Origin: Shewanella psychropiezotolerans
Lineage (GTDB): Bacteria > Pseudomonadota > Gammaproteobacteria > Enterobacterales > Shewanellaceae
Length of the DNA: 64,000 nucleotides
Direction: 5' to 3'
Assembly (NCBI RefSeq): GCF_007197555.1
Contig: NZ_CP041614.1
Span: 558,001 to 622,000, forward strand
Part shown: positions 1-64,000 of the stretch, piece by piece
Layout of the letters: each line of letters starts with the position of its first letter
How positions within the stretch are numbered: position 1 is the stretch's first letter
Translations under genes and position numbers: made by a program
The notes under the pieces: model-generated
Database searches by the model: none
What the model was told of the DNA's origin: nothing
The model's input: only the letters and a program-made list of their open reading frames with translations

Positions 1-3000
1 CTATAAATCTAAGCGGGGGATGGGGGATTTATTCGTTCAAGCTGGGATGAAGTGAATGAAATTATTGCCGCAGCGAATGTCTATACGACTAAAACATTTG
101 GTCCAGACCGTGTAGTGGGGTTCTCACCTATTCCTGCAATGTCTATGGTCTCTTACGCTGCCGGTTCTCGTTATCTTTCACTTATCGGTGGTGTGTGCTT
201 AAGTTTCTATGATTGGTATTGCGATCTTCCGCCATCATCGCCAATGACGTGGGGTGAGCAAACTGACGTACCAGAATCTGCTGATTGGTATAATTCTAAC
301 TACATTATTGCCTGGGGTTCTAATGTCCCTCAGACGCGTACACCAGATGCTCATTTTTTCACGGAGGTTCGCTATAAAGGTGCAAAAACTGTTTCAATTA
401 CACCCGATTACGCTGAGGTTTCTAAACTGACCGATGAGTGGTTAAACCCTAAGCAAGGTACGGATGCTGCACTGGGAATGGCATTTGGTCATGTTATTCT
501 GCGTGAGTTCCACTTAGATAATCCAAGTGAGTATTTTACTGATTATGTACGTCAATACACTGACTTCCCCATGCTTGTCGTACTTGACAAGCATGATAAT
601 AACTCACTTAAGACGACTCGTTTCCTACGTGCGTCAGATCTAGTTGATAATTTAGGTCAGGAAAATAATCCTGAGTGGAAAACTATTGCGATTGATGAGA
701 ACTCAGATGAGTTTGTTTCTCCTACTGGATCCATCGGTTACCGTTGGGGCGAGAAAGGAAAGTGGAACATTCAAGAGCGTGAAGGTAAAGAGGGTAAAGA
801 TACCAAGCTGCAACTTTCTTTGATCGGTGGCGATGTGTCAGCGGTTTCTTTCCCGCACTTTGCTGGCGACGATGCTAATAAGCATTGGGTTGCATGTGAT
901 CAAGCGTTAGTGCAGGTTCGTAATGTTCCAAGCAAGAAAGTCACAACGGCTTCAGGTGAAGAGCTTATTGTTGCAACCGTATACGATTTGATGATGGCCA
1001 ACTATGGTCTTGATCGTGGATTGGGTGGCGAGAATGTTGCTTCTAGCTATGATCAAGACGTTCCAGGCACTCCGGCATGGCAGGAGAAGATAACAGGCGT
1101 ATCCCGTGATAAAGTAATCAAGGTTGCACGTGAATTTGCTGATACTGCTGATAAGACTCACGGTAAGGCAATGATTATTGTTGGTGCGGCAATGAACCAT
1201 TGGTATCACATGGATATGAACTACCGTGGCCTTATTAACATGGTAATGATGTGTGGTTGTGTGGGTCAGTCTGGTGGTGGTTGGTCACATTATGTTGGCC
1301 AAGAAAAACTTCGTCCACAGACCGGTTGGCAACCATTAGCGTTTGGTTTAGATTGGTCACGTCCTCCACGCCAGATGAATGGTACTTCTTTCTTCTATAA
1401 CCACTCTTCACAGTGGCGTCATGAGAAAGTCAGTGTTCATGAGGTCTTATCGCCCCTAGCTGATAAGACCCAGTTCTCCGAACATATGCTTGATTACAAC
1501 ATCAAAGCTGAGCGTATGGGGTGGTTACCATCAGCTCCTCAGTTAAATAGAAATCCACTTCAGTTGACGAAAGATGCGGCAGCTGCAGGCATGTCTCCTA
1601 AAGATTATGCCATTGGGCAATTAAAGTCTGGCGAGCTTAAGTTTGCTTGTGAGGCTCCAGATGCTCCAGAGAACTTTCCGCGTAACATGTTTATCTGGCG
1701 TTCAAACTTACTTGGTTCATCGGGCAAGGGGCATGAATACATGCTTAAGTACCTGCTTGGTACCAAAAATGGTGTGATGAATGAGGACGTTGGTAAGAAG
1801 GATAAATTCAAGCCTGAGGAAGTTGAGTGGGTCGAAGAGGGGGCTACTGGTAAGTTAGATTTGGTTGTAACCCTTGATTTCCGTATGTCATCGACCTGTA
1901 TGTATTCAGATATTATTCTTCCGACGGCTTGTTGGTATGAGAAAGATGATCTGAACACATCAGATATGCACCCATTCATTCACCCACTATCGACTGCGGT
2001 TGACCCAGCATGGGAAGCTAAATCTGATTTCGATATTTATAAAGGTATCGCAAAGGCATTCTCAGAAGTCTGTGTTGGACACTTAGGTACAGAGACTGAC
2101 TTTGTCACAGTACCTATGCTGCATGACACACCTGGTGAGCTTGCCCAACCATTTGACGTTAAAGATTGGAAGAAGGGTGAGTGTGATCTGATTCCAGGTC
2201 TGACGGCGCCGAATATGGTTGTCGTTGAACGTGACTATCCAAATACTTACAAGAAGTTTACCTCATTTGGCCCGGCGCTGGATGAGCTAGGTAACGGTGG
2301 CAAGGGAATAAGCTGGAACACAGATGATGAGATCATGTTGCTCGGTGATCTTAACCATCGTAATACCGATGAAGGTATCAGTGAAGGTCGTCCAATCATT
2401 GAGTCTGCTATCGATGCCTGTGAAGTCATCTTAACTTTAGCACCGGAGACTAATGGTAACGTTGCTGTTAAAGCTTGGGCTGCACTTGGTGAATTCACTG
2501 GTATTGACCATACCCACCTTGCTAAATCTAAGCAGGAAGAGAAGATCCGCTTCCGTGATTTACAAGCTCAGCCACGTAAGATCATCTCTTCTCCAACCTG
2601 GTCTGGTCTGGAAGATGAACATGTGAGTTATACCGCTGGTTACACCAACGTTCATGAATTGGTGCCATGGAGAACCATTACTGGTCGTCAGCAGTTCTAT
2701 CAAGATCATAAGTGGATGCAGGCATTTGGTGAGCAGTTCGTCTCTTACCGCCCTCCTATCGATACTAAGACTATTGAGCTTGTTAAAAACACTAAGCAAA
2801 ACGGCAATAAAGAGATTGTACTTAACTGGATCACACCTCATCAGAAGTGGGGCATTCATAGTACTTACTCTGACAACTTGTTGATGTTGACACTTTCTCG
2901 TGGGGGGCCAATCATCTGGATGAGCGAGGTTGATGCGAAAGATGCGGGTATTGTGGATAACGATTGGGTTGAAGTATTCAATGCCAACGGTGCACTCGCT

Positions 3001-3324
3001 TGTCGTGTTGTTGTTTCACAACGTGTGAACCAAGGCATGACCATGATGTACCATGCTCAAGAGCGTATTATGAATGTACCTGGTAGTGAGATGACCGGTA
3101 CTCGTGGTGGTCACCATAACTCAGTGACTCGTATTGTGATGAAACCTACTCACATGATAGGTGGATATGCACAGCAATCTTGGGGCTTCAATTATTACGG
3201 AACGGTTGGTTGTAACCGCGACGAGATGGTGGTGGTTAGAAAGATGGATAAAGTTGATTGGTTAGAGGGTTCTAATACTGATGATCTGCCGCGTCCGTTA
3301 CCAACTAACCCAGATGAAGCTTAA
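1..3324 (+). CDS. narG: Respiratory nitrate reductase alpha subunit NarG (5'-partial, apparent frameshift)
   Basis: Molybdenum bis-MGD catalytic subunit of membrane-bound nitrate reductase; it reduces nitrate to nitrite on the cytoplasmic face. About 1,100 residues are visible and align by eye with E. coli NarG from roughly residue 155 to the C-terminus. Blocks such as GPDRVVGFSPIPAMSMVSYA, NHWYHMDMNYRGLINM, CGCVGQSGGGW and HNSVTRI are near identical. The N-terminus with the [4Fe-4S] ligands lies before the window. Reading upstream from codon 28 (GGFIRSSW), the same frame hits stops at 4 and 10, whereas positions 2-22 in the neighbouring frame encode a plausible NarG segment (YKSKRGM). One G appears to be missing from the G runs at 16-26. 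Either the gene is frameshifted or the sequence has a homopolymer error. narH follows after 11 bases. Confidence 0.95.
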
Positions 3325-3335
3325 GGAGTAGAACC

Positions 3336-4874
3336 ATGAAAATACGTTCTCAAATAGGTATGGTGCTAAACCTTGATAAGTGTATTGGTTGCCATACTTG
3401 TTCTATTACATGTAAAAATATATGGACGTCGCGTGAAGGCGTTGAATACGCTTGGTTCAATAACGTTGAAACTAAGCCTGGTATTGGTTATCCAAAAGAG
3501 TGGGAAAATCAGGATAAATGGAATGGAGGCTGGGAAAGAAAGTCTAATGGCGATATTCAACCTCGTATAGGTGGAAAGTTTCGTGTATTAGCGAGTATCT
3601 TTGCCAACCCGAATATGCCAGAGATCGATGATTATTATGAGCCATTCGATTATGACTACCAGCATCTGCACACTGCCCCGATTGTAGAACACCAGCCAAC
3701 AGCTCGTCCGCGCTCTGTCATCACAGGAAAGCGTATGGAGAAGATTGAGTGGGGGCCGAACTGGGAAGAGATCTTAGGTACTGAGTTCGAAAAGCGTAGT
3801 AAAGATAAAAACTTCGACAACATGCAGAAACAGATGTATGGCGAGTTTGAAAATACATTCATGATGTATCTTCCACGTCTTTGTGAGCACTGCCTCAACC
3901 CAGCTTGTGTTGCATCTTGTCCATCAGGTGCCATCTATAAGCGTGAAGAGGACGGTATCGTTCTTATTGACCAAGAGAAGTGTCGTGGTTGGAGAATGTG
4001 TATCTCTGGATGCCCATACAAGAAGATCTACTATAACTGGAAGTCAGGTAAGTCAGAGAAGTGTATCTTCTGCTACCCACGTATCGAAGCTGGTATGCCG
4101 ACAGTTTGTGCTGAGACTTGTGTTGGCCGTATTCGTTACTTAGGTGTGCTGCTTTATGATGCTGACAAGATCAAAGAGGTGGCATCTACTCCATCTGAAA
4201 AAGATCTGTATGAGAAACAACTCGAAGTATTCCTTGACCCATTTGACCCAGTTGTAATTTCTCAGGCGCGTAAAGATGGTGTGGCAGACTCTGTAATCGA
4301 AGCTGCACAGAAGTCACCGGTATACAAGATGGCGATGGATTGGAAGTTAGCGCTTCCTTTACATCCTGAATACCGTACTTTGCCTATGGTTTGGTACATT
4401 CCAGCATTAAGCCCAATTCAGAATGCTGTTGAATCAGGTACCCTTGGCAAAGCTGGCGTTATCCCCGATGTGCGGGCCCTACGTATTCCGGTTAAATACC
4501 TTGCTAACCTTCTAACTGCGGGCGATGAAAAGCCTGTTGTCAGAGCGCTTGAGCGTCTGCTTGCAATGCGTGCTTATAAGCGTGCTGAAAACGTTGAGGG
4601 TATTGAAGATCTAGAAGTTCTGCAGCAAGCAGGTCTTACTAAGAAGCAAGCTGATGAGATGTATCGCTACCTTGCAATCGCAAACTATGAAGATCGTTAC
4701 GTTATTCCAAGCGGACATCGTGAGATGAATGTACCAGAGGCTTACGGTGAGAAGAGCGGCTGTGGTTTCACGTTCGGTAATGGTTGTAGCGATGGTAGTA
4801 ATGGCGTGAATATGTTCGGCGGTAAGAAGGTCGCTCGCCGTCATATTATTAAAACTGTGAGTGTGGAGGAGTAA
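3336..4874 (+). CDS. narH: Respiratory nitrate reductase beta subunit NarH
   Basis: Electron-transfer subunit carrying three [4Fe-4S] clusters and one [3Fe-4S] cluster between NarI haems and NarG. At 512 residues it has the family's length. Four cysteine groups are visible: CIGCHTCSITCKN near residue 19, CEHCLNPACVASCP near 184, CRGWRMCISGCP near 217 (the Trp replaces a Cys, the [3Fe-4S] hallmark) and CIFCYPRIEAGMPTVCAETC near 244. There is no export signal, as expected for a cytoplasmic-face subunit. A good ribosome site (AAGGAG) precedes the ATG. The end is separated from narJ by only 4 bases, so translation is probably coupled. Confidence 0.97.
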   Translation: MKIRSQIGMVLNLDKCIGCHTCSITCKNIWTSREGVEYAWFNNVETKPGIGYPKEWENQDKWNGGWERKSNGDIQPRIGGKFRVLASIFANPNMPEIDDYYEPFDYDYQHLHTAPIVEHQPTARPRSVITGKRMEKIEWGPNWEEILGTEFEKRSKDKNFDNMQKQMYGEFENTFMMYLPRLCEHCLNPACVASCPSGAIYKREEDGIVLIDQEKCRGWRMCISGCPYKKIYYNWKSGKSEKCIFCYPRIEAGMPTVCAETCVGRIRYLGVLLYDADKIKEVASTPSEKDLYEKQLEVFLDPFDPVVISQARKDGVADSVIEAAQKSPVYKMAMDWKLALPLHPEYRTLPMVWYIPALSPIQNAVESGTLGKAGVIPDVRALRIPVKYLANLLTAGDEKPVVRALERLLAMRAYKRAENVEGIEDLEVLQQAGLTKKQADEMYRYLAIANYEDRYVIPSGHREMNVPEAYGEKSGCGFTFGNGCSDGSNGVNMFGGKKVARRHIIKTVSVEE

Positions 4875-4878
4875 TACT

Positions 4879-5613
4879 GTGCTGATCCTTAAAGTTGTTT
4901 CACGTCTATTAGATTATCCAACTGAAGCGCTGTTTGGCGCTGCCGATGAAATGATAAGTGTAGTGGAGCAGTCGGATGAACTCAGTGCTCAAAGCCGTGC
5001 GGCCTTGGTGGAGTTTATCCGCCAACTGACTGCAAGGGAGTTATATGACGCTCAGGAAAGTTATGACTTACTGTTTGATCGTGGTCGTGCACTTTCTCTA
5101 CTTTTGTTTGAACACGTTCACGGTGAATCCCGTGACCGTGGGCAGGCGATGGTAGATCTGATGAATGTCTATAAGTCTAATGGTTTTGAAGTTGATTCAT
5201 CTCAGCTGCCAGATTATATCCCTCTGTATCTTGAGTATTTGAGTGAGAAATTGCCAGTGTATATCCAAGAGTGGTTAGGGGATATTTGTCACATTTTAAC
5301 AATGTTGTCAGAGCGATTGATTGAGCGCAAGTGCCATTATAATGTGCTTCTAGATTTACTTATCGAAGTGTCCGGAGTCGAAGTCGACCGCGCAGAAATT
5401 GTTGATACAGTCAGCAAAGAGGTACGAGATGATACTGTCGAGGCAATTGATAAAGAGTGGGAAGATAAAGAGATTCGCTTTGATGATCCTATGGTTGGGG
5501 ACTGCCCGAAATCAGGTATTCACCATTCGCAGAAATCACTTGATCCTAATACTGTAAATCAAGTGCCTATTAGGTGGCATGATGCCGATGCTGCGCAAGT
5601 TGCAGGATTGTAA
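4879..5613 (+). CDS. narJ: Nitrate reductase assembly chaperone NarJ
   Basis: Cytoplasmic chaperone that holds NarGH while the molybdenum cofactor is inserted and before docking to NarI; not part of the finished enzyme. I start it at the GTG at 4879 (MLILKVVSRLLDYP), because this matches the family N-terminus and has GGAGGA at 4865-4870 upstream; a longer in-frame extension would overlap narH without homology. The protein is 244 residues. The highly conserved block LFDRGRALSLLLFEHVHGES, followed by RDRGQAMVDLM, is near residues 64-95. The C-terminal tail is acidic and slightly longer than in E. coli. Confidence 0.95.
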   Translation: MLILKVVSRLLDYPTEALFGAADEMISVVEQSDELSAQSRAALVEFIRQLTARELYDAQESYDLLFDRGRALSLLLFEHVHGESRDRGQAMVDLMNVYKSNGFEVDSSQLPDYIPLYLEYLSEKLPVYIQEWLGDICHILTMLSERLIERKCHYNVLLDLLIEVSGVEVDRAEIVDTVSKEVRDDTVEAIDKEWEDKEIRFDDPMVGDCPKSGIHHSQKSLDPNTVNQVPIRWHDADAAQVAGL

Positions 5614-5622
5614 GGAGAAATA

Positions 5623-6300
5623 ATGTCAAATTTAAATTTTTTACTTTTTGGGATATATCCCTTTATTGCTTTAACTGTGTTGGTTGTTGGTTGCTGGATT
5701 CGATATGATCGTGAACCATATTCATGGAAAGCGGACTCAAGTCAGCTTTTAGACCAAAAAGGGTTCCGCGTAGCGAGTAACCTGTTCCATATTGGTGTCA
5801 TTTTTGTTTTAGCGGGTCACTTTGTGGGTCTATTAACACCTGAGTCTGTCTATCATCATGTGATCTCTACGCCAAATAAACAGTTATTGGCAATGGTCAG
5901 TGGTGGCACATTTGGTGTTTTCTGTCTTATTGGTCTGGTCATGTTGATTAAACGTCGTTTAACTAACGCACGTGTAAGAGCCAACTCCAAGCGTTCAGAT
6001 ATCTTGGTATTGTGCCTGTTGCTGATACAGGTGCTACTGGGATTGATGACTATTGTTGTGTCTATGGACCACTTAGATGGTTCTGTAATGGCATTACTGG
6101 CTGATTGGGCACAGAGTCTCGTCACACTACAAGGTGTGCAAGCGGCAGAAGCGATTAATTCGGTCAATATTGTCTATAAAGTTCATATCTTAGTCGGCCT
6201 TACGTTAATCATGATCTTCCCATTCACACGTCTAGTCCATGTAATCAGTGTGCCAGTGAAGTACTTTGCACGTAACTACCAGATTGTACGTCAGCGCTAA
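5623..6300 (+). CDS. narI: Nitrate reductase gamma subunit NarI (cytochrome b)
   Basis: Diheme b-type membrane anchor that oxidises quinol at the periplasmic side and passes electrons to NarH. It is 225 residues, the same length as E. coli NarI. Five hydrophobic segments are visible, at about residues 4-24, 50-68, 85-105, 123-145 and 185-205. Candidate haem-ligand histidines lie in HIGVIFVLAGHFVG and in the last helix (KVHILVGLTLIMIFPFTRLVH). It starts 9 bases after narJ with AAGGAG upstream and ends the core narGHJI set. A hairpin follows at 6313-6344. Confidence 0.96.
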   Translation: MSNLNFLLFGIYPFIALTVLVVGCWIRYDREPYSWKADSSQLLDQKGFRVASNLFHIGVIFVLAGHFVGLLTPESVYHHVISTPNKQLLAMVSGGTFGVFCLIGLVMLIKRRLTNARVRANSKRSDILVLCLLLIQVLLGLMTIVVSMDHLDGSVMALLADWAQSLVTLQGVQAAEAINSVNIVYKVHILVGLTLIMIFPFTRLVHVISVPVKYFARNYQIVRQR

Positions 6301-6312
6301 TTCGGTAACTTC

Positions 6313-6344
6313 TAGGGCTTACTTTACTTATATAGTGAGCCCTA
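6313..6344 (+). terminator. Hairpin after narI
   Basis: TAGGGCTTACT and AGTGAGCCCTA pair (10 of 11 positions plus one wobble) around a 10-base A/T-rich loop, 12 bases after the narI stop. No T tract follows, so it may be an RNA-stabilising or attenuating hairpin rather than a full terminator; the PPIase gene lies 90 bases further on the same strand. Confidence 0.5.
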
Positions 6345-6434
6345 ATGATTAAGGTTAGCTAATCAATAATTTTGGCGAAAAAAAGCGTTTTAATTAGCTG
6401 AACAATCCAATAGAGATAGACCAATTTTTTAAAC

Positions 6435-7271
6435 ATGTCTAATGAAAAGAGTCGTAATTATGAGTTCATGTGGCGCAAGTACCCCTATAATCCCTCTAAA
6501 GAATCACTGCCTGTTATTACAGTTAACGGGGTCACCATCGAAGAGATAGCTCTTGCTAATGAGTTGCAATATCATGCCAATAGTTATTTTGATGTGGTTG
6601 TTCAGCAGGCTGGACAAACACTCGTTATTCGTCAACTCCTTATTGAACAAGCAAAAATTAAAGGTTTTGATATCTCTGAAAGCAATGAAGAATCAAACGT
6701 TCAGCGGCTACTTGAGCAGATGGTCAGTTATGATGATCCTAGCGAAGATGATTGCCTTCGTTACTTCGAGAACAATCGCCAGAAATTTGCTACCAGACCA
6801 TTAATGGAAGTTGATCATATTTTATTAGCAGCCGCAAAAGACGATTTTGAAGGACGTGATGATGCTAAAACAGATTCAGAAGATATCATTGCACAACTGC
6901 AAAAAGATCCTACATTATTTGCATCACTTGCTAAGCATCATTCAGCTTGTCCCTCTAAAGAGACCGGGGGAGCGTTAGGCCAGATCAGTGCTGGTCAAAC
7001 AGTGCCTGAGTTTGAGCGTCAGTTGATGTTACTGCCTGAAGGATTAGCGACAAAGGCAATCGAATCTCGTTATGGACTTCATGTTGTTAATATAGCACGT
7101 AAAATTAAAGGGGAGTCACTTGATTATGTCATGGTTGCAGATAAGATCCGTGGCTATCTGGTTCATCGTTCATCACATCTTGCGATTCAAGCCTATATAC
7201 ACCGTTTAGTTGAGAAGGCTGATATTTCTGGTATCCAAGTGAGATTTCTAGATGAGAATATCCATGTTTAA
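6435..7271 (+). CDS. Parvulin-type (PpiC) peptidyl-prolyl isomerase linked to nar
   Basis: Predicted peptidyl-prolyl cis-trans isomerase of the rotamase/NifM type, 278 residues. The C-terminal half carries the parvulin signature: a VDHILLAA strand near residue 126, FASLAKHHSACPSKETGGALG near 162-182, and GLHVVNI near 216. The N-terminal half is a helical SurA/NifM-like region. No signal peptide or lipobox is seen, so it is probably cytoplasmic. PpiC-type genes follow narGHJI in other gammaproteobacteria such as Pseudomonas, which supports a role in Nar maturation or folding; the exact client is unknown. No clear Shine-Dalgarno sequence precedes the ATG. Confidence 0.85.
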   Translation: MSNEKSRNYEFMWRKYPYNPSKESLPVITVNGVTIEEIALANELQYHANSYFDVVVQQAGQTLVIRQLLIEQAKIKGFDISESNEESNVQRLLEQMVSYDDPSEDDCLRYFENNRQKFATRPLMEVDHILLAAAKDDFEGRDDAKTDSEDIIAQLQKDPTLFASLAKHHSACPSKETGGALGQISAGQTVPEFERQLMLLPEGLATKAIESRYGLHVVNIARKIKGESLDYVMVADKIRGYLVHRSSHLAIQAYIHRLVEKADISGIQVRFLDENIHV

Positions 7272-7313
7272 TCACGTGTAAATATGACAGGTTCATGCTT
7301 TTACTATTTGATA

Positions 7314-7342
7314 AGTGGTGACTAGTTCTGCTAGTCACTACT
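7314..7342. terminator. Convergent hairpin between PPIase gene and small minus-strand gene
   Basis: AGTGGTGACTAG and CTAGTCACTACT pair with one wobble around a 5-base loop, between two convergent genes. There is no clear T run on either side; likely a bidirectional transcript end. Confidence 0.5.
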
Positions 7343-7351
7343 GAGGTAAGA

Positions 7352-7747
7352 TTAATCGTTTATGGCTAATTCGATGGGGTTTTCATCTTTGTCAAAGATG
7401 ACATAGCGACCCATTCCATTGCCTGTTTCAATATCATTTACCATTTTATTTAAAAACGGCTCTGCATCTTCAGTACTTGGCGCTTGCCCCTCTTCCCCAC
7501 TTAAGCTTGCAATAAAAATGAAATCCCAGTCTTTATTGATCGCGTCGGCCTCTTTAACTAATGTAGCGAAAGTGCTGATCTCTTCTGGTAACTTGTCAAC
7601 ACACATAACAGGTGAAATAGTTCCACGCTGATGTTTCTTGCTCTTTTTAGTATTGCTTGCTTCAGCCTTGGCGAAGAGCAGTAAAAGACGTTGTGGATTT
7701 GATTGTTCTTGTGTCATTGTTAATAGCTCTTTAAACATTTTTATCAT
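7352..7747 (-). CDS. Small conserved protein (family often labelled 'ribonucleotide reductase subunit alpha')
   Basis: A 131-residue soluble protein with no signal or membrane segment. The pattern PQRLLLLFAKAE near residue 19 and SPVMCVDKLPEE near 45 matches a widespread proteobacterial family that databases commonly name ribonucleotide reductase subunit alpha. It is far too short to be a reductase and has none of its catalytic cysteines, so the label is almost certainly a naming artefact. The function is unknown. The first residues (MIKMFKELLTMTQEQ) offer three Met starts; the third or second is equally possible. It is convergent with the nar-linked PPIase gene. Confidence 0.7.
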   Translation of the reverse strand: MIKMFKELLTMTQEQSNPQRLLLLFAKAEASNTKKSKKHQRGTISPVMCVDKLPEEISTFATLVKEADAINKDWDFIFIASLSGEEGQAPSTEDAEPFLNKMVNDIETGNGMGRYVIFDKDENPIELAIND

Positions 7748-8007
7748 CTTGCTTAAGCCTTAATTTAACCATAAAAAAAGTGTGGTTATTATATACCATT
7801 CGACTATGAGGGTAACTAATAAGTCGTTATCTTTAAGCCTCTGTCTTGTGGTTAATCGGCTAAGCCAACTCTATAGGGTGCCTACTGTTGTAGGGGGTTA
7901 CCAAGTCGTTGATTTAAATGTAATGGCTTGCGGGTCATGCTTGGGCTGACTAAACTTTATTGAAAGTCAATTTTGGTGATGTTTTCTCAGTAATGGTGGA
8001 CAGTGTG

Positions 8008-8835
8008 ATGATTAAGAAAGGGGAAATATCTTCTCGTTTTATCAGATTTCTATGCATCAGTTTTATGTCTGTTATTTTCTTCGTTCAAATGGCGTTTTCT
8101 GCCGATGTGACTCAATTTCCTCTCAGAGAAAAATATCGTGACATTCCCACCATATCTCATCAAGACTTGTATCGGCTGTTAGACTCTACTGTGCTGGTAG
8201 ATGTTAGATCAAAATATGAATTCGATACCTTACATATTAAGAATGCGGTCAATATTTCAATATCCAACGCAGGCTTTATTACCCGCTTGATGAAGATTAG
8301 AGAAAGGGACTCAAGACCCATAGTGTTTTATTGTAATGGCATCACTTGCGCAAAATCCTATAAGGCCTGTGATAAGGCAGTTAAGTTCGGCATCAAAGAT
8401 GTGTCGACGTTTGACTTAGGGATCTTTGGTTGGACTAAGGCACACCCGGATGCGGCAGTCTTATTAGGTGAGAGCCCGGTTTCCTTGGATAAGTTAATCG
8501 ATGATGATTTGCGTCAGGCTCACCTGCTTCCGCCCGCTGATTTTGTTGCAGCAATAGGCAAAAAGGTCATGGTGATAGATATCAGGGAACACTTTCAACG
8601 GGATGTGATCATATTGACTAAAGTCACCCGCGTCGCTTCATCTGACAAAATTATAGGCTTAATTAAGAAAGCGAAAAAGGATGGGTTAACCTTACTCATC
8701 TATGACGCAGTAGGTAAGCAAACCCGCTGGTTACAGTATTTACTTGAGAAGGAGGGGATGAAGAATTACTTTTTTATGGCTGGAGGTTTGAAGGGCTACC
8801 TAGAGGCTAACTTAGGCCCTTCAGAATATGACTAA
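8008..8835 (+). CDS. Exported protein with two rhodanese domains, the second inactive
   Basis: Predicted periplasmic protein of 275 residues. I start at the ATG at 8008 because it gives a compact signal peptide (basic start, hydrophobic FLCISFMSVIFFVQMAFSA, cleavage before DVT); in-frame starts at 7960 and 7993 are less convincing. The first rhodanese domain has VLVDVRSKYEFDTLHI and the active-site loop CNGITCAKS with a candidate sulfur-carrying Cys. The second domain (VMVIDIREHFQRD) has YDAVGKQTRW where the Cys loop should be and is likely a binding or structural module. Sulfur transfer is possible but the partner is unknown. Confidence 0.8.
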   Translation: MIKKGEISSRFIRFLCISFMSVIFFVQMAFSADVTQFPLREKYRDIPTISHQDLYRLLDSTVLVDVRSKYEFDTLHIKNAVNISISNAGFITRLMKIRERDSRPIVFYCNGITCAKSYKACDKAVKFGIKDVSTFDLGIFGWTKAHPDAAVLLGESPVSLDKLIDDDLRQAHLLPPADFVAAIGKKVMVIDIREHFQRDVIILTKVTRVASSDKIIGLIKKAKKDGLTLLIYDAVGKQTRWLQYLLEKEGMKNYFFMAGGLKGYLEANLGPSEYD

Positions 8836-8866
8836 ATCTAGCCCCGAGCTGAATTTCAAAGTGAGC

Positions 8867-9535
8867 TTAATCAAACAGTTCATCGAGTCGATAGTATTGC
8901 AGCTTAGGCTCGTCATTATTATCTACACTCGCTACTTGTTGAAGTGCAATTTGGCACATCTTAACGGCGACCTGTTTACCTGTTATTGGACGGTACTTAC
9001 TCAATACCGGAAGTCGGCATATTAAGGGAAGCAAGCTTGCGCCTAGTTTCTCTCCAAATCTAAAATCTTGACGATTGCCCAACAGCAGGGAAGGTTGAAT
9101 AATGCTGATCCGCGTAAAGCCTAGTTCAGCCACCTTAGCTTCTAATTCGCCTTTCATTCTTAGGTAGGCACTTGAACTGTTAGGCTTAGCCCCACTGGAT
9201 GAGACTAATAGATAGTGCTTTATCCCATTGGTTCGAGCTAATTTGGCAGCTCGATGTTGATAGTCGACATCGACCTGTCTTTGTCGTTCGATTGAACCTG
9301 CCTGCTTTAATGTGGTGCCTAAACAGGAGAAGATAATATCGGCTTTGAAGGCTGATGAATATTGCTCTAGTCGGTCGAATTCCACCACACAATTAATGAT
9401 TTTATCCGAACTGTATTCTATGGGGCGGCGAGTTACCGCAGTCACCTTTTCTATATCGGCTGACTGGCTTAGTAGCTCGACAAGCTCACGACCTACTACT
9501 CCGGTTGCGCCTATAACTAGTGCGGTATGTCCCAT
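8867..9535 (-). CDS. NAD(P)-binding epimerase/oxidoreductase-like protein
   Basis: A 222-residue single-domain Rossmann protein of the atypical short-chain dehydrogenase group (HTATIP2/NmrA-like). The glycine motif GATGVVG lies near residue 9, IIFSCLGTTLKQAGS near 67 and YLLVSSSGAKPNSSSAYL near 105-122, with the S...Y..K arrangement (YLRMKGELE) typical of the active site. Proteins of this group bind NADP and often act as redox-dependent regulators; the substrate cannot be assigned. It is convergent with the rhodanese gene, with 31 bases between their ends. Confidence 0.8.
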   Translation of the reverse strand: MGHTALVIGATGVVGRELVELLSQSADIEKVTAVTRRPIEYSSDKIINCVVEFDRLEQYSSAFKADIIFSCLGTTLKQAGSIERQRQVDVDYQHRAAKLARTNGIKHYLLVSSSGAKPNSSSAYLRMKGELEAKVAELGFTRISIIQPSLLLGNRQDFRFGEKLGASLLPLICRLPVLSKYRPITGKQVAVKMCQIALQQVASVDNNDEPKLQYYRLDELFD

Positions 9536-9613
9536 TATTATTTCAGCCTGTTATCTTCAACTTTATTTATCATACGCTAACTCTCAAGATCTGCGAATAG
9601 AGAGAGGAGTGGT

Positions 9614-10488
9614 CTAAGCTTCTGTTTCTGAATGATAGTGGTGGCTAATTTTCTGGAGTGTTCCTGGAGAAATCGAGGGGAAATCCCGACGTTGATAATA
9701 CTCAAGGTAAGTATCGGTAAATATCTTGCTACGACTTACCTTGTCCAGTTGCGTGACGAGCTGCCAGCCAGAGCTATTTTGACGTAAACAGCACTGGCTA
9801 TATTGCCCTATGACATGGGTGAGATCTGTTCCTCGGGCGATTAAGGCCCTGTCAACTTCGGCAAAGTAGGCGGCTCCCGACCAATATACTCGGGTAAAGG
9901 CACCTCTGTTCCACATATCATCAGACACATCACTGAGCCTTCCTGGATGTGAGCGGGTTCTTGCTTTACCCCGGTCAAAGCCATCTTTCATGCGAGCTTC
10001 ATATTGGCTTAGATCTATTACTTTAGCGCCTAGCATGGTCAGATATTGCATATAGGTGGCAAAGCCTTCGTTTAACCAAAATGAGGGGTGTCAAGATAAG
10101 GCAGATAAAGGTGGGACAGCTCATGATACAGGGTCCAGTCATCGACAAATTCCTGCAAGGATGCATTGGCATCAACCTGAAGCTTCACTTTAGTCGGTGA
10201 GCCGCGATCCACTTGCGCAAAAGGTACAGGTTCTCGGGCATATCTCTTTCTTACGACCTCTATGGTCAGCGAGTCCATAGGGATAGGTGAAAGCGTCTGT
10301 TCAACCGCATCGATACCTTGAGTGATCCATAGGTTTACCGTTTTGGCTTGCTGCTTCGATAATCCACTATGCTTGATATCGAGCTGGGTTGCATGGCTGA
10401 GCTCGAGAGCTGAAATAACAAAGCAGATGAATCCGACGGCGATAGGCAATAGTACCCGATAGGGGATCTGTGGTGCCGTTGGCTTCAT
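9614..10488 (-). pseudogene. Membrane-anchored gluzincin metallopeptidase, broken by a 1-base frameshift
   Basis: Two pieces join into one protein of about 290 residues. The first (10488 to 10072) has a single N-terminal membrane segment (VLLPIAVGFICFVISALEL) and ends with the zinc motif HELSH followed by LYLPYLDTPHFG and a stop. Adding one T to the T4 run near 10078-10081 restores HFWLNEGFATYMQYL, the expected downstream glutamate motif (NEGFATY), and runs into the second piece (10051 to 9614). HExxH plus NEG...Y is the gluzincin signature. The ORF is therefore interrupted exactly between the zinc ligands and no active enzyme would be made unless the indel is a sequencing error. Confidence 0.85.
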
Positions 10489-10844
10489 ATGGACGTTTCC
10501 TGAATGATGGAGTCAATCTTAACTTAAGATATTTAAGCGCTTTTATCAGGTGTTTGAGTGTTACAAAGGATGAATAGTCAGCTTTTATTGAGCTAACAGA
10601 GCCAGTCCTGTGGGGATGGCAGCTGGAATCAAACAGAGGAAATTCAAGGCTGGCAGCTCTGTGGAATAGGAGTTGTAGTTGGCAGTCGGCATAAAATAAT
10701 CTGTAACAATTAGCTCACCTGTATCACTCGAGATTAATTGGACATTACTGTACTAATACCAATCGATATTATCAGTAACCTGATGCCCGTTAATCATGAT
10801 AGCTAAATCCAATATCTGCTTACTCTGAATATAAAGGAATGATG
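10489..10844. other. Intergenic stretch with possible gene remnant
   Basis: No supported gene. On the minus strand roughly 10586-10760 is an open frame without a convincing start that ends in a hydrophobic tail (IPTGLALLAQ); it may be the decayed 3' end of a membrane-protein gene. The palindrome TAATACCAATCGATATTA lies at 10754-10771. Confidence 0.35.
10754..10771. repeat. TACCAATCGGTA-type intergenic palindrome, copy 1
   Basis: TAATACCAATCGATATTA, a near-palindrome. Related copies occur at 32814, 36265, 47071 and 57752, all in intergenic DNA. Confidence 0.6.
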
Positions 10845-11624
10845 ATGAGAATCTCTGCTCTAGCTCTCTTGCTGGCAACAAGCTTTACCGCAACGTCTGT
10901 GCTTGCCACGCCACTGTCCATGTTGGATCTCAATAAACTGATGGTGAGCAGGGCGCCCTGCTAAAGATAAGGCCCGCGATGAGGCACGTAAGCCTGCCGA
11001 GGTGATGCATTTTTCTGGAGTGGAACAGGGAGATAAGGTACTGGATCTGTTCGCCGGTGGCGGTTGGTACTCTGAGTTATTTTCGATGGCCGTAGGCAGT
11101 AAAGGCAAGGTATACGCGCAAAATGATAGCGTGATTTGGCGCTTCGCCGAGAAGGGATTACCGAGCGGACTAAGGCTAACCGTCTGTCCAATGTTACTCG
11201 TCTGGATAAGATAGATATTGCTGATATGGACATTCCAGCAAAGAGCATAGATATCGCCTTTACGGCACTGAATTATCATGACCTTTTCTTCACCTATAAC
11301 ATAGATGAGAAAACGGGTGAGAGAACAGAGTTTCGCGAGCAGGCAGTCGATCATAAGGCTGCGCTGGCTAAGATAAAGGCATCGATGAAAGATGATGGTG
11401 TATTTATTATTATCGATCATGAAGCCATCAGAGGTTCAGGCTATGATGCGCCAAATTCAGTGCATAGGATTGACTCGAATATCGTCAGGTATCAGATGGC
11501 CGAAGCTGGCTTTAAGCTGGTCGAGGAGGCCTTTTACTTAAGAAATCCTAACGACAATAAGTCGATCAATGTGTTCGAGAAAGAGACACGGGTAAGACTG
11601 ACAGATTTATCTATAAATTCGTGA
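10845..11624 (+). pseudogene. Exported class I SAM methyltransferase, broken by two frameshifts
   Basis: Start at 10845 (MRISALALLLATSFTATSVLA, a clean signal peptide, AAGGA upstream). The frame stops at 10966. Removing one G from 10951-10953 continues into KDKARDEARKPAEV and VLDLFAGGGWYSELFS, the SAM-binding motif I. That frame in turn fails near 11158, where adding one G to GGG gives EKGITERTKANRLSNVTRL and the rest of the protein (MDIPAKSIDIAFTALNYHDL, then KASMKDDGVFIIIDHEA) to 11624. The assembled product, about 260 residues, fits the family of predicted periplasmic methyltransferases common in Shewanella. With one insertion and one deletion it cannot be expressed as read here. Confidence 0.85.
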
Positions 11625-11834
11625 AAAAAGCGCAGTGATAATTTAGACGCAGGCTTTGGACATTGTCGGATAACAAGTTGCTTAAATATCTGTTGAGTTC
11701 GGTTCATTGGGCGACTTTGATGTTTGGCTAGTTGATTGAAGATCGCAACTTTAATTTTATCTATCACCTGCCGTGGGTGCTGTATATGGATATACGAATG
11801 TCGTGAAGGCATGGATGCCTAAGAGCGACCTTAA

Positions 11835-11924
11835 GTGCAAAAACTTCTGTGACACGGCGTAAATATATCCCTATAGCCTCGGCCGTGACATCCTTGTCAC
11901 GGACGGTCACAGCCGCGTTTACAC
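11835..11924 (-). repeat. 90-bp structured palindromic repeat, copy C
   Basis: Read on the minus strand, this 90-bp unit begins GTGTAAACGCGGCTGTG and ends CACAGAAGTTTTTGCAC; the ends pair imperfectly. Inside, CCGTGACA and TGTCACGG (11883-11902) form a perfect 8-bp stem around AGGA. Copies A (19547) and B (19838) are exactly the same length with the same AGGA loop and different but still paired stems. Homologous flank continues to 11961 and resumes at 13708 beyond the inserted IS. Confidence 0.75.
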
Positions 11925-11961
11925 CTGAATGTTTGCTTCTTCGATTTGAATTTTACTGGCC

Positions 11962-13707
11962 TGTGATTACCGAGGGAGACTGACGGATTAATTACCGTGG
12001 GACTTTGTCGTTTTACACTATCGATATTAGTCCATTAATATCACTTTCACTAAGGTGTTTTTTCTAATGCCTCTGCACGCTCGATCCGTAACACCTTAGT
12101 ATTCAGTTTTTCTCTTACCCAGATGTTTCTGATTGTAGAGTGACTGATTGATATATTGTACCTTTTCATCATTTCACCGCTGATATGGATTTGGGTCAGG
12201 TGGGGTTTTTCTAACGTTAAGGTGATGATTTTATCCTCAGTATCTTGGTCTATACGATTGGTATGACGAGGGATGCCATACATCCTTTTGAGCGCCAGAG
12301 GTCCCTGAGTTTCAAGCAGCCGTCGATTATTGTAGATACTTTCCCTAGAGCAACCACTGATCCGAGCCGCTTCAGATAAGTTACCTAGCGCTTCTGCAAG
12401 TTTGATGGCATCGAGTTTTCTCTGCACTTCCTCTCCATATTCCGTGAGCTTGCTCGGCTCCTTGATTTCAGAGATGGCGAGCTTACGATCGGCAAAATAA
12501 GCGGCGAAGTCGCCATCTAACTGCTTTCGTATTTCAACTTTCTGGTTCACGATTGAATGCCTTAAGGGGAGTCTATCGTGTACATGGTGTTGCTGAAACT
12601 GAAGGTATGATCGCGCCGGATTTTTCTATATTCCTTTTGGATGCAGATCGCATCAAGGTCGATATACTTAGGAACGGGTTTGAATTCTGAGCGGATATTC
12701 TTTGCGTTGACGGTAAGTTTCGGCAACCAGTAATCTGGAATGAAAACGTTTTGAAGGTAATCATTGGCACTGTCCATATCCGCTATTTCTGCCAGACGAA
12801 GCTCAGGAACCAAGCGGTCTTGGAAGGTATCGAACGCTCGTTCAACCCGCCCTTTACCTTGAGGAGAGTTAGCAAAAATAATCTCTATCCCAAGCTCCTT
12901 ACAGGCCCTTTGCATTTGTGAGAAGTTACAACGCTTCGGTCCACCAAAGATGCCCGCTCTATCGACGTAAAGCGTCTTAAACAGCCCTCGCTTCTTGATA
13001 TAGGCTTTCATGACCTTCATACAACCAACGGTGGTCTCGGACGGGAAGAACTCGGCATGAATATCGCTGGTCGCATCGTCGATAATGGTGATTAAGCAAG
13101 ACTTATTATCACCGAACCACAGGTGTGGACTGCCATCCATTTGCAGCATTAATCCCGCAGACTCCATCCGCTCACGCCTTCTTCTCACTTTTGAACGGCG
13201 ATGCTTCGCTCGTTTCACATGGTGAATATCATGAGCCCAAGAGCGAAGAGTCTCACGCTTAACTTGAATACTTTCCACCACCTCTAACATGTCAGCCAAA
13301 TGCTGTAGGTTGAAGTCGTAGTATTTTTCTTTAATGAGTGACTGAACTTGTCTTTTCAATGTGCCAGGGATCTTGTTGGCAGGGGCTCTCCCCGTATTGC
13401 CATGGACAACAAAACGAATGCCATCTTTTTTGTATCGACTGAGATAGCGTTCAATGGTTCGACGGGACTTATTGAGCAGTTTTGAGGCGTTAAGAATGCT
13501 GATTTTGCCTTGAGCAACCTTAGCAATCACATCAACAGTAAGTTGGGATTGAGAATCCATAATGATCATCCTTAGTAACCTCTGAAAAGCTCACAGTGGC
13601 AATCAGAGAACTACTAAAAGTTAGATCCGTCAATTTCCCTTGGTAATTATTAAAAACGACAAAGTCGCTTGGTAGTTAAGGTACGACAAAGTCCCTTGGT
13701 GATCACA
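11962..13707 (-). mobile_element. Insertion sequence with multiple end repeats (IS1202/ISNCY-like)
   Basis: A 1,746-bp element with ends TGTGATTACC and GGTGATCACA (TG...CA termini). The flanking target duplication is TTTGAATTTTACTGGCC (11945-11961) and the same with one more T (13708-13725). Each end carries several copies of a roughly 23-bp motif close to TGATTACCAAGGGACTTTGTCG: 11963-11986 and 11987-12010 on the left, 13627-13650, 13657-13679 and 13684-13706 on the right in inverse orientation. Such arrays resemble transposase binding sites in Mu/Tn7-like systems. The long target duplication and DDE/rve transposase point to the IS1202 group, without certainty. It sits inside repeat copy C. 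Confidence 0.8.
12050..13569 (-). pseudogene. IS transposase (DDE/rve integrase fold), split by a 1-base frameshift
   Basis: The first ORF (13569 to 12562) has an N-terminal helix-turn-helix (ISILNASKLLNKSRRTIERYL), a basic linker and an integrase core: LQMDGSPHLWFG with the first Asp, IIDDATSDIHAEFF, LYVDRAGIF with the second, and SPQGKGRVERAFDTFQDRL with the catalytic Glu. It stops at TIDSP. The second ORF (from 12550, -1 frame) has another helix-turn-helix (EAARISGCSRESIYNNRRLL) and looks like the native C-terminal part. One missing base near 12562-12570 would join them into about 500 residues. Programmed -1 frameshifting is a weaker alternative, because the local sequence is not a classic slippery heptamer. 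Confidence 0.75.
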
Positions 13708-13929
13708 TTTGAATTTTTACTGGCCATTAACTCGTTTGTGGACAAAAGTTAGTTAGTGCTTAAGCTCTAAAATTTACGATTCACATTATCATAAGTAATG
13801 ACTATCTTAAGAAACGGGATTGTACTCACTAAGGATGGATGGATCGCAGTTCATCTACAACCAGAAAAAAAGTTTAGGTTAGGCGTTCTAGATGAACCGC
13901 CCTCGGCAATATGCTCCTGCGTTGCTCTA

Positions 13930-14010
13930 CCTCCTGAATCTATTCAGTCGTGTGCGGAGCCGCATGCAGGGTGGTGTGGGGGCTGGAGGTTAGAGACCTC
14001 CAGCTACCCG
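13930..14010 (+). other. GC-rich hairpin segment resembling a group II intron 3' end
   Basis: GCTGGAGGT and ACCTCCAGC (13982-14004) form a perfect 9-bp stem with loop TAGAG, preceded by GGAGCCGCATGCAGGGTGG and followed by CTACCCGATT. The arrangement recalls the domain V/VI end of some bacterial group II introns, but the GNRA tetraloop of domain V is not evident, so this may be another mobile-element remnant. The open frame that spans it (13798-14052) shows no recognisable protein and I do not call it a gene. Confidence 0.35.
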
Positions 14011-14022
14011 ATTAAGTGCGAT

Positions 14023-14571
14023 CTAAAGAATACCACGAAGTTTTTTAGATAAATAATCAAGATTTATCTCTGATATCAATGTTGCAAAAGGAGCTCTGCC
14101 CAAATGTTTAGGGTACAAATCTTCGCGTAACTCTCCAACTTTGAAGGCAGGAATATCTGCCTGTTGAAGCATCGAAATAACCTTTAATGCATGATTATGA
14201 TATTTTATTTCATTCAGCTTTCTCGCTGATGCACCTTTAGGTTTCCCCCACCCCAAGACAGCAAAGTCCACAGTATTTAATAACAAAGAAATTCTCTCAA
14301 AATTCAATTCACTTTGTTGTTGGTGCAACTCCAATTCAGATGAGTAAGTTTCATAAAGAGGATATAAGTTTACGATAATAACTTCTTTGACTTCCCGGCG
14401 CTCGTTATAGATTCTGGTCAGTACATTATTAATAGTACTATCTGATACTAAATTATTTGCAGTTGCTGGATTCATCATGACTACAAGTGCAATTTGAGTA
14501 CCCGTTCTCACATATGGAATTCTAATCGAATACCGAAAATCATTATTTCCAGATGAATTGCCATCAACCAC
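14023..14571 (-). CDS. DUF1643 family protein
   Basis: A 182-residue soluble protein. The N-terminal strand VVMMNPATANNLVSDSTINN matches the family's Met-Asn-Pro-(S/T)-x-A motif, followed by IIVNLYPLYETYS and, near residue 110, VLGWGKPKG. Function of the family is unknown; members are frequent in phage and genomic islands. This gene opens an island of minus-strand genes with low G+C and long spacers. TTG-, GTG- or further ATG-starts downstream are possible; the chosen ATG has no strong ribosome site. Confidence 0.75.
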   Translation of the reverse strand: MVDGNSSGNNDFRYSIRIPYVRTGTQIALVVMMNPATANNLVSDSTINNVLTRIYNERREVKEVIIVNLYPLYETYSSELELHQQQSELNFERISLLLNTVDFAVLGWGKPKGASARKLNEIKYHNHALKVISMLQQADIPAFKVGELREDLYPKHLGRAPFATLISEINLDYLSKKLRGIL

Positions 14572-14870
14572 GATATCGTCTTTTTCACGATATCTTTATA
14601 ACTTGTCATTTTATGATGACTCCAAATTATTAACGTAAGCACTTAACACCGCACTAAGTGGATTAAAACAGTTGGTTATAATTTGTGAGGCACGAACAAA
14701 ATCAACTGTTTTTGTCCGTTTAAGCAATTTATTAGCTGATTTTAATTGCGAGATGAACGCACACACAGTCATATTGGTTACAGCCAGAGCATCGGATCAT
14801 ATGCTCATCCCAACCTTTAAGGGGAGTAACTATTGTATATATTTTCACTATTGACTTCCTTTTACTTTAA
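14572..14870. other. AT-rich spacer, no gene seen
   Basis: No supported gene or clear signal; the open frame at 14672-14854 on the plus strand has no family resemblance and no ribosome site. Confidence 0.4.
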
Positions 14871-14975
14871 TTAATCTTCATCATCAGAGTCTTGGAACCA
14901 AGCTGGTTCATCACTATAACCACTTTCATCACAAGCACTGCAACCATTACCACTACAGCTTTCACATTCATCCAC
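14871..14975 (-). CDS. 34-residue acidic Cys-rich peptide
   Basis: A GTG-start ORF of 34 residues with GAGGT about 7 bases upstream. It begins MDECESCSGNGCSACDESG, giving a CxxCxGxGCxxC arrangement like one half of a DnaJ-type zinc finger, and ends in an acidic DSDDED tail. The four cysteines in twelve residues suggest a metal-binding knuckle. It lies between DUF1643 and an orphan gene on the same strand. No relative is recognised; the coding call rests on the ribosome site and the non-random composition. Confidence 0.55.
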   Translation of the reverse strand: MDECESCSGNGCSACDESGYSDEPAWFQDSDDED

Positions 14976-15121
14976 TTTATTACCTCATTTTTTATTACAG
15001 GGAAAACTTAATGTATATGCAAATCAGCCAACGCTCTGTTAAAGTCTGAGCCACGCAATACAAAAGCCGCTGTAAACCGTCTTAAACACTGAACTAAACG
15101 CATTGCGAATTGATCGGGGGT

Positions 15122-15742
15122 TTACCTAATTTCTTGCCTAATACTGTAATAGGCATCATTTACTGGTTTAAATACCATACCCAACTCACCATTTAATAGA
15201 GAGTGAATATGTTCTAAAATACGAGCTTTTACATTGTCACCATTTTCAGGATGTTCCCAAGCTTTATAGGGAAGGGAGCAGTTATCTCGAATATCAATAT
15301 ACGTCGCGTTGATTCTTATCACTTCGCTATACCATGAAATGTTACCGACCCGAGAACTTCGTTTTAGATAATTAATACAAGCATCCCCAAACACCTTAAT
15401 TAACTCTTTCTCTCTAGATAAAAGCAGGACTTTATCAAGACTTTTTAAACTATTCGCAAAACTATCAGAGGCTTCACGCTCAGCCAAAGCTGTCAACCGA
15501 CGTCCCTCTAAGAATTTAGATAACTCTTTATTAGGATCTTCATCATTCTCAATACAGTTTTTAGCCGCTAAAAATCCTGCCATATAATCTTTATGGATTA
15601 GAGTCATTTGATTATAAAGAGGCTCTATGTGCTCTTCCAAAATCTCACCACGCTTATCGTTAAACCCAGAAATAATGTTACTGAAAAAATAGGTAACATT
15701 TTTCATGGCCTCAGAAACAGAAGCTATAGTATTTGCGTCCAT
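15122..15742 (-). CDS. Orphan helical protein in the island
   Basis: A 206-residue protein, mostly charged alpha-helical in appearance (EEHIEPLYNQMTLIHKDYMAGFLAAKN, REASDSFANSLKSLDKVLLLSREKELIKVFGDA), with no signal peptide or membrane helix. It is not recognised. Low G+C and a long spacer on both sides match its island neighbours. A role in defence is possible given the AbiH neighbour, but nothing in the sequence shows it. Confidence 0.6.
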   Translation of the reverse strand: MDANTIASVSEAMKNVTYFFSNIISGFNDKRGEILEEHIEPLYNQMTLIHKDYMAGFLAAKNCIENDEDPNKELSKFLEGRRLTALAEREASDSFANSLKSLDKVLLLSREKELIKVFGDACINYLKRSSRVGNISWYSEVIRINATYIDIRDNCSLPYKAWEHPENGDNVKARILEHIHSLLNGELGMVFKPVNDAYYSIRQEIR

Positions 15743-16263
15743 ATTAAATTTTCCCCATTCGACTTTACGTCTTAGTATTTATGCGTTGCACTGCTTGCAA
15801 GGCACAAATCGCTTGCTAGACTTGGCCACTGCCTAGTCCAGGTTAATTGGTTTGCTTTTTTGATGCTGACTTTGGGGTGTGGAGCAGGTATAGGGCATAA
15901 ATTCGTTATTGCTTAAGCTCTAATGCGTCATTACCATTTCCTATCTGCGGCTAATTATACAGTTAACTACTCTCATGTAAATGATGGTGTGCTTTTCATT
16001 TGCTATGACTTAGCATCTTGATAATCGAGTTGTAACCTATGAGAAAATATATGGGAAATGGGTAGGATATATGTGTAACTAAATGTTGATGCTAAAACAT
16101 AATGGGGCACAAACGTGCCACTCGAATACTTAAGTTTGCCTGTAGATATTCATGAGAACGGAATACTGATTATGGGGAAGTTTTAGATAATTTTTTCTAT
16201 ACCAACATGAGTCAACTTTAAATTAACGACCAATTGTACTGTACTTGGCTGCTACAAAGTATT
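15743..16263. other. 520-bp spacer, no gene seen
   Basis: No supported ORF or RNA. It is AT-rich with short dyads near 15785-15850. TTGCTTAAGCTCTAAT at about 15911 echoes GTGCTTAAGCTCTAAA at about 13756, a hint of a shared short repeat. Confidence 0.4.
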
Positions 16264-17190
16264 TCAAAGGCACATTGTCAGCTGGGACATTTCGAACAAA
16301 TGTATCCTGTTGTGATCATCCACAAGTCCCTCAATCCGTTCGAATATTACATTTCTCTGGTTACATGGATAATAGGTGACCCACCATTGACAATTTGGCC
16401 TGACAATCTTGTTTACATAGTCAAAGTAAGTTTGATCAATTTCAGTTAAAGAATGACCTAGGATTATCACTCTATCAATATCTGATAAAGACTGTAGGAA
16501 CGCGCTAGAAGCTTTGATACAAGCAGCTGTGTCCTTGTAACTCTTTTTAAAATATTCATGAGCTTCACGAACAGCACACTCGTAATCAGGTGAGTAAGAA
16601 TCAGAGTGTGCTTCCCTCGCTTCTTCAGAGAGTATGGATATATCAATTTGGGGCTGGGGATTGTATTCAGAATCCTCCATACCATGCCCTATAACAATTG
16701 GAGCTTCTTGGCTATTCAGTTTGCCATGAATGTAACAAATATGGTCTGGAGATATGTTATAAATCCGCTCAAGGGTGTTGGTGTAGTTGAAACATAGAAA
16801 ACGAGCATTAGTATCGAGCTTCAATATATTATTTTGCTCAACAGCCTGAATTTCAGCCAATGATAAATACCCGCTCAAATCAGCTCGAAGTCCGTTGGTA
16901 AGCACGTCAATGGCATTTTCGACCTCATAAACAAATTGATTTTCATGAGGGTCATCATCATAATATTCGCTAGCATGTTCAATGAGTTCATCGACATCAA
17001 AATTAGCAAGATTTATCTCTAGCTGCTCCCAGTGTTCATACAAATTCTGTTCAGCTAACATCATAAAAACACCATTTTCATATAAGCGATGAAAGGAACT
17101 ATATTTGGAATAGTTACGAAAACCTTTTAATTATGTGGACAAGCCATGATGCAAATCAAATCCATTGCCAATGACGTAGAGTGTACTCAT
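16264..17190 (-). pseudogene. AbiH-family abortive-infection protein with an in-frame nonsense codon
   Basis: The gene starts at ATG 17190 with MSTLYVIGNGFDLHHGLST, the diagnostic AbiH N-terminus (GNGFD), and AGGA upstream. Codon 20 is TAA (17131-17133). The same frame continues as LKGFRNYSKYSSFHRLYENG, then LYEHWEQLE, and on through ARFLCFNYTNTLERIY, HGKLN and VIILGHSLTEIDQTYFDY to 16264. Without the stop the product is 308 residues, normal for AbiH. A shorter product from an internal ATG at 17064 would lack the GNGFD motif and is unlikely to work. AbiH proteins act in anti-phage abortive infection in lactococci. Confidence 0.85.
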
Positions 17191-17332
17191 GCTGGTATCA
17201 TCCTGCCTTGCGAAGTTTAGGGAAGTAGCCCATAGGTTAGAAAATAGATCGCTAATTACTTTGTCGCATTACGAAAATTTGGTCAATGTTCTTATGCTCG
17301 AAATAACCAAAATCATGTAGCTAACTCGGAAC

Positions 17333-17391
17333 GGGGCAATAACGTCTTGGGTTATCACTCTAAGACGTACCCGAACAATAACGATTGCCCC
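17333..17391. repeat. 59-bp imperfect palindrome
   Basis: The outer arms GGGGCAAT and ATTGCCCC are perfect, and the inner arms ACGTCTT and AAGACGT (17342-17368) are perfect. Size and layout recall an integron attC site, but the strict R-box consensus is not met and no integrase is present. Confidence 0.5.
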
Positions 17392-17451
17392 TGATTAAGT
17401 TGGGCCACTGGTGTACTAGCTACTGTAGAGTTTTTATATTACAGTTAACTG

Positions 17452-17697
17452 TTAATAGAATACTTCCAGAGCCCACTTAACTAATGCAGATTTATTTTTA
17501 ATTGGTTTTGATGAAAACTCTAAAATATTTTGCCCATCAACATTACCAGTGATTAGCATCCCGCCCTTATCAACAGTCCAGTAACTTGTACTTTGCACTG
17601 CTGTTATTTGGCCATTCTCTTCTTTAGTGGTGAAATCGCGAGAATTCAATTTGTTATTCCTTTGCCATGTCATTGTGTAAGTTGAATATTCAATCAA
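17452..17697 (-). CDS. Small orphan protein
   Basis: An 81-residue ORF with a TTG start at 17697; an ATG at 17673 (MTWQRNNKLNSRDF) is the alternative. Neither has a clear ribosome site. The sequence looks like a small beta-rich domain (VQSTSYWTVDKGGMLITGNVDGQNILEFSS). No family is recognised. It sits in the run of minus-strand island genes. Confidence 0.4.
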   Translation of the reverse strand: MIEYSTYTMTWQRNNKLNSRDFTTKEENGQITAVQSTSYWTVDKGGMLITGNVDGQNILEFSSKPIKNKSALVKWALEVFY

Positions 17698-17752
17698 AAA
17701 AATAAGGTTAGATCAACTGGTCATACTTAGCTTGTTATGTGCCGATTACCAC

Positions 17753-17899
17753 CTATTTATCGTCGTTTTCCAATATAGGTTGATCGTCCTGCGGCTGATT
17801 ACCATCTACTCCTACTTTTTTCAATCGTTTCTCTTCCTTCTTTTTCTTTTTTGCTATTTCTTTCTGGCGCTTTTCTAAACTGTAATTTTGCTTAGCCAT
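17753..17899 (-). CDS. 48-residue lysine-rich small protein
   Basis: A 48-residue ORF with a strong ribosome site (AGAGGATAATATC before the ATG). It starts MAKQNYSLEKRQKEIAKKKK, a basic helix, and ends in an acidic tail (PQDDQPILENDDK). Short proteins with this MAK..SLEKRQKE..KKKK start are common in marine gammaproteobacteria; the function is unknown, possibly nucleic-acid binding. It is too short for a usual ORF cutoff. Confidence 0.65.
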   Translation of the reverse strand: MAKQNYSLEKRQKEIAKKKKKEEKRLKKVGVDGNQPQDDQPILENDDK

Positions 17900-18117
17900 T
17901 GATATTATCCTCTACATAAATTCGGGGTTATAGCCTTTAGAATACGGTATTTTGCAACCGATTGCGCTCTTCATAGCATCGTAAGTGCCCACGGTCGTGA
18001 TAGTGTACAGAGCAATAAGGAATGTACACAGTTCCTCAGGCTCGTGAGCCATGTGCTTAGAAAATCGCATGAGATCCTTGGCGAACCTGGATTTAGCTGC
18101 TGGTCAAATTGATATAT

Positions 18118-18447
18118 TTATACGAAACCAACCAAAATCCCGATTGCAAAAATTGGCCAATACCATACATCGTTCATAAATCTGTCTAGAAGACAAAAGT
18201 AGATTGCCGCAAAAACAAATGAGATAGTAGCCCCAATAAGACTACCAACAAATCCTGCACCAAAAAGAAGAGACAGAACAAGGAATATTGATGTGTAAAT
18301 ACCTGCATAAAGGAAGGGTTTCTCATTCTGTTCAAGTAATTTTGCAAGTCCGAATATAATTAATATTTTTAGAATAAATATCATTTTTAAATTGTCACAT
18401 CCATCTCTATTTAACTTTGTATACACGCCTTGTGCGTTTTTAATCAC
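18118..18447 (-). CDS. Small multi-spanning membrane protein
   Basis: A 109-residue protein starting at a GTG (MIKNAQGVYTKLN). Three to four hydrophobic helices are visible: MIFILKILIIFGLAKLL, LYAGIYTSIFLVLSLLFGAG, IGATISFVFAAIYFCLL and WYWPIFAIGILVGFV. No family is recognised. It is the last of the minus-strand island genes before the intron. Confidence 0.5.
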   Translation of the reverse strand: MIKNAQGVYTKLNRDGCDNLKMIFILKILIIFGLAKLLEQNEKPFLYAGIYTSIFLVLSLLFGAGFVGSLIGATISFVFAAIYFCLLDRFMNDVWYWPIFAIGILVGFV

Positions 18448-18538
18448 CTGAATCTACTCTGTTTTTTATTATCACTCAATAGTAAATCGTGAACTGAATA
18501 CGCAAAAATCGGTAGATATCCGCAAAAAGCCAATAATA

Positions 18539-18554
18539 CTGTATATAAACACAA
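18539..18554. promoter_or_regulatory. LexA/SOS-box-like sequence
   Basis: CTGTATATAAACACAA, preceded by TA, matches the LexA consensus CTGT-N8-ACAG except for the final base. It lies 92 bases upstream of the small membrane-protein gene on the minus strand. Chance occurrence cannot be excluded. Confidence 0.35.
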
Positions 18555-18674
18555 GCACAGGTTAACTAAAGAGTTGTCGCTAAACAGAAAGAATTACTTC
18601 TTTAACTGATGAGAAAAAGTATTGCAAAGAGTTGAGTGCTGTTTTGGGCGAATTGCAGGTACTAACTCGCATCG

Positions 18675-19487
18675 GTCGGATAAGCGGCACCTGTTACCAG
18701 GTGCCGCTCTCCTAAGAACCGTACGTGCAACTTTCACTGCATACGGCTCAAGCCTCCACTAAGGCGTACTATGTTACCCGGTAACCACAGGGGTTACCTT
18801 TGCAATACTCACTTGAAGCTTTGATACTTTCTGCTCTGTGACTTTCCTATCGAAGGATTGTCATTGAGCAAGCAAGGAGAGGCACTAACTTCATTTGAAG
18901 TCATCATTTGCGTTTCTCCATCAACAAAGTTCTTCAAACTTTCTTGCAACGGGAGACCAGCTGGAAGTGGGCTCACTTTTGTGCCAGACACAAGGTCTGT
19001 ATCTGCATCATTACAATGCAGCTTTGGCTTTCTCCAGCCTCCTTTACCTGCACCACTATCGGCTATCTTCACAGATAACTTTCCCAATGGGAGTGATACA
19101 GGCTTACCGTGTTCCGTATGTCGCGCAATGTCAGGTTAGATGCCCACTCTAGTGCGGAGAGCTTTACAACCACGAAAGAGCATTGCCCAATCTCTTTCCT
19201 ACTCTCGTTGCCATTTTGGCCACAGCGTATAAACCACTTCCGCTGCTTCTCATATAACGCACCTTACATGGATTCACATATGTTCATCATACTGACTCCC
19301 TAGCACTTACCCGACTTGTGGTTATCAGGAAGAACGTCCTCTCACGATTCTGTTCCCATTCGGTATAAAACCAAATTTCGTTACATTGTCTGGCTCGCTA
19401 CTTTATTCAGAGCCATAGGGTCATCTGGTGATACAGATGGTTCACTCAAAAGCGGTGAACAGCGCTTCATACGACTTCACGTCGCAC
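18675..19487 (-). mobile_element. ORF-less group II intron
   Basis: Read on the minus strand, the element starts GTGCGACGTGAAGTCG, matching the group II 5' consensus GTGYG. It ends after domain V (18716-18749, with AGCCGTATGC, a GAAA tetraloop and GCACGTACGGTT) and a domain VI hairpin with perfect 11-bp arms AGCGGCACCTG and CAGGTGCCGCT (18683-18708); the last bases are TATCCGAC, fitting the 3' AY rule. At 813 nt it has no room for a maturase; the open frame inside (18809-19087) has no reverse-transcriptase motifs and is intron RNA. It would depend on a maturase in trans, if still mobile. The exact 3' boundary is inferred. Confidence 0.8.
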
Positions 19488-19546
19488 GGGCATAAGTGAG
19501 TTACGGAACACTAGCCATAACCACAATCGAAGAGAGAAATAACCGA

Positions 19547-19636
19547 GTGTAGGTGCGGCTGCGGACTTCGGCTTCAAGGATGAAGCCGCAGAGCGTATAG
19601 GGATATATTCACAGCGCGCCGCAGAAGTAGCTGCAC
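19547..19636 (+). repeat. 90-bp structured palindromic repeat, copy A
   Basis: It starts GTGTAGGTGCGGCTGC and ends GCAGAAGTAGCTGCAC, with ends that pair imperfectly. The inner hairpin is GGCTTCA-AGGA-TGAAGCC (19570-19587). It is 90 bp, equal to copies B and C. Confidence 0.75.
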
Positions 19637-19837
19637 ATTCCTCGCCGGACAGGCGTTTGGTTACATTGAAGGTACGACCTTCAATCACAAATCCCAATAC
19701 GAATTAAGCCAAGTGAATCGAACAAAAAATGTAATCAGTCTTCATTCGAAGGCTAACTAACTTTGGGGCATTTCTGAGTTAGCTGCTCAACCAATAAAAC
19801 CCAAATCGAAGAGAAACCTTTCTTGTGAATCAGCCAG

Positions 19838-19927
19838 GTGTAGATGCGGCTACGAGCTTCCAAAACAAGGATGTTTTGGTAGAGCCTCCATGGACGGATT
19901 GACGGCGTTTCGTAGAAGTATCTGCAC
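19838..19927 (+). repeat. 90-bp structured palindromic repeat, copy B
   Basis: It starts GTGTAGATGCGGCTAC and ends GTAGAAGTATCTGCAC. The inner hairpin is CCAAAACA-AGGA-TGTTTTGG (19860-19879). The stem bases differ from copies A and C but remain fully paired, and the AGGA loop is constant. Confidence 0.75.
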
Positions 19928-20068
19928 TTAAGCACGCTGCAGGCGATAGATAACCATGAAGGAACGATCTTCAAACACACTCCCCAATATCAACTCAGCC
20001 AGAAGCTAAAAACAGAAAATGTATTAAGCCTTCATTCGAAGGCTAGCTAACTTTGGGGTACAAATGGT

Positions 20069-20746
20069 TCAAAATCCCCAGTCTTCCTCCTTTATTTTTG
20101 GCATATCTTGATGGCATTGATAGCATTGTAACTGCTGAGATTCATAATAGTTATGGTCCTCATCGCTGCCGCCTTTGTAGGCTATTACTCCCTCAGGAAG
20201 TTGATGAGCTATGCCCTTGTGGCAATCGATACAGGTCTTATCTCGTTTCTGTGCATGCTGATGAACCAGACCGCTGCGACTCTGTTGAGCCGTGATATCC
20301 ATTGCATCAAAGTTATGACAATTACGGCACTCCCTCGAGTTTGTCTGCTTCATACTTGCCCATACTCTTTCTGCCAGCACTTTACGCTTTGCGGTAAACT
20401 TCTCAGTGGTGTCGATAGAGCCTATCAGTTTATGAAATAGCTCTCTTGATGCGTTAATTTTTCTGACCATCATGTACTCCCACTCCTTTGGGACATGGCA
20501 GTCAGGGCATGTAGCGCGAACTCCGGTACGATTTTGATAGTGAACCGTCTGCTGATATTCCGGATAGATGTTATCTTTCATCTCGTGGCAGCTGATACAG
20601 AAGCTCATTTTGTTAGTCTCCTCCAGTACGGTATTGAAGGCACCCCAATAGATCACGCCAATAAACATAAAGAAGACAGCGACTCCCACAGTGCTGCCGA
20701 AGATTATCTTTCTGTTGAGTATCTTCCTATAGAGGCTTAGCATCAT
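20069..20746 (-). CDS. Pentaheme NapC/NirT-family quinol-oxidising cytochrome c
   Basis: Membrane-anchored multiheme cytochrome predicted to take electrons from quinol and pass them to periplasmic partners. I start at ATG 20746 (MMLSLYRKILNRK), which has AAGG just upstream and overlaps the hemerythrin gene by 20 bases. One N-terminal membrane helix (IIFGSTVGVAVFFMFIGVIYW) is followed by five CxxCH motifs: CISCH, CPDCH, CRNCH, CIDCH and CYQCH. Classic NapC, NrfH and CymA have four; the fifth is appended near the C-terminus in a protein of only 225 residues. It is the last gene of the Nap-like operon. Confidence 0.9.
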   Translation of the reverse strand: MMLSLYRKILNRKIIFGSTVGVAVFFMFIGVIYWGAFNTVLEETNKMSFCISCHEMKDNIYPEYQQTVHYQNRTGVRATCPDCHVPKEWEYMMVRKINASRELFHKLIGSIDTTEKFTAKRKVLAERVWASMKQTNSRECRNCHNFDAMDITAQQSRSGLVHQHAQKRDKTCIDCHKGIAHQLPEGVIAYKGGSDEDHNYYESQQLQCYQCHQDMPKIKEEDWGF

Positions 20747-21350
20747 CAATCCTTGGTTTATGGAGCTCAGCATCGTCATCAAGCTTGGTGATGGTCAGGT
20801 AGGGGATATATTGCCGATCGTTGCCTTTGATATGGTTCATTAACCAAGATTGTAGGAATTGGAGAATATGATCGAGTGCAACATCGGGATCGCTGCGGTA
20901 CTCCTTCATATATAACTCTATTTCATCGATCATCTGTTGATGTTGAAGCTGGTGCTCCTTTAATCCAGGGTACTGATTGAGCGCCATCAACTGCTCTTCA
21001 CGATTAAAGTGGTATTTGGTGTAACGGATCACTTCATCTAGTGCTAACTGTACCTTGCGCTCTGAAATATTAAATTCAGTGGCCTCTTGAAATATATTGG
21101 TCAGCATGATGAGTCGCTTATGGTCATGGTCAATAAGCGCTATGCCTGTAGCCATGCTGTCTTGCCATACCAGTTGTTTTTTCTTAAGCAACTTGTCATG
21201 AATAATACCGATAGTGACCAAGACGCCAATGACAATCCAGGGCAGTGGGTGACCAAAGCCCAGCATGAAACTTAGGATGACAATGATAAGTAGCGCCATG
21301 ATCAGAATTGACAGAAGAAACATGTTAATAGTCCTACTTATCATGCTCAT
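20727..21350 (-). CDS. Membrane-anchored bacteriohemerythrin
   Basis: The protein has 207 residues. Two hydrophobic helices (about residues 8-30 and 36-48) anchor a C-terminal hemerythrin domain. Di-iron ligand motifs are visible: GIALIDHDHKRL, HFNREEQLM (HxxxE), HQQMIDEI and HIKGNDRQY (HxxxxD). It should bind O2 or NO through a non-haem di-iron centre, probably on the cytoplasmic side given the short first loop. It overlaps the preceding NapG-like gene by 4 bases, so it is an integral operon member. Oxygen or NO sensing, or scavenging to protect Fe-S proteins, are the plausible roles. Confidence 0.88.
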   Translation of the reverse strand: MSMISRTINMFLLSILIMALLIIVILSFMLGFGHPLPWIVIGVLVTIGIIHDKLLKKKQLVWQDSMATGIALIDHDHKRLIMLTNIFQEATEFNISERKVQLALDEVIRYTKYHFNREEQLMALNQYPGLKEHQLQHQQMIDEIELYMKEYRSDPDVALDHILQFLQSWLMNHIKGNDRQYIPYLTITKLDDDAELHKPRIDDAKPL

Positions 21351-22066
21351 GATATCTGCCCTGTTTCAGTAGATTGGCTATCGGCTGGACCGAAATGACC
21401 CACCTCAATTGCCTTCGGCATAGTGATGCAGGCTTGTACACATTGACCGCAACCCACACAAGTATCCACCTTGATGCTGGGTTTCTCATTGTGCCAAGTT
21501 AAGGTGTTCTCAATAGGGCAGCTACCAAAGCAAGCACCACATTCTGGGCCAGAATAGGGCATACATAGGTCAGTATTAACTCTTGCTATGGCCATAGGTG
21601 GACATTGATTGGCGGCGGGAAACGATTCAATATGTGTTGCTGGATCTGCCTGTTCGTCTGGGAATGCACCTTCAACAATAGGGGGCTCAGCCCTCTCCAG
21701 CTCTGGTTGCTTTGCAGGAAAAGCTAGCGCCTTGTCTTTACATACCGTGACACAGGGCCAATCACAGCAGAGCTCGCATGCTTTGTTGGGGATATCCATC
21801 GCTGGGGTTGCAACTGCTACAGTGCCACGATGAAGTGGCAGCTCAAAGATTACTTGGTGTGGGCAAGCCTTGATACACTCGCCGCAGCGGCTACAGTTGA
21901 GTAGGAAGTCGAGTTCATTGATGGCAAAGGGAGGGCGTATCCAACCTTTGGCATTGTGCTCGACTTTTTTCAGGGCATGCTCGGAGCCTATATCAGCGAT
22001 CTTACTGAAGCTAGATTTGAAAAAGCTGCGACGATCCATTAACTGTGTTTTACTCTGATCGCTCAT
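21347..22066 (-). CDS. NapG/NapF-type ferredoxin with multiple [4Fe-4S] clusters (second module)
   Basis: A 239-residue iron-sulfur protein. The N-terminus DRRSFFKSSFSKI resembles a degenerate Tat signal. Cysteine groups are CSRCGECIKACP near residue 54, CELCCDWPCVTVC near 92, CMPYSGPECGACFGSCP near 168 and CVGCGQCVQACI near 203, which fits three to four [4Fe-4S] clusters. A Pro/Glu-rich insert lies at about 110-150. It starts 3 bases after the NapH-like gene and overlaps hemerythrin, so the three are co-expressed. Probable role: electron relay on the periplasmic face. Confidence 0.85.
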   Translation of the reverse strand: MSDQSKTQLMDRRSFFKSSFSKIADIGSEHALKKVEHNAKGWIRPPFAINELDFLLNCSRCGECIKACPHQVIFELPLHRGTVAVATPAMDIPNKACELCCDWPCVTVCKDKALAFPAKQPELERAEPPIVEGAFPDEQADPATHIESFPAANQCPPMAIARVNTDLCMPYSGPECGACFGSCPIENTLTWHNEKPSIKVDTCVGCGQCVQACITMPKAIEVGHFGPADSQSTETGQIS

Positions 22067-22069
22067 CGG

Positions 22070-23611
22070 CTACATTCTCATCGTCATCGGTTGCACTAAC
22101 ATCCACAGGTTAAACCCAGTAACAAGCGCAGCGAATAGGATCATGGGCAGAAGTGTGATGCCTTGGGCTGCAAATAAGCGGTGACCTCGATGGCGTATCA
22201 CCTGAGTCGCGATAACAAATCCTATGGCTATAATGATTCCCTGCATGATAAATAGGGTATTTTCTGAGACCATCATCTCCATATGACGCGTATGCTTCTC
22301 CATCATACTCAATGGCTCAGCCCCCGTGCCCAATGGATTCGTCACCAGTGATAACCAGTCGCTGCTTTCACGAACAAAATGGGTGAGGTTATGAGCAATG
22401 TGATAACTAAATGCCAGCGGAAGGGAGATAAAGGCAAAGCCAGAAAATAGCTTGTTAAAGCTGAGTTTAGTCACCATTGCACCAAGCCTTTTCTTCAGTA
22501 ATCCTTGGGTCAGGCCTATGCAGAGGCAATAGATAAAGATAGGCAAGATCAGGGTGACGCCTAAGCCGATAGAGAAGCTGATAATCAGCTGGCCACTGTC
22601 ATTAATCAGTTGTGCCATCTCGCTTAAGTAGCCCTCCCAGTAGTCAAGCATGGTTAAGCCATGAAAGAGGGTGAGAGATAACAGGATTAGCAAGAAAAAG
22701 GCCTCATCCATGTGAGGCTTAGCCTCTTTTATCGCTTCACTGCTTGGGGACCTCAATTGCCAGCTGACATTGCTTGAGGGGCAGCTTTGGGTGCAGTTAC
22801 CGCATGAGGTGCAGTAGGTGTTCTCCTGCAATCGCCCCATGACTATCTTCGTTGGGCAGGGCGCTATTTTGTCACTGCCATGGAAACACTCCAAGGTTTT
22901 ACAGTTACGGCAGATCTCACTATCTATCGGCCTAAGGGCGATAGGGGCGAGTTGCGAGTATGCGCCAACGGTTCTTCCTACCGGACACATGTAACGGCAG
23001 AAGGCCTTACCCTCAAACAGTGCCAGCGTGGTGGTGGCTAAAATAAGCATCAATAGTGCCAGCATGGCTGTAGCGTAGGGGCTGGCGACAATACCAATTC
23101 CTAGCTCTAACCAGGTGAAACCGATAAATAACAGGCTTGCAGGCCAGACACTGCGTAACATATTGGGTACTTTTAGCTGCAGTCGACTCTGTGAGCTGGA
23201 GCGGCGCCAGATGCTGTGATTGACTAACCAGCTGGCGATATTGTCCCAGGGGCAGAGTGCGCACCAAGCAGAGCCGCTAAACACGATAGCAATAATAATT
23301 CCCGTCCACCATAAGTTCCAAGTGAGTGTGGTGGCTAAGTTGCGCTCAACAATCGGCGTGCCCCACAAACCTGCGGTGATGACGGTGATAAACAGTGCGG
23401 CAAAGATAATCTTTAGCAGTAAAAGTGGCCAGGTATACTTGGCAAGAAAACGAAACAGGTCACCAATAAGCGGCAATTTAGCTAAAGATATGCTGCGGCT
23501 AGCACTCGTTGTCGGTGCTTTGATAGCCATGGTTAATAGACCCAATAACAGCATCATAATGCCGATAGCATAAGCCCAGTAGAGGGGGAGTCCAGGGTGG
23601 GTCATTATCAT
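22070..23611 (-). CDS. Polytopic NapH/CcoG-like ferredoxin (second module)
   Basis: A 513-residue membrane iron-sulfur protein. Several helices surround two cytoplasm-facing CxxxCP-type motifs (CALCPWD near residue 116, CRYMCPVG near 209). Ferredoxin groups CRNCKTLECF with a downstream CP, and CTSCGNCTQSCP (near 265) follow. After these comes a large helical C-terminal domain (HGLTMLDYWEGYLSEM, SIGLGVTLILPIFIYCLC) absent from E. coli NapH. This size and layout resembles NosR-type and CcoG-type electron carriers as much as NapH. It overlaps the YtkA/FixH-like gene by 4 bases. Confidence 0.82.
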   Translation of the reverse strand: MIMTHPGLPLYWAYAIGIMMLLLGLLTMAIKAPTTSASRSISLAKLPLIGDLFRFLAKYTWPLLLLKIIFAALFITVITAGLWGTPIVERNLATTLTWNLWWTGIIIAIVFSGSAWCALCPWDNIASWLVNHSIWRRSSSQSRLQLKVPNMLRSVWPASLLFIGFTWLELGIGIVASPYATAMLALLMLILATTTLALFEGKAFCRYMCPVGRTVGAYSQLAPIALRPIDSEICRNCKTLECFHGSDKIAPCPTKIVMGRLQENTYCTSCGNCTQSCPSSNVSWQLRSPSSEAIKEAKPHMDEAFFLLILLSLTLFHGLTMLDYWEGYLSEMAQLINDSGQLIISFSIGLGVTLILPIFIYCLCIGLTQGLLKKRLGAMVTKLSFNKLFSGFAFISLPLAFSYHIAHNLTHFVRESSDWLSLVTNPLGTGAEPLSMMEKHTRHMEMMVSENTLFIMQGIIIAIGFVIATQVIRHRGHRLFAAQGITLLPMILFAALVTGFNLWMLVQPMTMRM

Positions 23612-24225
23612 ACGGTTTGTCCCTGTTGGATCTTAGTGCGAGCAATCCGCTTACGTTGCACAATATTGATCATCAGTAGGAGAAAGAAGATAAAGCCCAC
23701 AGCAGCGCCAATAGGACCGACAGGGCTTGCAGCCCCCACTTGCAGAGGAAAATCTATCTCGTAGGGCTCACCATTATCTTCAAAGTAGGCACGAATGATG
23801 TAACTGCCGCGACTCTTAAAGAGGAAGCCTTGGCGATATACACCATCATCAATATTCTGCTGGCCTATCACCTCAGGTTTTGCGCCGTCGCCGATGCCTA
23901 TGCTCTCACCCCAAAAGGTATCGTCACGCACGGTGAAGGTGATCGTTTGGTCGAGCATCTCGCCATTATCTATCCGTGTGGCGTATATATTGACTCGACC
24001 TGGCTCGTTGGGTTTAGGGAAAGCGGGAAATACCATATAGGTGATAAAGTACTCGCCTATCTGAGTCTCAATCGCCATGCTCGGTGGTGTATTAGAGTCC
24101 TCATTAAGGCTATATGAGGGACGACCCAGTACGTGATGCGCATGAGTTAATGCGCTAAATAGTGCCAGAGCACACAGTAGCAATCCCGATAATATTGGTG
24201 TTGTTTTACTTGTTATTTTTATCAT
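23608..24225 (-). CDS. Exported FixH/YtkA-like protein with C-terminal membrane helix
   Basis: The protein has 205 residues. An N-terminal signal (ILSGLLLCALALFSALTHA) is followed by a periplasmic beta-sandwich-like region (GEYFITYMVFPAFPKPNEPG, then KSRGSYIIRAYFEDNGEPYE) and one C-terminal helix (PIGAAVGFIFFLLLMINIV) with a basic cytoplasmic tail. The layout resembles YtkA/FixH-type accessory proteins of metalloenzyme assembly. The HAHH stretch at the start of the mature part could bind metal. No substrate or partner can be named; the 4-base overlap with the next gene ties it to the operon. Confidence 0.65.
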   Translation of the reverse strand: MIKITSKTTPILSGLLLCALALFSALTHAHHVLGRPSYSLNEDSNTPPSMAIETQIGEYFITYMVFPAFPKPNEPGRVNIYATRIDNGEMLDQTITFTVRDDTFWGESIGIGDGAKPEVIGQQNIDDGVYRQGFLFKSRGSYIIRAYFEDNGEPYEIDFPLQVGAASPVGPIGAAVGFIFFLLLMINIVQRKRIARTKIQQGQTV

Positions 24226-24286
24226 CTATTTACTACTCATTAATTTTAATCATTCGCTAGGATGACAATCACTAAGCTGATCCTCA

Positions 24287-25348
24287 CTAGTCGATATTTT
24301 TAACTGAAATCGTTTCGCTATTGGCTATCTTTTGCTGGCGATACTGTCGGCTTTGGTGGCCCGGGCCTTGGTTGGGGGTATCTGAAATTGACAGCGTCAG
24401 GCTCATTGCATGCTTAGGGCAAACAGAGATACAGGCGGTGCAGTTATTGCACTCGGCGCCAAAACTGTCCCGCATCGGATCTAAGCCAAACTCACATACC
24501 GAATTACACTTGTTACAGTCATTGCAGGGCTCAACTAAGCGCTTTACTCTGACTATTCTGTATCGTCCAAGCAGTGAGTAGAGCGCGCCACCTGGGCAGA
24601 GGTAACGACAGATCCCGCGGCGGCTGACAAAGGTGTCAAACAGCAGAGTGAGGATAAAAAACAGGGTACCGGCGCCGAAACCTGATAATGCGATAGAGAA
24701 GTACAGCTCTCTGCCCAGTACTGCTGGTGGATAGATGCTGGCGAAGGCGAGTGTGCCTGTGTATGCCGATATCCCTATGCCCAGACCCAGTACTAGGTAT
24801 TTAATACTCTTGTGAAAGCGTCTGTTGTTATTGATACCAAAGCGGCTGAGGTAAATTGATAGGTTGGAGTTGAGCTCATAGATAAAGGTGGCTGGACAGA
24901 TCCAGCCACAGAAAAAGCGTCCAAACAGCAGGGTGGCTAATAGGGGAATAAGTGCCGTGAGTAATAAGGGCCAATAGATCTTGAGGCTTGCTGCAATCTG
25001 TCCGACCACGGCTAAGGGATCGGTGAGCTTGACGCCAAATAGCTGCCCCGACCAAGTCGTCCCTTTAATGGCATCGAGATCATGCTCAGGCTCATCGACA
25101 AACGGGGATGAGATAAACTCCATGGTGTCATAAAGCAAGGTTTGCGATGGCAACAGGTGGTTATATCCCTGCGCTGCGACGTAATGCTGGTAGATGCTGA
25201 GCAGCGGGATCAAGATCAGCATTAAAAATACCACCGAGAGTGAAAACCAGCGCAACTTATTGAGGTGTTTCCACAGTGCGAATGGTTTGCTGCTTGTTAT
25301 CGGTTTACCTTTGTTTAGACCCGCTTGGGTAAACTCCTTATCCATCAT
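24287..25348 (-). CDS. napH: NapH-like quinol-dehydrogenase ferredoxin (first module)
   Basis: A 353-residue polytopic membrane protein with an N-terminal cytoplasmic segment, four or so helices, two CxxxCP motifs (FCGWICP near residue 146, CRYLCPGG near 249) and two C-terminal ferredoxin clusters (CNDCNKCNSVC near 275, CNNCTACISVCP near 302). NapH with NapG forms a non-NapC quinol oxidase feeding the Nap enzyme in E. coli. It overlaps the NapG-like gene by 4 bases (ATGA). The gene symbol reflects family, not proven function. Confidence 0.85.
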   Translation of the reverse strand: MMDKEFTQAGLNKGKPITSSKPFALWKHLNKLRWFSLSVVFLMLILIPLLSIYQHYVAAQGYNHLLPSQTLLYDTMEFISSPFVDEPEHDLDAIKGTTWSGQLFGVKLTDPLAVVGQIAASLKIYWPLLLTALIPLLATLLFGRFFCGWICPATFIYELNSNLSIYLSRFGINNNRRFHKSIKYLVLGLGIGISAYTGTLAFASIYPPAVLGRELYFSIALSGFGAGTLFFILTLLFDTFVSRRGICRYLCPGGALYSLLGRYRIVRVKRLVEPCNDCNKCNSVCEFGLDPMRDSFGAECNNCTACISVCPKHAMSLTLSISDTPNQGPGHQSRQYRQQKIANSETISVKNID

Positions 25349-25950
25349 GAGCTCCTAAGTTGATCTAAGGTGTGGCTGGGGATGATCTTGATAGCTTGAG
25401 GGATCTGAATACAGCTGCTCTCGCATAGTCCACAGCCTACGCAGGCATCGAGCACCTCTGGCTGCTCCATAAAGCCCACGATAATTGCTTTATCTTGTAG
25501 AGGGCAGGCGCGGTAACAGACGCCGCAAGATTTCCCCTGCCAAGAGAGGCATAGCTGTTTATCGACACGGGCTATGCCCATGTTGACCTGTTCGATTATT
25601 GGGGTGAGTTCGCGTTTAACCGGTTGAATTGCACCACTTGGGCAGACATCACCACACTTCATACACAAGATGCAGGCTTTCTCTCTTGGGCTGATATAAG
25701 GGGTGCCATGGGACGCAATGCCATTTTCACTGCCGAAGAATTTGATACAGTTATTGGGGCAGATCTCGGCGCACTGATTACAGCGTATACACTGACTGAT
25801 AAAGTCATCTTCAGCCAATGAACCCGGTGGACGAACATAGCGTTGGGTAAACTGCTTAACCTTGAAGGCCGCGTTGACCAGTGAGGTTTTAAGCGTGACT
25901 CCAACAGCGGTAAGTACACTCAGTTGTTTAATAAAATGACGTCTATTCAA
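25345..25950 (-). CDS. napG: NapG-like periplasmic ferredoxin (first module)
   Basis: A 201-residue protein with a Tat-like start (NRRHFIKQLSVLTAVGVTLK). Four [4Fe-4S] groups follow: CIRCNQCAEICP near residue 54, CILCMKCGDVCP near 92, CLSWQGKSCGVCYRACP near 132 and CVGCGLCESSC near 167. RYVRPPG near residue 38 and the GTPY block match E. coli NapG closely. Predicted to accept electrons from NapH and pass them to the molybdoenzyme or its cytochrome. It follows the NapA-like gene after a strong hairpin. Confidence 0.87.
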   Translation of the reverse strand: MNRRHFIKQLSVLTAVGVTLKTSLVNAAFKVKQFTQRYVRPPGSLAEDDFISQCIRCNQCAEICPNNCIKFFGSENGIASHGTPYISPREKACILCMKCGDVCPSGAIQPVKRELTPIIEQVNMGIARVDKQLCLSWQGKSCGVCYRACPLQDKAIIVGFMEQPEVLDACVGCGLCESSCIQIPQAIKIIPSHTLDQLRSS

Positions 25951-25977
25951 ATTACTACCACTTTAATGATTATTAGA

Positions 25978-26017
25978 AAGAGCTAGCACTCGACCTGTAA
26001 GGCTAGTGCTAGCTCTT
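25978..26017 (-). promoter_or_regulatory. Intercistronic 13-bp hairpin between NapA-like gene and NapG
   Basis: AAGAGCTAGCACT and AGTGCTAGCTCTT are perfect arms around a 14-base loop. In the minus direction a weak TCTAATAAT follows. It may partly stop transcription or protect the upstream cytochrome/NapA mRNA, giving more of the enzyme than of the membrane module. Confidence 0.6.
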
Positions 26018-26028
26018 AGGTCTATTGG

Positions 26029-28737
26029 CTAGATCTTCTCAATCCTTGCTGCCAACTTCTTAAAGTCCACCTGCCCAGATACCGGATCCCAGCAACGGTT
26101 GGAGATACCATTTGCCAGCCACTTGTTCTTTTTAGGGTCGGCACTGTCAGCAACAGAGAGGTTCCACGGGCCAAACATATAGCCTCTTGGCACACTGTTA
26201 CGTGCGGGTTTAACTATGCTGTCGGTGCCGCCAACCTGAGCACGCGCCTCGAGTGAACCTCGTCTGGTCACGACGCGCACCCACTCGCCATCTTTAATGC
26301 CAAGATCTTTAGCATCTTCACTATGCATCTCCACATACATCTCAGGCACTAGACGTCGTGTGGTGGGGCTACGATTAGATTTCGCGGTATGAAAATGCTC
26401 ATAAACAACACCTAGACCCATCCAATAGGGGTATTTGTCGTTTGGAACTTCCTTCCAGGGAATTCCTCTGAACTCCTCATCGGGAAGATCGGGCGTTAAT
26501 CCCATATCGCGTGCCTTGATGATCAGATCTTGGTTATCTATGGTGTAGTGATCTTTCTTCACCCCAAACTCCATCAACTTCTTGGTGATCTCTTTACGTT
26601 GACTGTAGTCCTGCTTACACAGCTTCATGTTGACCTTGCCATCTTTGGTACGGAAGTAGCCGTATGGACGATTCTCCCACTGGCCCTCCTGCATCATATA
26701 GCGGCGCTTAGTGCCGCCATTTTTGGCTGAGTCATAGTTAGGCGCTGGCCACTGAATACCGCGCAGGGTTTTCAGTTGCTCGTAGGGGCTAATACCATCG
26801 AGTTTTTCACGCTCCAGGATCCCGGTAAGATCGGCATCGGTGCCTACCGATGCACGGCAGACATCTCTAAACACCTCCTCGGCGTCATACTCACCATCTT
26901 CACCCCGCTTGTAGGGGAAGATAGCGTCGCCATCCATGCCCAGCAGGTCAGCGATCTCCTTACCCTTGTCGATGACCATATCCATATCTGGACGACAGCC
27001 CTTAGGACCTTGTGCCGCCTTTTCGGTGATATTGATACGACGCTCTGAGCTGATGTAGACACCGTTGACTTCACCCCAAGTACAAGCCGGAAATATCACA
27101 TCGGCGTAGAGGTTATTGGGTGCATGACGATAGATCTCCTGCACCACGTTGAAGGTTTTCAGCAATGCAGGCCGGACTAAATTGTATTGATCGGGAAGAT
27201 CGATATGGGTGGCGTAGACCAGGAACATCGCCTTAAGGTCGTCCTTAAGTGCCCGCTCCATCATACCCACCGCAAAACCTGGATTAGGGGAGTTGGCGGC
27301 ATTATCGAGGTTTTTCTCCGGGATGCGCCACATCTTAGCCATATGTTTACGGTGCTTAAGATTACTTAACCCTTCGTTAAAAGGCAGACGGCCGGTTAAG
27401 CCACCGGTGAAACGCTCGCCCATCGCATTGGGCTGACCCGTCATCGAGAAGGGGCCACATCCGGGCTTAGCGAGGTTGCCGGTTAAGGTGAGTAGGTTGA
27501 TGATTGAGATAACATTGTGCTGACCGTGGATATGCTGGTTATAGCCAATCCCCCACATGATGATCACGCCACCAGTACCTTTACCATCTTGCTTACCCTT
27601 ACCACGGGCCAAACGTTTGCGAGTTGCATCGGCAAACATCTGCGCCACTTGGCGGATCTTCTCTGGGTTTACATCGTGATTAACGCCGCCCATTCTGTCT
27701 TGAACTTGCTCTGGGCTGTAGTCATTCTGCACCCCTTCGACATATTCCTCCCAGCCATTAACGTGCGCCTTGAGAAAATCCCAATCGATCACATCTTTAT
27801 GCTCTTTAAGTAGCACATGGGCAATCGAGTTTAGGAAGCTGATATCACCATTAAGAATTGGCACATGAACATGATTCTTGCTGTTAATATCCTCATAGCC
27901 CTTGCTGGTACCCGTTTCACGTGGGTCGACCACTACTGTCGGGATATCATTTTTCTTCTTATAGTCAGCGATACGCCAGAAGATAATAGGGTGTGACTCA
28001 CGGGCATTATGACCAAAATGCATCACCATATCGGACATCTCGATATCGTCATATGCCAGCGGCGGTGTATCAGAGCCTAAGGTGGCAAAGTAGCCCGTTA
28101 CCGCTGAGGTCATGCACATACGTGCGTTGGCTTCGATGGTATTTGATCCCAAAACGCCCTTCATAAAGAGGTTCTCTAGATATTGCCCCTCCATGGTGAG
28201 CTGGCCAGAACCATAAAGAGAGATAGAGTTACCCGAATATTTCTTAGCGAAGTGAACGACTTTACGCGCCACCATATCTGAGGCGTCATGGTATGGAACC
28301 CGGATAAAATGCTCTTCGTCGAATGAACCTTTGGTGTTACTGATATATTCGATATTACCGTGATTAGGCTTTTGCCATTCTGCCCAGACATCCTTACGTA
28401 CGTAGGGGTCTCCCTCCATACGGTCAACATACATAGGCTCTGCAGCCGTTAAGCCTTTGATACACTGCAGTCCGTAGTTGGTTGGGTGGTCCTTGTCGGG
28501 ACGCATTGAGACAATTTTGCCATCCTCAGCCTGAATAATGGTGCCACAACCGACTCCGCAGTAGGGACATTGGGCTAATGCTGTGGTTCTTTTCTTAGGT
28601 GCTGCAGTTGCTGGTGCGGCTTCAAGTTCTGGGTTGCTCGCGACAAATAATCCGCCACCTGCTGCAGTTGTTGCAATAAAACCACTACCCTTTAGGAAAT
28701 TTCGGCGTGATACATTGTTTTCCTTACTTCGTTTCAT
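26029..28737 (-). CDS. NapA-like periplasmic molybdopterin oxidoreductase (nitrate-reductase family)
   Basis: A 902-residue Tat-exported catalytic subunit; SRRNFLKGSGFIATTAAGG is the twin-arginine signal. The [4Fe-4S] site is C57-x2-C60-x3-C64-x27-C92 followed by IKG. The Mo ligand is the Cys of NARMCMTSAV, as in NapA/NasA. TGNLAKPGCGPFSMTGQPNAMGERF and the C-terminal dinucleotide-binding domain (PEMYVEMHSEDAKDLGIKDG) are also family features. It is about 75 residues longer than E. coli NapA and lacks NapB and NapD neighbours. AAGGAA precedes the ATG. Nitrate is the default substrate, but the atypical operon leaves this open. Confidence 0.88.
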   Translation of the reverse strand: MKRSKENNVSRRNFLKGSGFIATTAAGGGLFVASNPELEAAPATAAPKKRTTALAQCPYCGVGCGTIIQAEDGKIVSMRPDKDHPTNYGLQCIKGLTAAEPMYVDRMEGDPYVRKDVWAEWQKPNHGNIEYISNTKGSFDEEHFIRVPYHDASDMVARKVVHFAKKYSGNSISLYGSGQLTMEGQYLENLFMKGVLGSNTIEANARMCMTSAVTGYFATLGSDTPPLAYDDIEMSDMVMHFGHNARESHPIIFWRIADYKKKNDIPTVVVDPRETGTSKGYEDINSKNHVHVPILNGDISFLNSIAHVLLKEHKDVIDWDFLKAHVNGWEEYVEGVQNDYSPEQVQDRMGGVNHDVNPEKIRQVAQMFADATRKRLARGKGKQDGKGTGGVIIMWGIGYNQHIHGQHNVISIINLLTLTGNLAKPGCGPFSMTGQPNAMGERFTGGLTGRLPFNEGLSNLKHRKHMAKMWRIPEKNLDNAANSPNPGFAVGMMERALKDDLKAMFLVYATHIDLPDQYNLVRPALLKTFNVVQEIYRHAPNNLYADVIFPACTWGEVNGVYISSERRINITEKAAQGPKGCRPDMDMVIDKGKEIADLLGMDGDAIFPYKRGEDGEYDAEEVFRDVCRASVGTDADLTGILEREKLDGISPYEQLKTLRGIQWPAPNYDSAKNGGTKRRYMMQEGQWENRPYGYFRTKDGKVNMKLCKQDYSQRKEITKKLMEFGVKKDHYTIDNQDLIIKARDMGLTPDLPDEEFRGIPWKEVPNDKYPYWMGLGVVYEHFHTAKSNRSPTTRRLVPEMYVEMHSEDAKDLGIKDGEWVRVVTRRGSLEARAQVGGTDSIVKPARNSVPRGYMFGPWNLSVADSADPKKNKWLANGISNRCWDPVSGQVDFKKLAARIEKI

Positions 28738-28747
28738 CTCAAATTCC

Positions 28748-29398
28748 TTACTTATTTAGGGTGCGCAGATAGGTGATAATGTCTTCAATCTCTTGCTCAT
28801 CTAGATTGGCCAGTCCAGCAGAACCGTAGAAGGGCAACATGCGGGTATTGGAGCGGCCGTATTTGATGGTTTCACGGATAAAGCCGTCACTCGCCTTGTT
28901 AAGGAAACCCGGTTTACCAATGGCGGTGCCCGATGACCCCGCTAAATAACCGTCACCCTTGGGGCCGTGACAGGTAGAGCAGATATCGTGATACCAAAGC
29001 TCCCCTTTGCGGGCATCGCCCTGCGCTGAACGCTGCTTATCGACTTCGGCTGAGCGGTGTGGAAGGGTTTCATGGCTTCTGAGGTAGGCTACAATCGCGA
29101 CAATTTTCTCTTTGCCAAGATGGGCATAAGGACCCATAGCGGTACCAATACGGCCGTCTCGGATGGTGGATGCCAAGTATTTATCCGATGCAATTGCCAA
29201 CAACTCAGGGTTGGAGAGCGAGGGGGCAAAGCCGGTTTTTCCAATTGCGTCAGCTTGATGGCAAAAAACACAGTTTTGCTTGTATAGCATCTCGCCTTGA
29301 TCGATAAGTTTTTGACTGTTTGCGCTCACATTCACATTGCATAAAATGCTGAGAAATAGGATTGCAGACAGAGAAGATAGCTTTCTAACTCTTGTCAT
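28748..29398 (-). CDS. Exported diheme cytochrome c
   Basis: I start at ATG 29398 (MTRVRKLSSLSAILFLSIL), preceded by GGAGTGTTAT; an upstream in-frame ATG at 29428 has no such site. The signal peptide probably ends at NVSA. Two class I cytochrome domains follow, each with a haem site (CVFCH near residue 43 and CSTCH near 140) and Met-ligand regions (GTAMGPYAHLGKE, TRMLPFYG). It is the first gene of the Nap-like operon, 10 bases before the molybdoenzyme, and takes the position of NapB as the likely direct electron donor, though it is unrelated to NapB. Confidence 0.88.
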   Translation of the reverse strand: MTRVRKLSSLSAILFLSILCNVNVSANSQKLIDQGEMLYKQNCVFCHQADAIGKTGFAPSLSNPELLAIASDKYLASTIRDGRIGTAMGPYAHLGKEKIVAIVAYLRSHETLPHRSAEVDKQRSAQGDARKGELWYHDICSTCHGPKGDGYLAGSSGTAIGKPGFLNKASDGFIRETIKYGRSNTRMLPFYGSAGLANLDEQEIEDIITYLRTLNK

Positions 29399-29970
29399 AT
29401 AACACTCCGAAATAATCATATTATTCATACTTTTTGATTTTCATTAGCAATTCATGGTAAATAAACGATAATAATCAATCGCCTACTGGAAAGTCGTGTT
29501 TAACTTCGACTTTTACCGTCCTGTTAATAAAATGTTGCTCACTCTTTATTTAACCTAATACACCTATCGAATTAGTGTCTATTGCTTTTATGGCAGATCA
29601 GCAGGAACTTAAAGCTGGGTTGATGTGGATCAAGAATTTCTTGCTATTGTGATGGTGGTCAAATAACAATCTATTTAATTAGTGGTAGATGACTTTAAGG
29701 CTCACTTGGTAGCAGGCTAATTTGAGGAGAATATGAATATATGAGTCGTGAGGTCATGAATGATGACGATACCCATGACTTAGCTGGAATATGACTAAAT
29801 TACTTTTATACTGGCCTGAAGATGATGATTTACTGGTTTTTCGGGTTATTTTTTATCGAACCATCAAACTTTCAATAATTACTTTCATGAATTAATTTTC
29901 ATTGTGGTTGAATTTATATTCACGTGCTAGGGTGCTTTGCATGCTTAGAGAGTTTTTAATGGAGTTGTAG
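29399..29970. other. 570-bp regulatory gap between divergent Nap-like operon and ppnP
   Basis: No gene seen. A perfect FNR site lies at 29620-29633. The rest is AT-rich, with no hairpin or further motif I can support. Confidence 0.6.
29620..29633. promoter_or_regulatory. FNR box
   Basis: TTGATGTGGATCAA, a perfect match to TTGAT-N4-ATCAA. It is 222 bases upstream of the first cytochrome gene of the Nap-like operon and 337 bases upstream of ppnP; the anaerobic operon is the more likely target, with a long leader. Confidence 0.8.
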
Positions 29971-30252
29971 ATGCTAGCAGTAAATGAGTATTTTGAAGGC
30001 AAGGTAAAGTCTATCGGTTTTCAGGGAGAGGATAAACCGGCATCTGTCGGTGTGATGGAGCCTGGCGATTATGAATTTGCTACAGCTGCACCAGAAGTCA
30101 TGGTCGTAGTTTCAGGCGCATTGACCGTTTTATTGCCGGATAGCGATAGCTGGCAGACTTTTAAAGCCGGAACTCAATTTGATGTGGCTGGTGACGCTAA
30201 ATTCCAGGTGAAAGTTGAGACTCAAACAGCTTATCTCTGCTTGTATGGCTGA
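29971..30252 (+). CDS. ppnP: Pyrimidine/purine nucleoside phosphorylase PpnP
   Basis: A 93-residue single cupin domain, full length for the family (formerly DUF1255/YaiE). [20 protein letters not shown] near residue 13 and [16 protein letters not shown] near 40 are typical, and the end [15 protein letters not shown] matches. It phosphorolyses a broad range of nucleosides in E. coli. It is a single gene, followed by a good terminator at 30295-30326. Confidence 0.9.
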
Positions 30253-30294
30253 TTTTAAGGGCTGATGCTTACAAGAGTTATTTAACTTGTATAT

Positions 30295-30326
30295 ACAGGC
30301 TAGCCTAAAGCAGCTAGCCTGTTTTT
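30295..30326 (+). terminator. Rho-independent terminator of ppnP
   Basis: ACAGGCTAGC and GCTAGCCTGT form a perfect 10-bp stem around an 8-base loop, with the T run (TTTTT) at its 3' edge. Confidence 0.85.
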
Positions 30327-30360
30327 ATCACTTATCACTTATCACTTATCACTTATCACA
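30326..30360. repeat. 7-bp tandem repeat (five copies)
   Basis: TATCACT is repeated four times and followed by TATCACA. The repeat spans the stop codon of the EamA gene on the minus strand, so copy-number change would alter its last residues. Confidence 0.85.
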
Positions 30361-31255
30361 CTTGCTTGTTTCTCTTTATTTAGCGCCGATCTATTGCGTA
30401 TAAGTCCTATGACCTGTGGCATAAGAGAGCATAAAATCATGCTGCCCATCAAGGCATATTGGTGGGGCGTAAACATCTCTCCCAAGAGCAACATTCCTGT
30501 GATTATCCCCGCAACCGGATTGGCAATACCACCGAAAGTAAAATCGACCACAGTCATTCTCTGCAGTAACCAGACATACATTATGTAGCCTAGGGCAGTA
30601 TTGAGCAGTGCTATCCACAGTAGGCCTAAGCCATGAGTTAGGTTGAAACTATGTAATACCTCAACATAGACATCGGGGAGATAAGGGCGTGGATCCCAGC
30701 TGCCACCGCCAATATGCTCCCTCCTAAGATCAGTTGCCATGTCAACACGCTCCACCACTGGATACGGCTTCCCAGTGCTTTTGTGATGCTACTTCCCACT
30801 ACGATACAGATGATCGCGCCGAGCATGGCGAGCATGCCGATAGGATTAAGGCTTATTGAGCCCGGATCGAATAAGAGCCAGGCTAACACGATTAACAAGA
30901 AACCGAAGAAGGCTTGTATAGCCTTGGGTCGGCGCTTGCTCACAATCCAGTGATAGAGCATGGCAAATACAGGTACAGATATCATGCCGACACCGGAAAT
31001 TGCCGAGGGTAAGGTGAGTGCCATCACGAATATCAGGCTGAAGAAGGCGGCGATATTGATGCTTCCTAACTTGAACAAGATGCCCCAATCACTTCGCCTA
31101 GGTAAGTTAGGCTTAATCGCTAGCAAGATGAGTCCGGTCGGAAGTGCCCTGAGTGCTCCCAGTAATAGTGGGGGCCAATCCGGTAGGCTAAACTGGGTCA
31201 CGGCATAGGTGGTCCCCCAGAAAAATGCTGGGATCATCGCGAGTAATATATTCAT
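30342..31255 (-). pseudogene. EamA/DMT-family permease, broken by a 1-base frameshift
   Basis: A ten-helix drug/metabolite transporter of about 300 residues is reconstructed from two frames. The first (31255 down) starts MNILLAMIPAFFWGTTYAVT and carries the first EamA repeat (GALRALPTGLILLA). It is diverted at the C4 run (30675-30678) into a short wrong tail (MSMLRYYIVST). Adding one C gives ISPDVYVEVLHSFNLTHGLG and the second repeat (IALLNTALGYIMYVWLLQR, ANPVAGIITGMLLLGE). It is divergent from a MarR gene, which probably regulates it through the dyads in between. The substrate is unknown. Confidence 0.85.
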
Positions 31256-31304
31256 AAAACAGTCTCAAAATCATCTTTAAGCTTAGGTTTAAGCTCATTC
31301 AAAA

Positions 31305-31334
31305 ACAAACTATCTTCATGTGAAGATAGTTTGT
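31305..31334. promoter_or_regulatory. MarR-type operator 1 (perfect 14-bp dyad)
   Basis: The arms ACAAACTATCTTCA and TGAAGATAGTTTGT are perfect, separated by TG. It lies between divergent EamA and marR genes, 50 bases upstream of the EamA start. Confidence 0.75.
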
Positions 31335-31360
31335 AGTCTGCGCTTCATTTTACAATTTGT

Positions 31361-31386
31361 AAAGTACCTTCGCATGAAGTATCTTT
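31361..31386. promoter_or_regulatory. MarR-type operator 2 (imperfect dyad)
   Basis: AAAGTACCTTC and GAAGTATCTTT flank GCAT, 9 of 11 paired. It shares the half-site GAAGATA/GAAGTAT with operator 1. Confidence 0.55.
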
Positions 31387-31483
31387 TCATTAAGGTAAAA
31401 TATGTTTTACTGGTTAATCTAATGTTTAGTTCAATAAACCAAGTAACGTCAGTATAAACAATAACAATAATAGGATAAAACGC

Positions 31484-31969
31484 GTGGATGGATTAGATCG
31501 TGTCGTCGCCCAGTGGGGAGCTGAGAAGCCCCATTTAGATACCTTGCCCATGGAGCTGATCGGTAGATTAATGCGCTTGAGTAAGCATATAGAATCACAA
31601 GTCACCGAATGTCATAAGGCCTATGATCTTAAGCCCGGTGAATTTGATGTTATCGCGACCTTAAGGCGTTCGGGAGGCGAGTACTGTTTGACCCCGTCCG
31701 AACTGATAGATTCCATGATGCTCACCTCAGGTGCCATGACTAATCGTTTAAGCAGGTTGGAGTCCAAGGGCTTGATTGAACGTGTGAATAGCAAGGAGGA
31801 TAGGCGCAGTGTCTCGGTGGCGCTGACTCAACAAGGAGTGGTATTGATAGATGAGGCGATTGAGGATCATGGTCGATTGCAGCAAGCAATAGTAGAATCT
31901 TTGTCGGAGTCCGCTAGGCTAGAGCTCAATGGGTTATTAAAAACCTGGCTAGCCCAGTATGAGTCTTAA
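31484..31969 (+). CDS. MarR-family transcriptional regulator
   Basis: A 161-residue winged-helix regulator with a GTG start and AGGA 9 bases upstream. The DNA-binding part LTPSELIDSMMLTSGAMTNR, then LSRLESKGLIERV, with the wing NSKEDRRSVSVALTQQG is at residues 70-125. Divergent from the EamA permease with two dyads between, so it is probably an autorepressor that also represses the permease, relieved by a small ligand. It ends 3 bases before the convergent DUF2182 gene. Confidence 0.9.
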   Translation: MDGLDRVVAQWGAEKPHLDTLPMELIGRLMRLSKHIESQVTECHKAYDLKPGEFDVIATLRRSGGEYCLTPSELIDSMMLTSGAMTNRLSRLESKGLIERVNSKEDRRSVSVALTQQGVVLIDEAIEDHGRLQQAIVESLSESARLELNGLLKTWLAQYES

Positions 31970-31972
31970 ACC

Positions 31973-32713
31973 CTAAAAACTTGGTAATAGTATAAGCAGT
32001 GAAATGGCGATTAACACCAGCCCGAGAAGCTTGCCGAAAATATCTCCTTTAGGTGCTAGTTTCTCAATGAGCACCACTAAGGTTAATATCGAGATCCAGA
32101 ATAGGTCCATGACCCCGAGTACAAATAAGAGTGCCATCAATACCCAGCAGCAACCAAGACAGTATTGCCCATGGCTAAAGCCCATCTTAATGGCATTCAA
32201 ATTACCCTCACGCCAGTGAGTCGTGATTAGGCTTAAGGGAGAGCGACAGTGTTTGAGACAGCTCTGCTTTATCGGCAGCCACTGGTAAGCCCCAGCTAGA
32301 AAAAGTAGCAGGCTGGTGAACCAGACTTGGCCACTGTGCATCATAGGCATGAGTATTGAGAGGGTATGTAGCCAGTACTGAACACCTGTGATCGCTAGAC
32401 TATAGAAGGTCCAGGTCAGCAGATAACCGCCAATGAAATAAAATGTTGAGCTATAGCTAGCTTGCCGTGATCGTCTGTTTTCATTTATCTGCTCAACCAA
32501 TAAGATCACCGGCAGTGCCGAGGGCAGCATCATCCCCGCCATCATGATACTCCACATGATGAATAGCATAAGGATATCCAGGCCGCTCCAGTATGCGATG
32601 GGCTGCATATTCATCGACATGAGTGCTGCCATGTAGTACCAAGACATGCCGATGAGAATAAAGATGCCAAGTAGCAAGCCGCCTTTAGCGTAAGTGACTC
32701 GTTTTATTTTCAT
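31973..32713 (-). CDS. DUF2182 predicted metal-binding membrane protein
   Basis: A 246-residue polytopic protein with about seven helices. The methionine/histidine-rich segment LMSMNMQPIAYWSGLDILML, followed by the helix IMWSIMMAGMMLPSALPV (residues 55-72), and the pair CLKHCRSPL near 153 plus HGQYCLGCCWVLMALLF near 185 are family hallmarks. The family is described as predicted metal-binding integral membrane protein. It is paired with DUF1326, as is usual. Function unknown; copper or other soft-metal handling is an inference from Met/Cys content. Confidence 0.8.
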   Translation of the reverse strand: MKIKRVTYAKGGLLLGIFILIGMSWYYMAALMSMNMQPIAYWSGLDILMLFIMWSIMMAGMMLPSALPVILLVEQINENRRSRQASYSSTFYFIGGYLLTWTFYSLAITGVQYWLHTLSILMPMMHSGQVWFTSLLLFLAGAYQWLPIKQSCLKHCRSPLSLITTHWREGNLNAIKMGFSHGQYCLGCCWVLMALLFVLGVMDLFWISILTLVVLIEKLAPKGDIFGKLLGLVLIAISLLILLPSF

Positions 32714-32813
32714 CTTTTCTTACTCGTTTTTTAAGCTGACTTAATTGGCGCTCGGCCAGAAAAATCAGTCTAGCTCTGGCTCTTGAGTACTTGTATATAC
32801 AATGGCTTTAATC

Positions 32814-32831
32814 TTATACCAATTGGTATTA
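32814..32831. repeat. TACCAATCGGTA-type palindrome, copy 2
   Basis: TTATACCAATTGGTATTA, intergenic between DUF1326 and DUF2182 genes, touching the end of DUF1326. Confidence 0.6.
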
Positions 32832-33455
32832 GCTATTGCTCCAGTTGACTTCAGCCTTAGCGGCGAAGCGTCCCACATGTTCAAATGAGAGAGCATCATG
32901 TTTAAGGCTCATGGACTCTGTGGTGCCTATTATCCCTTCATTCCAGAAGAAGCCACCGTCAGGAAAGCTGATCCTCACTTGCTTGTCATTTCCCGTCATG
33001 GGATCGACGAGTGGTATATGCCGCACGTTCATTACATTTTCGATGGAAAAGCCGGCTCTATTGTCATCAGTATCCATGGTGATGGCATGTATTTGGGGGC
33101 CGACAAAGGTGGAAAATGTGCCGGCTAATGCTTCGAATGGCATGCCGCCGGCGGAGCCTGAGAAGATAGTGACGATAGCGTCTACCTGTTCGGTTGAAGC
33201 GGCGGCGTCGATAAAGATAATCCCTGTACCATCGCCTTCATGGATAGCCTTAGGCCAAGAGGCGGCCAGTACGACTTTAATTCCTGTAAGATCAATCTGG
33301 TTGAACCGTCCGGATTTAACATAAAAGCCGATTAAGGCCTGGCATCCCCCCGTGTCGCTGTCGGGAAAGCCGGCAAATTGACATCCGCAGCCGTGGCTAC
33401 AATTACAACATTCTATCTGATGCATAGACAGAGCCCAGTTTTGTTCATCTGACAT
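32829..33455 (-). CDS. DUF1326 domain protein
   Basis: A 208-residue soluble protein. The N-terminus carries the Cys cluster ECCNCSHGCGCQFAGFPDSD followed by GCQALIGFYVKSGRF, diagnostic of DUF1326. The remainder is beta-rich and hydrophobic. The family usually neighbours DUF2182, as here. The five clustered cysteines suggest metal binding. Biochemical role unknown. Confidence 0.85.
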   Translation of the reverse strand: MSDEQNWALSMHQIECCNCSHGCGCQFAGFPDSDTGGCQALIGFYVKSGRFNQIDLTGIKVVLAASWPKAIHEGDGTGIIFIDAAASTEQVDAIVTIFSGSAGGMPFEALAGTFSTFVGPQIHAITMDTDDNRAGFSIENVMNVRHIPLVDPMTGNDKQVRISFPDGGFFWNEGIIGTTESMSLKHDALSFEHVGRFAAKAEVNWSNS

Positions 33456-33615
33456 AGCGATCTCCTAAAGGTAAAGCCAGATATTGAGTATAGTTCAGAC
33501 ATTTTTAGACGAGCGAATCTAACGGTTAGTCACGAATTTGCAACATTTTCTTCATGGGGGAGTCAACTTCTCCCCCTACCCTGTGGGTAAACATAATGAC
33601 AATGGTGATCACGCT

Positions 33616-34491
33616 ATGTCGACAAGCTCGATAATCGGCAATCAATGTCAACCTCAATCTAAGAGCAGGCCAGGTTCGCTGTTAAAACACAGTTTCAATG
33701 CCCTCTGGCTATCAGATATCCACCTTGGTAGTAAGGATTGTAAGGCCGAATATTTGTTGCAATTACTCAGGCAGACTCAAACTGAGTCCCTTTATCTGGT
33801 CGGCGATATCATAGATATCTGGGCGATGAAGCGGCGGATGTATTGGCCCGAGTCCCATAATCAGGTGTTACAGCAGTTGTTCATCATGGCCAGAAATGGC
33901 ACTAAGATCATCTATGTGCCGGGCAATCATGATGAAGAGTTCAAAGCTTATGCCGGTTTTCATCTGTGGGACGTGTCCATTGCTAAAGAGCATATCCATA
34001 CCACACTCGGTGGCCAAAAAATTTTGATGCTACATGGAGATCAGTTCGATTCTCAGGTCTGTGTAGGTAAGGCGTTAACCAAGCTTGGAGATCGACTCTA
34101 CGATCTCTTGCTGTTACTCAACAGGCAGCTGCACAGGGTTCGTACTCATCTGGGTTACCCCTATTGGTCATTGGCTAGTTATATCAAGCTCAGAGTCAAT
34201 AAGGCGCAGCAGGCGATCGGTCTGTTTCGTGCGGCGGTTGTCTGCTATGCCCAAGATAAGCGGGTCGATGGGGTGATATGCGGCCATATTCATCAGCCTG
34301 AACTGTCTCAACAGGGCAAAATCTTCTACGCCAACGATGGCGATTGGGTGGAAAACTGCACCTTTATCGCCGAGTCGGAGCTGGGTGAGTTACAGCTACA
34401 TAAGTGGGATGAGCAGGCAAAGTGCTCATTGGTTATCGCATCAATCTCATTAAAACGTAAGCCTAAATCATTAAAGCAACAGGTTGCTTAA
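33616..34491 (+). CDS. LpxH-like calcineurin-type metallophosphoesterase
   Basis: The protein has 291 residues from ATG 33616 (GGTGATC upstream); an earlier in-frame start would add an unconserved leader. Metal-binding motifs in order: LSDIHLGS, LVGDIIDIW, VPGNHDEEF, MLHGDQFD and CGHIHQPE. This is the UDP-2,3-diacylglucosamine diphosphatase-like branch. It is 12 bases before olsF, so it probably works in the same lipid pathway, for example on a lipid or nucleotide-lipid phosphate. It is not the housekeeping lpxH by context. Confidence 0.85.
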   Translation: MSTSSIIGNQCQPQSKSRPGSLLKHSFNALWLSDIHLGSKDCKAEYLLQLLRQTQTESLYLVGDIIDIWAMKRRMYWPESHNQVLQQLFIMARNGTKIIYVPGNHDEEFKAYAGFHLWDVSIAKEHIHTTLGGQKILMLHGDQFDSQVCVGKALTKLGDRLYDLLLLLNRQLHRVRTHLGYPYWSLASYIKLRVNKAQQAIGLFRAAVVCYAQDKRVDGVICGHIHQPELSQQGKIFYANDGDWVENCTFIAESELGELQLHKWDEQAKCSLVIASISLKRKPKSLKQQVA

Positions 34492-34503
34492 AGAGGTGCA
34501 AGG

Positions 34504-36264
34504 ATGATCTTTACCGTCGATAATATGGTTGAAAAAAACTTACCTAAGCTGAATCAAACGCCTTGGCTGGCGGCTCCGACTAAGGCCATGCTGAGATACC
34601 TACTCAATGAGAAAGAGTGCAATGACATTGCTGCCGAGTATGCCTATCTCAAAGGCGTCGATTTTGTTGAGCAGATCTTAACGAATTTTAATTTTAATTA
34701 CTCGGTGCCCAGCAGTGAAATTGAGAATATACCCTGTGAAGGGCGGGTGGTGATTTATGCCAATCATCCCATCGGCTCTCTCGATGCTCTGGCCTTGATC
34801 AAGCTCATCAGCAAGGTGAGACCCGATATCAAGGTCGTCGCCAATGAGCTCTTGATGGCGCTGGAACCTCTGCATTCAATCCTACTGCCGGTACGAAATA
34901 TGACTGGGGGAACCCCAAAAGAACATCTGGAAAATATCCATCAACATCTGCGTGGAGAGGGAGTAGTGTTAATTTTTCCCTCGGGAGAAGTGTCCCGCCT
35001 CAGGCCCTATGGAGTAACGGACTTGCACTGGCATAGCGGCTTTCTGAAAATTGCTAAGGCCTGTAACTCGCCTCTGTTGCCAATCTATGTGGATGCTAAA
35101 AATTCGGCAGCATTTTACGGTGCTTCTATGATCTACAAACCATTGGCCAGCTTGTTATTGGTCAAAGAGATGTTTAAGCAGGCCAAACGCACCATGCCTG
35201 TCCGAATAGGGCAATTGATCCCCAAAGAGGTCGTGAGCAGCAAAGATTTCCCGCTGAAGACTAAGGTCAAACTACTGAAGAGTCACCTTTACCGTATCGG
35301 CAAGAACCTTAGCCCCTTATTCACCACGCAAAACGCTATCGCTCATCCTGAGTCTAGAAGTGAATTACAGCAAGCACTCAAGGCCTGCGAGTTACTGGGG
35401 GAGACCAGTGACAATAAACAGATATTTCTCTATCGGCACTCGGGGTCTAATCCCATCATGCGTGAAGTGGCGCGACTCAGGGAAGTGGCATTTAGGGCGG
35501 TTGGTGAAGGCTGTGGTCAGCGGCGTGATACCGATAAATATGACGCTTATTATCAACATATCATCCTCTGGGACAGGGAGGCGTTAGAGTTGGTGGGATC
35601 TTATCGGTTTGCCAGTGCTACACAGGTCCACGAGCTAATAGGTAAAAAGAGTCTGTATAGCCAATCTTTGTTTCAATACACCGATGAATTTAATCCTTTT
35701 TTTGAGCAAGGGTTGGAGATGGGACGTAGCTTCGTACAGCCAAAGTATTGGGGCAAACGCAGTCTGGATTATCTCTGGATGGGGATTGGGGCCTATTTAA
35801 GCAAACATCCCGAGATCCGTTATCTGTTTGGTCCGGTTTCCATCAGTGACCAGTTACCTGAGCAGGCAAAAGAGATGCTGGTGTATTTCTATCAGACTCA
35901 ATTTCAGGGCTGTGTCGACTTGGTTCGCTCGAATTCACCTTATACCTTTACCAAGGAACGGGAATCTCAATTAGCGCAATGGTTCGATGGGCTGGATTAT
36001 AGCCAAGGCTTCAAGGTGTTAAAGCAAACCTTGGCCAGCATGGATACCGCGGTTCCGACGCTCTATAAGCAATATGGCGATCTGTGCGATCCCGGCGGGG
36101 TGCAATTTCTGGATTTTGGTATCGATGCAGAATTTGGTGATTGTATCGACGGCCTGGTTCTGGTGGATCTGCAACAACTTAAGCTTAAGAAGCGTAGCCG
36201 CTATCTGGATTGTCACCGGCCAGAACTGAATATGAATTCGGAAGATGTGATTATCGTTAGGTAA
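34504..36264 (+). CDS. olsF: Bifunctional ornithine-lipid synthase OlsF-like (PlsC + GNAT acyltransferases)
   Basis: A 586-residue fusion. The N-terminal half is a PlsC/OlsA-type O-acyltransferase with NHPIGSLDAL (NHx4D) near residue 91 and IFPSGEVSR near 157. The C-terminal half (about 300-560) is an OlsB/hemolysin-type N-acyltransferase: FRAVGEGCGQRRDTDKYD, then GSYRFA, FFEQGLEMGRSFVQPKYWGK and LDYLWMGIGAYL. OlsF enzymes of Vibrio, Serratia and Flavobacterium have both activities in this order and make ornithine lipids without phosphate. Function is inferred from this architecture. Confidence 0.82.
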   Translation: MIFTVDNMVEKNLPKLNQTPWLAAPTKAMLRYLLNEKECNDIAAEYAYLKGVDFVEQILTNFNFNYSVPSSEIENIPCEGRVVIYANHPIGSLDALALIKLISKVRPDIKVVANELLMALEPLHSILLPVRNMTGGTPKEHLENIHQHLRGEGVVLIFPSGEVSRLRPYGVTDLHWHSGFLKIAKACNSPLLPIYVDAKNSAAFYGASMIYKPLASLLLVKEMFKQAKRTMPVRIGQLIPKEVVSSKDFPLKTKVKLLKSHLYRIGKNLSPLFTTQNAIAHPESRSELQQALKACELLGETSDNKQIFLYRHSGSNPIMREVARLREVAFRAVGEGCGQRRDTDKYDAYYQHIILWDREALELVGSYRFASATQVHELIGKKSLYSQSLFQYTDEFNPFFEQGLEMGRSFVQPKYWGKRSLDYLWMGIGAYLSKHPEIRYLFGPVSISDQLPEQAKEMLVYFYQTQFQGCVDLVRSNSPYTFTKERESQLAQWFDGLDYSQGFKVLKQTLASMDTAVPTLYKQYGDLCDPGGVQFLDFGIDAEFGDCIDGLVLVDLQQLKLKKRSRYLDCHRPELNMNSEDVIIVR

Positions 36265-36282
36265 TTATACCAATCGGCATCA
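36265..36282. repeat. TACCAATCGGTA-type palindrome, copy 3
   Basis: TTATACCAATCGGCATCA directly after the olsF stop. Confidence 0.55.
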
Positions 36283-36417
36283 GTTATCGAGTGTCCTTTT
36301 ATCGGCAGTCTTCAGCTTATGATCGGCCCAGTCAAAGTTAGCTAATGGGGGAGAGTTTGTTAGTTTATCCTCTATAGCGGTGAAAAATAAACAAAAACTA
36401 ACTTTCAGGGATTGAGC

Positions 36418-37629
36418 ATGGACGAACATATAGTCATTTTAGTTATTGCATTGGTTGTGCTGTTCTATGGCTATATCTCTAAGGCATTATCGCGGAAAAA
36501 TATCTCTGGCCCCATGATGTTTACCGGGTTCGGGCTATTGCTCTCGCCCTTCGGTTTTAATATTACTCAGGTGGAGGTCAATGCCGAGTTTGTGACGATT
36601 ATCGTCGAAATTGCTCTGGTGCTTGTGCTCTTTGCCGATGCGGCCCTGCTGGATCTTAACTTGTTACGAAAGTCCTGGAAGATCCCCGCCAGGCTGCTGT
36701 TTATCGGTCTGCCAATCACTATTCTTGCCGGTATTTATGTCGCGACTCTGATTTTTCCCGATGAACCCCTGATCTATCTTATTCTGCTAGCCTTATTGCT
36801 CACGCCGACGGATGCGGCATTGGGTAAGGCGGTGGTGTCTGATCCTAAAGTGCCGAAGAAGATACGCTCCAGCATCAATGTGGAGAGTGGCTTAAACGAT
36901 GGTATCGTCTTCCCTTTAGTATTAACTGTGGTGGCCATGATCAGCAGTGGCCTGACTCAGGCCGAAGATAGCTCTTGGGTCGCCTATGTGTTCGAGCAGA
37001 TCATCTTTGGTGCCTTGGTTGGCGGCGCCGTAGGTTATCTGGGCACAATACTCACGGTCAAGGCGGTTAAACGCAATTGGATGGAGTCAAATTATCAGAA
37101 TCTGATCCCTATAGCATTAGCCATATTGTCGTTTTATCTGGCGGAGTCTCTGTCGGGTAATGGCTTCATCGCCGCCTTCTTTGCCGGGCTTTATGCCGGT
37201 AATACCTGTGAGACAACAAGGCAGCATATCGAAGATTTTGCCGAGACCGAAGGCGAGTTATTTGTCCTAGTGAGTTTCTTTCTGTTTGGACTCGCGTTTG
37301 TGCCTATCACCTTGGCTCATATCAGTTTAGACGTTGTCCTCTATGCCTTCTTAAGTCTGACTGTGCTGCGCATGCTGCCGGTTATCATCAGCTTAATCGG
37401 TGCTAAGTTGGATCTGTCGACCATGTTCTTTATCGCCTGGTTCGGGCCCAGAGGCATCGCATCTATCCTTTATGTATTGATCGTGGCCCATGAGATGGGA
37501 TCGATAGAGGGCTTTGAGACAGTCTATGCCGTAGTCACCGTGACCGTATTGATGAGTATCTTTGCCCATGGATTGACGGCGCAACCCTTCGCAACTTGGT
37601 ATGCCAAGTCTCATCGGGAAGATAATTAG
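36418..37629 (+). CDS. CPA1-type cation:proton antiporter
   Basis: A 403-residue polytopic exchanger starting at ATG 36418 (CAGGG upstream). About twelve hydrophobic segments are visible. Signature stretches are LLALLLTPTDAALGKAVVSDP near residue 128 (the TPTD motif), SSINVESGLNDGIVFPLVL near 150 with the ND ion-binding pair, GNGFIAAFFAGLYAGN near 245 and WFGPRGIASILYVLIV near 345. Likely Na+/H+ or K+/H+ exchange for pH or salt homeostasis. It is followed by a good terminator. Confidence 0.88.
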   Translation: MDEHIVILVIALVVLFYGYISKALSRKNISGPMMFTGFGLLLSPFGFNITQVEVNAEFVTIIVEIALVLVLFADAALLDLNLLRKSWKIPARLLFIGLPITILAGIYVATLIFPDEPLIYLILLALLLTPTDAALGKAVVSDPKVPKKIRSSINVESGLNDGIVFPLVLTVVAMISSGLTQAEDSSWVAYVFEQIIFGALVGGAVGYLGTILTVKAVKRNWMESNYQNLIPIALAILSFYLAESLSGNGFIAAFFAGLYAGNTCETTRQHIEDFAETEGELFVLVSFFLFGLAFVPITLAHISLDVVLYAFLSLTVLRMLPVIISLIGAKLDLSTMFFIAWFGPRGIASILYVLIVAHEMGSIEGFETVYAVVTVTVLMSIFAHGLTAQPFATWYAKSHREDN

Positions 37630-37662
37630 CTTTCTATCAGACAATCTAGATCTAACAAGTTT

Positions 37663-37690
37663 AAGGGAGCGATTCACTGCTCCCTTTTTA
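37663..37690 (+). terminator. Rho-independent terminator of antiporter gene
   Basis: AAGGGAGC and GCTCCCTT around an 8-base loop followed by TTTTA. Confidence 0.85.
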
Positions 37691-37760
37691 TGCTTATATG
37701 ACTAATAAAAAACAGTTTTAAAAATAATGAATAATGTGTGAAACAATTTGAAATATTAAA

Positions 37761-37776
37761 AACTAATTAATTAGTT
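37761..37776. promoter_or_regulatory. Putative BlaI-like operator 1
   Basis: AACTAATTAATTAGTT, a perfect 16-bp palindrome, 95 bases upstream of blaI. It shares arms with operator 2. Confidence 0.65.
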
Positions 37777-37806
37777 GATACTAATCTGATGCTTTGTTAG
37801 CCTTAA

Positions 37807-37822
37807 AACTAATTCGTTAGTT
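37807..37822. promoter_or_regulatory. Putative BlaI-like operator 2
   Basis: AACTAATTCGTTAGTT, the same AACTAA/TTAGTT arms, with its centre 46 bases from that of operator 1. Two matching dyads before a BlaI-type gene suggest autorepression. Confidence 0.65.
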
Positions 37823-37870
37823 CTAACGTTTAGCCTAGTTCAGGTTACTCACAAATCATCGGATGGAACC

Positions 37871-38263
37871 ATGGCGAGAAAGAAGCAAGCTGTATTGACC
37901 GATTCAGAGCAGGAGATCATGGAGATCCTCTGGCGCGTTAAAGAAGCATCGGTACGTAATATCACCGATGAATTGTTAAAATCGAAAGTCGTCGCCCACA
38001 CCACAGTGCAGACCATGTTTAAGATTTTACATGAGAAGGGTCATGTAGATTATCGTAAAGAGGGCAGGGCTTTCATCTATTTTCCGTTGAAGAATAAAGC
38101 CTCGGCCAGAAGCGATGCATTGAAGAATGTTTTAAAACAGTTTTTCGGTGGTTCGCCAGATGTACTGGCTCAGCATCTGCTCGAAGAGAATGATATCGAT
38201 CTCGATACCCTGCAAACCCTGCAAGATAAGATAGACAAGAGTAAGCAGGACAAGGGGGCGTGA
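37871..38263 (+). CDS. BlaI/MecI/CopY-family repressor
   Basis: A 130-residue winged-helix repressor: LTDSEQEIMEILWRVKEASVRNI near residue 6, HTTVQTMFKILHEKGHVDY near 42. The C-terminal half should dimerise. In BlaI/BlaR systems the membrane peptidase cleaves or inactivates the repressor; the partner here is the M56 protein directly downstream, whose ATG overlaps the stop (TGATG). The target is probably this operon itself via the twin dyads; no beta-lactamase gene is nearby. Confidence 0.9.
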   Translation: MARKKQAVLTDSEQEIMEILWRVKEASVRNITDELLKSKVVAHTTVQTMFKILHEKGHVDYRKEGRAFIYFPLKNKASARSDALKNVLKQFFGGSPDVLAQHLLEENDIDLDTLQTLQDKIDKSKQDKGA

Positions 38264-39900
38264 TGGCTAACTCGACCTATGCCTCCGTGATTGCCGAGCT
38301 ATTTCATTATCTGAGTGAAATCGTCGTCGCTCATCTATGGCAAAGTCTGTTGATACTGACCGTATTAGCGATGTTTACCCGTTTAGTTAACAGGCTAGGT
38401 GCTGAGATTAAATCCAGTCTTTGGATGCATGGACTCGTGTTATCTATACTGCTGCCTGTGCTCAGCAGTGTGTTCATCCCTCAATCAACAGCCGTGACGA
38501 TTGGCTCAATAGAAGTCAGTGAAAATAAGCATGGCCAAGTTAGCCTGAACACTCGGAGTCAAAACAAGCAGGAAGTAAGAAGAAGCGGATTAATTCAAGA
38601 TTCAGATGCTGCGAATACTCGTCAAAAAGATACTCAAGTATTGGCATATTTGTTAGTGCTGTTACTGGTCATCATGGCTTTTGGCACGGTAAAGCGCTTG
38701 ATAGGCTTAGTCATCGCATGGAGCAGCACACAAGGCTTGATTGGAAGAGGGATCCGTGTGCCAACGGCTAGATACCTGAAGGATTATCCACAGCTGGGCA
38801 AGACAAAGTTACTCAAGTCTTATGATATTACCGGCCCTATGGTAGTGGGCTATATGGAGCCTGTGATCTTATTTCCAGCCAAGCTTTTAGAGGAGCTTGA
38901 GGCTCAAGATATTGAGAATATTCTTTATCATGAGCTTGGTCATATAAAACGTAGCGATATCTGGTTTTCTCTGCTGCAAAGGCTGATCACCTGCCTATTT
39001 TGGTGGAACCCCTTGCTGTCGATTTTTAATAAACAGATCAATCTCAATCGAGAGCTGGCATGTGACGAATTTGCCGCGCGCCAAACTGGCGATAGTTCGT
39101 CCTATGCTCAGTCTCTGCTCAATAGCGTCAAAGTGGGATTAGAACATAATCCTCTGGTGCATGGCGTCTCAATGTTCAATAAAAAGAAGCAACTTTTCAT
39201 ACGCATAGAAGGAATATTAGACATGGAAAACAGTTCACATTTACGTGGTAAAAAATTAGGTTCGCTACTTGGCCTTTCTCTGGTTGTGCTCACTTCGACT
39301 GTGGTATTGCAGAGCGCCCCATTTGCTAAGGTGGGTTTAGAGGGGTCACTGGTGGAGCAGGCCAGTCATATCGCCACAGATGCCATGAATCAAGACGACG
39401 CAGAGCTGCTGGTCGCCGCGGTACAAGGGAACAGGATTAGCGTGATTGAGTCTCTAATCAATGATGGCGCCGATATTAATACGCCGCTGTTTGGTGATGG
39501 TACAGCACTTATCGTGGCGGTGAGAAAGGGTAACTTTGCTATGGTAGAGAAGCTTATTGAATTAGGAGCCAATCCTAATCAAGCGTCCCGAGGTGACGGT
39601 AATCCGCTGATCATAGCAGCCGCCAGGAACGAGCAGGACATTGCCGAGTTATTGCTGGATCATGGCGCTAAGATCGATGCCATTGTTCAAGGTGATGAGA
39701 CTGCGCTTATCAATGCCAGTCGCCGTGGTCACTTAGATATGGTGAAGTTTCTTGTTAGTCACAAGGCAGATGTAAACTTAGGCGTTAAAGTGAATGAGAT
39801 GCGAGGCCCTGAATATCGTAGTCCCTATAATCAGGCATCGAGCCAGAAAATCCGTGATTACTTAGCCAGTGAAGGGGCTGAAGCGCAAGGTGCTATGTAG
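38263..39900 (+). CDS. M56 (BlaR1-type) membrane metallopeptidase fused to ankyrin repeats
   Basis: The protein has 545 residues from ATG 38263. Helices lie at about residues 20-38, 48-66 and 124-145. The zinc site is HELGH near residue 225 with the downstream ELACDEFAA. A further helix (GSLLGLSLVVLTSTVVLQSA, near 325-345) leads to an extracytoplasmic C-terminal domain. Where BlaR1 carries a penicillin-binding sensor, this protein has about four ankyrin repeats (residues 375-505: GNRISVIESLINDGADINTP, KGNFAMVEKLIELGANPNQ, NEQDIAELLLDHGAKID, RGHLDMVKFLVSHKADVNL). A protein-sensing antirepressor is inferred. Confidence 0.88.
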   Translation: MANSTYASVIAELFHYLSEIVVAHLWQSLLILTVLAMFTRLVNRLGAEIKSSLWMHGLVLSILLPVLSSVFIPQSTAVTIGSIEVSENKHGQVSLNTRSQNKQEVRRSGLIQDSDAANTRQKDTQVLAYLLVLLLVIMAFGTVKRLIGLVIAWSSTQGLIGRGIRVPTARYLKDYPQLGKTKLLKSYDITGPMVVGYMEPVILFPAKLLEELEAQDIENILYHELGHIKRSDIWFSLLQRLITCLFWWNPLLSIFNKQINLNRELACDEFAARQTGDSSSYAQSLLNSVKVGLEHNPLVHGVSMFNKKKQLFIRIEGILDMENSSHLRGKKLGSLLGLSLVVLTSTVVLQSAPFAKVGLEGSLVEQASHIATDAMNQDDAELLVAAVQGNRISVIESLINDGADINTPLFGDGTALIVAVRKGNFAMVEKLIELGANPNQASRGDGNPLIIAAARNEQDIAELLLDHGAKIDAIVQGDETALINASRRGHLDMVKFLVSHKADVNLGVKVNEMRGPEYRSPYNQASSQKIRDYLASEGAEAQGAM

Positions 39901-39950
39901 TGGGAAACTATCATTTTTGAAGTGCTACACTAGGTTCTAATTAGAAAGAA

Positions 39951-39975
39951 AGCGCTGATAGCTCAGCGCTTTTTT
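39951..39975. terminator. Terminator after M56-ankyrin gene
   Basis: AGCGCTGA and TCAGCGCT with loop TAGC, followed by TTTTT. It lies between convergent genes. Confidence 0.9.
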
Positions 39976-40006
39976 AGTTTTACTTATATAACCCAGTAAT
40001 AGGGGG

Positions 40007-41179
40007 TTATAAACCCGCCACAGATTTATGTCCTGACTCTAGTTTCTCTATGCTTTTGATGAGCATATACAGGCAGGTTGTCAGCATGATGGCGCCAAGA
40101 TAATAGAGTATGCCATTACTGCTCTGCGTTAGCTTAGTGGCTAAAAGAGGCCCTACAACTGAGCCTACGCTGTAGCTGAGTAACATGATCTCAGTCGCCG
40201 ATACGATTTTAGTCATAGGCAGTGCATCGCAAGCAAGGGTAATCGCTATAGGGTAGAGAGCGAAGCTAGCTGCGCCTAAAACCAGATAACTGACTCCAAT
40301 TAACAGCAGGGATTGAGATTCAAGTAAGCCCACAACCGCAAGTGTACCTAACAAACTGAACATGGCCATCAACAAGCTCTTGCTTACTCTTGTGGAGAGA
40401 TAGCTCACCAAAGGCTGTATTAACATGCCTCCCAAGACGATAGAGGCCATTAAAACACCTGTGTATTGAGTCTGAGCTGCCTGAGCCGAAATATACGAAG
40501 GCATAAGTCCATAAATCGGGCCAAGCAGTAAGCCTGAAATTAAGCAGCCTATGATTGCCGGGCGGTTCAACTTCTTTATTTCGCTAACGCGCATCTTTTC
40601 TTGGGCTTTCTTTTCAGGCTGTCCCGATTTAATCAGTAGAGGCGGCAATACGGCCAACATCAACAAGCCAATCACATAGAGGAAAGGTGTTATCCCGTCG
40701 GTGCCTAATGGACTTATAGCCAATTGCCCCAGCGCACTACCACCATAGAGTGAGGTCATATATAGGCCTAAGCGTTTGGCTCTGGCTTTGGCGCTATCCG
40801 CCATTAATAGCCAGGATTCTACCACTACAAAGACCCCGGCCACTGCCATACCCGCGATAAATCTTGCCCCTAGCCAAACTGGCTCGATGGGCAGCAGTAA
40901 CATAGTGATGATGCTGGCAATCAAGAGGCAGAGAAATACGATAAAAGCGACCCTGTGGCCAATTTTACTAATGACTTTCTCGACGCTGGTGGCGCCAATG
41001 AGTAATCCTAAATAGAAGATGCTAGCGAGCCAAGGGACTAAGGTGTGATCCAGTCCAAACGAAGTCAAAGACAGCGGGATCAGGCTCATTAAGAAGCCAG
41101 AGGCGACAGCAAAAAATGACAGACCCAGGACCGGAACTAAGGTGCTATTTTTTGAATCATGAACGGCGGTAGTATCCAC
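40007..41179 (-). CDS. MFS permease (YcaD-like)
   Basis: A 390-residue, twelve-helix major facilitator. Motifs: SLIPLSLTSFGLDHTLVPWL near residue 30, KVISKIGHRVAF near 65 in the inter-helix loop (family motif A position), ARFIAGMAVAGVFVVVESWL near 107. The YcaD-like subgroup keeps this VVESWL pattern. Substrate unknown. Divergent from the AraC gene, so it could be its target. Confidence 0.82.
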   Translation of the reverse strand: MDTTAVHDSKNSTLVPVLGLSFFAVASGFLMSLIPLSLTSFGLDHTLVPWLASIFYLGLLIGATSVEKVISKIGHRVAFIVFLCLLIASIITMLLLPIEPVWLGARFIAGMAVAGVFVVVESWLLMADSAKARAKRLGLYMTSLYGGSALGQLAISPLGTDGITPFLYVIGLLMLAVLPPLLIKSGQPEKKAQEKMRVSEIKKLNRPAIIGCLISGLLLGPIYGLMPSYISAQAAQTQYTGVLMASIVLGGMLIQPLVSYLSTRVSKSLLMAMFSLLGTLAVVGLLESQSLLLIGVSYLVLGAASFALYPIAITLACDALPMTKIVSATEIMLLSYSVGSVVGPLLATKLTQSSNGILYYLGAIMLTTCLYMLIKSIEKLESGHKSVAGL

Positions 41180-41554
41180 CTTTATCTCCTAGTGAACAGA
41201 ATTAACTTTTGGTTAAATGACTAAATCGGGAGACGGATTTTAGAACTTTTTATAGTGAAGTAAAGCGGAATTATTGTTGGCAAGATTAAATGTTTTTAAT
41301 GCTAATTAAATGCATTTATATCAGTTTGTTAGTTTAATTTATTAGGGGGTAGTCGTGTTAAATTCTGAATAAGAAGATGGCTAGAAGTACTCTATTGGTT
41401 ATTCCCGTCATAAAAATGTGTATAACGCAGGAAGTTATTTCGGAGGCTAACTATATTTACAGATGGTATTGGTTAAAAATGGAATGCGCTTTACGCAAGG
41501 CTTGTGATATTACTAGGGGTAACTTATAAAATCTGTTGTGATTTATACCTGAAA
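41180..41554. other. 375-bp gap between divergent MFS and AraC genes
   Basis: No gene and no clear operator found; AT-rich promoter-type DNA. Confidence 0.4.
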
Positions 41555-42607
41555 ATGGCCTCAATATCGACTAAGCCTATGCAGACTCATATGCCAGATA
41601 AATTGAAATATAGTACGATTTCAGCCTGGGCCATCGCAGTATCCAGAGCCTTGAGTGCATCCGGTGTCGATGCTTACGCTGTATTTGACAATGCGGGCTT
41701 ATGTCTCAATGAAGTCGAATCAGCCCCCGACTCCAGAATCGCCATTGAACGCATGACTCGGCTGTGGCATCTGGCCGAGCAGGCAACTGAGTCAGAGGCA
41801 TTCGGCCTGACTGTGGGCCAGTATGCTTATCCCATGCATTTTCGCTCCCTTGGCTTGTTGATGATGACCTCGGTGACACTTGCACAAGCATTTGAAGCAC
41901 TGCCAAATTATTCAGCCCTGGTGAGTAACTCTGCCAGCATCAAGTTGCAGAGAACCCCTGATCGCCTGGGTTTCACTATTACCCCATTGCCCGGAGTCGA
42001 TATCAGTCCTATGTCGATAGATGCATTTTTTACTACCTTAGTGCATCACGGTGAACTGATTTTAGGTCATGGAAAGTTTGTATTGAGTGTTGAGTTGATG
42101 CGAGCCGAACCTAAAAATTTGAGTCCCTGGCAAAATTGTTTTTCCTGTCCTATCTCTTTCGATAAGCAAGAGAACTGTTTGTGGATGGACAGAAGCATGT
42201 TGGAGCAATCCACTGTCATGGGTAATCCAAAACTCGCGGCTCAAAATGAGACTAAAGTGAGGAATTACTTAGATAAGATGCAGGCCCTTAAGTGGCAGGA
42301 GAAAGCCAGCCAGGCGATTCATGCCATGTTGGTGTCGGGAGAGCCTAGGGCGCAGAAGGTCGCGCAAGTTTATAATATTAGCGAGCGAACCTTGAGGCGT
42401 AAGTTGAAGGAGGAAGGGACCAGTTTTCGAGACTTGCTGCAACAAAAGCGCAGGGAGCTGGCCTATCATTATTTGCTGAATACTGAACTTTCGATCACCT
42501 TGCTCTCAGATAAACTCGGTTATACCAGCTTAACCAATTTTTCCCGTGCTTTTCATCGCTGGCATGGCACAGGTCCAGCCGATTTTCGTCACCGAAGCAA
42601 GCCCTAG
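41555..42607 (+). CDS. AraC-family regulator with arabinose-binding-like N-domain
   Basis: About 350 residues from ATG 41555 (start uncertain; no good ribosome site, and alternatives exist at 41504 and 41579). The N-terminal ligand domain of the OruR/ArgR-like kind (TISAWAIAVSRALSASGVDA, LTVGQYAYPMHFRSLGLLM) is followed by the C-terminal two-helix-turn-helix domain: VAQVYNISERTLRRKLKEEG and LSDKLGYTSLTNFSRAFHRW. It is upstream of an alkylsulfatase and divergent from an MFS permease; it probably controls one or both in response to an organic ligand. Confidence 0.88.
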   Translation: MASISTKPMQTHMPDKLKYSTISAWAIAVSRALSASGVDAYAVFDNAGLCLNEVESAPDSRIAIERMTRLWHLAEQATESEAFGLTVGQYAYPMHFRSLGLLMMTSVTLAQAFEALPNYSALVSNSASIKLQRTPDRLGFTITPLPGVDISPMSIDAFFTTLVHHGELILGHGKFVLSVELMRAEPKNLSPWQNCFSCPISFDKQENCLWMDRSMLEQSTVMGNPKLAAQNETKVRNYLDKMQALKWQEKASQAIHAMLVSGEPRAQKVAQVYNISERTLRRKLKEEGTSFRDLLQQKRRELAYHYLLNTELSITLLSDKLGYTSLTNFSRAFHRWHGTGPADFRHRSKP

Positions 42608-42737
42608 CCAAGCTCACCATTTTTAAATTCAACCCGAGCCAATATAAACACATGTTTATATTGGCCGAAAATGATAACCATTATGTTGTATTAGTGTAAT
42701 AGGTTAGCTCTAGTTGTTAATGCCAGAGTGAGTACCC

Positions 42738-44869
42738 ATGTTGAATAATCATAATAAAATGGATAACGGTCAGCGGCCTTTTCTCAAGCAGCTTGCCAAA
42801 CATATTTCCAAGCAGAGCCTAAAGCAAGGTTTTCACCCTTTTGGAATTAGATTAAATCGAACCAAGCTTAGCCGTACATTGCTCTTATCCAGTGCCTTGT
42901 TGCTGCTAGCCTGTCAGCCTAAGGTTGGTGAGCGAGCAGGTATGGCTGCTACACCCGTTGCCCCTGATGTGGTGGATGCCTATGGTTTTACGCCCGCGAC
43001 TCGCCATACTCTAGAGGCAAACTCTGTATTGCTGACTCAGCTGCCTTTTCAGGACAAGCAAGACTTCACCGATGCGAATCGAGGATTTATCGCTAAACTG
43101 CCGGATTTAAAGGTGGTCGACGCACAGGGGAAAAATATCTGGGACAGGCCCGCTTACGATTTTATTCAGGGGGATGCTCCGGCCAGCGTTAATCCGAGTC
43201 TATGGCGACAGGCGAGTCTGAATAACATTCATGGTTTATTTGAAGTGACTCCTGGGGTATATCAAGTCCGTGGCTTCGACTTGGCTAACATGACAGTGAT
43301 CGCCGGAAAAACTGGCTGGATTATCGTTGACCCCCTGACCACGGTGGAAACGGCGAAGGCTGCACTGGCTTTCGTAAATAAGCAGCTAGGCAAGAAGCCT
43401 GTCTCAGGCATTATTTTCACCCATAGCCATATGGATCATTTTGGTGGGGCTTTGGGCTTGCTGGATGATTCGGAACTTACTGTTATAGGGGATATAGACA
43501 TAGTTGCACCAGGCGGTTTTATGCATGAGGCCACCAGCGAAAATGTCATGGCCGGGACAGCCATGAGCCGCCGCGCCATGTATATGTATGGCAAGCGATT
43601 ACCCAGATCTCCCCGGGGTCATATAGATTCTGGGTTAGGTAAAGAGCCCGCATTCGGTACGTTCAGTATTCTGGCTCCAACCATCACAGTAGCAGCCGAT
43701 GAGACTAAGATAATCGATGGCGTGAAGTTTGAGTTTCAGATCGTATCGGGCACAGAGGCCCCCTCTGAATTTACCTTCTACTTGCCTGAGCATCAGGCCT
43801 ATTGCGGTGCGGAGCTTGTCTCTAAGACCATGCATAACCTCTATACCTTACGGGGCGCTAAGGTCAGGGACGCACTCGAGTGGAGCCGTTCAATTGATGA
43901 GGCGCTCACAAACCAGAAAGAGGCCAAGGTCTACTTTGGCAGTCATCATTGGCCTATATGGGGCGAGGATGCCATAGCCGATTTCTTAGGTAAGCAGAGA
44001 GACACCTATAAATACATCCACGATCAATCTGTGCGCATGCTCAACCAGGGTCTGACTCCGGCTGAAATAGCCGAAGAGATTGAGATGCCACCTTCTCTGG
44101 CGAATACCTTCGCCAGTCGGGGTATTACGGTACCGCTAAGCATAATGCTAAGGCGGTCTATCAGGCATACCTTGGCTGGTATGATGCTAATCCGGCTAAC
44201 TTAGATCCTTTGCCTGACTCTCAATCGGCGCATAAATATGTTGAATTGATGGGAGGCGCCGATGCCGTGTTAATTCATGGCAAGACAGCCTTCGCAGCCG
44301 GAGAATATCGTTGGGCCGCCGAGCTGCTCAATCGTCTGGTCTTTGCTGATGGGGCTAATACATCGGCTAAAGAATTACTGGCCAAGAGCTACGATCAACT
44401 TGGTTATCAGGCCGAGTCTGCCGCCTGGCGTGATGTGTACCTATCAGCTGCATTTGAATTACGCCACGGCGCTCCGGATAAGGGCATAGACCTGGTCTCT
44501 ATGAAGCAGATATTGCTGCGCTCGCCGATAGAGAACTTCCTGCAATCTATGGCATCGCGTGTGATCGGCCCCGAGGCATTCGGTAAACATTATTTGCTCA
44601 ACATAAACTTCATCGATCTCGGTGAAAACTATGTATTGGAGCTGAACAATTCGGTGCTACATCATAAACGAGGGGATAAGAATCCCGATGCCGATGCGAC
44701 GTTAAATATCAGTCACGAGCTCTTCATCGATTTGATCATAGGTAATGCCGGGGCATCGGATCTCATGTTCTCCGATGATCTCAATATTGAGGGTAGCAAG
44801 TTGGATCTGGTGAGTTTCTTTAGGCTACTAGATAAGCCTAAGGGCGTGTTCGATATCGTTACACCTTAA
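42738..44869 (+). pseudogene. Alkyl-sulfatase (SdsA/BDS1-type metallo-beta-lactamase), broken by a 1-base frameshift
   Basis: The reconstructed product is a lipoprotein (lipobox LLLAC near residue 57) with an MBL-fold domain: THSHMDHFGG near residue 235 binds zinc, HEATSENVMAG and FGSHHWPIWG follow. The first frame ends at 44204 with an aberrant tail. Adding one base to GGGG at 44119-44122 gives SRGYYGTASHNAKAVYQAYL-like family sequence (strictly SRGYYGTAKHNAKAVYQ) and joins the dimerisation and C-terminal SCP2-like domain (from 44210: SAHKYVELMGGADAV, then AAELLNRLVFAD). These enzymes release inorganic sulfate from alkyl sulfates such as SDS. Confidence 0.88.
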
Positions 44870-44877
44870 ATTAGGCC

Positions 44878-44909
44878 AAGCAGTTCCTAGGTTCAACTAG
44901 GAACTGCTT
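44878..44909 (+). terminator. Terminator after alkylsulfatase gene
   Basis: AAGCAGTTCCTAG and CTAGGAACTGCTT form a perfect 13-bp stem around GTTCAA, followed by a short pyrimidine stretch. Confidence 0.75.
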
Positions 44910-44978
44910 CTATCTGACTGCTAACCGCTTATCATTTACCACTCTTTTCATAGTTTGAGCCTCGCAGAGTAAATACGA

Positions 44979-45008
44979 TTGACATATTTAGCATAAAAAC
45001 GCTTAATG
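44979..45008 (+). promoter_or_regulatory. Putative sigma-70 promoter overlapping a Fur box
   Basis: TTGACA at 44979-44984 is a consensus -35; a -10-like TTAATG lies 18 bases on. The Fur box starts within it. Confidence 0.5.
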
Positions 45009-45021
45009 ATATTAATTGTCA
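45007..45021. promoter_or_regulatory. Fur box
   Basis: TGATATT-A-ATTGTCA matches the 7-1-7 consensus TGATAAT-N-ATTATCA at 12 of 14 arm positions, 19 bases before the ATG of the small gene that precedes fumC. Confidence 0.75.
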
Positions 45022-45040
45022 TTCTCATCAAGTGGTTTGT

Positions 45041-45415
45041 ATGTGCCAATGTTTTCCACAGTTCGATAGTCAAGATCCTGCGATCAATGTGCTTCGTCAT
45101 AAGATACGCCACGGCGAAGAGGTCGATAATCCTAGCCTGGTGTTGATCTGGTTTTCCATGGAGTTAGCCCTTATGGGAGCCTGTAAACATGCTGCCTGGT
45201 CCCTCCATGTGGCAGAGTATCGATTATTGCTCGATACTTTAGCTGATGACATGCTCGAAGGACATTGGCGGTTGTGGTGTTTAGACAATATCTATAAGCC
45301 CTTAAGTGCTTTGTCGAGACTCGTGGATAGTGACTCTCAAAAGCAGGAACTCGAGAAGCTGTTCTATGAACTGAGAGTGACGAGCCAGTTTTTCAAATCT
45401 GGTTTAGCGCACTGA
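45041..45415 (+). CDS. Small protein upstream of fumC (FagA-like by position)
   Basis: A 124-residue soluble protein from ATG 45041 (MCQCFPQFDSQDPAINVLRH); an in-frame GTG lies 9 bases earlier. It is helical, with three Trp residues in its middle (LIWFSMELALMGACKHAAWS, GHWRLWCLDN). No domain is recognised. Position behind a Fur box and before fumC parallels fagA in the Pseudomonas fagA-fumC-sodA operon, where FagA is a small iron-repressed protein of unknown role. The homology is suggested by position only. A decayed second copy of its 3' third follows. Confidence 0.7.
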   Translation: MCQCFPQFDSQDPAINVLRHKIRHGEEVDNPSLVLIWFSMELALMGACKHAAWSLHVAEYRLLLDTLADDMLEGHWRLWCLDNIYKPLSALSRLVDSDSQKQELEKLFYELRVTSQFFKSGLAH

Positions 45416-45441
45416 ATTTGATTACTTAGTTCGCTAAGAAA

Positions 45442-45590
45442 GGACATTGGTTAGTTTATGGGTGTCTGGATAACATCTATAAGCCGCTTAGTGCACTTTC
45501 TAGGTTGATGTTCAGAAGCAGGAACTTGAGAAGCTTTTCTATGAGCTGAGAGCCACTAGCCAGTTTTTCAAAGCAGGTTTGGCGCACTGA
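45442..45590 (+). pseudogene. Decayed partial duplicate of the small gene's 3' end
   Basis: This stretch repeats 45260-45415 at roughly 80 percent identity by eye: GGACATTGG, then CTGGATAACATCTATAAGCC, GCAGGAACTTGAGAAGCTTT and finally GGTTTGGCGCACTGA. It has indels that break the frame. It looks like the remnant of a tandem paralogue whose 5' part has been deleted. Confidence 0.8.
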
Positions 45591-45627
45591 TTGAATTAAT
45601 TAGTAAGTAATAATGGAAAGGAAGATC

Positions 45628-47004
45628 ATGACTACACGTATTGAAAGAGACAGCATGGGAGAGCTAGAGGTGCCAGCTTCGGCGCTATATGGAGCCCAAA
45701 CACAACGAGCGGTGAATAACTTTCCCATCAGTGGCAAGAGAATGCCTGAGGCATTTATTCGTGCTTTACTTCTGGCTAAATCGGCTGCTGCTCAGGCTAA
45801 TGCAAAGCTAGCCTTGCTGCCACAAGATATGGCTGATGGTATCTCAGATGCAGTGTCTCAACTACTCGATGATAAGGCCATGATGCAGCATTTTCCGGTT
45901 GATGTGTTTCAAACCGGCTCGGGTACTAGCTCGAACATGAATGCTAACGAGGTATTAGCCACTCTGGCGTCTAGAATTGCTAATCAAACAGTAGGTGCTA
46001 ATGATCATGTTAATTATGGTCAGAGCAGTAACGATATCATCCCTTCCTGTATTCATATCAGTGCCGCCATGGAGCTGGAGAATCGTTTATTACCGGCACT
46101 GGAACATCTGTTGAAGGTGATTAAGCACAAAGCCGCTGAAGTCGATCATCATATCAAGACGGGTCGAACTCATCTTATGGATGCCATGCCTGTGCGTATG
46201 AGTCAGAGTCTGCTGAGTTGGGCGAGCCAAATAGAGCTAAATATTGACCTGATCGATGGGATTAAGCCGAGATTACAGAGCCTGGCTCAGGGAGGGACAG
46301 CTGTGGGCACCGGGATTAATGCCCATGCAGATTTTGCCGCGGAGTTTAACCATCAGCTCAGTGAGGCCACCGGCCTCACGTTTACTCCGGCGAGTAATTT
46401 TTTCAGCCATATTGGCACACAAGACATTGCAGTTTCATTGTCGGGACAGCTGAAAACTGTGGCCGTATCTATGATGAAGATAGCTAACGACCTACGTTGG
46501 ATGAATTCGGGACCCTTAGCCGGGTTGGGGGAGATCGAGCTGCAAGCACTACAACCCGGATCATCTATCATGCCGGGCAAAGTCAATCCCGTGATCCCTG
46601 AGGCGGCCACTATGGTCGCGGCTCAGGTAATAGGTAACGATAGCGCGATTACAGTGGGTGGTCAGGCGGGTAATTTTGAATTAAATGTTATGTTGCCCAT
46701 GATTGCCGATAACTTACTTTCGAGCATAAGCTTGCTGGCCAATGTCAGTTATCTATTGGCGGATAAGGCCATAGCGACATTCAAGGTTAACGAGGCGCAA
46801 TTGCAGAAAGCCTTAGCTCGAAATCCCATTCTAGTGACCGCGCTAAATCCAATTATTGGCTATGCTAAGGCCGCTGAAATTGCTAAGAAGTCTTACAAAG
46901 AAGGTCGAGCCGTACTGGATGTCGCCGAGGAGGAAACCGACATTTCTCGTGAGGAGCTTGAGAAGCTTTTAGACCCAGCCAAACTCACCTTAGGTGGGCT
47001 TTAA
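45628..47004 (+). CDS. fumC: Fumarate hydratase class II
   Basis: A 458-residue iron-independent fumarase interconverting fumarate and malate. The start at ATG 45628 (MTTRIERDSMGELEVPASA) has AAGGAAG upstream. Signatures: GSGTSSNMNANEVL near residue 97, GQSSNDIIPS near 132, GRTHLMDAMPVRMSQ near 179 and GSSIMPGKVNPVIPE near 311. With the Fur box upstream of the preceding gene, it is probably induced on iron starvation, when the [4Fe-4S] fumarases fail. A hairpin follows at 47041. Confidence 0.96.
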   Translation: MTTRIERDSMGELEVPASALYGAQTQRAVNNFPISGKRMPEAFIRALLLAKSAAAQANAKLALLPQDMADGISDAVSQLLDDKAMMQHFPVDVFQTGSGTSSNMNANEVLATLASRIANQTVGANDHVNYGQSSNDIIPSCIHISAAMELENRLLPALEHLLKVIKHKAAEVDHHIKTGRTHLMDAMPVRMSQSLLSWASQIELNIDLIDGIKPRLQSLAQGGTAVGTGINAHADFAAEFNHQLSEATGLTFTPASNFFSHIGTQDIAVSLSGQLKTVAVSMMKIANDLRWMNSGPLAGLGEIELQALQPGSSIMPGKVNPVIPEAATMVAAQVIGNDSAITVGGQAGNFELNVMLPMIADNLLSSISLLANVSYLLADKAIATFKVNEAQLQKALARNPILVTALNPIIGYAKAAEIAKKSYKEGRAVLDVAEEETDISREELEKLLDPAKLTLGGL

Positions 47005-47040
47005 TCCCTTTAATTCAAAGAATAATGGGAGTAGATATCT

Positions 47041-47062
47041 AAGGGAGAGCTGGCTCTCCCTT
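47041..47062. terminator. Hairpin after fumC, between convergent genes
   Basis: AAGGGAGAGC and GCTCTCCCTT, perfect arms separated by TG. No long T run; it may serve both convergent genes. Confidence 0.65.
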
Positions 47063-47070
47063 CAGTGGGT

Positions 47071-47088
47071 TAATGCCAACCGGTATTG
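47071..47088. repeat. TACCAATCGGTA-type palindrome, copy 4
   Basis: TAATGCCAACCGGTATTG, adjacent to the fumC hairpin. Confidence 0.5.
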
Positions 47089-47089
47089 C

Positions 47090-47914
47090 TTAGGCATTTT
47101 TGGGGTTTGGCTTATCATCCCGCTGAAACTTGCTGCACATGTAGACGGTCAGTGAGATAAGGGCTGTGATGATTAGGTAGCGGTTAAACAGGAGCACAGA
47201 GAAAGGATCTTCACCTAAATTCTTTAATTCACTCACTAGCACTATCATGGAGAGGGCAAAGATAATCCAATATTGATGCTTGAGTTTGAGTGCCGATAAT
47301 GGCACTGCACTGCAAGCCAGGTAAGCCAATAACCAGCCCAATATCGCGCCAAAGGCGATGTCTTCTGGCCAGTGTGCTCCCACCGCAATACGAGAAATCC
47401 CCACCGCAACTGCCAGTATCAATACGCTTAGTTTACACCATAGTTTGTCGGCTAATAGCCAGATGATTCCGGCTAATGCGAAGGCTGTCGTTGTGTGTCC
47501 CGATGGGAATGCATGCTCATAGCGAGCCTTGCCTATTATATTGATGACTTCGAGTACGGCAGCAGGCCTGGGGGCATCGAAATATTGTTTAAAAAAGTGC
47601 ACGCATAATGCACAGAGCAGTGTGGTGACTAGGACTCGATATAGCCACTGGGGCTTATAAGTGAGACAAATTAAGATTAAGGCTCCGGCGGTAATGCCGT
47701 CGCCTAGGTCGGTCACACTGAGTAGTAACCAGCTAGGTAGGCTAGCGCCAAGTTCATTGAACCAGTTGAAGGTCTCTAAATTAGTTTGCGTATTCAAGGT
47801 GAGAATATGGAAGACAAATAACAGCAGTAAAACTGATAGGAAGCTGCTGTTAATCCCTGAGTCTAGTGGCTGCTTTACAGCCACTATTCGACTGAGTTCG
47901 AGGGTCGGTAACAT
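47090..47914 (-). CDS. PAP2-family membrane phosphatase
   Basis: A 274-residue polytopic protein. The three phosphatase motifs are present: KQYFDAPRP near residue 109 (Kx6RP), PSGHTTTAFAL near 136 and SRIAVGAHWPEDI near 180 (SRx5Hx3D). About eight hydrophobic segments. Likely removes phosphate from isoprenyl or glycerolipid phosphates at the periplasmic face. The C-terminal extension after residue 210 adds two helices beyond the core domain. Confidence 0.88.
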   Translation of the reverse strand: MLPTLELSRIVAVKQPLDSGINSSFLSVLLLLFVFHILTLNTQTNLETFNWFNELGASLPSWLLLSVTDLGDGITAGALILICLTYKPQWLYRVLVTTLLCALCVHFFKQYFDAPRPAAVLEVINIIGKARYEHAFPSGHTTTAFALAGIIWLLADKLWCKLSVLILAVAVGISRIAVGAHWPEDIAFGAILGWLLAYLACSAVPLSALKLKHQYWIIFALSMIVLVSELKNLGEDPFSVLLFNRYLIITALISLTVYMCSKFQRDDKPNPKNA

Positions 47915-48318
47915 AAACTGATACTCTTATTTTTAGTATTTTTAGTTTAAAGCGACAGGTTCGACCGGACTCTTGCGAGAAATGTAGGCCTGAAGCAAAT
48001 TGTTAACATAGACATGGAATTATCTGTCATATGTTGAAATCCGTTTCAGTCATTGAACGTTTTGTTTTAAAAATGATCTTTTAAAACGACCTCATATTCA
48101 AACACTGAGGATGCAATGTCAATGAAGTTAATGTATCGCGAACGTTACATTTGTGGAGTGAAGGGCGAGAAGCTCCAGCGTTTGAGTTAAATGCCAAAGT
48201 TAATATTTATTAAGGCGAAAACAGGCGGAGAAAATATAGAGTATGTCGTATTGTTAGCTTATGTCACTAGTGCAATGAATTCTATTTTTACACTAGTGAC
48301 TAGAAAAGATTAAGACTG
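47915..48318. other. 404-bp gap with two dyads
   Basis: No gene. GTTTTAAAA/TTTTAAAAC (48064-48087) and GTCACTAGTG/CACTAGTGAC (48263-48300) are perfect inverted repeats. The latter sits 19 bases after the end of the methyltransferase gene on the minus strand and may be its transcript end. Confidence 0.55.
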
Positions 48319-49326
48319 TTAACTTATGACCAGAGAGACCATCTTAAGTGGGTGATTACCATCAAATGACGGGAAGTCATGATGACACTCTAGCCAGGTA
48401 TGCCTGGTAACTAAGCGGCCCTGCTTTTCGACACAGCGAACCAGAGCATTGAACCAGGCTTCTCTTTCAACTTTAGCCACATTGTTACAGCAGACTATGG
48501 TGCCGCCCGATTTCGTTGTCAGTAGCGCAGGCTTAAACAGGCTCTGGTAGTCATTGATAAGATCGACAGTACCGAAAGGGCTCTTGGCGAATCTAGGTGG
48601 GTCGAGAAACACCAGATCAAATTGAGTCATCGGCAATTTAGGGTATTTAGGTAGCTTCTGGTTACGACGTCCACCGACGTTAAGTCCGGCTAGCTGGCGC
48701 AGCGCCGGGAAGGCATCACTCTGAACAAACTCACACACATCGCTGACATCATTGAGCTCGGCATTCTTTTTACCTGCAGTTAATGCAAACGATGAGAAAT
48801 CCACATTCATCACGCGAGTGGCTCCGCCTACCGCGGCAGCAGTGCCTATGCCGCAGGTATATGAAAACAGGTTGAGTACGGTTTTATTCAGGCTGTTTGC
48901 CTTGACGAATTCACGACCCGCTCGCATATCCAGAAACAGCAAGGGATCTTGCCCCTCATGTCTGAGCTTAGAGGTGAACTTGATGCCATTCTCATGTATG
49001 ACCTGATCTAGGTCAGCAAAGTCTTGGCTAATGACATCTAGCTGATTCATCACGCGTGAATTTTTATCGGAGCGGTCGTTGTAGGTAATGGGCAGGTCTT
49101 CGATTCGAGTCAGGGAGTCACTAATCTCTTTGAGCTCATCTGCATTCAATGTCTGATGAAAGCTTTGAATTAACCAGGCTTCGCCGTATCTATCTATGTT
49201 CAAGCCATTTATACCTTCGACGGTGCCATGAAATACCCGATAACAATCTGTGTTGTTTATTTTAGCTTGGGTAAGCAAGTCTTGACGCTTTTTTAGAGCT
49301 GTGGCTAATAATTCGGAGATAGACAT
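48319..49326 (-). CDS. RlmI-like SAM-dependent rRNA cytosine methyltransferase family protein
   Basis: About 335 residues from ATG 49326 (MSISELLATALKKRQDLLTQ); an upstream start would add an unconserved leader. It has the class I methyltransferase fold with VLNLFSYTCGIGTAAAVGGA (motif I) near residue 140, MNVDFSSFALTAGKKNAEL following, and FDLVFLDPPRFAKSPFG near 235 (DPP motif). The N-terminal VFHGTVEGINGLNIDRYG segment matches the RlmI/RlmK group but lacks the PUA start. Substrate probably 23S rRNA; not certain. Confidence 0.8.
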   Translation of the reverse strand: MSISELLATALKKRQDLLTQAKINNTDCYRVFHGTVEGINGLNIDRYGEAWLIQSFHQTLNADELKEISDSLTRIEDLPITYNDRSDKNSRVMNQLDVISQDFADLDQVIHENGIKFTSKLRHEGQDPLLFLDMRAGREFVKANSLNKTVLNLFSYTCGIGTAAAVGGATRVMNVDFSSFALTAGKKNAELNDVSDVCEFVQSDAFPALRQLAGLNVGGRRNQKLPKYPKLPMTQFDLVFLDPPRFAKSPFGTVDLINDYQSLFKPALLTTKSGGTIVCCNNVAKVEREAWFNALVRCVEKQGRLVTRHTWLECHHDFPSFDGNHPLKMVSLVIS

Positions 49327-49418
49327 GGTAAATAACTCGTTTAAATGGCTAATATTGATACTAGGTAGTCGTTGCCGCGCAATGATAGCAAAATTGAACG
49401 CCAAAATCGGCGTTAGAC

Positions 49419-50042
49419 ATGATAAAAGGTGAGATGTACAGGCCTATGACCACAACACAGAGAAAGCCAAAACTGGTTTTAGTGCATGGTATTTTCAATA
49501 CGGGATCTGTGATGAACTGGATGAGGAGACAATTTGAGTCTCAGGGATTCGAGTGCTTCACTCCAACGCTAAAGCCGTTTGATGGAAGTCATGGCGTCGA
49601 GTATGCCGCCAATAACCTAAAGGAGCAGATAGATAATCGATACGGTGAGAATCAAACTTTAGTGCTTATCGGCTTCAGTATGGGGGGAATAGTCGCTAGA
49701 TATTACCTGCAGCATCTCGAAGGATGTTCACGATCTAGCCATTTATTTACCATCTCTACTCCCCATAGTGGCAGCTACATGGCCTATCTCCCTTACCCAT
49801 CGAAAGCGATGAAACAGCTTAGGCCCGATAGTGAGCTGCTCAAGTCCTTAGATGAATCTACAGACCGGCTCGATGGGCTTAAGCTCTATTCCTACAGAAC
49901 ATCTATCGACTACACGATAGTGCCGAGTACCAGTTCACATTGGGAGTTGGCTGAGAATAAGAAATTCTTCGTCGCTTTGCATCTTTCTATGGTCTTCAGC
50001 AGTAAGATCACTAACGAAATTCTCGCTAGATTGAATGAGTAA
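49419..50042 (+). CDS. Alpha/beta hydrolase
   Basis: A 207-residue serine hydrolase fold: LVLVHGIFNTG (oxyanion region), VLIGFSMGGIVARYYL with the GxSxG nucleophile near residue 95, and candidate Asp/His in TIVPSTSSHWELAENKKF and HLSMVFSS. Lipase- or thioesterase-like. Starts at 49434 or 49446 are alternatives; the ribosome site AAAGGTGAG lies between. No partner gene identified. Confidence 0.8.
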   Translation: MIKGEMYRPMTTTQRKPKLVLVHGIFNTGSVMNWMRRQFESQGFECFTPTLKPFDGSHGVEYAANNLKEQIDNRYGENQTLVLIGFSMGGIVARYYLQHLEGCSRSSHLFTISTPHSGSYMAYLPYPSKAMKQLRPDSELLKSLDESTDRLDGLKLYSYRTSIDYTIVPSTSSHWELAENKKFFVALHLSMVFSSKITNEILARLNE

Positions 50043-50050
50043 CTGTGTTC

Positions 50051-50989
50051 CTAGCTTCCTAGCTTCAAGTTAGTTCGTTTCTGTCTCAGTGCTGGTAAGG
50101 CTTCGAGTGTGCAGAGTAAAAGGCCCGTCCAGATCAAGGCGAAACTGATCGCTTTGACTTGATCGAAATACTCGTTAAACAGTATCACAGCGAGCAGAAA
50201 GTGCATGCTAGGCTCGATATATTGCATCAGGCCTATCATAGACAAGCTGGTACGGCTGATGGCAAGGGCAAAAAAGATAAGCGGCATTAAGGTGATAGGT
50301 GCTGCGCCCATGTAGAGCAGCAGTTGTGACCAGGTATCTGTGTCAGAGATTGAGAACTGAGCCAGAGCCATGCTCTGATCTGTGATCCCTAGCCAAAAGA
50401 GATAACTTAGGGCGAAAGGCATCAAGAGGGCTGACTCCAGAGTTACCGAAGTTAACGAATCGAAACGGATAAATTTCTTACATAAACCATAGAGAGCGAA
50501 GCATCCTCCCATAAGCAGAGAACTCCAGGGCAGCTCTCCATAGCTGTATACCATGTAGCCGATACCACAGCTTCCTAAAATGACGGCTAGGCTCTGAGCT
50601 CTGGACAGCTTATCCCCTAGAAACATTACGCCGAGGGCGATAGCGAACAAGGGATTGATGAAAAATCCTAAGCTAGCGGCTAGCACCTGCCCATGGGTGA
50701 TAGCCCAGGTAAAGTTATACCAAGATACACACATGATCACTGCCGCGAGTCCGCATAGTGCTACCGAACGCTTGTCGGCCTTGAGTGCCGCCAAAGAGGG
50801 GAGTTTCTTACCCATGACAAGAATAACCAGCAGCATAAAGGGCACCGAGAATGTGATCCTAAAGGCTTGTAGTTCATTGGTATCGGCCCCAGGTAACATC
50901 TGAAAATACAGTGGCATCAAGCCCCAAAGCAAGAAAGCGAAAGCGGCAAGGGCATTACCCTGAAATGTGGTACGGCTAGTGTGTGGCAT
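50051..50989 (-). CDS. rarD: RarD-type EamA permease
   Basis: A 312-residue, ten-helix DMT permease. GNALAAFAFLLWGLMPLYFQM at the N-terminus, ITHGQVLAASLGFFINPLF near residue 113 and FFALAISRTSLSMIGLMQYI near 242 (then EPSMHFLLAVILFNE) are RarD signatures. The intact counterpart to the broken EamA gene at 30.3 kb, though from a different subfamily. Substrate unknown. It is convergent with the hydrolase gene, with 8 bases between. Confidence 0.88.
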   Translation of the reverse strand: MPHTSRTTFQGNALAAFAFLLWGLMPLYFQMLPGADTNELQAFRITFSVPFMLLVILVMGKKLPSLAALKADKRSVALCGLAAVIMCVSWYNFTWAITHGQVLAASLGFFINPLFAIALGVMFLGDKLSRAQSLAVILGSCGIGYMVYSYGELPWSSLLMGGCFALYGLCKKFIRFDSLTSVTLESALLMPFALSYLFWLGITDQSMALAQFSISDTDTWSQLLLYMGAAPITLMPLIFFALAISRTSLSMIGLMQYIEPSMHFLLAVILFNEYFDQVKAISFALIWTGLLLCTLEALPALRQKRTNLKLGS

Positions 50990-51151
50990 TTTACATAATC
51001 CAAAAATGACAGAGGACGATAAGAAAAATATGCTTATGGAATGCTATCGGATGAGCAAGTGATATTTGGTATATAGAGGTGGCCGATACTATCAATACGC
51101 TTGGATATATCAAGGAAAATTTTTTGTCTCGATGACAGTAAATTAAGGTAG

Positions 51152-51193
51152 GCCCCTATCGCTAGGTCGAAGGTTCGGCCTAGCGATAGGGGC
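51152..51193. terminator. Long hairpin after DUF885 gene
   Basis: GCCCCTATCGCTAGG and CCTAGCGATAGGGGC form a perfect 15-bp stem, with the interior able to extend it. It is 24 bases past the DUF885 stop. No T run follows on the minus strand. Confidence 0.7.
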
Positions 51194-51216
51194 TAGATTA
51201 ATTACGACTCATCCCC

Positions 51217-53103
51217 CTATATCTGAGCCTCTATCCATTGCTCTACATCTGACTGAACCACTGACATAGGTCTGGCGCCTGGCAGTAAGATGAGATCATG
51301 GAAGGCACGGATATCAAACTTGTCCCCAAGAGTCTGTTGCGCTTTGGCTCTGAGCTTGACTAGCTTCAACATGCCAAGCTTGTAGCCTAGGGCTTGACCC
51401 GGCCAGGCGATATAGCGGTCGATGGCAGAAGTCACCTCTTTTTGGGTGGACCCTGTCGCCTCGGCAAAATATTCTATGGCCTGCTGGCGAGTCCACTTTT
51501 TATGATGAAGTCCGGTATCGACTACGAGTCTCGCGGCGCGATAAGCCTCGGCTTTGAGACGGCCCAAGTTACCCCAAGGATCGTTTTCATACATGCCCAT
51601 CTCAAAGGCAAGCAACTCAGAATAAAGGGCCCAGCCTTCGATATAGGCATTGAATGAAGCGTTCTGACGCATCAAGCCAATGTCAGTTTGTAACATGTTA
51701 AGGGCTATCTGAAAATGATGTCCCGGGACTGCTTCATGATAAGTGAGCGTCTTGAGACCGTATTTGGAGATAGAAGTCATATCTTTAAGGTTAATAAAGA
51801 AGACGCCGGGTCGACTAGCATCGAGCGCTGGTGGTATATAGGAGCCACCAGCAGCCCCAGCCTCAGTCTCAACAGGAACACGCTTAACGATCACCTCTTG
51901 TGGAGGCAAAGTCGAGAATAACTGCGGCGCCTTAGTCATCACCAGATCGATATCTTTGCTGAGATCCTTGAGCAATTGCTGACGGCCAGCATCTGAGTTC
52001 TCGTATAGGAAGCGTGGCTCAGTGCTGAGCTGGATCATGCGCTCGCCAACACTTTCCTTGTTATAGCCGTTAGCTTTTAAGATGCTGTCCATCTCGCTGG
52101 TGATGCGGTTAACTTCTTCGACGCCCAGTTGATGGATCTCGTCGGCACTCAAATCAGAGTCAGCCAGGTAGGTGATACCATGTTGGTAGAAAGACTCACC
52201 ATTGGGCTGGGCCCAAATTCCCACGTCAGTCGGTGCTTTGCGCGCTAAGCTGGTCATCAGAGAGCTAACATCACGGTAAGCGGGATAAATCTTCTCATCG
52301 ACGAGTTTACTGGCTTGTGCAATGAAAGCTTCTGTGTGCTCTGCATCAACTTTATCTGTGGCATTGAGCTTTTCTTGGAAGCTAGTGACCAGGCTGTGTT
52401 CAATAGCAGGTTGTGCCGTAAAGTTGGCGAGGAACTTAAGTGTGTTGGCAAATAGTGGCTTAGGAAGAATGACACCGTTAGCGGCATCGGCTTCCACTTT
52501 GGCCCTAACCTGATTAGTCATTTCAGCTAAGGCATTTAAGCGGCGCAGATAATCTTCAGCATCGCCTAAGTCTGAGATGGGTTGCTGATCGGTTAAGATG
52601 GCAGGAATGTCGATCAGTGGCCCATTAATTTGGTTGACGATGTAAGGCAGATGTCCGGCCCAGGTATCGATATAACCTGCGTTAAATTGAGCATCTCCGG
52701 CGTAGTAATTAGCGATTACTTGGTTAACGATTACGTGACGTTTGTCGTTATCGGATAGATTTTGGGTATCTATACTGGCTAGCTGTGATGCCGCGTGCAG
52801 CATTTTTTGTTGCAAGGTTTTCATGCCAGTCGGAGAGTAATCGGGGAGCCGGCGTTGAAAGTCTCCCGCCATGTCAGAACCGAGATTTAACGAGGTGGCT
52901 AATGCTGGCTGAGACTTGATGAAGTCTTGAGTGAACTGAGCCACTCTAGCGTCAATACTCGCTCGTTTATCTGTGTCGACCTTAGTTGTTTGTGCTATTT
53001 GGGCAGCGGTTACCGTCGTATTGTTTGCAGATTCAGTCCGTTCATTAGTGCATCCAAATAAGGCCACTAAAACACTTAGGCTGATAAGACTTTTACTAAA
53101 CAT
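51217..53103 (-). CDS. DUF885 family lipoprotein (putative metallo-hydrolase)
   Basis: A 628-residue lipoprotein (lipobox LFGC near residue 18). The DUF885 hallmark YHEAVPGHHFQIAL near residue 455 provides an HEx5HH-like metal site, with a later Glu in YIEGWALYSE near 485. ASFNAYIEGWALY and GLHHKKWTRQQAIEYF are typical of the family. Such proteins are suspected carboxypeptidase-like enzymes; the substrate is not known. Exported and membrane-tethered. Confidence 0.85.
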   Translation of the reverse strand: MFSKSLISLSVLVALFGCTNERTESANNTTVTAAQIAQTTKVDTDKRASIDARVAQFTQDFIKSQPALATSLNLGSDMAGDFQRRLPDYSPTGMKTLQQKMLHAASQLASIDTQNLSDNDKRHVIVNQVIANYYAGDAQFNAGYIDTWAGHLPYIVNQINGPLIDIPAILTDQQPISDLGDAEDYLRRLNALAEMTNQVRAKVEADAANGVILPKPLFANTLKFLANFTAQPAIEHSLVTSFQEKLNATDKVDAEHTEAFIAQASKLVDEKIYPAYRDVSSLMTSLARKAPTDVGIWAQPNGESFYQHGITYLADSDLSADEIHQLGVEEVNRITSEMDSILKANGYNKESVGERMIQLSTEPRFLYENSDAGRQQLLKDLSKDIDLVMTKAPQLFSTLPPQEVIVKRVPVETEAGAAGGSYIPPALDASRPGVFFINLKDMTSISKYGLKTLTYHEAVPGHHFQIALNMLQTDIGLMRQNASFNAYIEGWALYSELLAFEMGMYENDPWGNLGRLKAEAYRAARLVVDTGLHHKKWTRQQAIEYFAEATGSTQKEVTSAIDRYIAWPGQALGYKLGMLKLVKLRAKAQQTLGDKFDIRAFHDLILLPGARPMSVVQSDVEQWIEAQI

Positions 53104-53466
53104 GGATTACCCTTATTTATCACGTTTTTTATATTTTTGTGAACTATACCCTGATTTTTGGTGGTCGACATTGGTTAAAAAATATTGTGACATCCTCTGC
53201 AGTTGGCCAAGTGGGAATCTTGATATTTCACTGTTCGATGATAGTTATCATGCTCATAACGGCGCAATGAGTGAATCTGAGCATGTCTATATTCAGGTCA
53301 GTTTCAGCGAAAATTGTATCTAATTAGGCTCCTGCCCCATTAGTTTGTAACATCTGATTAACTGAACTTTCTTTTTTTTTCAGAGTCGATAGATTAAGTC
53401 CATAGGTTTTAGCGCGATTTGAAAGATTAAGTCAGGCGCTTATTGCGAGATTGGAGTTAGTTGCAA
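53104..53466. other. 363-bp gap, divergent promoters
   Basis: No gene supported and no strong motif seen. Confidence 0.4.
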
Positions 53467-55053
53467 ATGGAAAAAATCAGAAACGGTTCACCTTTTTTAT
53501 CAATGCTTGCGGCGTCCCCCGTACATGCATTACCTGTATTGCTCTTGCCTATGCTGGCTCTGGCATCGGTTGGCGCTAATGCGGCTTCTCAAAATTCAGC
53601 TGTAACACTCGAGTCCCACAGCGTTGAAACCAGCTTCAAGCTGACTCATCCCATATTGCCGGCTAATTTGCTAGCGAATAGTGGCAAAGAGCTAGTTACC
53701 TTCGGAGTGGATGATTTCGGGCAGAAGTGGTTAGCCGTTTTTGCTTTCGATAAGGCGAAGGGCAAGTATACCGAGTCTTTAAAAGTTAAACTTCCTCGTG
53801 AGCTTGCCAGCTTCGATTTGACCCGACGTGATAACGAGGGCTCGTCAGCTAATGAAATGCAGCAATTGATGTTTTTATCGAGTAAGCATTTAATTAGATT
53901 CGTTCCCAGCGATAAGTTAAACCCCTTTCAAATTGTTGCCGATATCAACTCAATGTCGCTCAAGCATAGCCCCGACTACATTAGTGACAGTGATTTTATT
54001 CGTGATCTTAACGATGACGGCCTGGATGACATCATCATTAGCGACTTCGATCAGGTAGAGCTTTTTATCGCACAAACCGATGGCAGTTATCACAGACAGC
54101 CACTGCCGATTAAGCCTCAAGTCAGACTCTATAACGATGGTGTCCGCTACACTCAGTCAAAAATCTATAGTGCCGACATCAATCTCGATGGTAAACCGGA
54201 TGTCGTCAAGATAGGGGAGGGGGAACTAGAGGTGTATAGACAAGAGGAGTCGGGACATTTCAATCCTATCGCTAAATACAGCTCGGTTCGTCTGGCTATC
54301 AGCGGTTTGGATTGGTGGAACAAGCGAGATGCTTTCGGTGAGCAGTTAGATCAGAGTGATTTGATTTACCGTAAAGTGGAGCAGCTCAAAGATATCAATA
54401 ACGATGGCTTGACCGATATGGTGGTGCGTTACACCAAGAGCTCAGGTGTACTGGATAGGGTTAATGATTATGAGATTTATCTGGGTGAAAACATCAAGGG
54501 ACAGCTGACGTTTCCGAAGAAGCCCAATAGCGTGATTCGAGCCGATGGCACCTTAACGGGGTTAGAATTTATCGATATCGACGGCGATAAAAAAGATGAG
54601 GTGTTGGTGGCGGGTTTCGACATCGGCTTATCGCAGATCATCGGCGCCTTGATTTCGGGCAGTATCGATCAGGATGTGTATCTATTTAAGATGGATGAAA
54701 ATAGCCAGTTCTCCGATGATGCCAATATCAGTAAAGAGGTGGAGTTAAGCTTCAGCCTCACCTCGGGTCAAAGTGGCACCCCTGTGGTCAAGCTGGCGGA
54801 TATTAATGGTGATGGGCTACAAGATCTGTTGTTGTCAGACGGGGATGATACCTTGCAGATTTTTCTAGGCAGTGACAGTGACAGGCTTTTTGTTAAGAGG
54901 AGTGAAAAAATCCGAGTTCAGCTGCCTCAAGACGGTGGCATGGTATCTAGCGAAGACCTCAATGGTGATGGTAAGGATGACCTGCTGATCAAGTACGGTC
55001 AGCAAGATGATGAATCACTACAAAGTAAATTTAAGGTGATTTTAGCTGGATAG
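53467..55053 (+). CDS. Exported FG-GAP/VCBS-repeat protein
   Basis: About 528 residues from ATG 53467 (GGAG upstream). A long signal peptide ends near ASVGANAA. The rest is a beta-propeller of FG-GAP type with repeated calcium-binding-like D-x-[ND]-x-D-G motifs: DLNDDGLDDIII, DINLDGKPDVVK, DINNDGLTDMVV, DIDGDKKDEVLV, DINGDGLQDLLL and DLNGDGKDDLLI. Likely periplasmic or cell-surface. No catalytic site seen. A terminator follows at 55160. Confidence 0.85.
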   Translation: MEKIRNGSPFLSMLAASPVHALPVLLLPMLALASVGANAASQNSAVTLESHSVETSFKLTHPILPANLLANSGKELVTFGVDDFGQKWLAVFAFDKAKGKYTESLKVKLPRELASFDLTRRDNEGSSANEMQQLMFLSSKHLIRFVPSDKLNPFQIVADINSMSLKHSPDYISDSDFIRDLNDDGLDDIIISDFDQVELFIAQTDGSYHRQPLPIKPQVRLYNDGVRYTQSKIYSADINLDGKPDVVKIGEGELEVYRQEESGHFNPIAKYSSVRLAISGLDWWNKRDAFGEQLDQSDLIYRKVEQLKDINNDGLTDMVVRYTKSSGVLDRVNDYEIYLGENIKGQLTFPKKPNSVIRADGTLTGLEFIDIDGDKKDEVLVAGFDIGLSQIIGALISGSIDQDVYLFKMDENSQFSDDANISKEVELSFSLTSGQSGTPVVKLADINGDGLQDLLLSDGDDTLQIFLGSDSDRLFVKRSEKIRVQLPQDGGMVSSEDLNGDGKDDLLIKYGQQDDESLQSKFKVILAG

Positions 55054-55159
55054 AGATGTTACTACTTTATGATTTATTGAGCAGGGCAAGACTGAGCTAA
55101 GCCTGATTAACATTGAGAGTAAGGTTTCTTTTGTTCATTAACATATTCTCTTTCTCGCT

Positions 55160-55192
55160 AAAAAAACGGTGCCATTTTGGCGCCGTTTTTTT
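55160..55192 (+). terminator. Rho-independent terminator after FG-GAP gene
   Basis: ACGGTGCC and GGCGCCGT (one wobble) with loop ATTTT, a T7 run after and an A7 run before; usable on both strands. Confidence 0.9.
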
Positions 55193-55341
55193 GTTCGTTT
55201 ACTTTTGTATGCAATAACTTACAAAACTATAGGGAGCATTATTTTTAATTACCTAGCTTGACGTTTCTTGACCTTCTTTTGTTGTCGTAAGTAACAGCCA
55301 TGTAAATGGCTATAACAAATTAATATCAAAGGGAGTGAGTT

Positions 55342-56706
55342 TTGAAGAAACAACTATTGGGATATGCTGTTCTATTTTCTGGTTTGCTTATCGGGACTAC
55401 AGCTTGTAGTTCTGATGATGAAGAGAGTTCCACAGATGAGAGCTATATTCAGTTTTATAATGCATCGGCTAACAGCACTAGCTTAAGCTTGTCATTGGAT
55501 GATTATCAGTACACGGCTGTGGAATACGCCAATGCCATGCCTAAATATGCTTATGTTACCGGGGAGGTTGAACTTGAAATTACTGGTGAAGATGAGATTG
55601 GTGAAGACTTGGTTAAATATCAGGAGACACTTAATCTAAATTATGGTGAGCATCATCTGTTTATGCTAGTGGGAGACTATCACTCGCCTGAGTTTTTGGA
55701 TGTTAGCTATTTGACCACAGAGATGGATGAGCTGAATGACGATGAAGATGTAGATTATAGCAAGATGCAGGTTCTTGTGGCCCACACCGCTATGGATGCT
55801 GGTGCTTACGATGTTTATATCGGGGTCGATGGACGAGAGTTCATTGATGCCACCCTTCTCGACAGTTTGAGCTACAAGGGAAGTACCTTAGGTGTGACCT
55901 TAGATACTGGAGATTACGTTATCTATCTGACGGGCACTGGCTCGTTAGAGCCTGTTTATACTACGGCATCACTCTCGTTAACTGCTGAAACTGTCTACAA
56001 ACTCATTATTAGGGACAGTTTTGGGCCGGGGACTCCTAATATCACCATAGACAATGTGGATTCGACTTCGGGAGCTGATAACCATGCCAATATCGACGCA
56101 GCAGCCGAGTTTCGTCTGTTTAATGGTTTGAAGGAACAGGGAACGGTAGAGGTTCTGGTTACGAACAATGGCAATGATATAGCGATAAAGGACATCGAAC
56201 TTGGTCAGAGTACAGAGTTTCAATTGGTTGATTTCGATGACTATGGCGTGACGATAATTCAGGTTGAATCTCAAGCGGTGCTAGCAAATAACCTCTTGGT
56301 GACATTTAACCAAGATGAGACCAAGTCCATGTTGTTGTACCAAGATGCAGACGAGAAAATCAAAGGGTTAACCTTATTACATGACTTGAGACCCAGAGCC
56401 TATGAGAGTGAGGTAAGCTTCGCTAATCTTGCTCATGAATATGATGATCTCAATATCTATTTTGTGTCTCAAAGTGAAACGATCGAGTCGGCAGAGTATT
56501 ACATTGAAGGGATAGATTTTACCGAAATTAAATCACTGGACTTAGCCACAGGTGATTATGAGGTGAGCGTGGTGTATGAAGATGATAATGGCGATTTGAC
56601 CTTGTTGTATCAGTCTGAGAACTTCGGTTTCGAAGCGAGTCAATATACCTTAGTATTGTATGCCGATGACACGCAACCCTTAGGCTTTAAGTTGGCTATT
56701 CATTGA
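55342..56706 (+). CDS. DUF4397-domain lipoprotein
   Basis: A 454-residue lipoprotein with a TTG start (GGGAG six bases upstream) and a lipobox ending in AC near residue 22. An acidic spacer is followed by two or more beta-sandwich DUF4397-like repeats: YIQFYNASANSTSLSLSLDD near residue 34, VLVAHTAMDAGAYDVYIGVD near 150, and EFRLFNGLKEQGTVEVLV near 253. The composition is strongly acidic. Predicted surface or periplasmic structural protein; no enzymatic motif. Confidence 0.75.
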   Translation: MKKQLLGYAVLFSGLLIGTTACSSDDEESSTDESYIQFYNASANSTSLSLSLDDYQYTAVEYANAMPKYAYVTGEVELEITGEDEIGEDLVKYQETLNLNYGEHHLFMLVGDYHSPEFLDVSYLTTEMDELNDDEDVDYSKMQVLVAHTAMDAGAYDVYIGVDGREFIDATLLDSLSYKGSTLGVTLDTGDYVIYLTGTGSLEPVYTTASLSLTAETVYKLIIRDSFGPGTPNITIDNVDSTSGADNHANIDAAAEFRLFNGLKEQGTVEVLVTNNGNDIAIKDIELGQSTEFQLVDFDDYGVTIIQVESQAVLANNLLVTFNQDETKSMLLYQDADEKIKGLTLLHDLRPRAYESEVSFANLAHEYDDLNIYFVSQSETIESAEYYIEGIDFTEIKSLDLATGDYEVSVVYEDDNGDLTLLYQSENFGFEASQYTLVLYADDTQPLGFKLAIH

Positions 56707-56773
56707 ATAGAGTCATAGTCATCAACAGCTAACTTAATCGATAAAGAGTACTTATGCTTCTAAAAGTACTCTT

Positions 56774-57730
56774 TTAACTTCTTCCTTGTTTGCGCATTAC
56801 ATTTAGCATCAGCGGGCTGGCTAGAAGGTCTGCTCTTGGAAGATAAAATGAAATATAGCTATAGCGTTTTCCTAGATATTTAGCGCCATCGAGTCGCTCC
56901 TTAAGTACCTCTCCTTGCCCAACACGTTTGCCGGACAAAAAATCCATTAACTTGATGCCAATATCACTGCGGGCCTTATAGCCCAATGACAAATTGAGTG
57001 GGTTTTCAAGTAAGGTAAATAACATGTGTAGCAAAGAGTCTTCGGCCACATGGCGTCCGCCGATATATGCACTTAACATATATAGGCAAGCAGGTTTGTC
57101 CTTCTCGATGAGATCGTCAGTGCTTAGTTGGGTTTCTTGCATCTTACCGCTGAGTAGAGCGGATAATGTGTCTTCATCGATGCGTATATAAAGGGAGTGT
57201 CCCATTAAAATGTCATCTATCTGGTAGAAGATCACTTCGGTAGAAGGAAATAAAACCAGTTGAGCTAAAGACTCCGCATCCCAAGATTCTCGCTGCCTAG
57301 TTAAATTATTGTGGGCATTACATACCCAGCGTAATTTTTGTAATAGATTATCGCTCCGCTTATTTAATTTTTCAAAGTTAAGTTCATCTTGAGGAATATA
57401 AGGATGGGCACCCATGACGTGATTGTAATTCGTTTGCTGCTCTAACATCTGTTGAAATGCTGACATGGAGGGCAGTTGTTTCAACTCAAAATCAGGATTA
57501 GCGAGTAACAAGTGTGGTTCATCGCCAAAAAACTCCATAAGTGCCACTTGTCTGCGAATATTGGGACTGACTCTGCCTCGTTCCCAACGGCTGATCGTGA
57601 GGGAGTCAAGTTCAGAAAATAGTGGGTCAAACTGCTGGAGTGCCAGTGCGAGCCCCTCTTGAGACAGATCTTGTTGAGTACGTTTCTGGAACAAGTATTC
57701 GTCTATGCCCTTGTATTGTCTCTGGTTCAT
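56774..57730 (-). CDS. XRE-type helix-turn-helix regulator
   Basis: A 318-residue protein. The N-terminal HTH reads FQKRTQQDLSQEGLALALQQ with LDSLTISRWERGRVSPN as recognition region, then a long C-terminal domain of unknown fold (residues 90-318; SAYIGGRHVAEDSLLHMLFT). The distal part resembles ligand-sensing extensions seen in some Shewanella regulators. Target unknown; it is divergent from the glycine-zipper lipoprotein gene, with a palindrome between. Confidence 0.75.
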   Translation of the reverse strand: MNQRQYKGIDEYLFQKRTQQDLSQEGLALALQQFDPLFSELDSLTISRWERGRVSPNIRRQVALMEFFGDEPHLLLANPDFELKQLPSMSAFQQMLEQQTNYNHVMGAHPYIPQDELNFEKLNKRSDNLLQKLRWVCNAHNNLTRQRESWDAESLAQLVLFPSTEVIFYQIDDILMGHSLYIRIDEDTLSALLSGKMQETQLSTDDLIEKDKPACLYMLSAYIGGRHVAEDSLLHMLFTLLENPLNLSLGYKARSDIGIKLMDFLSGKRVGQGEVLKERLDGAKYLGKRYSYISFYLPRADLLASPLMLNVMRKQGRS

Positions 57731-57751
57731 TGTTCCTCTTTAAACCACAAG

Positions 57752-57769
57752 TTATACCAATCGGTATTA
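57752..57769. repeat. TACCAATCGGTA-type palindrome, copy 5
   Basis: TTATACCAATCGGTATTA, 22 bases upstream of the XRE gene start. Confidence 0.65.
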
Positions 57770-57949
57770 ATTTCGTTAAGTCACAATCGATTAAATCTGA
57801 ACGCTCGCTGACCCAACAGAGAGAAAACCTCTAGGCATTAGGCAGTTTTTTTTCTTAACGCCTGCCCTGATGTTAGGGCATGCTATCTGGTTAAATAATC
57901 ACACTATCTTATGGGTACCAATGTACCGCTTTATGTCGAGAAATACACT

Positions 57950-58759
57950 ATGACCAACATGAAAAAGACCTTACTAGCAGCATTGTGCTTTGCAGCATTG
58001 AGCGGTTGTGCCAGTACCAGTGATGAAGACGGTGAACGTGATCAGAATCGCGGCTTAAAAACAGGAGCTGCTGGTGGTGCTTTAATTGGCTTAGTCATGG
58101 GCGCGGCTATGGGGGATGCAAGCTTAGCGGCAAAAGGCGCTATGCTTGGTGCGGCAACGGGTGCAGCTGCAGGAGCAGCTGCAGATTATCATAATGACAG
58201 AGAAGACTATCGCAATGAAAATGGCACTAAGAACATCAATATTAATGGTTTAGCCAGCGCACCTATGACGGCTGGTACTGCGTCAATGGTGCCACAAAAC
58301 TGGGATAAACTAGATAGTTTTAACGGTAACTGGCGTGTTGATATTTGGGCATTAGATGCACAAGGGGATCGCATCGAAGCAAGTGGTATGGCGAGGGGGA
58401 GCTTAGCAAAAACGACGGCCGTCGAACTGCATTTCGATGAACTTCAGGTTAATGGTGAGCCACACAACCTGAATGGCAAAGTGCAACTAGCCTACACTCC
58501 AAGTGATGGCTATAGTCTGGAAACAGACTTTAGCAATAATGAGCTGATGCGTTTCTCCGGTGAGTTAAATGTGACAAACCAAAGATATAGCTACTATCCA
58601 GTGGACGTACAAGGCCAGACGTTAAATGGTGACGAAAGAAACAATATGCGTTTAGAGTTAAGGTTTGCCGGAAAAGACGTGTTCTTAGTCGACACCTTTA
58701 CCCAAGTTAAAGGTGAAGAACAGCTGATACAATCATATCGTTTTACTCGTCAAGGTTAA
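57950..58759 (+). CDS. Glycine-zipper outer-membrane lipoprotein
   Basis: About 269 residues from ATG 57950 (MTNMKKTLLAALCFAALSGC, clear lipobox LSGC). A glycine-zipper helix pair follows (GAAGGALIGLVMGAAMG, GAMLGAATGAAAGAAAD) as in SlyB/OmpA-linker-type proteins, then a beta-rich C-terminal domain (WDKLDSFNGNWRVDIWALDA, then VQLAYTPSDGYSLETDF). Predicted to insert in or span the outer membrane. The gene is followed by a good terminator. Confidence 0.8.
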   Translation: MTNMKKTLLAALCFAALSGCASTSDEDGERDQNRGLKTGAAGGALIGLVMGAAMGDASLAAKGAMLGAATGAAAGAAADYHNDREDYRNENGTKNININGLASAPMTAGTASMVPQNWDKLDSFNGNWRVDIWALDAQGDRIEASGMARGSLAKTTAVELHFDELQVNGEPHNLNGKVQLAYTPSDGYSLETDFSNNELMRFSGELNVTNQRYSYYPVDVQGQTLNGDERNNMRLELRFAGKDVFLVDTFTQVKGEEQLIQSYRFTRQG

Positions 58760-58768
58760 TATGCGGCG

Positions 58769-58795
58769 AAAAAGGGAGTTAATGGCTCCCTTTTT
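58769..58795 (+). terminator. Rho-independent terminator
   Basis: AAAAAGGGAG and CTCCCTTTTT around TTAATGG, with the T run in the stem's 3' arm. Confidence 0.88.
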
Positions 58796-59040
58796 AAGCC
58801 TTTGATGATTTTGTGTTTTAAATGATTGTAGGAATAATTTATGACATGTTTTACAGATGACTTTCTTGATGATCTCTATTGAACTTTTTTAAATACCCCT
58901 AGTGTTAAATTAATAAATCATTGGTGAATGAGTTGTTAATCTTTCTTTGACGCGGCTCAACTCAACAGTACTCCTTTAGGAGTAACCTCCGAGTGTTCAC
59001 AAAATAATTATATTGAACAACTCCACGGAGATGATGAGCA

Positions 59041-61224
59041 ATGTTAAATACTAAAAAAAGTAAACTCTGGTTACTGCTTGCAGCAGCAATGACTATGGGA
59101 GTAGTCGGTTGTAGTGACGGCGAAGATGGTAAAAATGGTGAAGATGGACAACCAGGTGGCGGTGGTGAGCCTGGTCAATCAGGTCTTCATATCGATATGG
59201 CCGCTGAAGCCGTTGCCAATATCAGTAACGCAACTTATGCCGATGGCATTATCACAGTTGATTTCGACCTAGAAAATAAGCAAGGCGTAGGTTTGCACGG
59301 CTTAAGTGCAGAGAATGAGTTCCATGATTTCCGCTTCTCATTAGCTCAATTGAAAACCAATGAAGGCTCAGAGCTAAAACAGTGGATTTCATTGTTAAAT
59401 GAGACAACAAATGGCGCAGGAACAACGTTTGAACAAGGTTTTGAGCAGTTAAAAAACTGTGCCGAATGTCTGGTCGATCATAAAGACGGTACTTATACCT
59501 ACACTTTCGACACTAATCTAACGACTGCTGTCGATCCCGCTGGTGTGGAATTTTCTCCTGCGCTGACTCAACGCATTGCCATTGAGATGCAGTTTGAATA
59601 TGCCTCGGGTCATGAGCTGGCAGAAAACGCACACTATGACTGGATCCCTGCAACCAATGCCACTGAAGGTGTTGAGACTCGTGAGCTGGTTACTCTTGAG
59701 ACATGTTATACCTGTCATCAGCCAGATAGTTTAAAGGCTCATGGTGGTCGTCGTCTCGATCTGGAGAACTGCCAATCTTGTCATAACGGCATAGTTTCAG
59801 ATCCTAATGCAGTTTCAGTCGAACTAGGTCATATGATACATGCGATTCATATGGGGCCTGAGCGTGAAGGTAAAGATACAGAGGGCAATGTTGTGCCTAT
59901 GCCTTATACCATAGCGGGTTACGGTGGCGACCATGCATTCGATTACCCGGCTTTCCCAACTAAGCCATTTATGGACTGTGCAGTTTGTCATGTTCAAGAT
60001 GAAGAGTTAGCCGATAAAGATCTATGGCTTGCCAACGCAAATGCCAACGCGTGTACAGGTTGTCACACAGACTCTCCGGCTCAGCATAAGTCAGATAAGA
60101 ACCCTGAGTTTACCTGTACCGATTGTCATAGTGTTGAAGTGCATTCAGAAGCTGCCAAGCCTTATCAAGCTGCTAAAGAATACAGTGTTGAAGTCAGTAA
60201 TGTGACTATCGACGCTGCTAACTTGATTAAGTTTGATATGAAGGTTATGGATGCCAATGGTGAGCTAGTTGCTAAAGATGAAATCTATAAAGAAGGCTAT
60301 AGCAAGCCGTACATGGTAGTAAGCTGGGATGTAGAGAAAGATTATCCCGATTATAATCAAGCACCATATAGCAAGCGCCGCATCGATATTAAAGATGAAA
60401 CTAAAGCGACTTGGAATGCCGATAACACAGTAAGTGTTGCAGTCACTATTAACTTCCCTGCCGATATTACAACGCGTTCACTTGAAGTGTTATCAGTATT
60501 AAAAGTGTGTTTTGAAGAAGGTACTGATAGGCGTGCAGCATGTGATGCTGAAAATGCTTATCCAGCTTATGTACAAACACCCGCTTATCGCAGCGTGTTA
60601 GACAATGCTGAGGCTGTAGTAGGCGAGCGTCGTTCGATTGTCGATACTGCATCTTGTCATGGTTGTCATAGCTTTGAGTTCTATCATGATTCTAATGGTG
60701 TGAACTGTATGGCTTGTCATACTAACGATAAGAGCCTTAAAGGTAATGGTGAAGCCAGCAATGGCGTAGCACTACTTAAATCTACAAGCTTTATGTACAA
60801 GGCCCACAAAGCTAAGGGACATGATAATGGCCACGGTGGTAGCGGTACTATTCTGAAGACAGATTGTACAACGTGTCACTCAGCTGTAGAGGGTTATGGT
60901 GGTCTTAAGTATGGTTTCGAGTTAGGCCGTAATGCGGGTCAAGCTCATACAATTCCAAGCACTCAAAGCCCTGCTGCTGATGAAGTGGTTGAAACTTGGT
61001 ACGCCTCTTCTGATGCGGCAGCCTGCATAAGTTGTCATCAGAAGTACTTGTCTGATGCTGCTATGTCTCATATCAGAAGCAACGGTGGTTACTTTGGTGC
61101 TAATAAAGATGCCGACCATATTGTTGATGTGAATGACGCTGGTAATGCCAAAGACGCAAAAGAAGCTTGTGCCACTTGTCACAGCCCAGAGAAGGTTATG
61201 GAGCACCATGGTTTTACTCTGTAA
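59041..61224 (+). CDS. OmcA/MtrC-family decaheme outer-membrane cytochrome c
   Basis: A 727-residue lipoprotein (lipobox VVGC near residue 24), then a collagen-like Gly/Asp linker. Ten CxxCH sites: CYTCH, CQSCH, CAVCH, CTGCH, CTDCH in the first half and CHGCH, CMACH, CTTCH, CISCH, CATCH in the second, separated by beta domains, the split-barrel/pentaheme layout of MtrC and OmcA. Extracellular electron transfer to Fe(III), Mn(IV), flavins or other acceptors is the family role. No mtrA/mtrB partner is in the window, so it must use a remote porin-cytochrome complex. A palindrome ACTCC/GGAGT lies upstream (58970-58984). Confidence 0.95.
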   Translation: MLNTKKSKLWLLLAAAMTMGVVGCSDGEDGKNGEDGQPGGGGEPGQSGLHIDMAAEAVANISNATYADGIITVDFDLENKQGVGLHGLSAENEFHDFRFSLAQLKTNEGSELKQWISLLNETTNGAGTTFEQGFEQLKNCAECLVDHKDGTYTYTFDTNLTTAVDPAGVEFSPALTQRIAIEMQFEYASGHELAENAHYDWIPATNATEGVETRELVTLETCYTCHQPDSLKAHGGRRLDLENCQSCHNGIVSDPNAVSVELGHMIHAIHMGPEREGKDTEGNVVPMPYTIAGYGGDHAFDYPAFPTKPFMDCAVCHVQDEELADKDLWLANANANACTGCHTDSPAQHKSDKNPEFTCTDCHSVEVHSEAAKPYQAAKEYSVEVSNVTIDAANLIKFDMKVMDANGELVAKDEIYKEGYSKPYMVVSWDVEKDYPDYNQAPYSKRRIDIKDETKATWNADNTVSVAVTINFPADITTRSLEVLSVLKVCFEEGTDRRAACDAENAYPAYVQTPAYRSVLDNAEAVVGERRSIVDTASCHGCHSFEFYHDSNGVNCMACHTNDKSLKGNGEASNGVALLKSTSFMYKAHKAKGHDNGHGGSGTILKTDCTTCHSAVEGYGGLKYGFELGRNAGQAHTIPSTQSPAADEVVETWYASSDAAACISCHQKYLSDAAMSHIRSNGGYFGANKDADHIVDVNDAGNAKDAKEACATCHSPEKVMEHHGFTL

Positions 61225-61609
61225 TGATTAAGTTCCTAGAGAGGCCATCAAGGTTAGCTCTAGGGGTTTAAGCTCCAGAATGTTTTCCTGCAAAGTCAAA
61301 GGCACCTTAGGGTGCCTTTTTTTATTTCTTACTTTTTTATACTGCATGCTATGCATGTTCAATACAGAATCCTGGCTACGAGCTAGGGTATCGCTATGAG
61401 AATATGTAGCTGTTGTTAGATGATTAATTGTTGCAGATCACTATTTGTTTATTCCTGTGTTGAGCTTGGTCACACAAGAAAATTAATGGTGTAGACAAGT
61501 ATCTAGCAAAAATAATATAACTATCTAAGCAGATATTAATTTATCTATTTATAAATAAAACAACAAAAATCAAGATGGCTAACAATCAATTATTCAATGC
61601 AGGGGGATA
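61225..61609. other. 385-bp gap after decaheme gene
   Basis: It holds the terminator at 61298-61323 and AT-rich promoter-like DNA; no gene seen. Confidence 0.5.
61298..61323 (+). terminator. Terminator of decaheme cytochrome gene
   Basis: AAAGGCACC and GGTGCCTTT around TTAG, followed by a T run. Confidence 0.92.
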
Positions 61610-61972
61610 ATGATGAGTAATGCCAAAGGTGCTGTGAGCTCGCTTGACTGTTTTCAGGAGTATGCCATGGTAAATAATGGTATCGGAAATAAAGTCAGAA
61701 AACGGATATGGGAGTTGACACTAGAGGAGTGCAGGGCGCGCGCTAAAGTGCATGATGCAAAAGATGATGATGATAACTTTCGGATTTTAACCTTAAAGCT
61801 TGGTAAGAAAGTGCTAGCCATGGAGCAGATACATCCTGGCTGCAGCAGGCTACGCGTACCTAGGCTTAAAGTAGAAGAGATGAAATTAAAATTACTTCAC
61901 GCCGTCAGTACCGGCGTGTTTGATCGAGAGCTGATTCATGCTCAAAAATTACAGACTAAGGTGATGAGATAG
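61610..61972 (+). CDS. Small basic conserved-looking protein
   Basis: A 120-residue soluble protein with AGGGGGA before the ATG. A central helix (RKRIWELTLEECRARAKVHD) and basic C-terminus (RLRVPRLKVEEMKLKLLHAV). No family recognised; the composition suggests nucleic-acid or protein binding. It stands alone between the decaheme gene and a convergent two-component system. Confidence 0.6.
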   Translation: MMSNAKGAVSSLDCFQEYAMVNNGIGNKVRKRIWELTLEECRARAKVHDAKDDDDNFRILTLKLGKKVLAMEQIHPGCSRLRVPRLKVEEMKLKLLHAVSTGVFDRELIHAQKLQTKVMR

Positions 61973-62019
61973 CGTCGCCAACTAATAGCTAACTTTAATC
62001 ATAAACTAGATGAGATGGG

Positions 62020-63312
62020 CTAATCACTAGCCCTTGTCTCACTGGTATTGGGAAAGGTCAGCTTAGCAATGCAACCTGATTCTTCTCCAGACGTTAACAT
62101 CAGTTGCCAGCCATAGCGTTCGCAGAGTGCATCTACGATTAGTAGGCCTAAGCCGTGACCGTCTTTGCTCTGTTCTGAATCATTCAATCCCCGGCCCTGG
62201 TCTAGGACTTTGATACAAGACTGCCAAACTTCCAGGGTGATAATTCCTGAATCACTGGCATTGATGGCGTTCTGTAACAAGTTGATCAATAACATCCTCA
62301 GTACGGGAGGGCTTGGCTGAATGTCTGGTTCAGCAAATATCTTGAGCTCGACCTTGAGATGCTTATATTTAGCCAGAGGGGACACCTCATCCAAGATCTG
62401 CTTTATCTCTTTTTCAACCAGTTTCCTACTGGTGGAATTCTCTCTTGTCTGTTCCTGTTTGACCAGACTCAGCAGGGCTTCAATCGTGTGTTGCATGTCG
62501 GCCGTAGCCTTAGCGATTCTTGCTCTCTGTCGAAGTTGAAACTCAGGCTTATCACTCTTGTCGAGCAGCTTGGTGGCTCCCAGAATAACGGTTAAAGGAG
62601 TTCTTAGCTCATGGCTGGCATACTTGGCGAATGACTGCTCTTGTTTTATTAGGAGTTCATTTTGATTGCGATATTTATTCAGGCTATTAGATAGCTCTGT
62701 GAACTCTAATGCCGAACCTTCCGGGACTGAGAAGCTGGTTTCTCTTTGGGCGGATTTCAGTTGCTGGCTGAGCTGATTGACAGGCTGCACCAGACGTTTA
62801 GATAATTTTGAAATGGCGAAATCGAATGCCAGATAGAGGAGTATCATGATAGCGAGAGAGGCAAAATTGATATATCGCCATTCATCAGAGCTGAGTTCGA
62901 CTTTTTCTGCTTCCATGGTTAAGAAGAGAGGTCTAGTCTCACCTTCGAGAATAAAGCTGGAGTGATGGAAAAAGAGGTCGTGGGCTATGTCATCGGTGAT
63001 TTCATCATTGTAGCCAATGGGGTATTGGCTGAGTTGTTGGAATTGCTTAGGTAACGTTTGGACAGAATCATAGGCTAAAATATTAGGACCTATGATGAGG
63101 GGGGAGCTTGCCCCTTGCTGAAATTGGTCGACAGAAAAATCAGCTGTCTGCTGTAAGTTACGCTTGTTTATCTCATCTTCGAGCCAGTAGAGGCCCGCCT
63201 GACTCAGAGCAAAAACCAATATACCAATAAGCAGAGCGATGGCATTGAAATAGAGGCTTAATTTCTTGGTTAAGCTCTGGGCCGTGGAGCTAGGAGGTTG
63301 AGGGGTTTTCAT
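62020..63312 (-). CDS. Sensor histidine kinase
   Basis: A 430-residue membrane kinase. Two helices (near 15-40 and 148-168) bracket a periplasmic sensor of about 110 residues. Then a HAMP-like linker, the HisKA box FAKYASHELRTPLTVILGATK near residue 230, an N box LLQNAINASDSG near 345, and G boxes VLDQGRGL and DGHGLGLLIVDALCERYGW. It overlaps the response-regulator gene by 23 bases, so the two are co-translated. Signal unknown. Confidence 0.92.
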   Translation of the reverse strand: MKTPQPPSSTAQSLTKKLSLYFNAIALLIGILVFALSQAGLYWLEDEINKRNLQQTADFSVDQFQQGASSPLIIGPNILAYDSVQTLPKQFQQLSQYPIGYNDEITDDIAHDLFFHHSSFILEGETRPLFLTMEAEKVELSSDEWRYINFASLAIMILLYLAFDFAISKLSKRLVQPVNQLSQQLKSAQRETSFSVPEGSALEFTELSNSLNKYRNQNELLIKQEQSFAKYASHELRTPLTVILGATKLLDKSDKPEFQLRQRARIAKATADMQHTIEALLSLVKQEQTRENSTSRKLVEKEIKQILDEVSPLAKYKHLKVELKIFAEPDIQPSPPVLRMLLINLLQNAINASDSGIITLEVWQSCIKVLDQGRGLNDSEQSKDGHGLGLLIVDALCERYGWQLMLTSGEESGCIAKLTFPNTSETRASD

Positions 63313-64000
63313 TACTATTATTTAACGTTTCCTGTTGAAGTTTAAAGCCTATTTTTGGCACCGTGACCAGCATTGACTCAGAAAATGGCTTATCTAATTG
63401 ATTGCGAAGTTGGTACATGTGGCTACGTAATATGTCGCTACCCGGTGGCATATCACCCCATAACTCCTCGATAAGCTCTTCACGTTTGACCACGTTCGGC
63501 GCTCGCTTCATTAATAATTGCAATATTTGATAGCAAGCAGGCGTCAGAATGAGCTTAGTTCCGTTGCGATAGACTTGATGTTCAGCCGTGTTTAATTCGA
63601 GGCTGCCGTATTTTAATATGCCTAAGGCTACTCTTCCTTGCTGGCGTTTGATCAATGCTGTGACTCGGGCATTGAGTACATCTAAGTCGAAAGGTTTGGC
63701 TAGATAGTCGTCAGCCCCTGATTCAAATCCGTTGAGCAGATCTTGCTTATCATCGAGGGCCGTTAACATGAGGATCGGAGTGGTACAGCCTTGCTTTCTG
63801 AGTTCTTTAGCGACACTGAGGCCATCCATCTTAGGCAGCATTAGATCCAGTATGATGGCGTCGAAGTTGGACTCAAGAGCGAGCTTAAATCCGAGCTCGC
63901 CATTGGTCGCGAAATCGACTTCTGTTCCTTGCACTTCAAAATAATCGGCAAGAATGCCTGCGACATCTTGATTATCTTCAACGATTAATAGTTTTGACCT
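63290..64000 (-). CDS. OmpR-family response regulator (partial, start beyond window)
   Basis: At least 236 residues. The frame is open from the right edge: SKLLIVEDNQDVAGILADYF precedes a receiver domain with the phospho-acceptor Asp in IILDLMLPKMDG, Thr/Ser in PILMLTALDD and Lys in YLAKPFDLDVLNARV. The C-terminal winged helix has LILTPACYQILQLLMKRAPN and SDILRSHMYQLRNQLDKPF. The start codon is outside. Partner of the overlapping kinase. Confidence 0.93.
   Translation of the reverse strand, partial: RSKLLIVEDNQDVAGILADYFEVQGTEVDFATNGELGFKLALESNFDAIILDLMLPKMDGLSVAKELRKQGCTTPILMLTALDDKQDLLNGFESGADDYLAKPFDLDVLNARVTALIKRQQGRVALGILKYGSLELNTAEHQVYRNGTKLILTPACYQILQLLMKRAPNVVKREELIEELWGDMPPGSDILRSHMYQLRNQLDKPFSESMLVTVPKIGFKLQQETLNNSNENPSTS

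Follow-up and report, generated by a model that had tools for sequence, protein, structure and literature searches.

A NapA-like enzyme that is probably a nitrate reductase missed by present marker models

A nine-gene operon in a Shewanella genome, contained in the 64-kb stretch of DNA that we analysed (the window), raises the question of whether a NapA-like enzyme with unfamiliar partners is a variant of canonical periplasmic nitrate reductase or belongs to a respiratory system of its own, and of what it reduces. A sequence-only reading had described the gene order, with a NapA-family enzyme and a diheme cytochrome in the position of NapB, and our analysis confirms the nine genes in that order; neither NapD nor NapB was found among them. 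From its 5' end, the operon consists of the following parts:

29620..29633, minus strand: FNR/EtrA/DNR-type box, TTGAT-N4-ATCAA, about 200 bases 5' of the first gene
28748..29428, minus strand: diheme class I cytochrome c in the NapB position (two CxxCH; Pfam PF13442 and PF00034)
26029..28737, minus strand: 902-aa molybdopterin reductase with a Tat motif, the putative catalytic subunit, of a separate lineage beside NapA and NasA
25345..25950, minus strand: NapG-like ferredoxin with a Tat-like N-terminus and four 4Fe-4S-type Cys groups (NapG model 147 bits, Cys pattern)
24287..25348, minus strand: NapH-like membrane ferredoxin, the putative quinol dehydrogenase partner (NapH model 148 bits, membrane segments, Cys motifs)
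23608..24225, minus strand: beta-sandwich protein (205 aa) with a signal-like N-terminal helix, a C-terminal membrane helix and a predicted CrdA/P19-like fold
22070..23611, minus strand: large NapH-like membrane ferredoxin with an extra C-terminal membrane domain (NapH/MauN family 37.5 bits, topology)
21347..22066, minus strand: second NapG-like ferredoxin with a Tat-like N-terminus (NapG model 94 bits, Cys motifs)
20727..21350, minus strand: membrane-anchored bacteriohemerythrin, accessory (NF033749 112 bits, above the cut-off of 84)
20069..20782, minus strand: five-heme NapC/NirT-family membrane cytochrome (PF03264 246 bits; five CxxCH)

The 902-aa enzyme shares with NapA (TIGR01706 / PRK13532; NAP-alpha napEDABC and NAP-beta napDAGHB in Shewanella) a Tat motif, an N-terminal 4Fe-4S site, a molybdenum-ligand Cys followed by Met, a conserved Arg, and the company of NapC- and NapGH-type partners. 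Its identity to NapA is 30-34%, and it scores 331 bits against NF010055 (cut-off 904) and 311 bits against TIGR01706 (cut-off 931); it is also below threshold for the NasC and NasA models (245 bits, cut-off 1100, and 271 bits, cut-off 1000) and for the formate dehydrogenase alpha model, where 324 bits (cut-off 666) lies near its NapA score. Its clade receives 100/100 support on a long stem and is best placed beside NapA (95/88), while the five NapA rows, that of Selenomonas included, form a single 100/100 branch that excludes it, in the smaller of our trees as in the larger. Joining the clade with Nas as one group gave a p-AU of 0.0524 in the smaller tree, which does not firmly reject that grouping, and the best trees put the clade beside NapA; the smaller tree is without six rows of the clade and two rows with long branches that the larger contains, and the larger tree leaves out TorA, a DmsA-like enzyme, an unassigned enzyme of the window genome and a neighbour at L017. 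Phylogeny had been proposed as a check, and by it the enzyme is not nested inside NapA; its sequence probably places it in a lineage of its own, the third next to those of NapA and NasA. No intermediates between the clade (at least 72% identity) and NapA (at most 34%) appeared among the matches listed, in searches that were not built for distant intermediates.

The residues expected at the molybdenum centre are nevertheless those of the nitrate reductases. C208, M209 and R442 align with Cys140, Met141 and Arg354 of D. desulfuricans NapA, which we take to be residues of its nitrate reductase site (alignments A1 and A2 hold the window row without its first Met, so that numbering there is one lower). 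All three are kept in 14/14 clade rows compared and are invariant across 27 rows; NapA Glu156 is replaced by Thr. The four formate dehydrogenases compared carry Cys/Sec-His or Cys-Gln at molybdenum, with His in three rows and Gln in one where the clade has Met throughout; a row from the window genome labelled Fdh-like, which falls below the Fdh and NasC cut-offs, also has Cys-Met. NasA and NasC share both the GQPNAMG-R motif and Cys-Met with the 902-aa enzyme. Nas is cytoplasmic, and the Nas references adjoin nirB/nirD genes, whereas the enzyme described here has a Tat motif and sits in a respiratory operon. Its predicted structure was poor, with a mean pLDDT of 50.1 from the 27-row clade alignment.

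The operon departs from Nap in having a diheme class I cytochrome for NapB, a five-heme rather than a four-heme NapC, and an extra large NapH and ferredoxins. In a Pfam scan the cytochrome matches PF13442/PF00034 and not NapB, and two CxxCH motifs recur in 32/33 related ORFs; the five CxxCH motifs of NapC are found in the window and in 23/24 relatives. By their model scores, the NapG/NapH-type proteins are related to, and not equal to, the named equivalogs: both ferredoxins lie under the NapG cut-off of 269, the two NapH-like proteins (148 and 30 bits) under the NapH cut-off of 234, and the larger of them well under the NapH/MauN family cut-off of 213. Relatives of this larger NapH-like protein occur in 10 plasmid records, and the three surroundings inspected bear no relation to the operon. 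The hemerythrin had been counted among the defining features; it is indeed present here, but it is found at only 3/25 related loci and is an accessory of few lineages rather than a constant member of the system.

Other unusual Nap clusters have been reported, and the present gene set was not found described in the open-licence literature. Those parts of PMC12780646 that concern Sporomusa ovata describe napGHCAD, with a napA of 2262 bases, and name NapG, NapH, NapC and NapD but not NapB; the corresponding parts of PMC11896075 on Deferrivibrio Nap name NapG, NapH and NapD, again without naming NapB. As described in those parts, both systems have NapD, whereas the operon here has none. A Selenomonas cluster has NapD, two ferredoxins and NapC, and its NapA falls inside the NapA clade.

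The enzyme is carried at 36 genome loci, mostly of marine Gamma- and Alphaproteobacteria, with at least 73% identity, as found by searches that scored the best few candidates per genome. Where contigs reach, these loci share a conserved module of diheme cytochrome c, NapG/NapH, the beta-sandwich membrane protein, a second NapG and the five-heme NapC; an extra NapG is often added and the second NapH is usually present, and conservation is higher in the catalytic subunit than in the proteins that accompany it. A neighbourhood search had been suggested, and the gene set does recur as a unit in many genomes, which together with the tree supports the original proposal of an alternative periplasmic reductase lacking NapB and NapD and served by more than one type of quinol-linked partner. 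Flanking ORFs were clustered without a family-model scan, and among the 40 largest clusters, judged by eye, there was no recurrent nitrate transporter or two-component regulator; an FNR-like gene was seen by eye in the flanks of 3/36 loci (L016, L032 and L035). Cytochrome bc1-like genes lie directly next to the operon at one locus.

The box upstream of the operon is the only perfect match to TTGAT-N4-ATCAA in the window. With at most one mismatch, an FNR-type box is present in 20/27 upstream regions against 0.91 expected, and in 21/33 once six more loci are added, counts that include the near-copies L003-L005, L007 and L036; at four of the 36 loci the sequence 5' of the operon was missing or too short, and L013 and L029 supplied only 141 and 81 bases. 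Among the control patterns, a CRP-like motif occurred in 3/27 regions against 0.22 expected, and the other three in 0, 1 and 1.

The carriers were also surveyed for canonical enzymes, in 46 genomes (G285 and G536, which agree in contig coordinates and size, are counted once). Among the matches listed, canonical NapA exceeds its cut-off in 20/46, and NapD occurs in 21/46, namely these 20 and G537, which has a partial NapA match of 878 bits. NapD was not found in the remaining 25. Among these, 24 also lack NapA in the matches listed (the exception is G542, whose NapA match is split in two), and for this reason the enzyme seems not to need NapD. As the majority of carriers are MAGs or genomes with no stated completeness, a gene not found in them may lie in missing sequence. 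The window genome itself has two canonical NapA genes, and napD and napB also lie elsewhere in it, its two PF03892 (NapB) matches adjoining the canonical napA genes. It had been argued that, given coexistence with NarGHJI, nitrate may not be the substrate; this argument is weakened, since narG exceeds its cut-off in only 2/46 carriers among the matches listed. The narG of the window genome is read in two frames, as are napB and napC of the canonical loci, and an unrelated EamA-like gene is also frame-broken there and open in L003. Since frame breaks are thus no exception in this assembly and could reflect errors in the sequence, we draw no conclusion from that in narG.

Neither NapA nor NarG was present among the matches listed in 23/46 carriers, when G537 and G542 are credited with NapA on their matches and G515 with NarG on its fragments. 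The heme-d1 domain (PF02239, which covers NirF and NirN besides NirS, and is matched above 450 bits in only 15/46 carriers) occurs in 23/46 carriers against 53/398 genomes of the phylum sample; restricted to the random phylum sample, the enrichment is weak, at 4/11 carriers against 49/387 others (p 0.045, uncorrected for kinship). Heme-d1 genes are present in 13 of the 23 carriers without NapA or NarG among the matches listed, two of these being 99% and 96% complete, and were not found in the other 10. NrfA occurs in 6/46 carriers, all with NapA, and in none of those 23. NirK was considered as the downstream enzyme and rejected, with 0/46 carriers over the cut-off and one weak match (G256). 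The earlier suspicion that nitrate may not be the substrate is only partly borne out: the enrichment of heme-d1 genes, including carriers without NapA or NarG, points towards nitrate, but another substrate keeps some probability because 20/46 carriers, the window genome among them, have canonical NapA among the matches listed.

We propose, at slightly better than even chances and from sequence comparison, that the nine genes code for a respiratory chain which is switched on under anaerobic conditions and terminates in a third-lineage periplasmic molybdenum reductase, most likely for nitrate. At the membrane, the five-heme NapC and one or two modules of NapG/NapH type would take electrons from quinol. 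Through presumed contacts between the partners, these electrons would pass by the diheme class I cytochrome c, the stand-in for NapB, into the 902-aa enzyme with its 4Fe-4S cluster and Mo-bisPGD centre. There a periplasmic oxyanion would be reduced; nitrate is the likeliest candidate, and the nitrite formed from it would be reduced further. More tentatively, and at rather less than even chances, this may be a third class of dissimilatory periplasmic nitrate reductase that dispenses with both NapB and NapD and is the sole nitrate-reducing enzyme in some marine denitrifying Gamma- and Alphaproteobacteria; surveys based on napA and narG would then overlook the first denitrification step of these bacteria. 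Its two to three NapG-type inputs may also give it another coupling to the quinol pool than that of Nap.

The principal alternative is a reductase of the same type whose substrate is another oxyanion or N-oxide, such as iodate, selenate or chlorate, with nitrate at most a side substrate. The canonical NapA of so many carriers, twice over in the window genome, would be consistent with this, as would the low identity to NapA, the long stem and the change of Glu156 to Thr; the stronger conservation of the catalytic subunit than of its partners might also reflect adaptation to one specific substrate. We nonetheless think it somewhat unlikely, given that the molybdenum-ligand Cys, the Met and the Arg are as in nitrate reductases and that heme-d1 genes are enriched in carriers.

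It is improbable that the operon is a canonical Nap with drifted or exchanged accessory genes, its chaperone and NapB supplied in trans. The window genome could provide napD and napB from elsewhere, and the NapC, NapG and NapH families are common to both systems, but this origin fits poorly with a 100/100 NapA group without the clade, with the lack of bridging sequences among the matches listed and with the carriers in which NapD was not found. More improbable still is an enzyme running as a dehydrogenase and passing electrons to cytochrome c and then to oxidases, even though a class I diheme cytochrome c adjoins it, the formate dehydrogenase score is near that for NapA, and one locus abuts the bc1-like genes; the Cys-Met pair, the several partners of quinol-dehydrogenase type and the anaerobic-type boxes all speak against it.

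Denitrification begins with the reduction of nitrate, and napA and narG are the usual markers by which genomes are scored for this step. An example of such scoring is given in part of PMC10993476. The NapA-like enzyme is probably a nitrate reductase that present marker models miss; if so, a conserved enzyme with FNR-type boxes, scoring far under those models and present in heme-d1-bearing genomes that have neither gene, would alter the tally of nitrate reducers for low-oxygen seas and vents. Should the substrate be something else, the operon would represent an uncharacterised respiratory reductase kept at 72% identity or more across Gamma- and Alphaproteobacteria. Culturable Shewanella and Photobacterium allow the substrate to be tested directly.

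The 205-aa protein had been labelled YtkA/FixH-like, a label that we abandon: family-model scans gave no match to YtkA (PF13115) or FixH and no significant match to any sequence family, and only 1/24 members of its own family matched YtkA, at E 0.19. No plasmid match was found for it. Its predicted structure is usable, and the best Foldseek E-values fall on other beta-sandwiches (a complement C5 domain, a GAE domain, a lipoprotein and PmoD); in a second look CrdA leads by Z only, these others preceding it by E-value. The likeness to the copper-binding fold of CrdA and FetP-P19 is one of predicted fold, and the 205-aa protein differs in its C-terminal membrane helix. An invariant His-His follows the signal-like helix throughout the family, in a stretch with pLDDT below 50, and suggests the idea of a candidate N-terminal copper site.

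The nine-gene Nap-like operon of Shewanella psychropiezotolerans is real and is a variant that stands beside the known Nap systems; its distinctive part is the enzyme lineage together with a conserved, NapD-free, FNR-boxed module, rather than the hemerythrin. The genome is a single contig of 6.45 Mb, and the nine genes are present, in the order claimed by a sequence-only reading, as intact ORFs on the minus strand from 29428 down to 20069:

From 29428, minus strand: diheme cytochrome c
26029..28737, minus strand: 902-aa molybdopterin enzyme
Next, minus strand: NapG-like protein (NapG1)
Next, minus strand: NapH-like protein
23608..24225, minus strand: 205-aa membrane-anchored protein
Next, minus strand: 513-aa NapH-like protein (NapH2)
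Next, minus strand: second NapG-like protein (NapG2)
Next, minus strand: membrane bacteriohemerythrin
Down to 20069, minus strand: five-heme NapC

That reading had most neighbours overlapping by 4 bases, which holds for just three of the eight junctions; at one the overlap is 56 bases, and at the remaining four the genes lie 3 to 78 bases apart. Directly downstream of the operon (18675-19440, minus strand) are two pieces of group II intron (RF02012, RF00029), with no reverse-transcriptase-sized ORF between them, and transposase-like ORFs at 12050-13569, identified by eye, separate the operon from the nar genes at the window start (1-6300). There the window opens inside narG, which this assembly gives in two frames, and narHJI-like genes, named by eye, come next.

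Shewanella Nap, in the published account drawn on here, comprises two systems, NAP-alpha and NAP-beta (PMC6308320); against that picture, the window genome adds the nine-gene operon to two canonical nap loci, one napDABC and one napDAB. The napC of one canonical locus (L055, about 4788-5377), the napB of the other (L056, about 4417-4880) and the EamA-like gene adjoining the operon (30342-31255), which is open in a related locus (L003), are each read in two frames, reflecting either assembly errors or real breaks; all nine operon genes are open. Because the roles of NapC and NapGH are established, as described in the source consulted (PMC12780646), we propose for this operon that quinol would be oxidised by the five-heme NapC and the NapG/NapH modules, and that the diheme cytochrome would carry electrons on to the reductase.

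By anatomy the operon resembles and works like a Nap system, yet its enzyme is not NapA, from which it differs in model score and in the tree, and both NapB and NapD are missing. With two NapA models, whose cut-offs are set at 904 and 931, the enzyme reaches 331 and 311 bits; the formate dehydrogenase alpha model gives 324 bits (cut-off 666) and assimilatory nitrate reductase models give 245-271 bits (cut-offs 1000-1100). Its aligned identity to five NapA proteins is 29.6-33.7%, a distance similar to that between E. coli NapA and one Nas protein (31.9%). The sequence-only reading called for a phylogeny, and in a tree of 29 rows the enzyme's clade (support 100/100), whose stem is 2.74 changes per column long, is separate from the NapA clade (100/100) and not nested in it; NapA is its neighbour (95/88), with three Nas rows next (94/92). 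A smaller tree gives the same placement, the alternative grouping with Nas having a p-AU of 0.0524 and so not being firmly rejected. Identity with NapA itself is ruled out by model scores and tree together.

The predicted active site is of the nitrate-reductase type, with one residue changed. Aligned to Desulfovibrio desulfuricans NapA, Cys140, Met141, Asp155, Glu156 and Arg354 correspond to C208, M209, D223, T224 and R442; the Cys-Met pair and the Arg are kept in all 14 clade rows compared and are invariant in a 27-row alignment. Among four formate dehydrogenase rows the Met position holds His in E. coli FdhF, Haloarcula and the window genome's FdhA-like protein, and Gln in Pantoea. A fifth row, labelled Fdh-like (L041), has Cys-Met, and scores under both the Fdh and NasC cut-offs.

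Scanning the genome collection with the enzyme gave 36 loci at 73-99% best-segment identity, the closest (96-99%) in Shewanella species and the others in Colwellia, Photobacterium, MAGs labelled mostly Gamma- and Alphaproteobacteria, and one Magnetococcales. No partly related sequences were found in plasmids (1184 matching records, all below 60%; at most 30.1% among the 60 matches listed) and no intermediates in 398 phylum genomes (11 matches at E 1e-90, the window genome's included, all at least 72%), in searches whose design was not aimed at distant intermediates. A conserved-neighbourhood search, also called for by the earlier reading, found cytochrome c upstream in 32/36 loci, the other four beginning at or near a contig edge, and NapG1 downstream in 35/36, the remaining one stopping at a contig edge; 21/36 have an extra NapG-like gene missing from the window. 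The gene set thus stands as a conserved module, but the hemerythrin does not stand as its distinctive part: it is accessory because only 3 of the 25 loci with NapG2 have it (NapH2 is absent from 7; BLAST E 1e-6). Within Shewanella the enzyme occurs in 5/117 genomes, the window genome included, and the window's flanking genes are present in one of three further loci; the patchy spread perhaps reflects transfer. Two enzyme-like matches each in G531 and G532 suggest two copies per genome, and a contig labelled Flavobacteriales (L035), where an 81% match to the enzyme is split over two frames, is perhaps misbinned. In one MAG locus (L086, 11837-15359) the operon is directly followed by genes that, by eye, encode a small cytochrome c and Rieske/cytochrome b/cytochrome c1-like proteins, a hint of a bc1-linked route.

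A perfect TTGAT-N4-ATCAA box at 29620-29633 is the sole perfect match in the window. Upstream of the operons, 20/27 regions carry the box with at most one mismatch and 10/27 a perfect one, against 0.91 and 0.03 expected from dinucleotide shuffles; in the same regions three control patterns reached 0, 1 and 1, and a CRP-like pattern 3 against 0.22 expected. Six more loci add one box, perfect (21/33 in total). The motif points to anaerobic control by a regulator of FNR/EtrA or DNR type.

Forty-six genomes carry the enzyme's lineage. NapD occurs in 21, namely 20 with NapA over cut-off and G537, with a partial NapA match (878 bits); it was not found in the other 25, of which 24 also lack NapA, while the NapA match of the last (G542) is split into two pieces. 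Completeness is 91-99% for five of those 24 genomes (G142, G205, G221, G232, G261). As far as the completeness of the MAGs allows a judgement, the enzyme is independent of NapD, and the claim of an operon without NapB or NapD is borne out.

The NirS/NirF/NirN heme-d1 domain occurs in 23/46 carriers (above 450 bits in 15 of them) against 53/398 phylum genomes, a comparison that takes a non-random set of carriers and no account of kinship; inside the phylum sample only, the figures are 4/11 carriers against 49/387 others (p 0.045, kinship ignored). NarG exceeds its cut-off in 2/46 carriers, NirK in none of the 46, and NrfA is found in six. Counting fragments as present, 23 carriers are without NapA and NarG; none has NrfA, 13 have heme-d1 genes (G221, 99% complete, and G261, 96% complete with 6% contamination, among them) and 10 have none. 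Among the families searched, none is a better candidate than the 902-aa enzyme for reducing nitrate in the respiration of those 13. The enzyme's substrate is probably nitrate.

The YtkA/FixH label given earlier to the 205-aa protein is weakly based. Its model (pLDDT 80.6) shows a beta-sandwich between a signal-like helix at the N-terminus and a second helix at the C-terminus, and a His-His is invariant in 24 rows. By Z the copper-binding CrdA comes first (Z 11.6; 106 residues at rmsd 2.4) and FetP/P19 second, other beta-sandwiches ranking ahead of CrdA by Foldseek E-value; the protein may handle metal.
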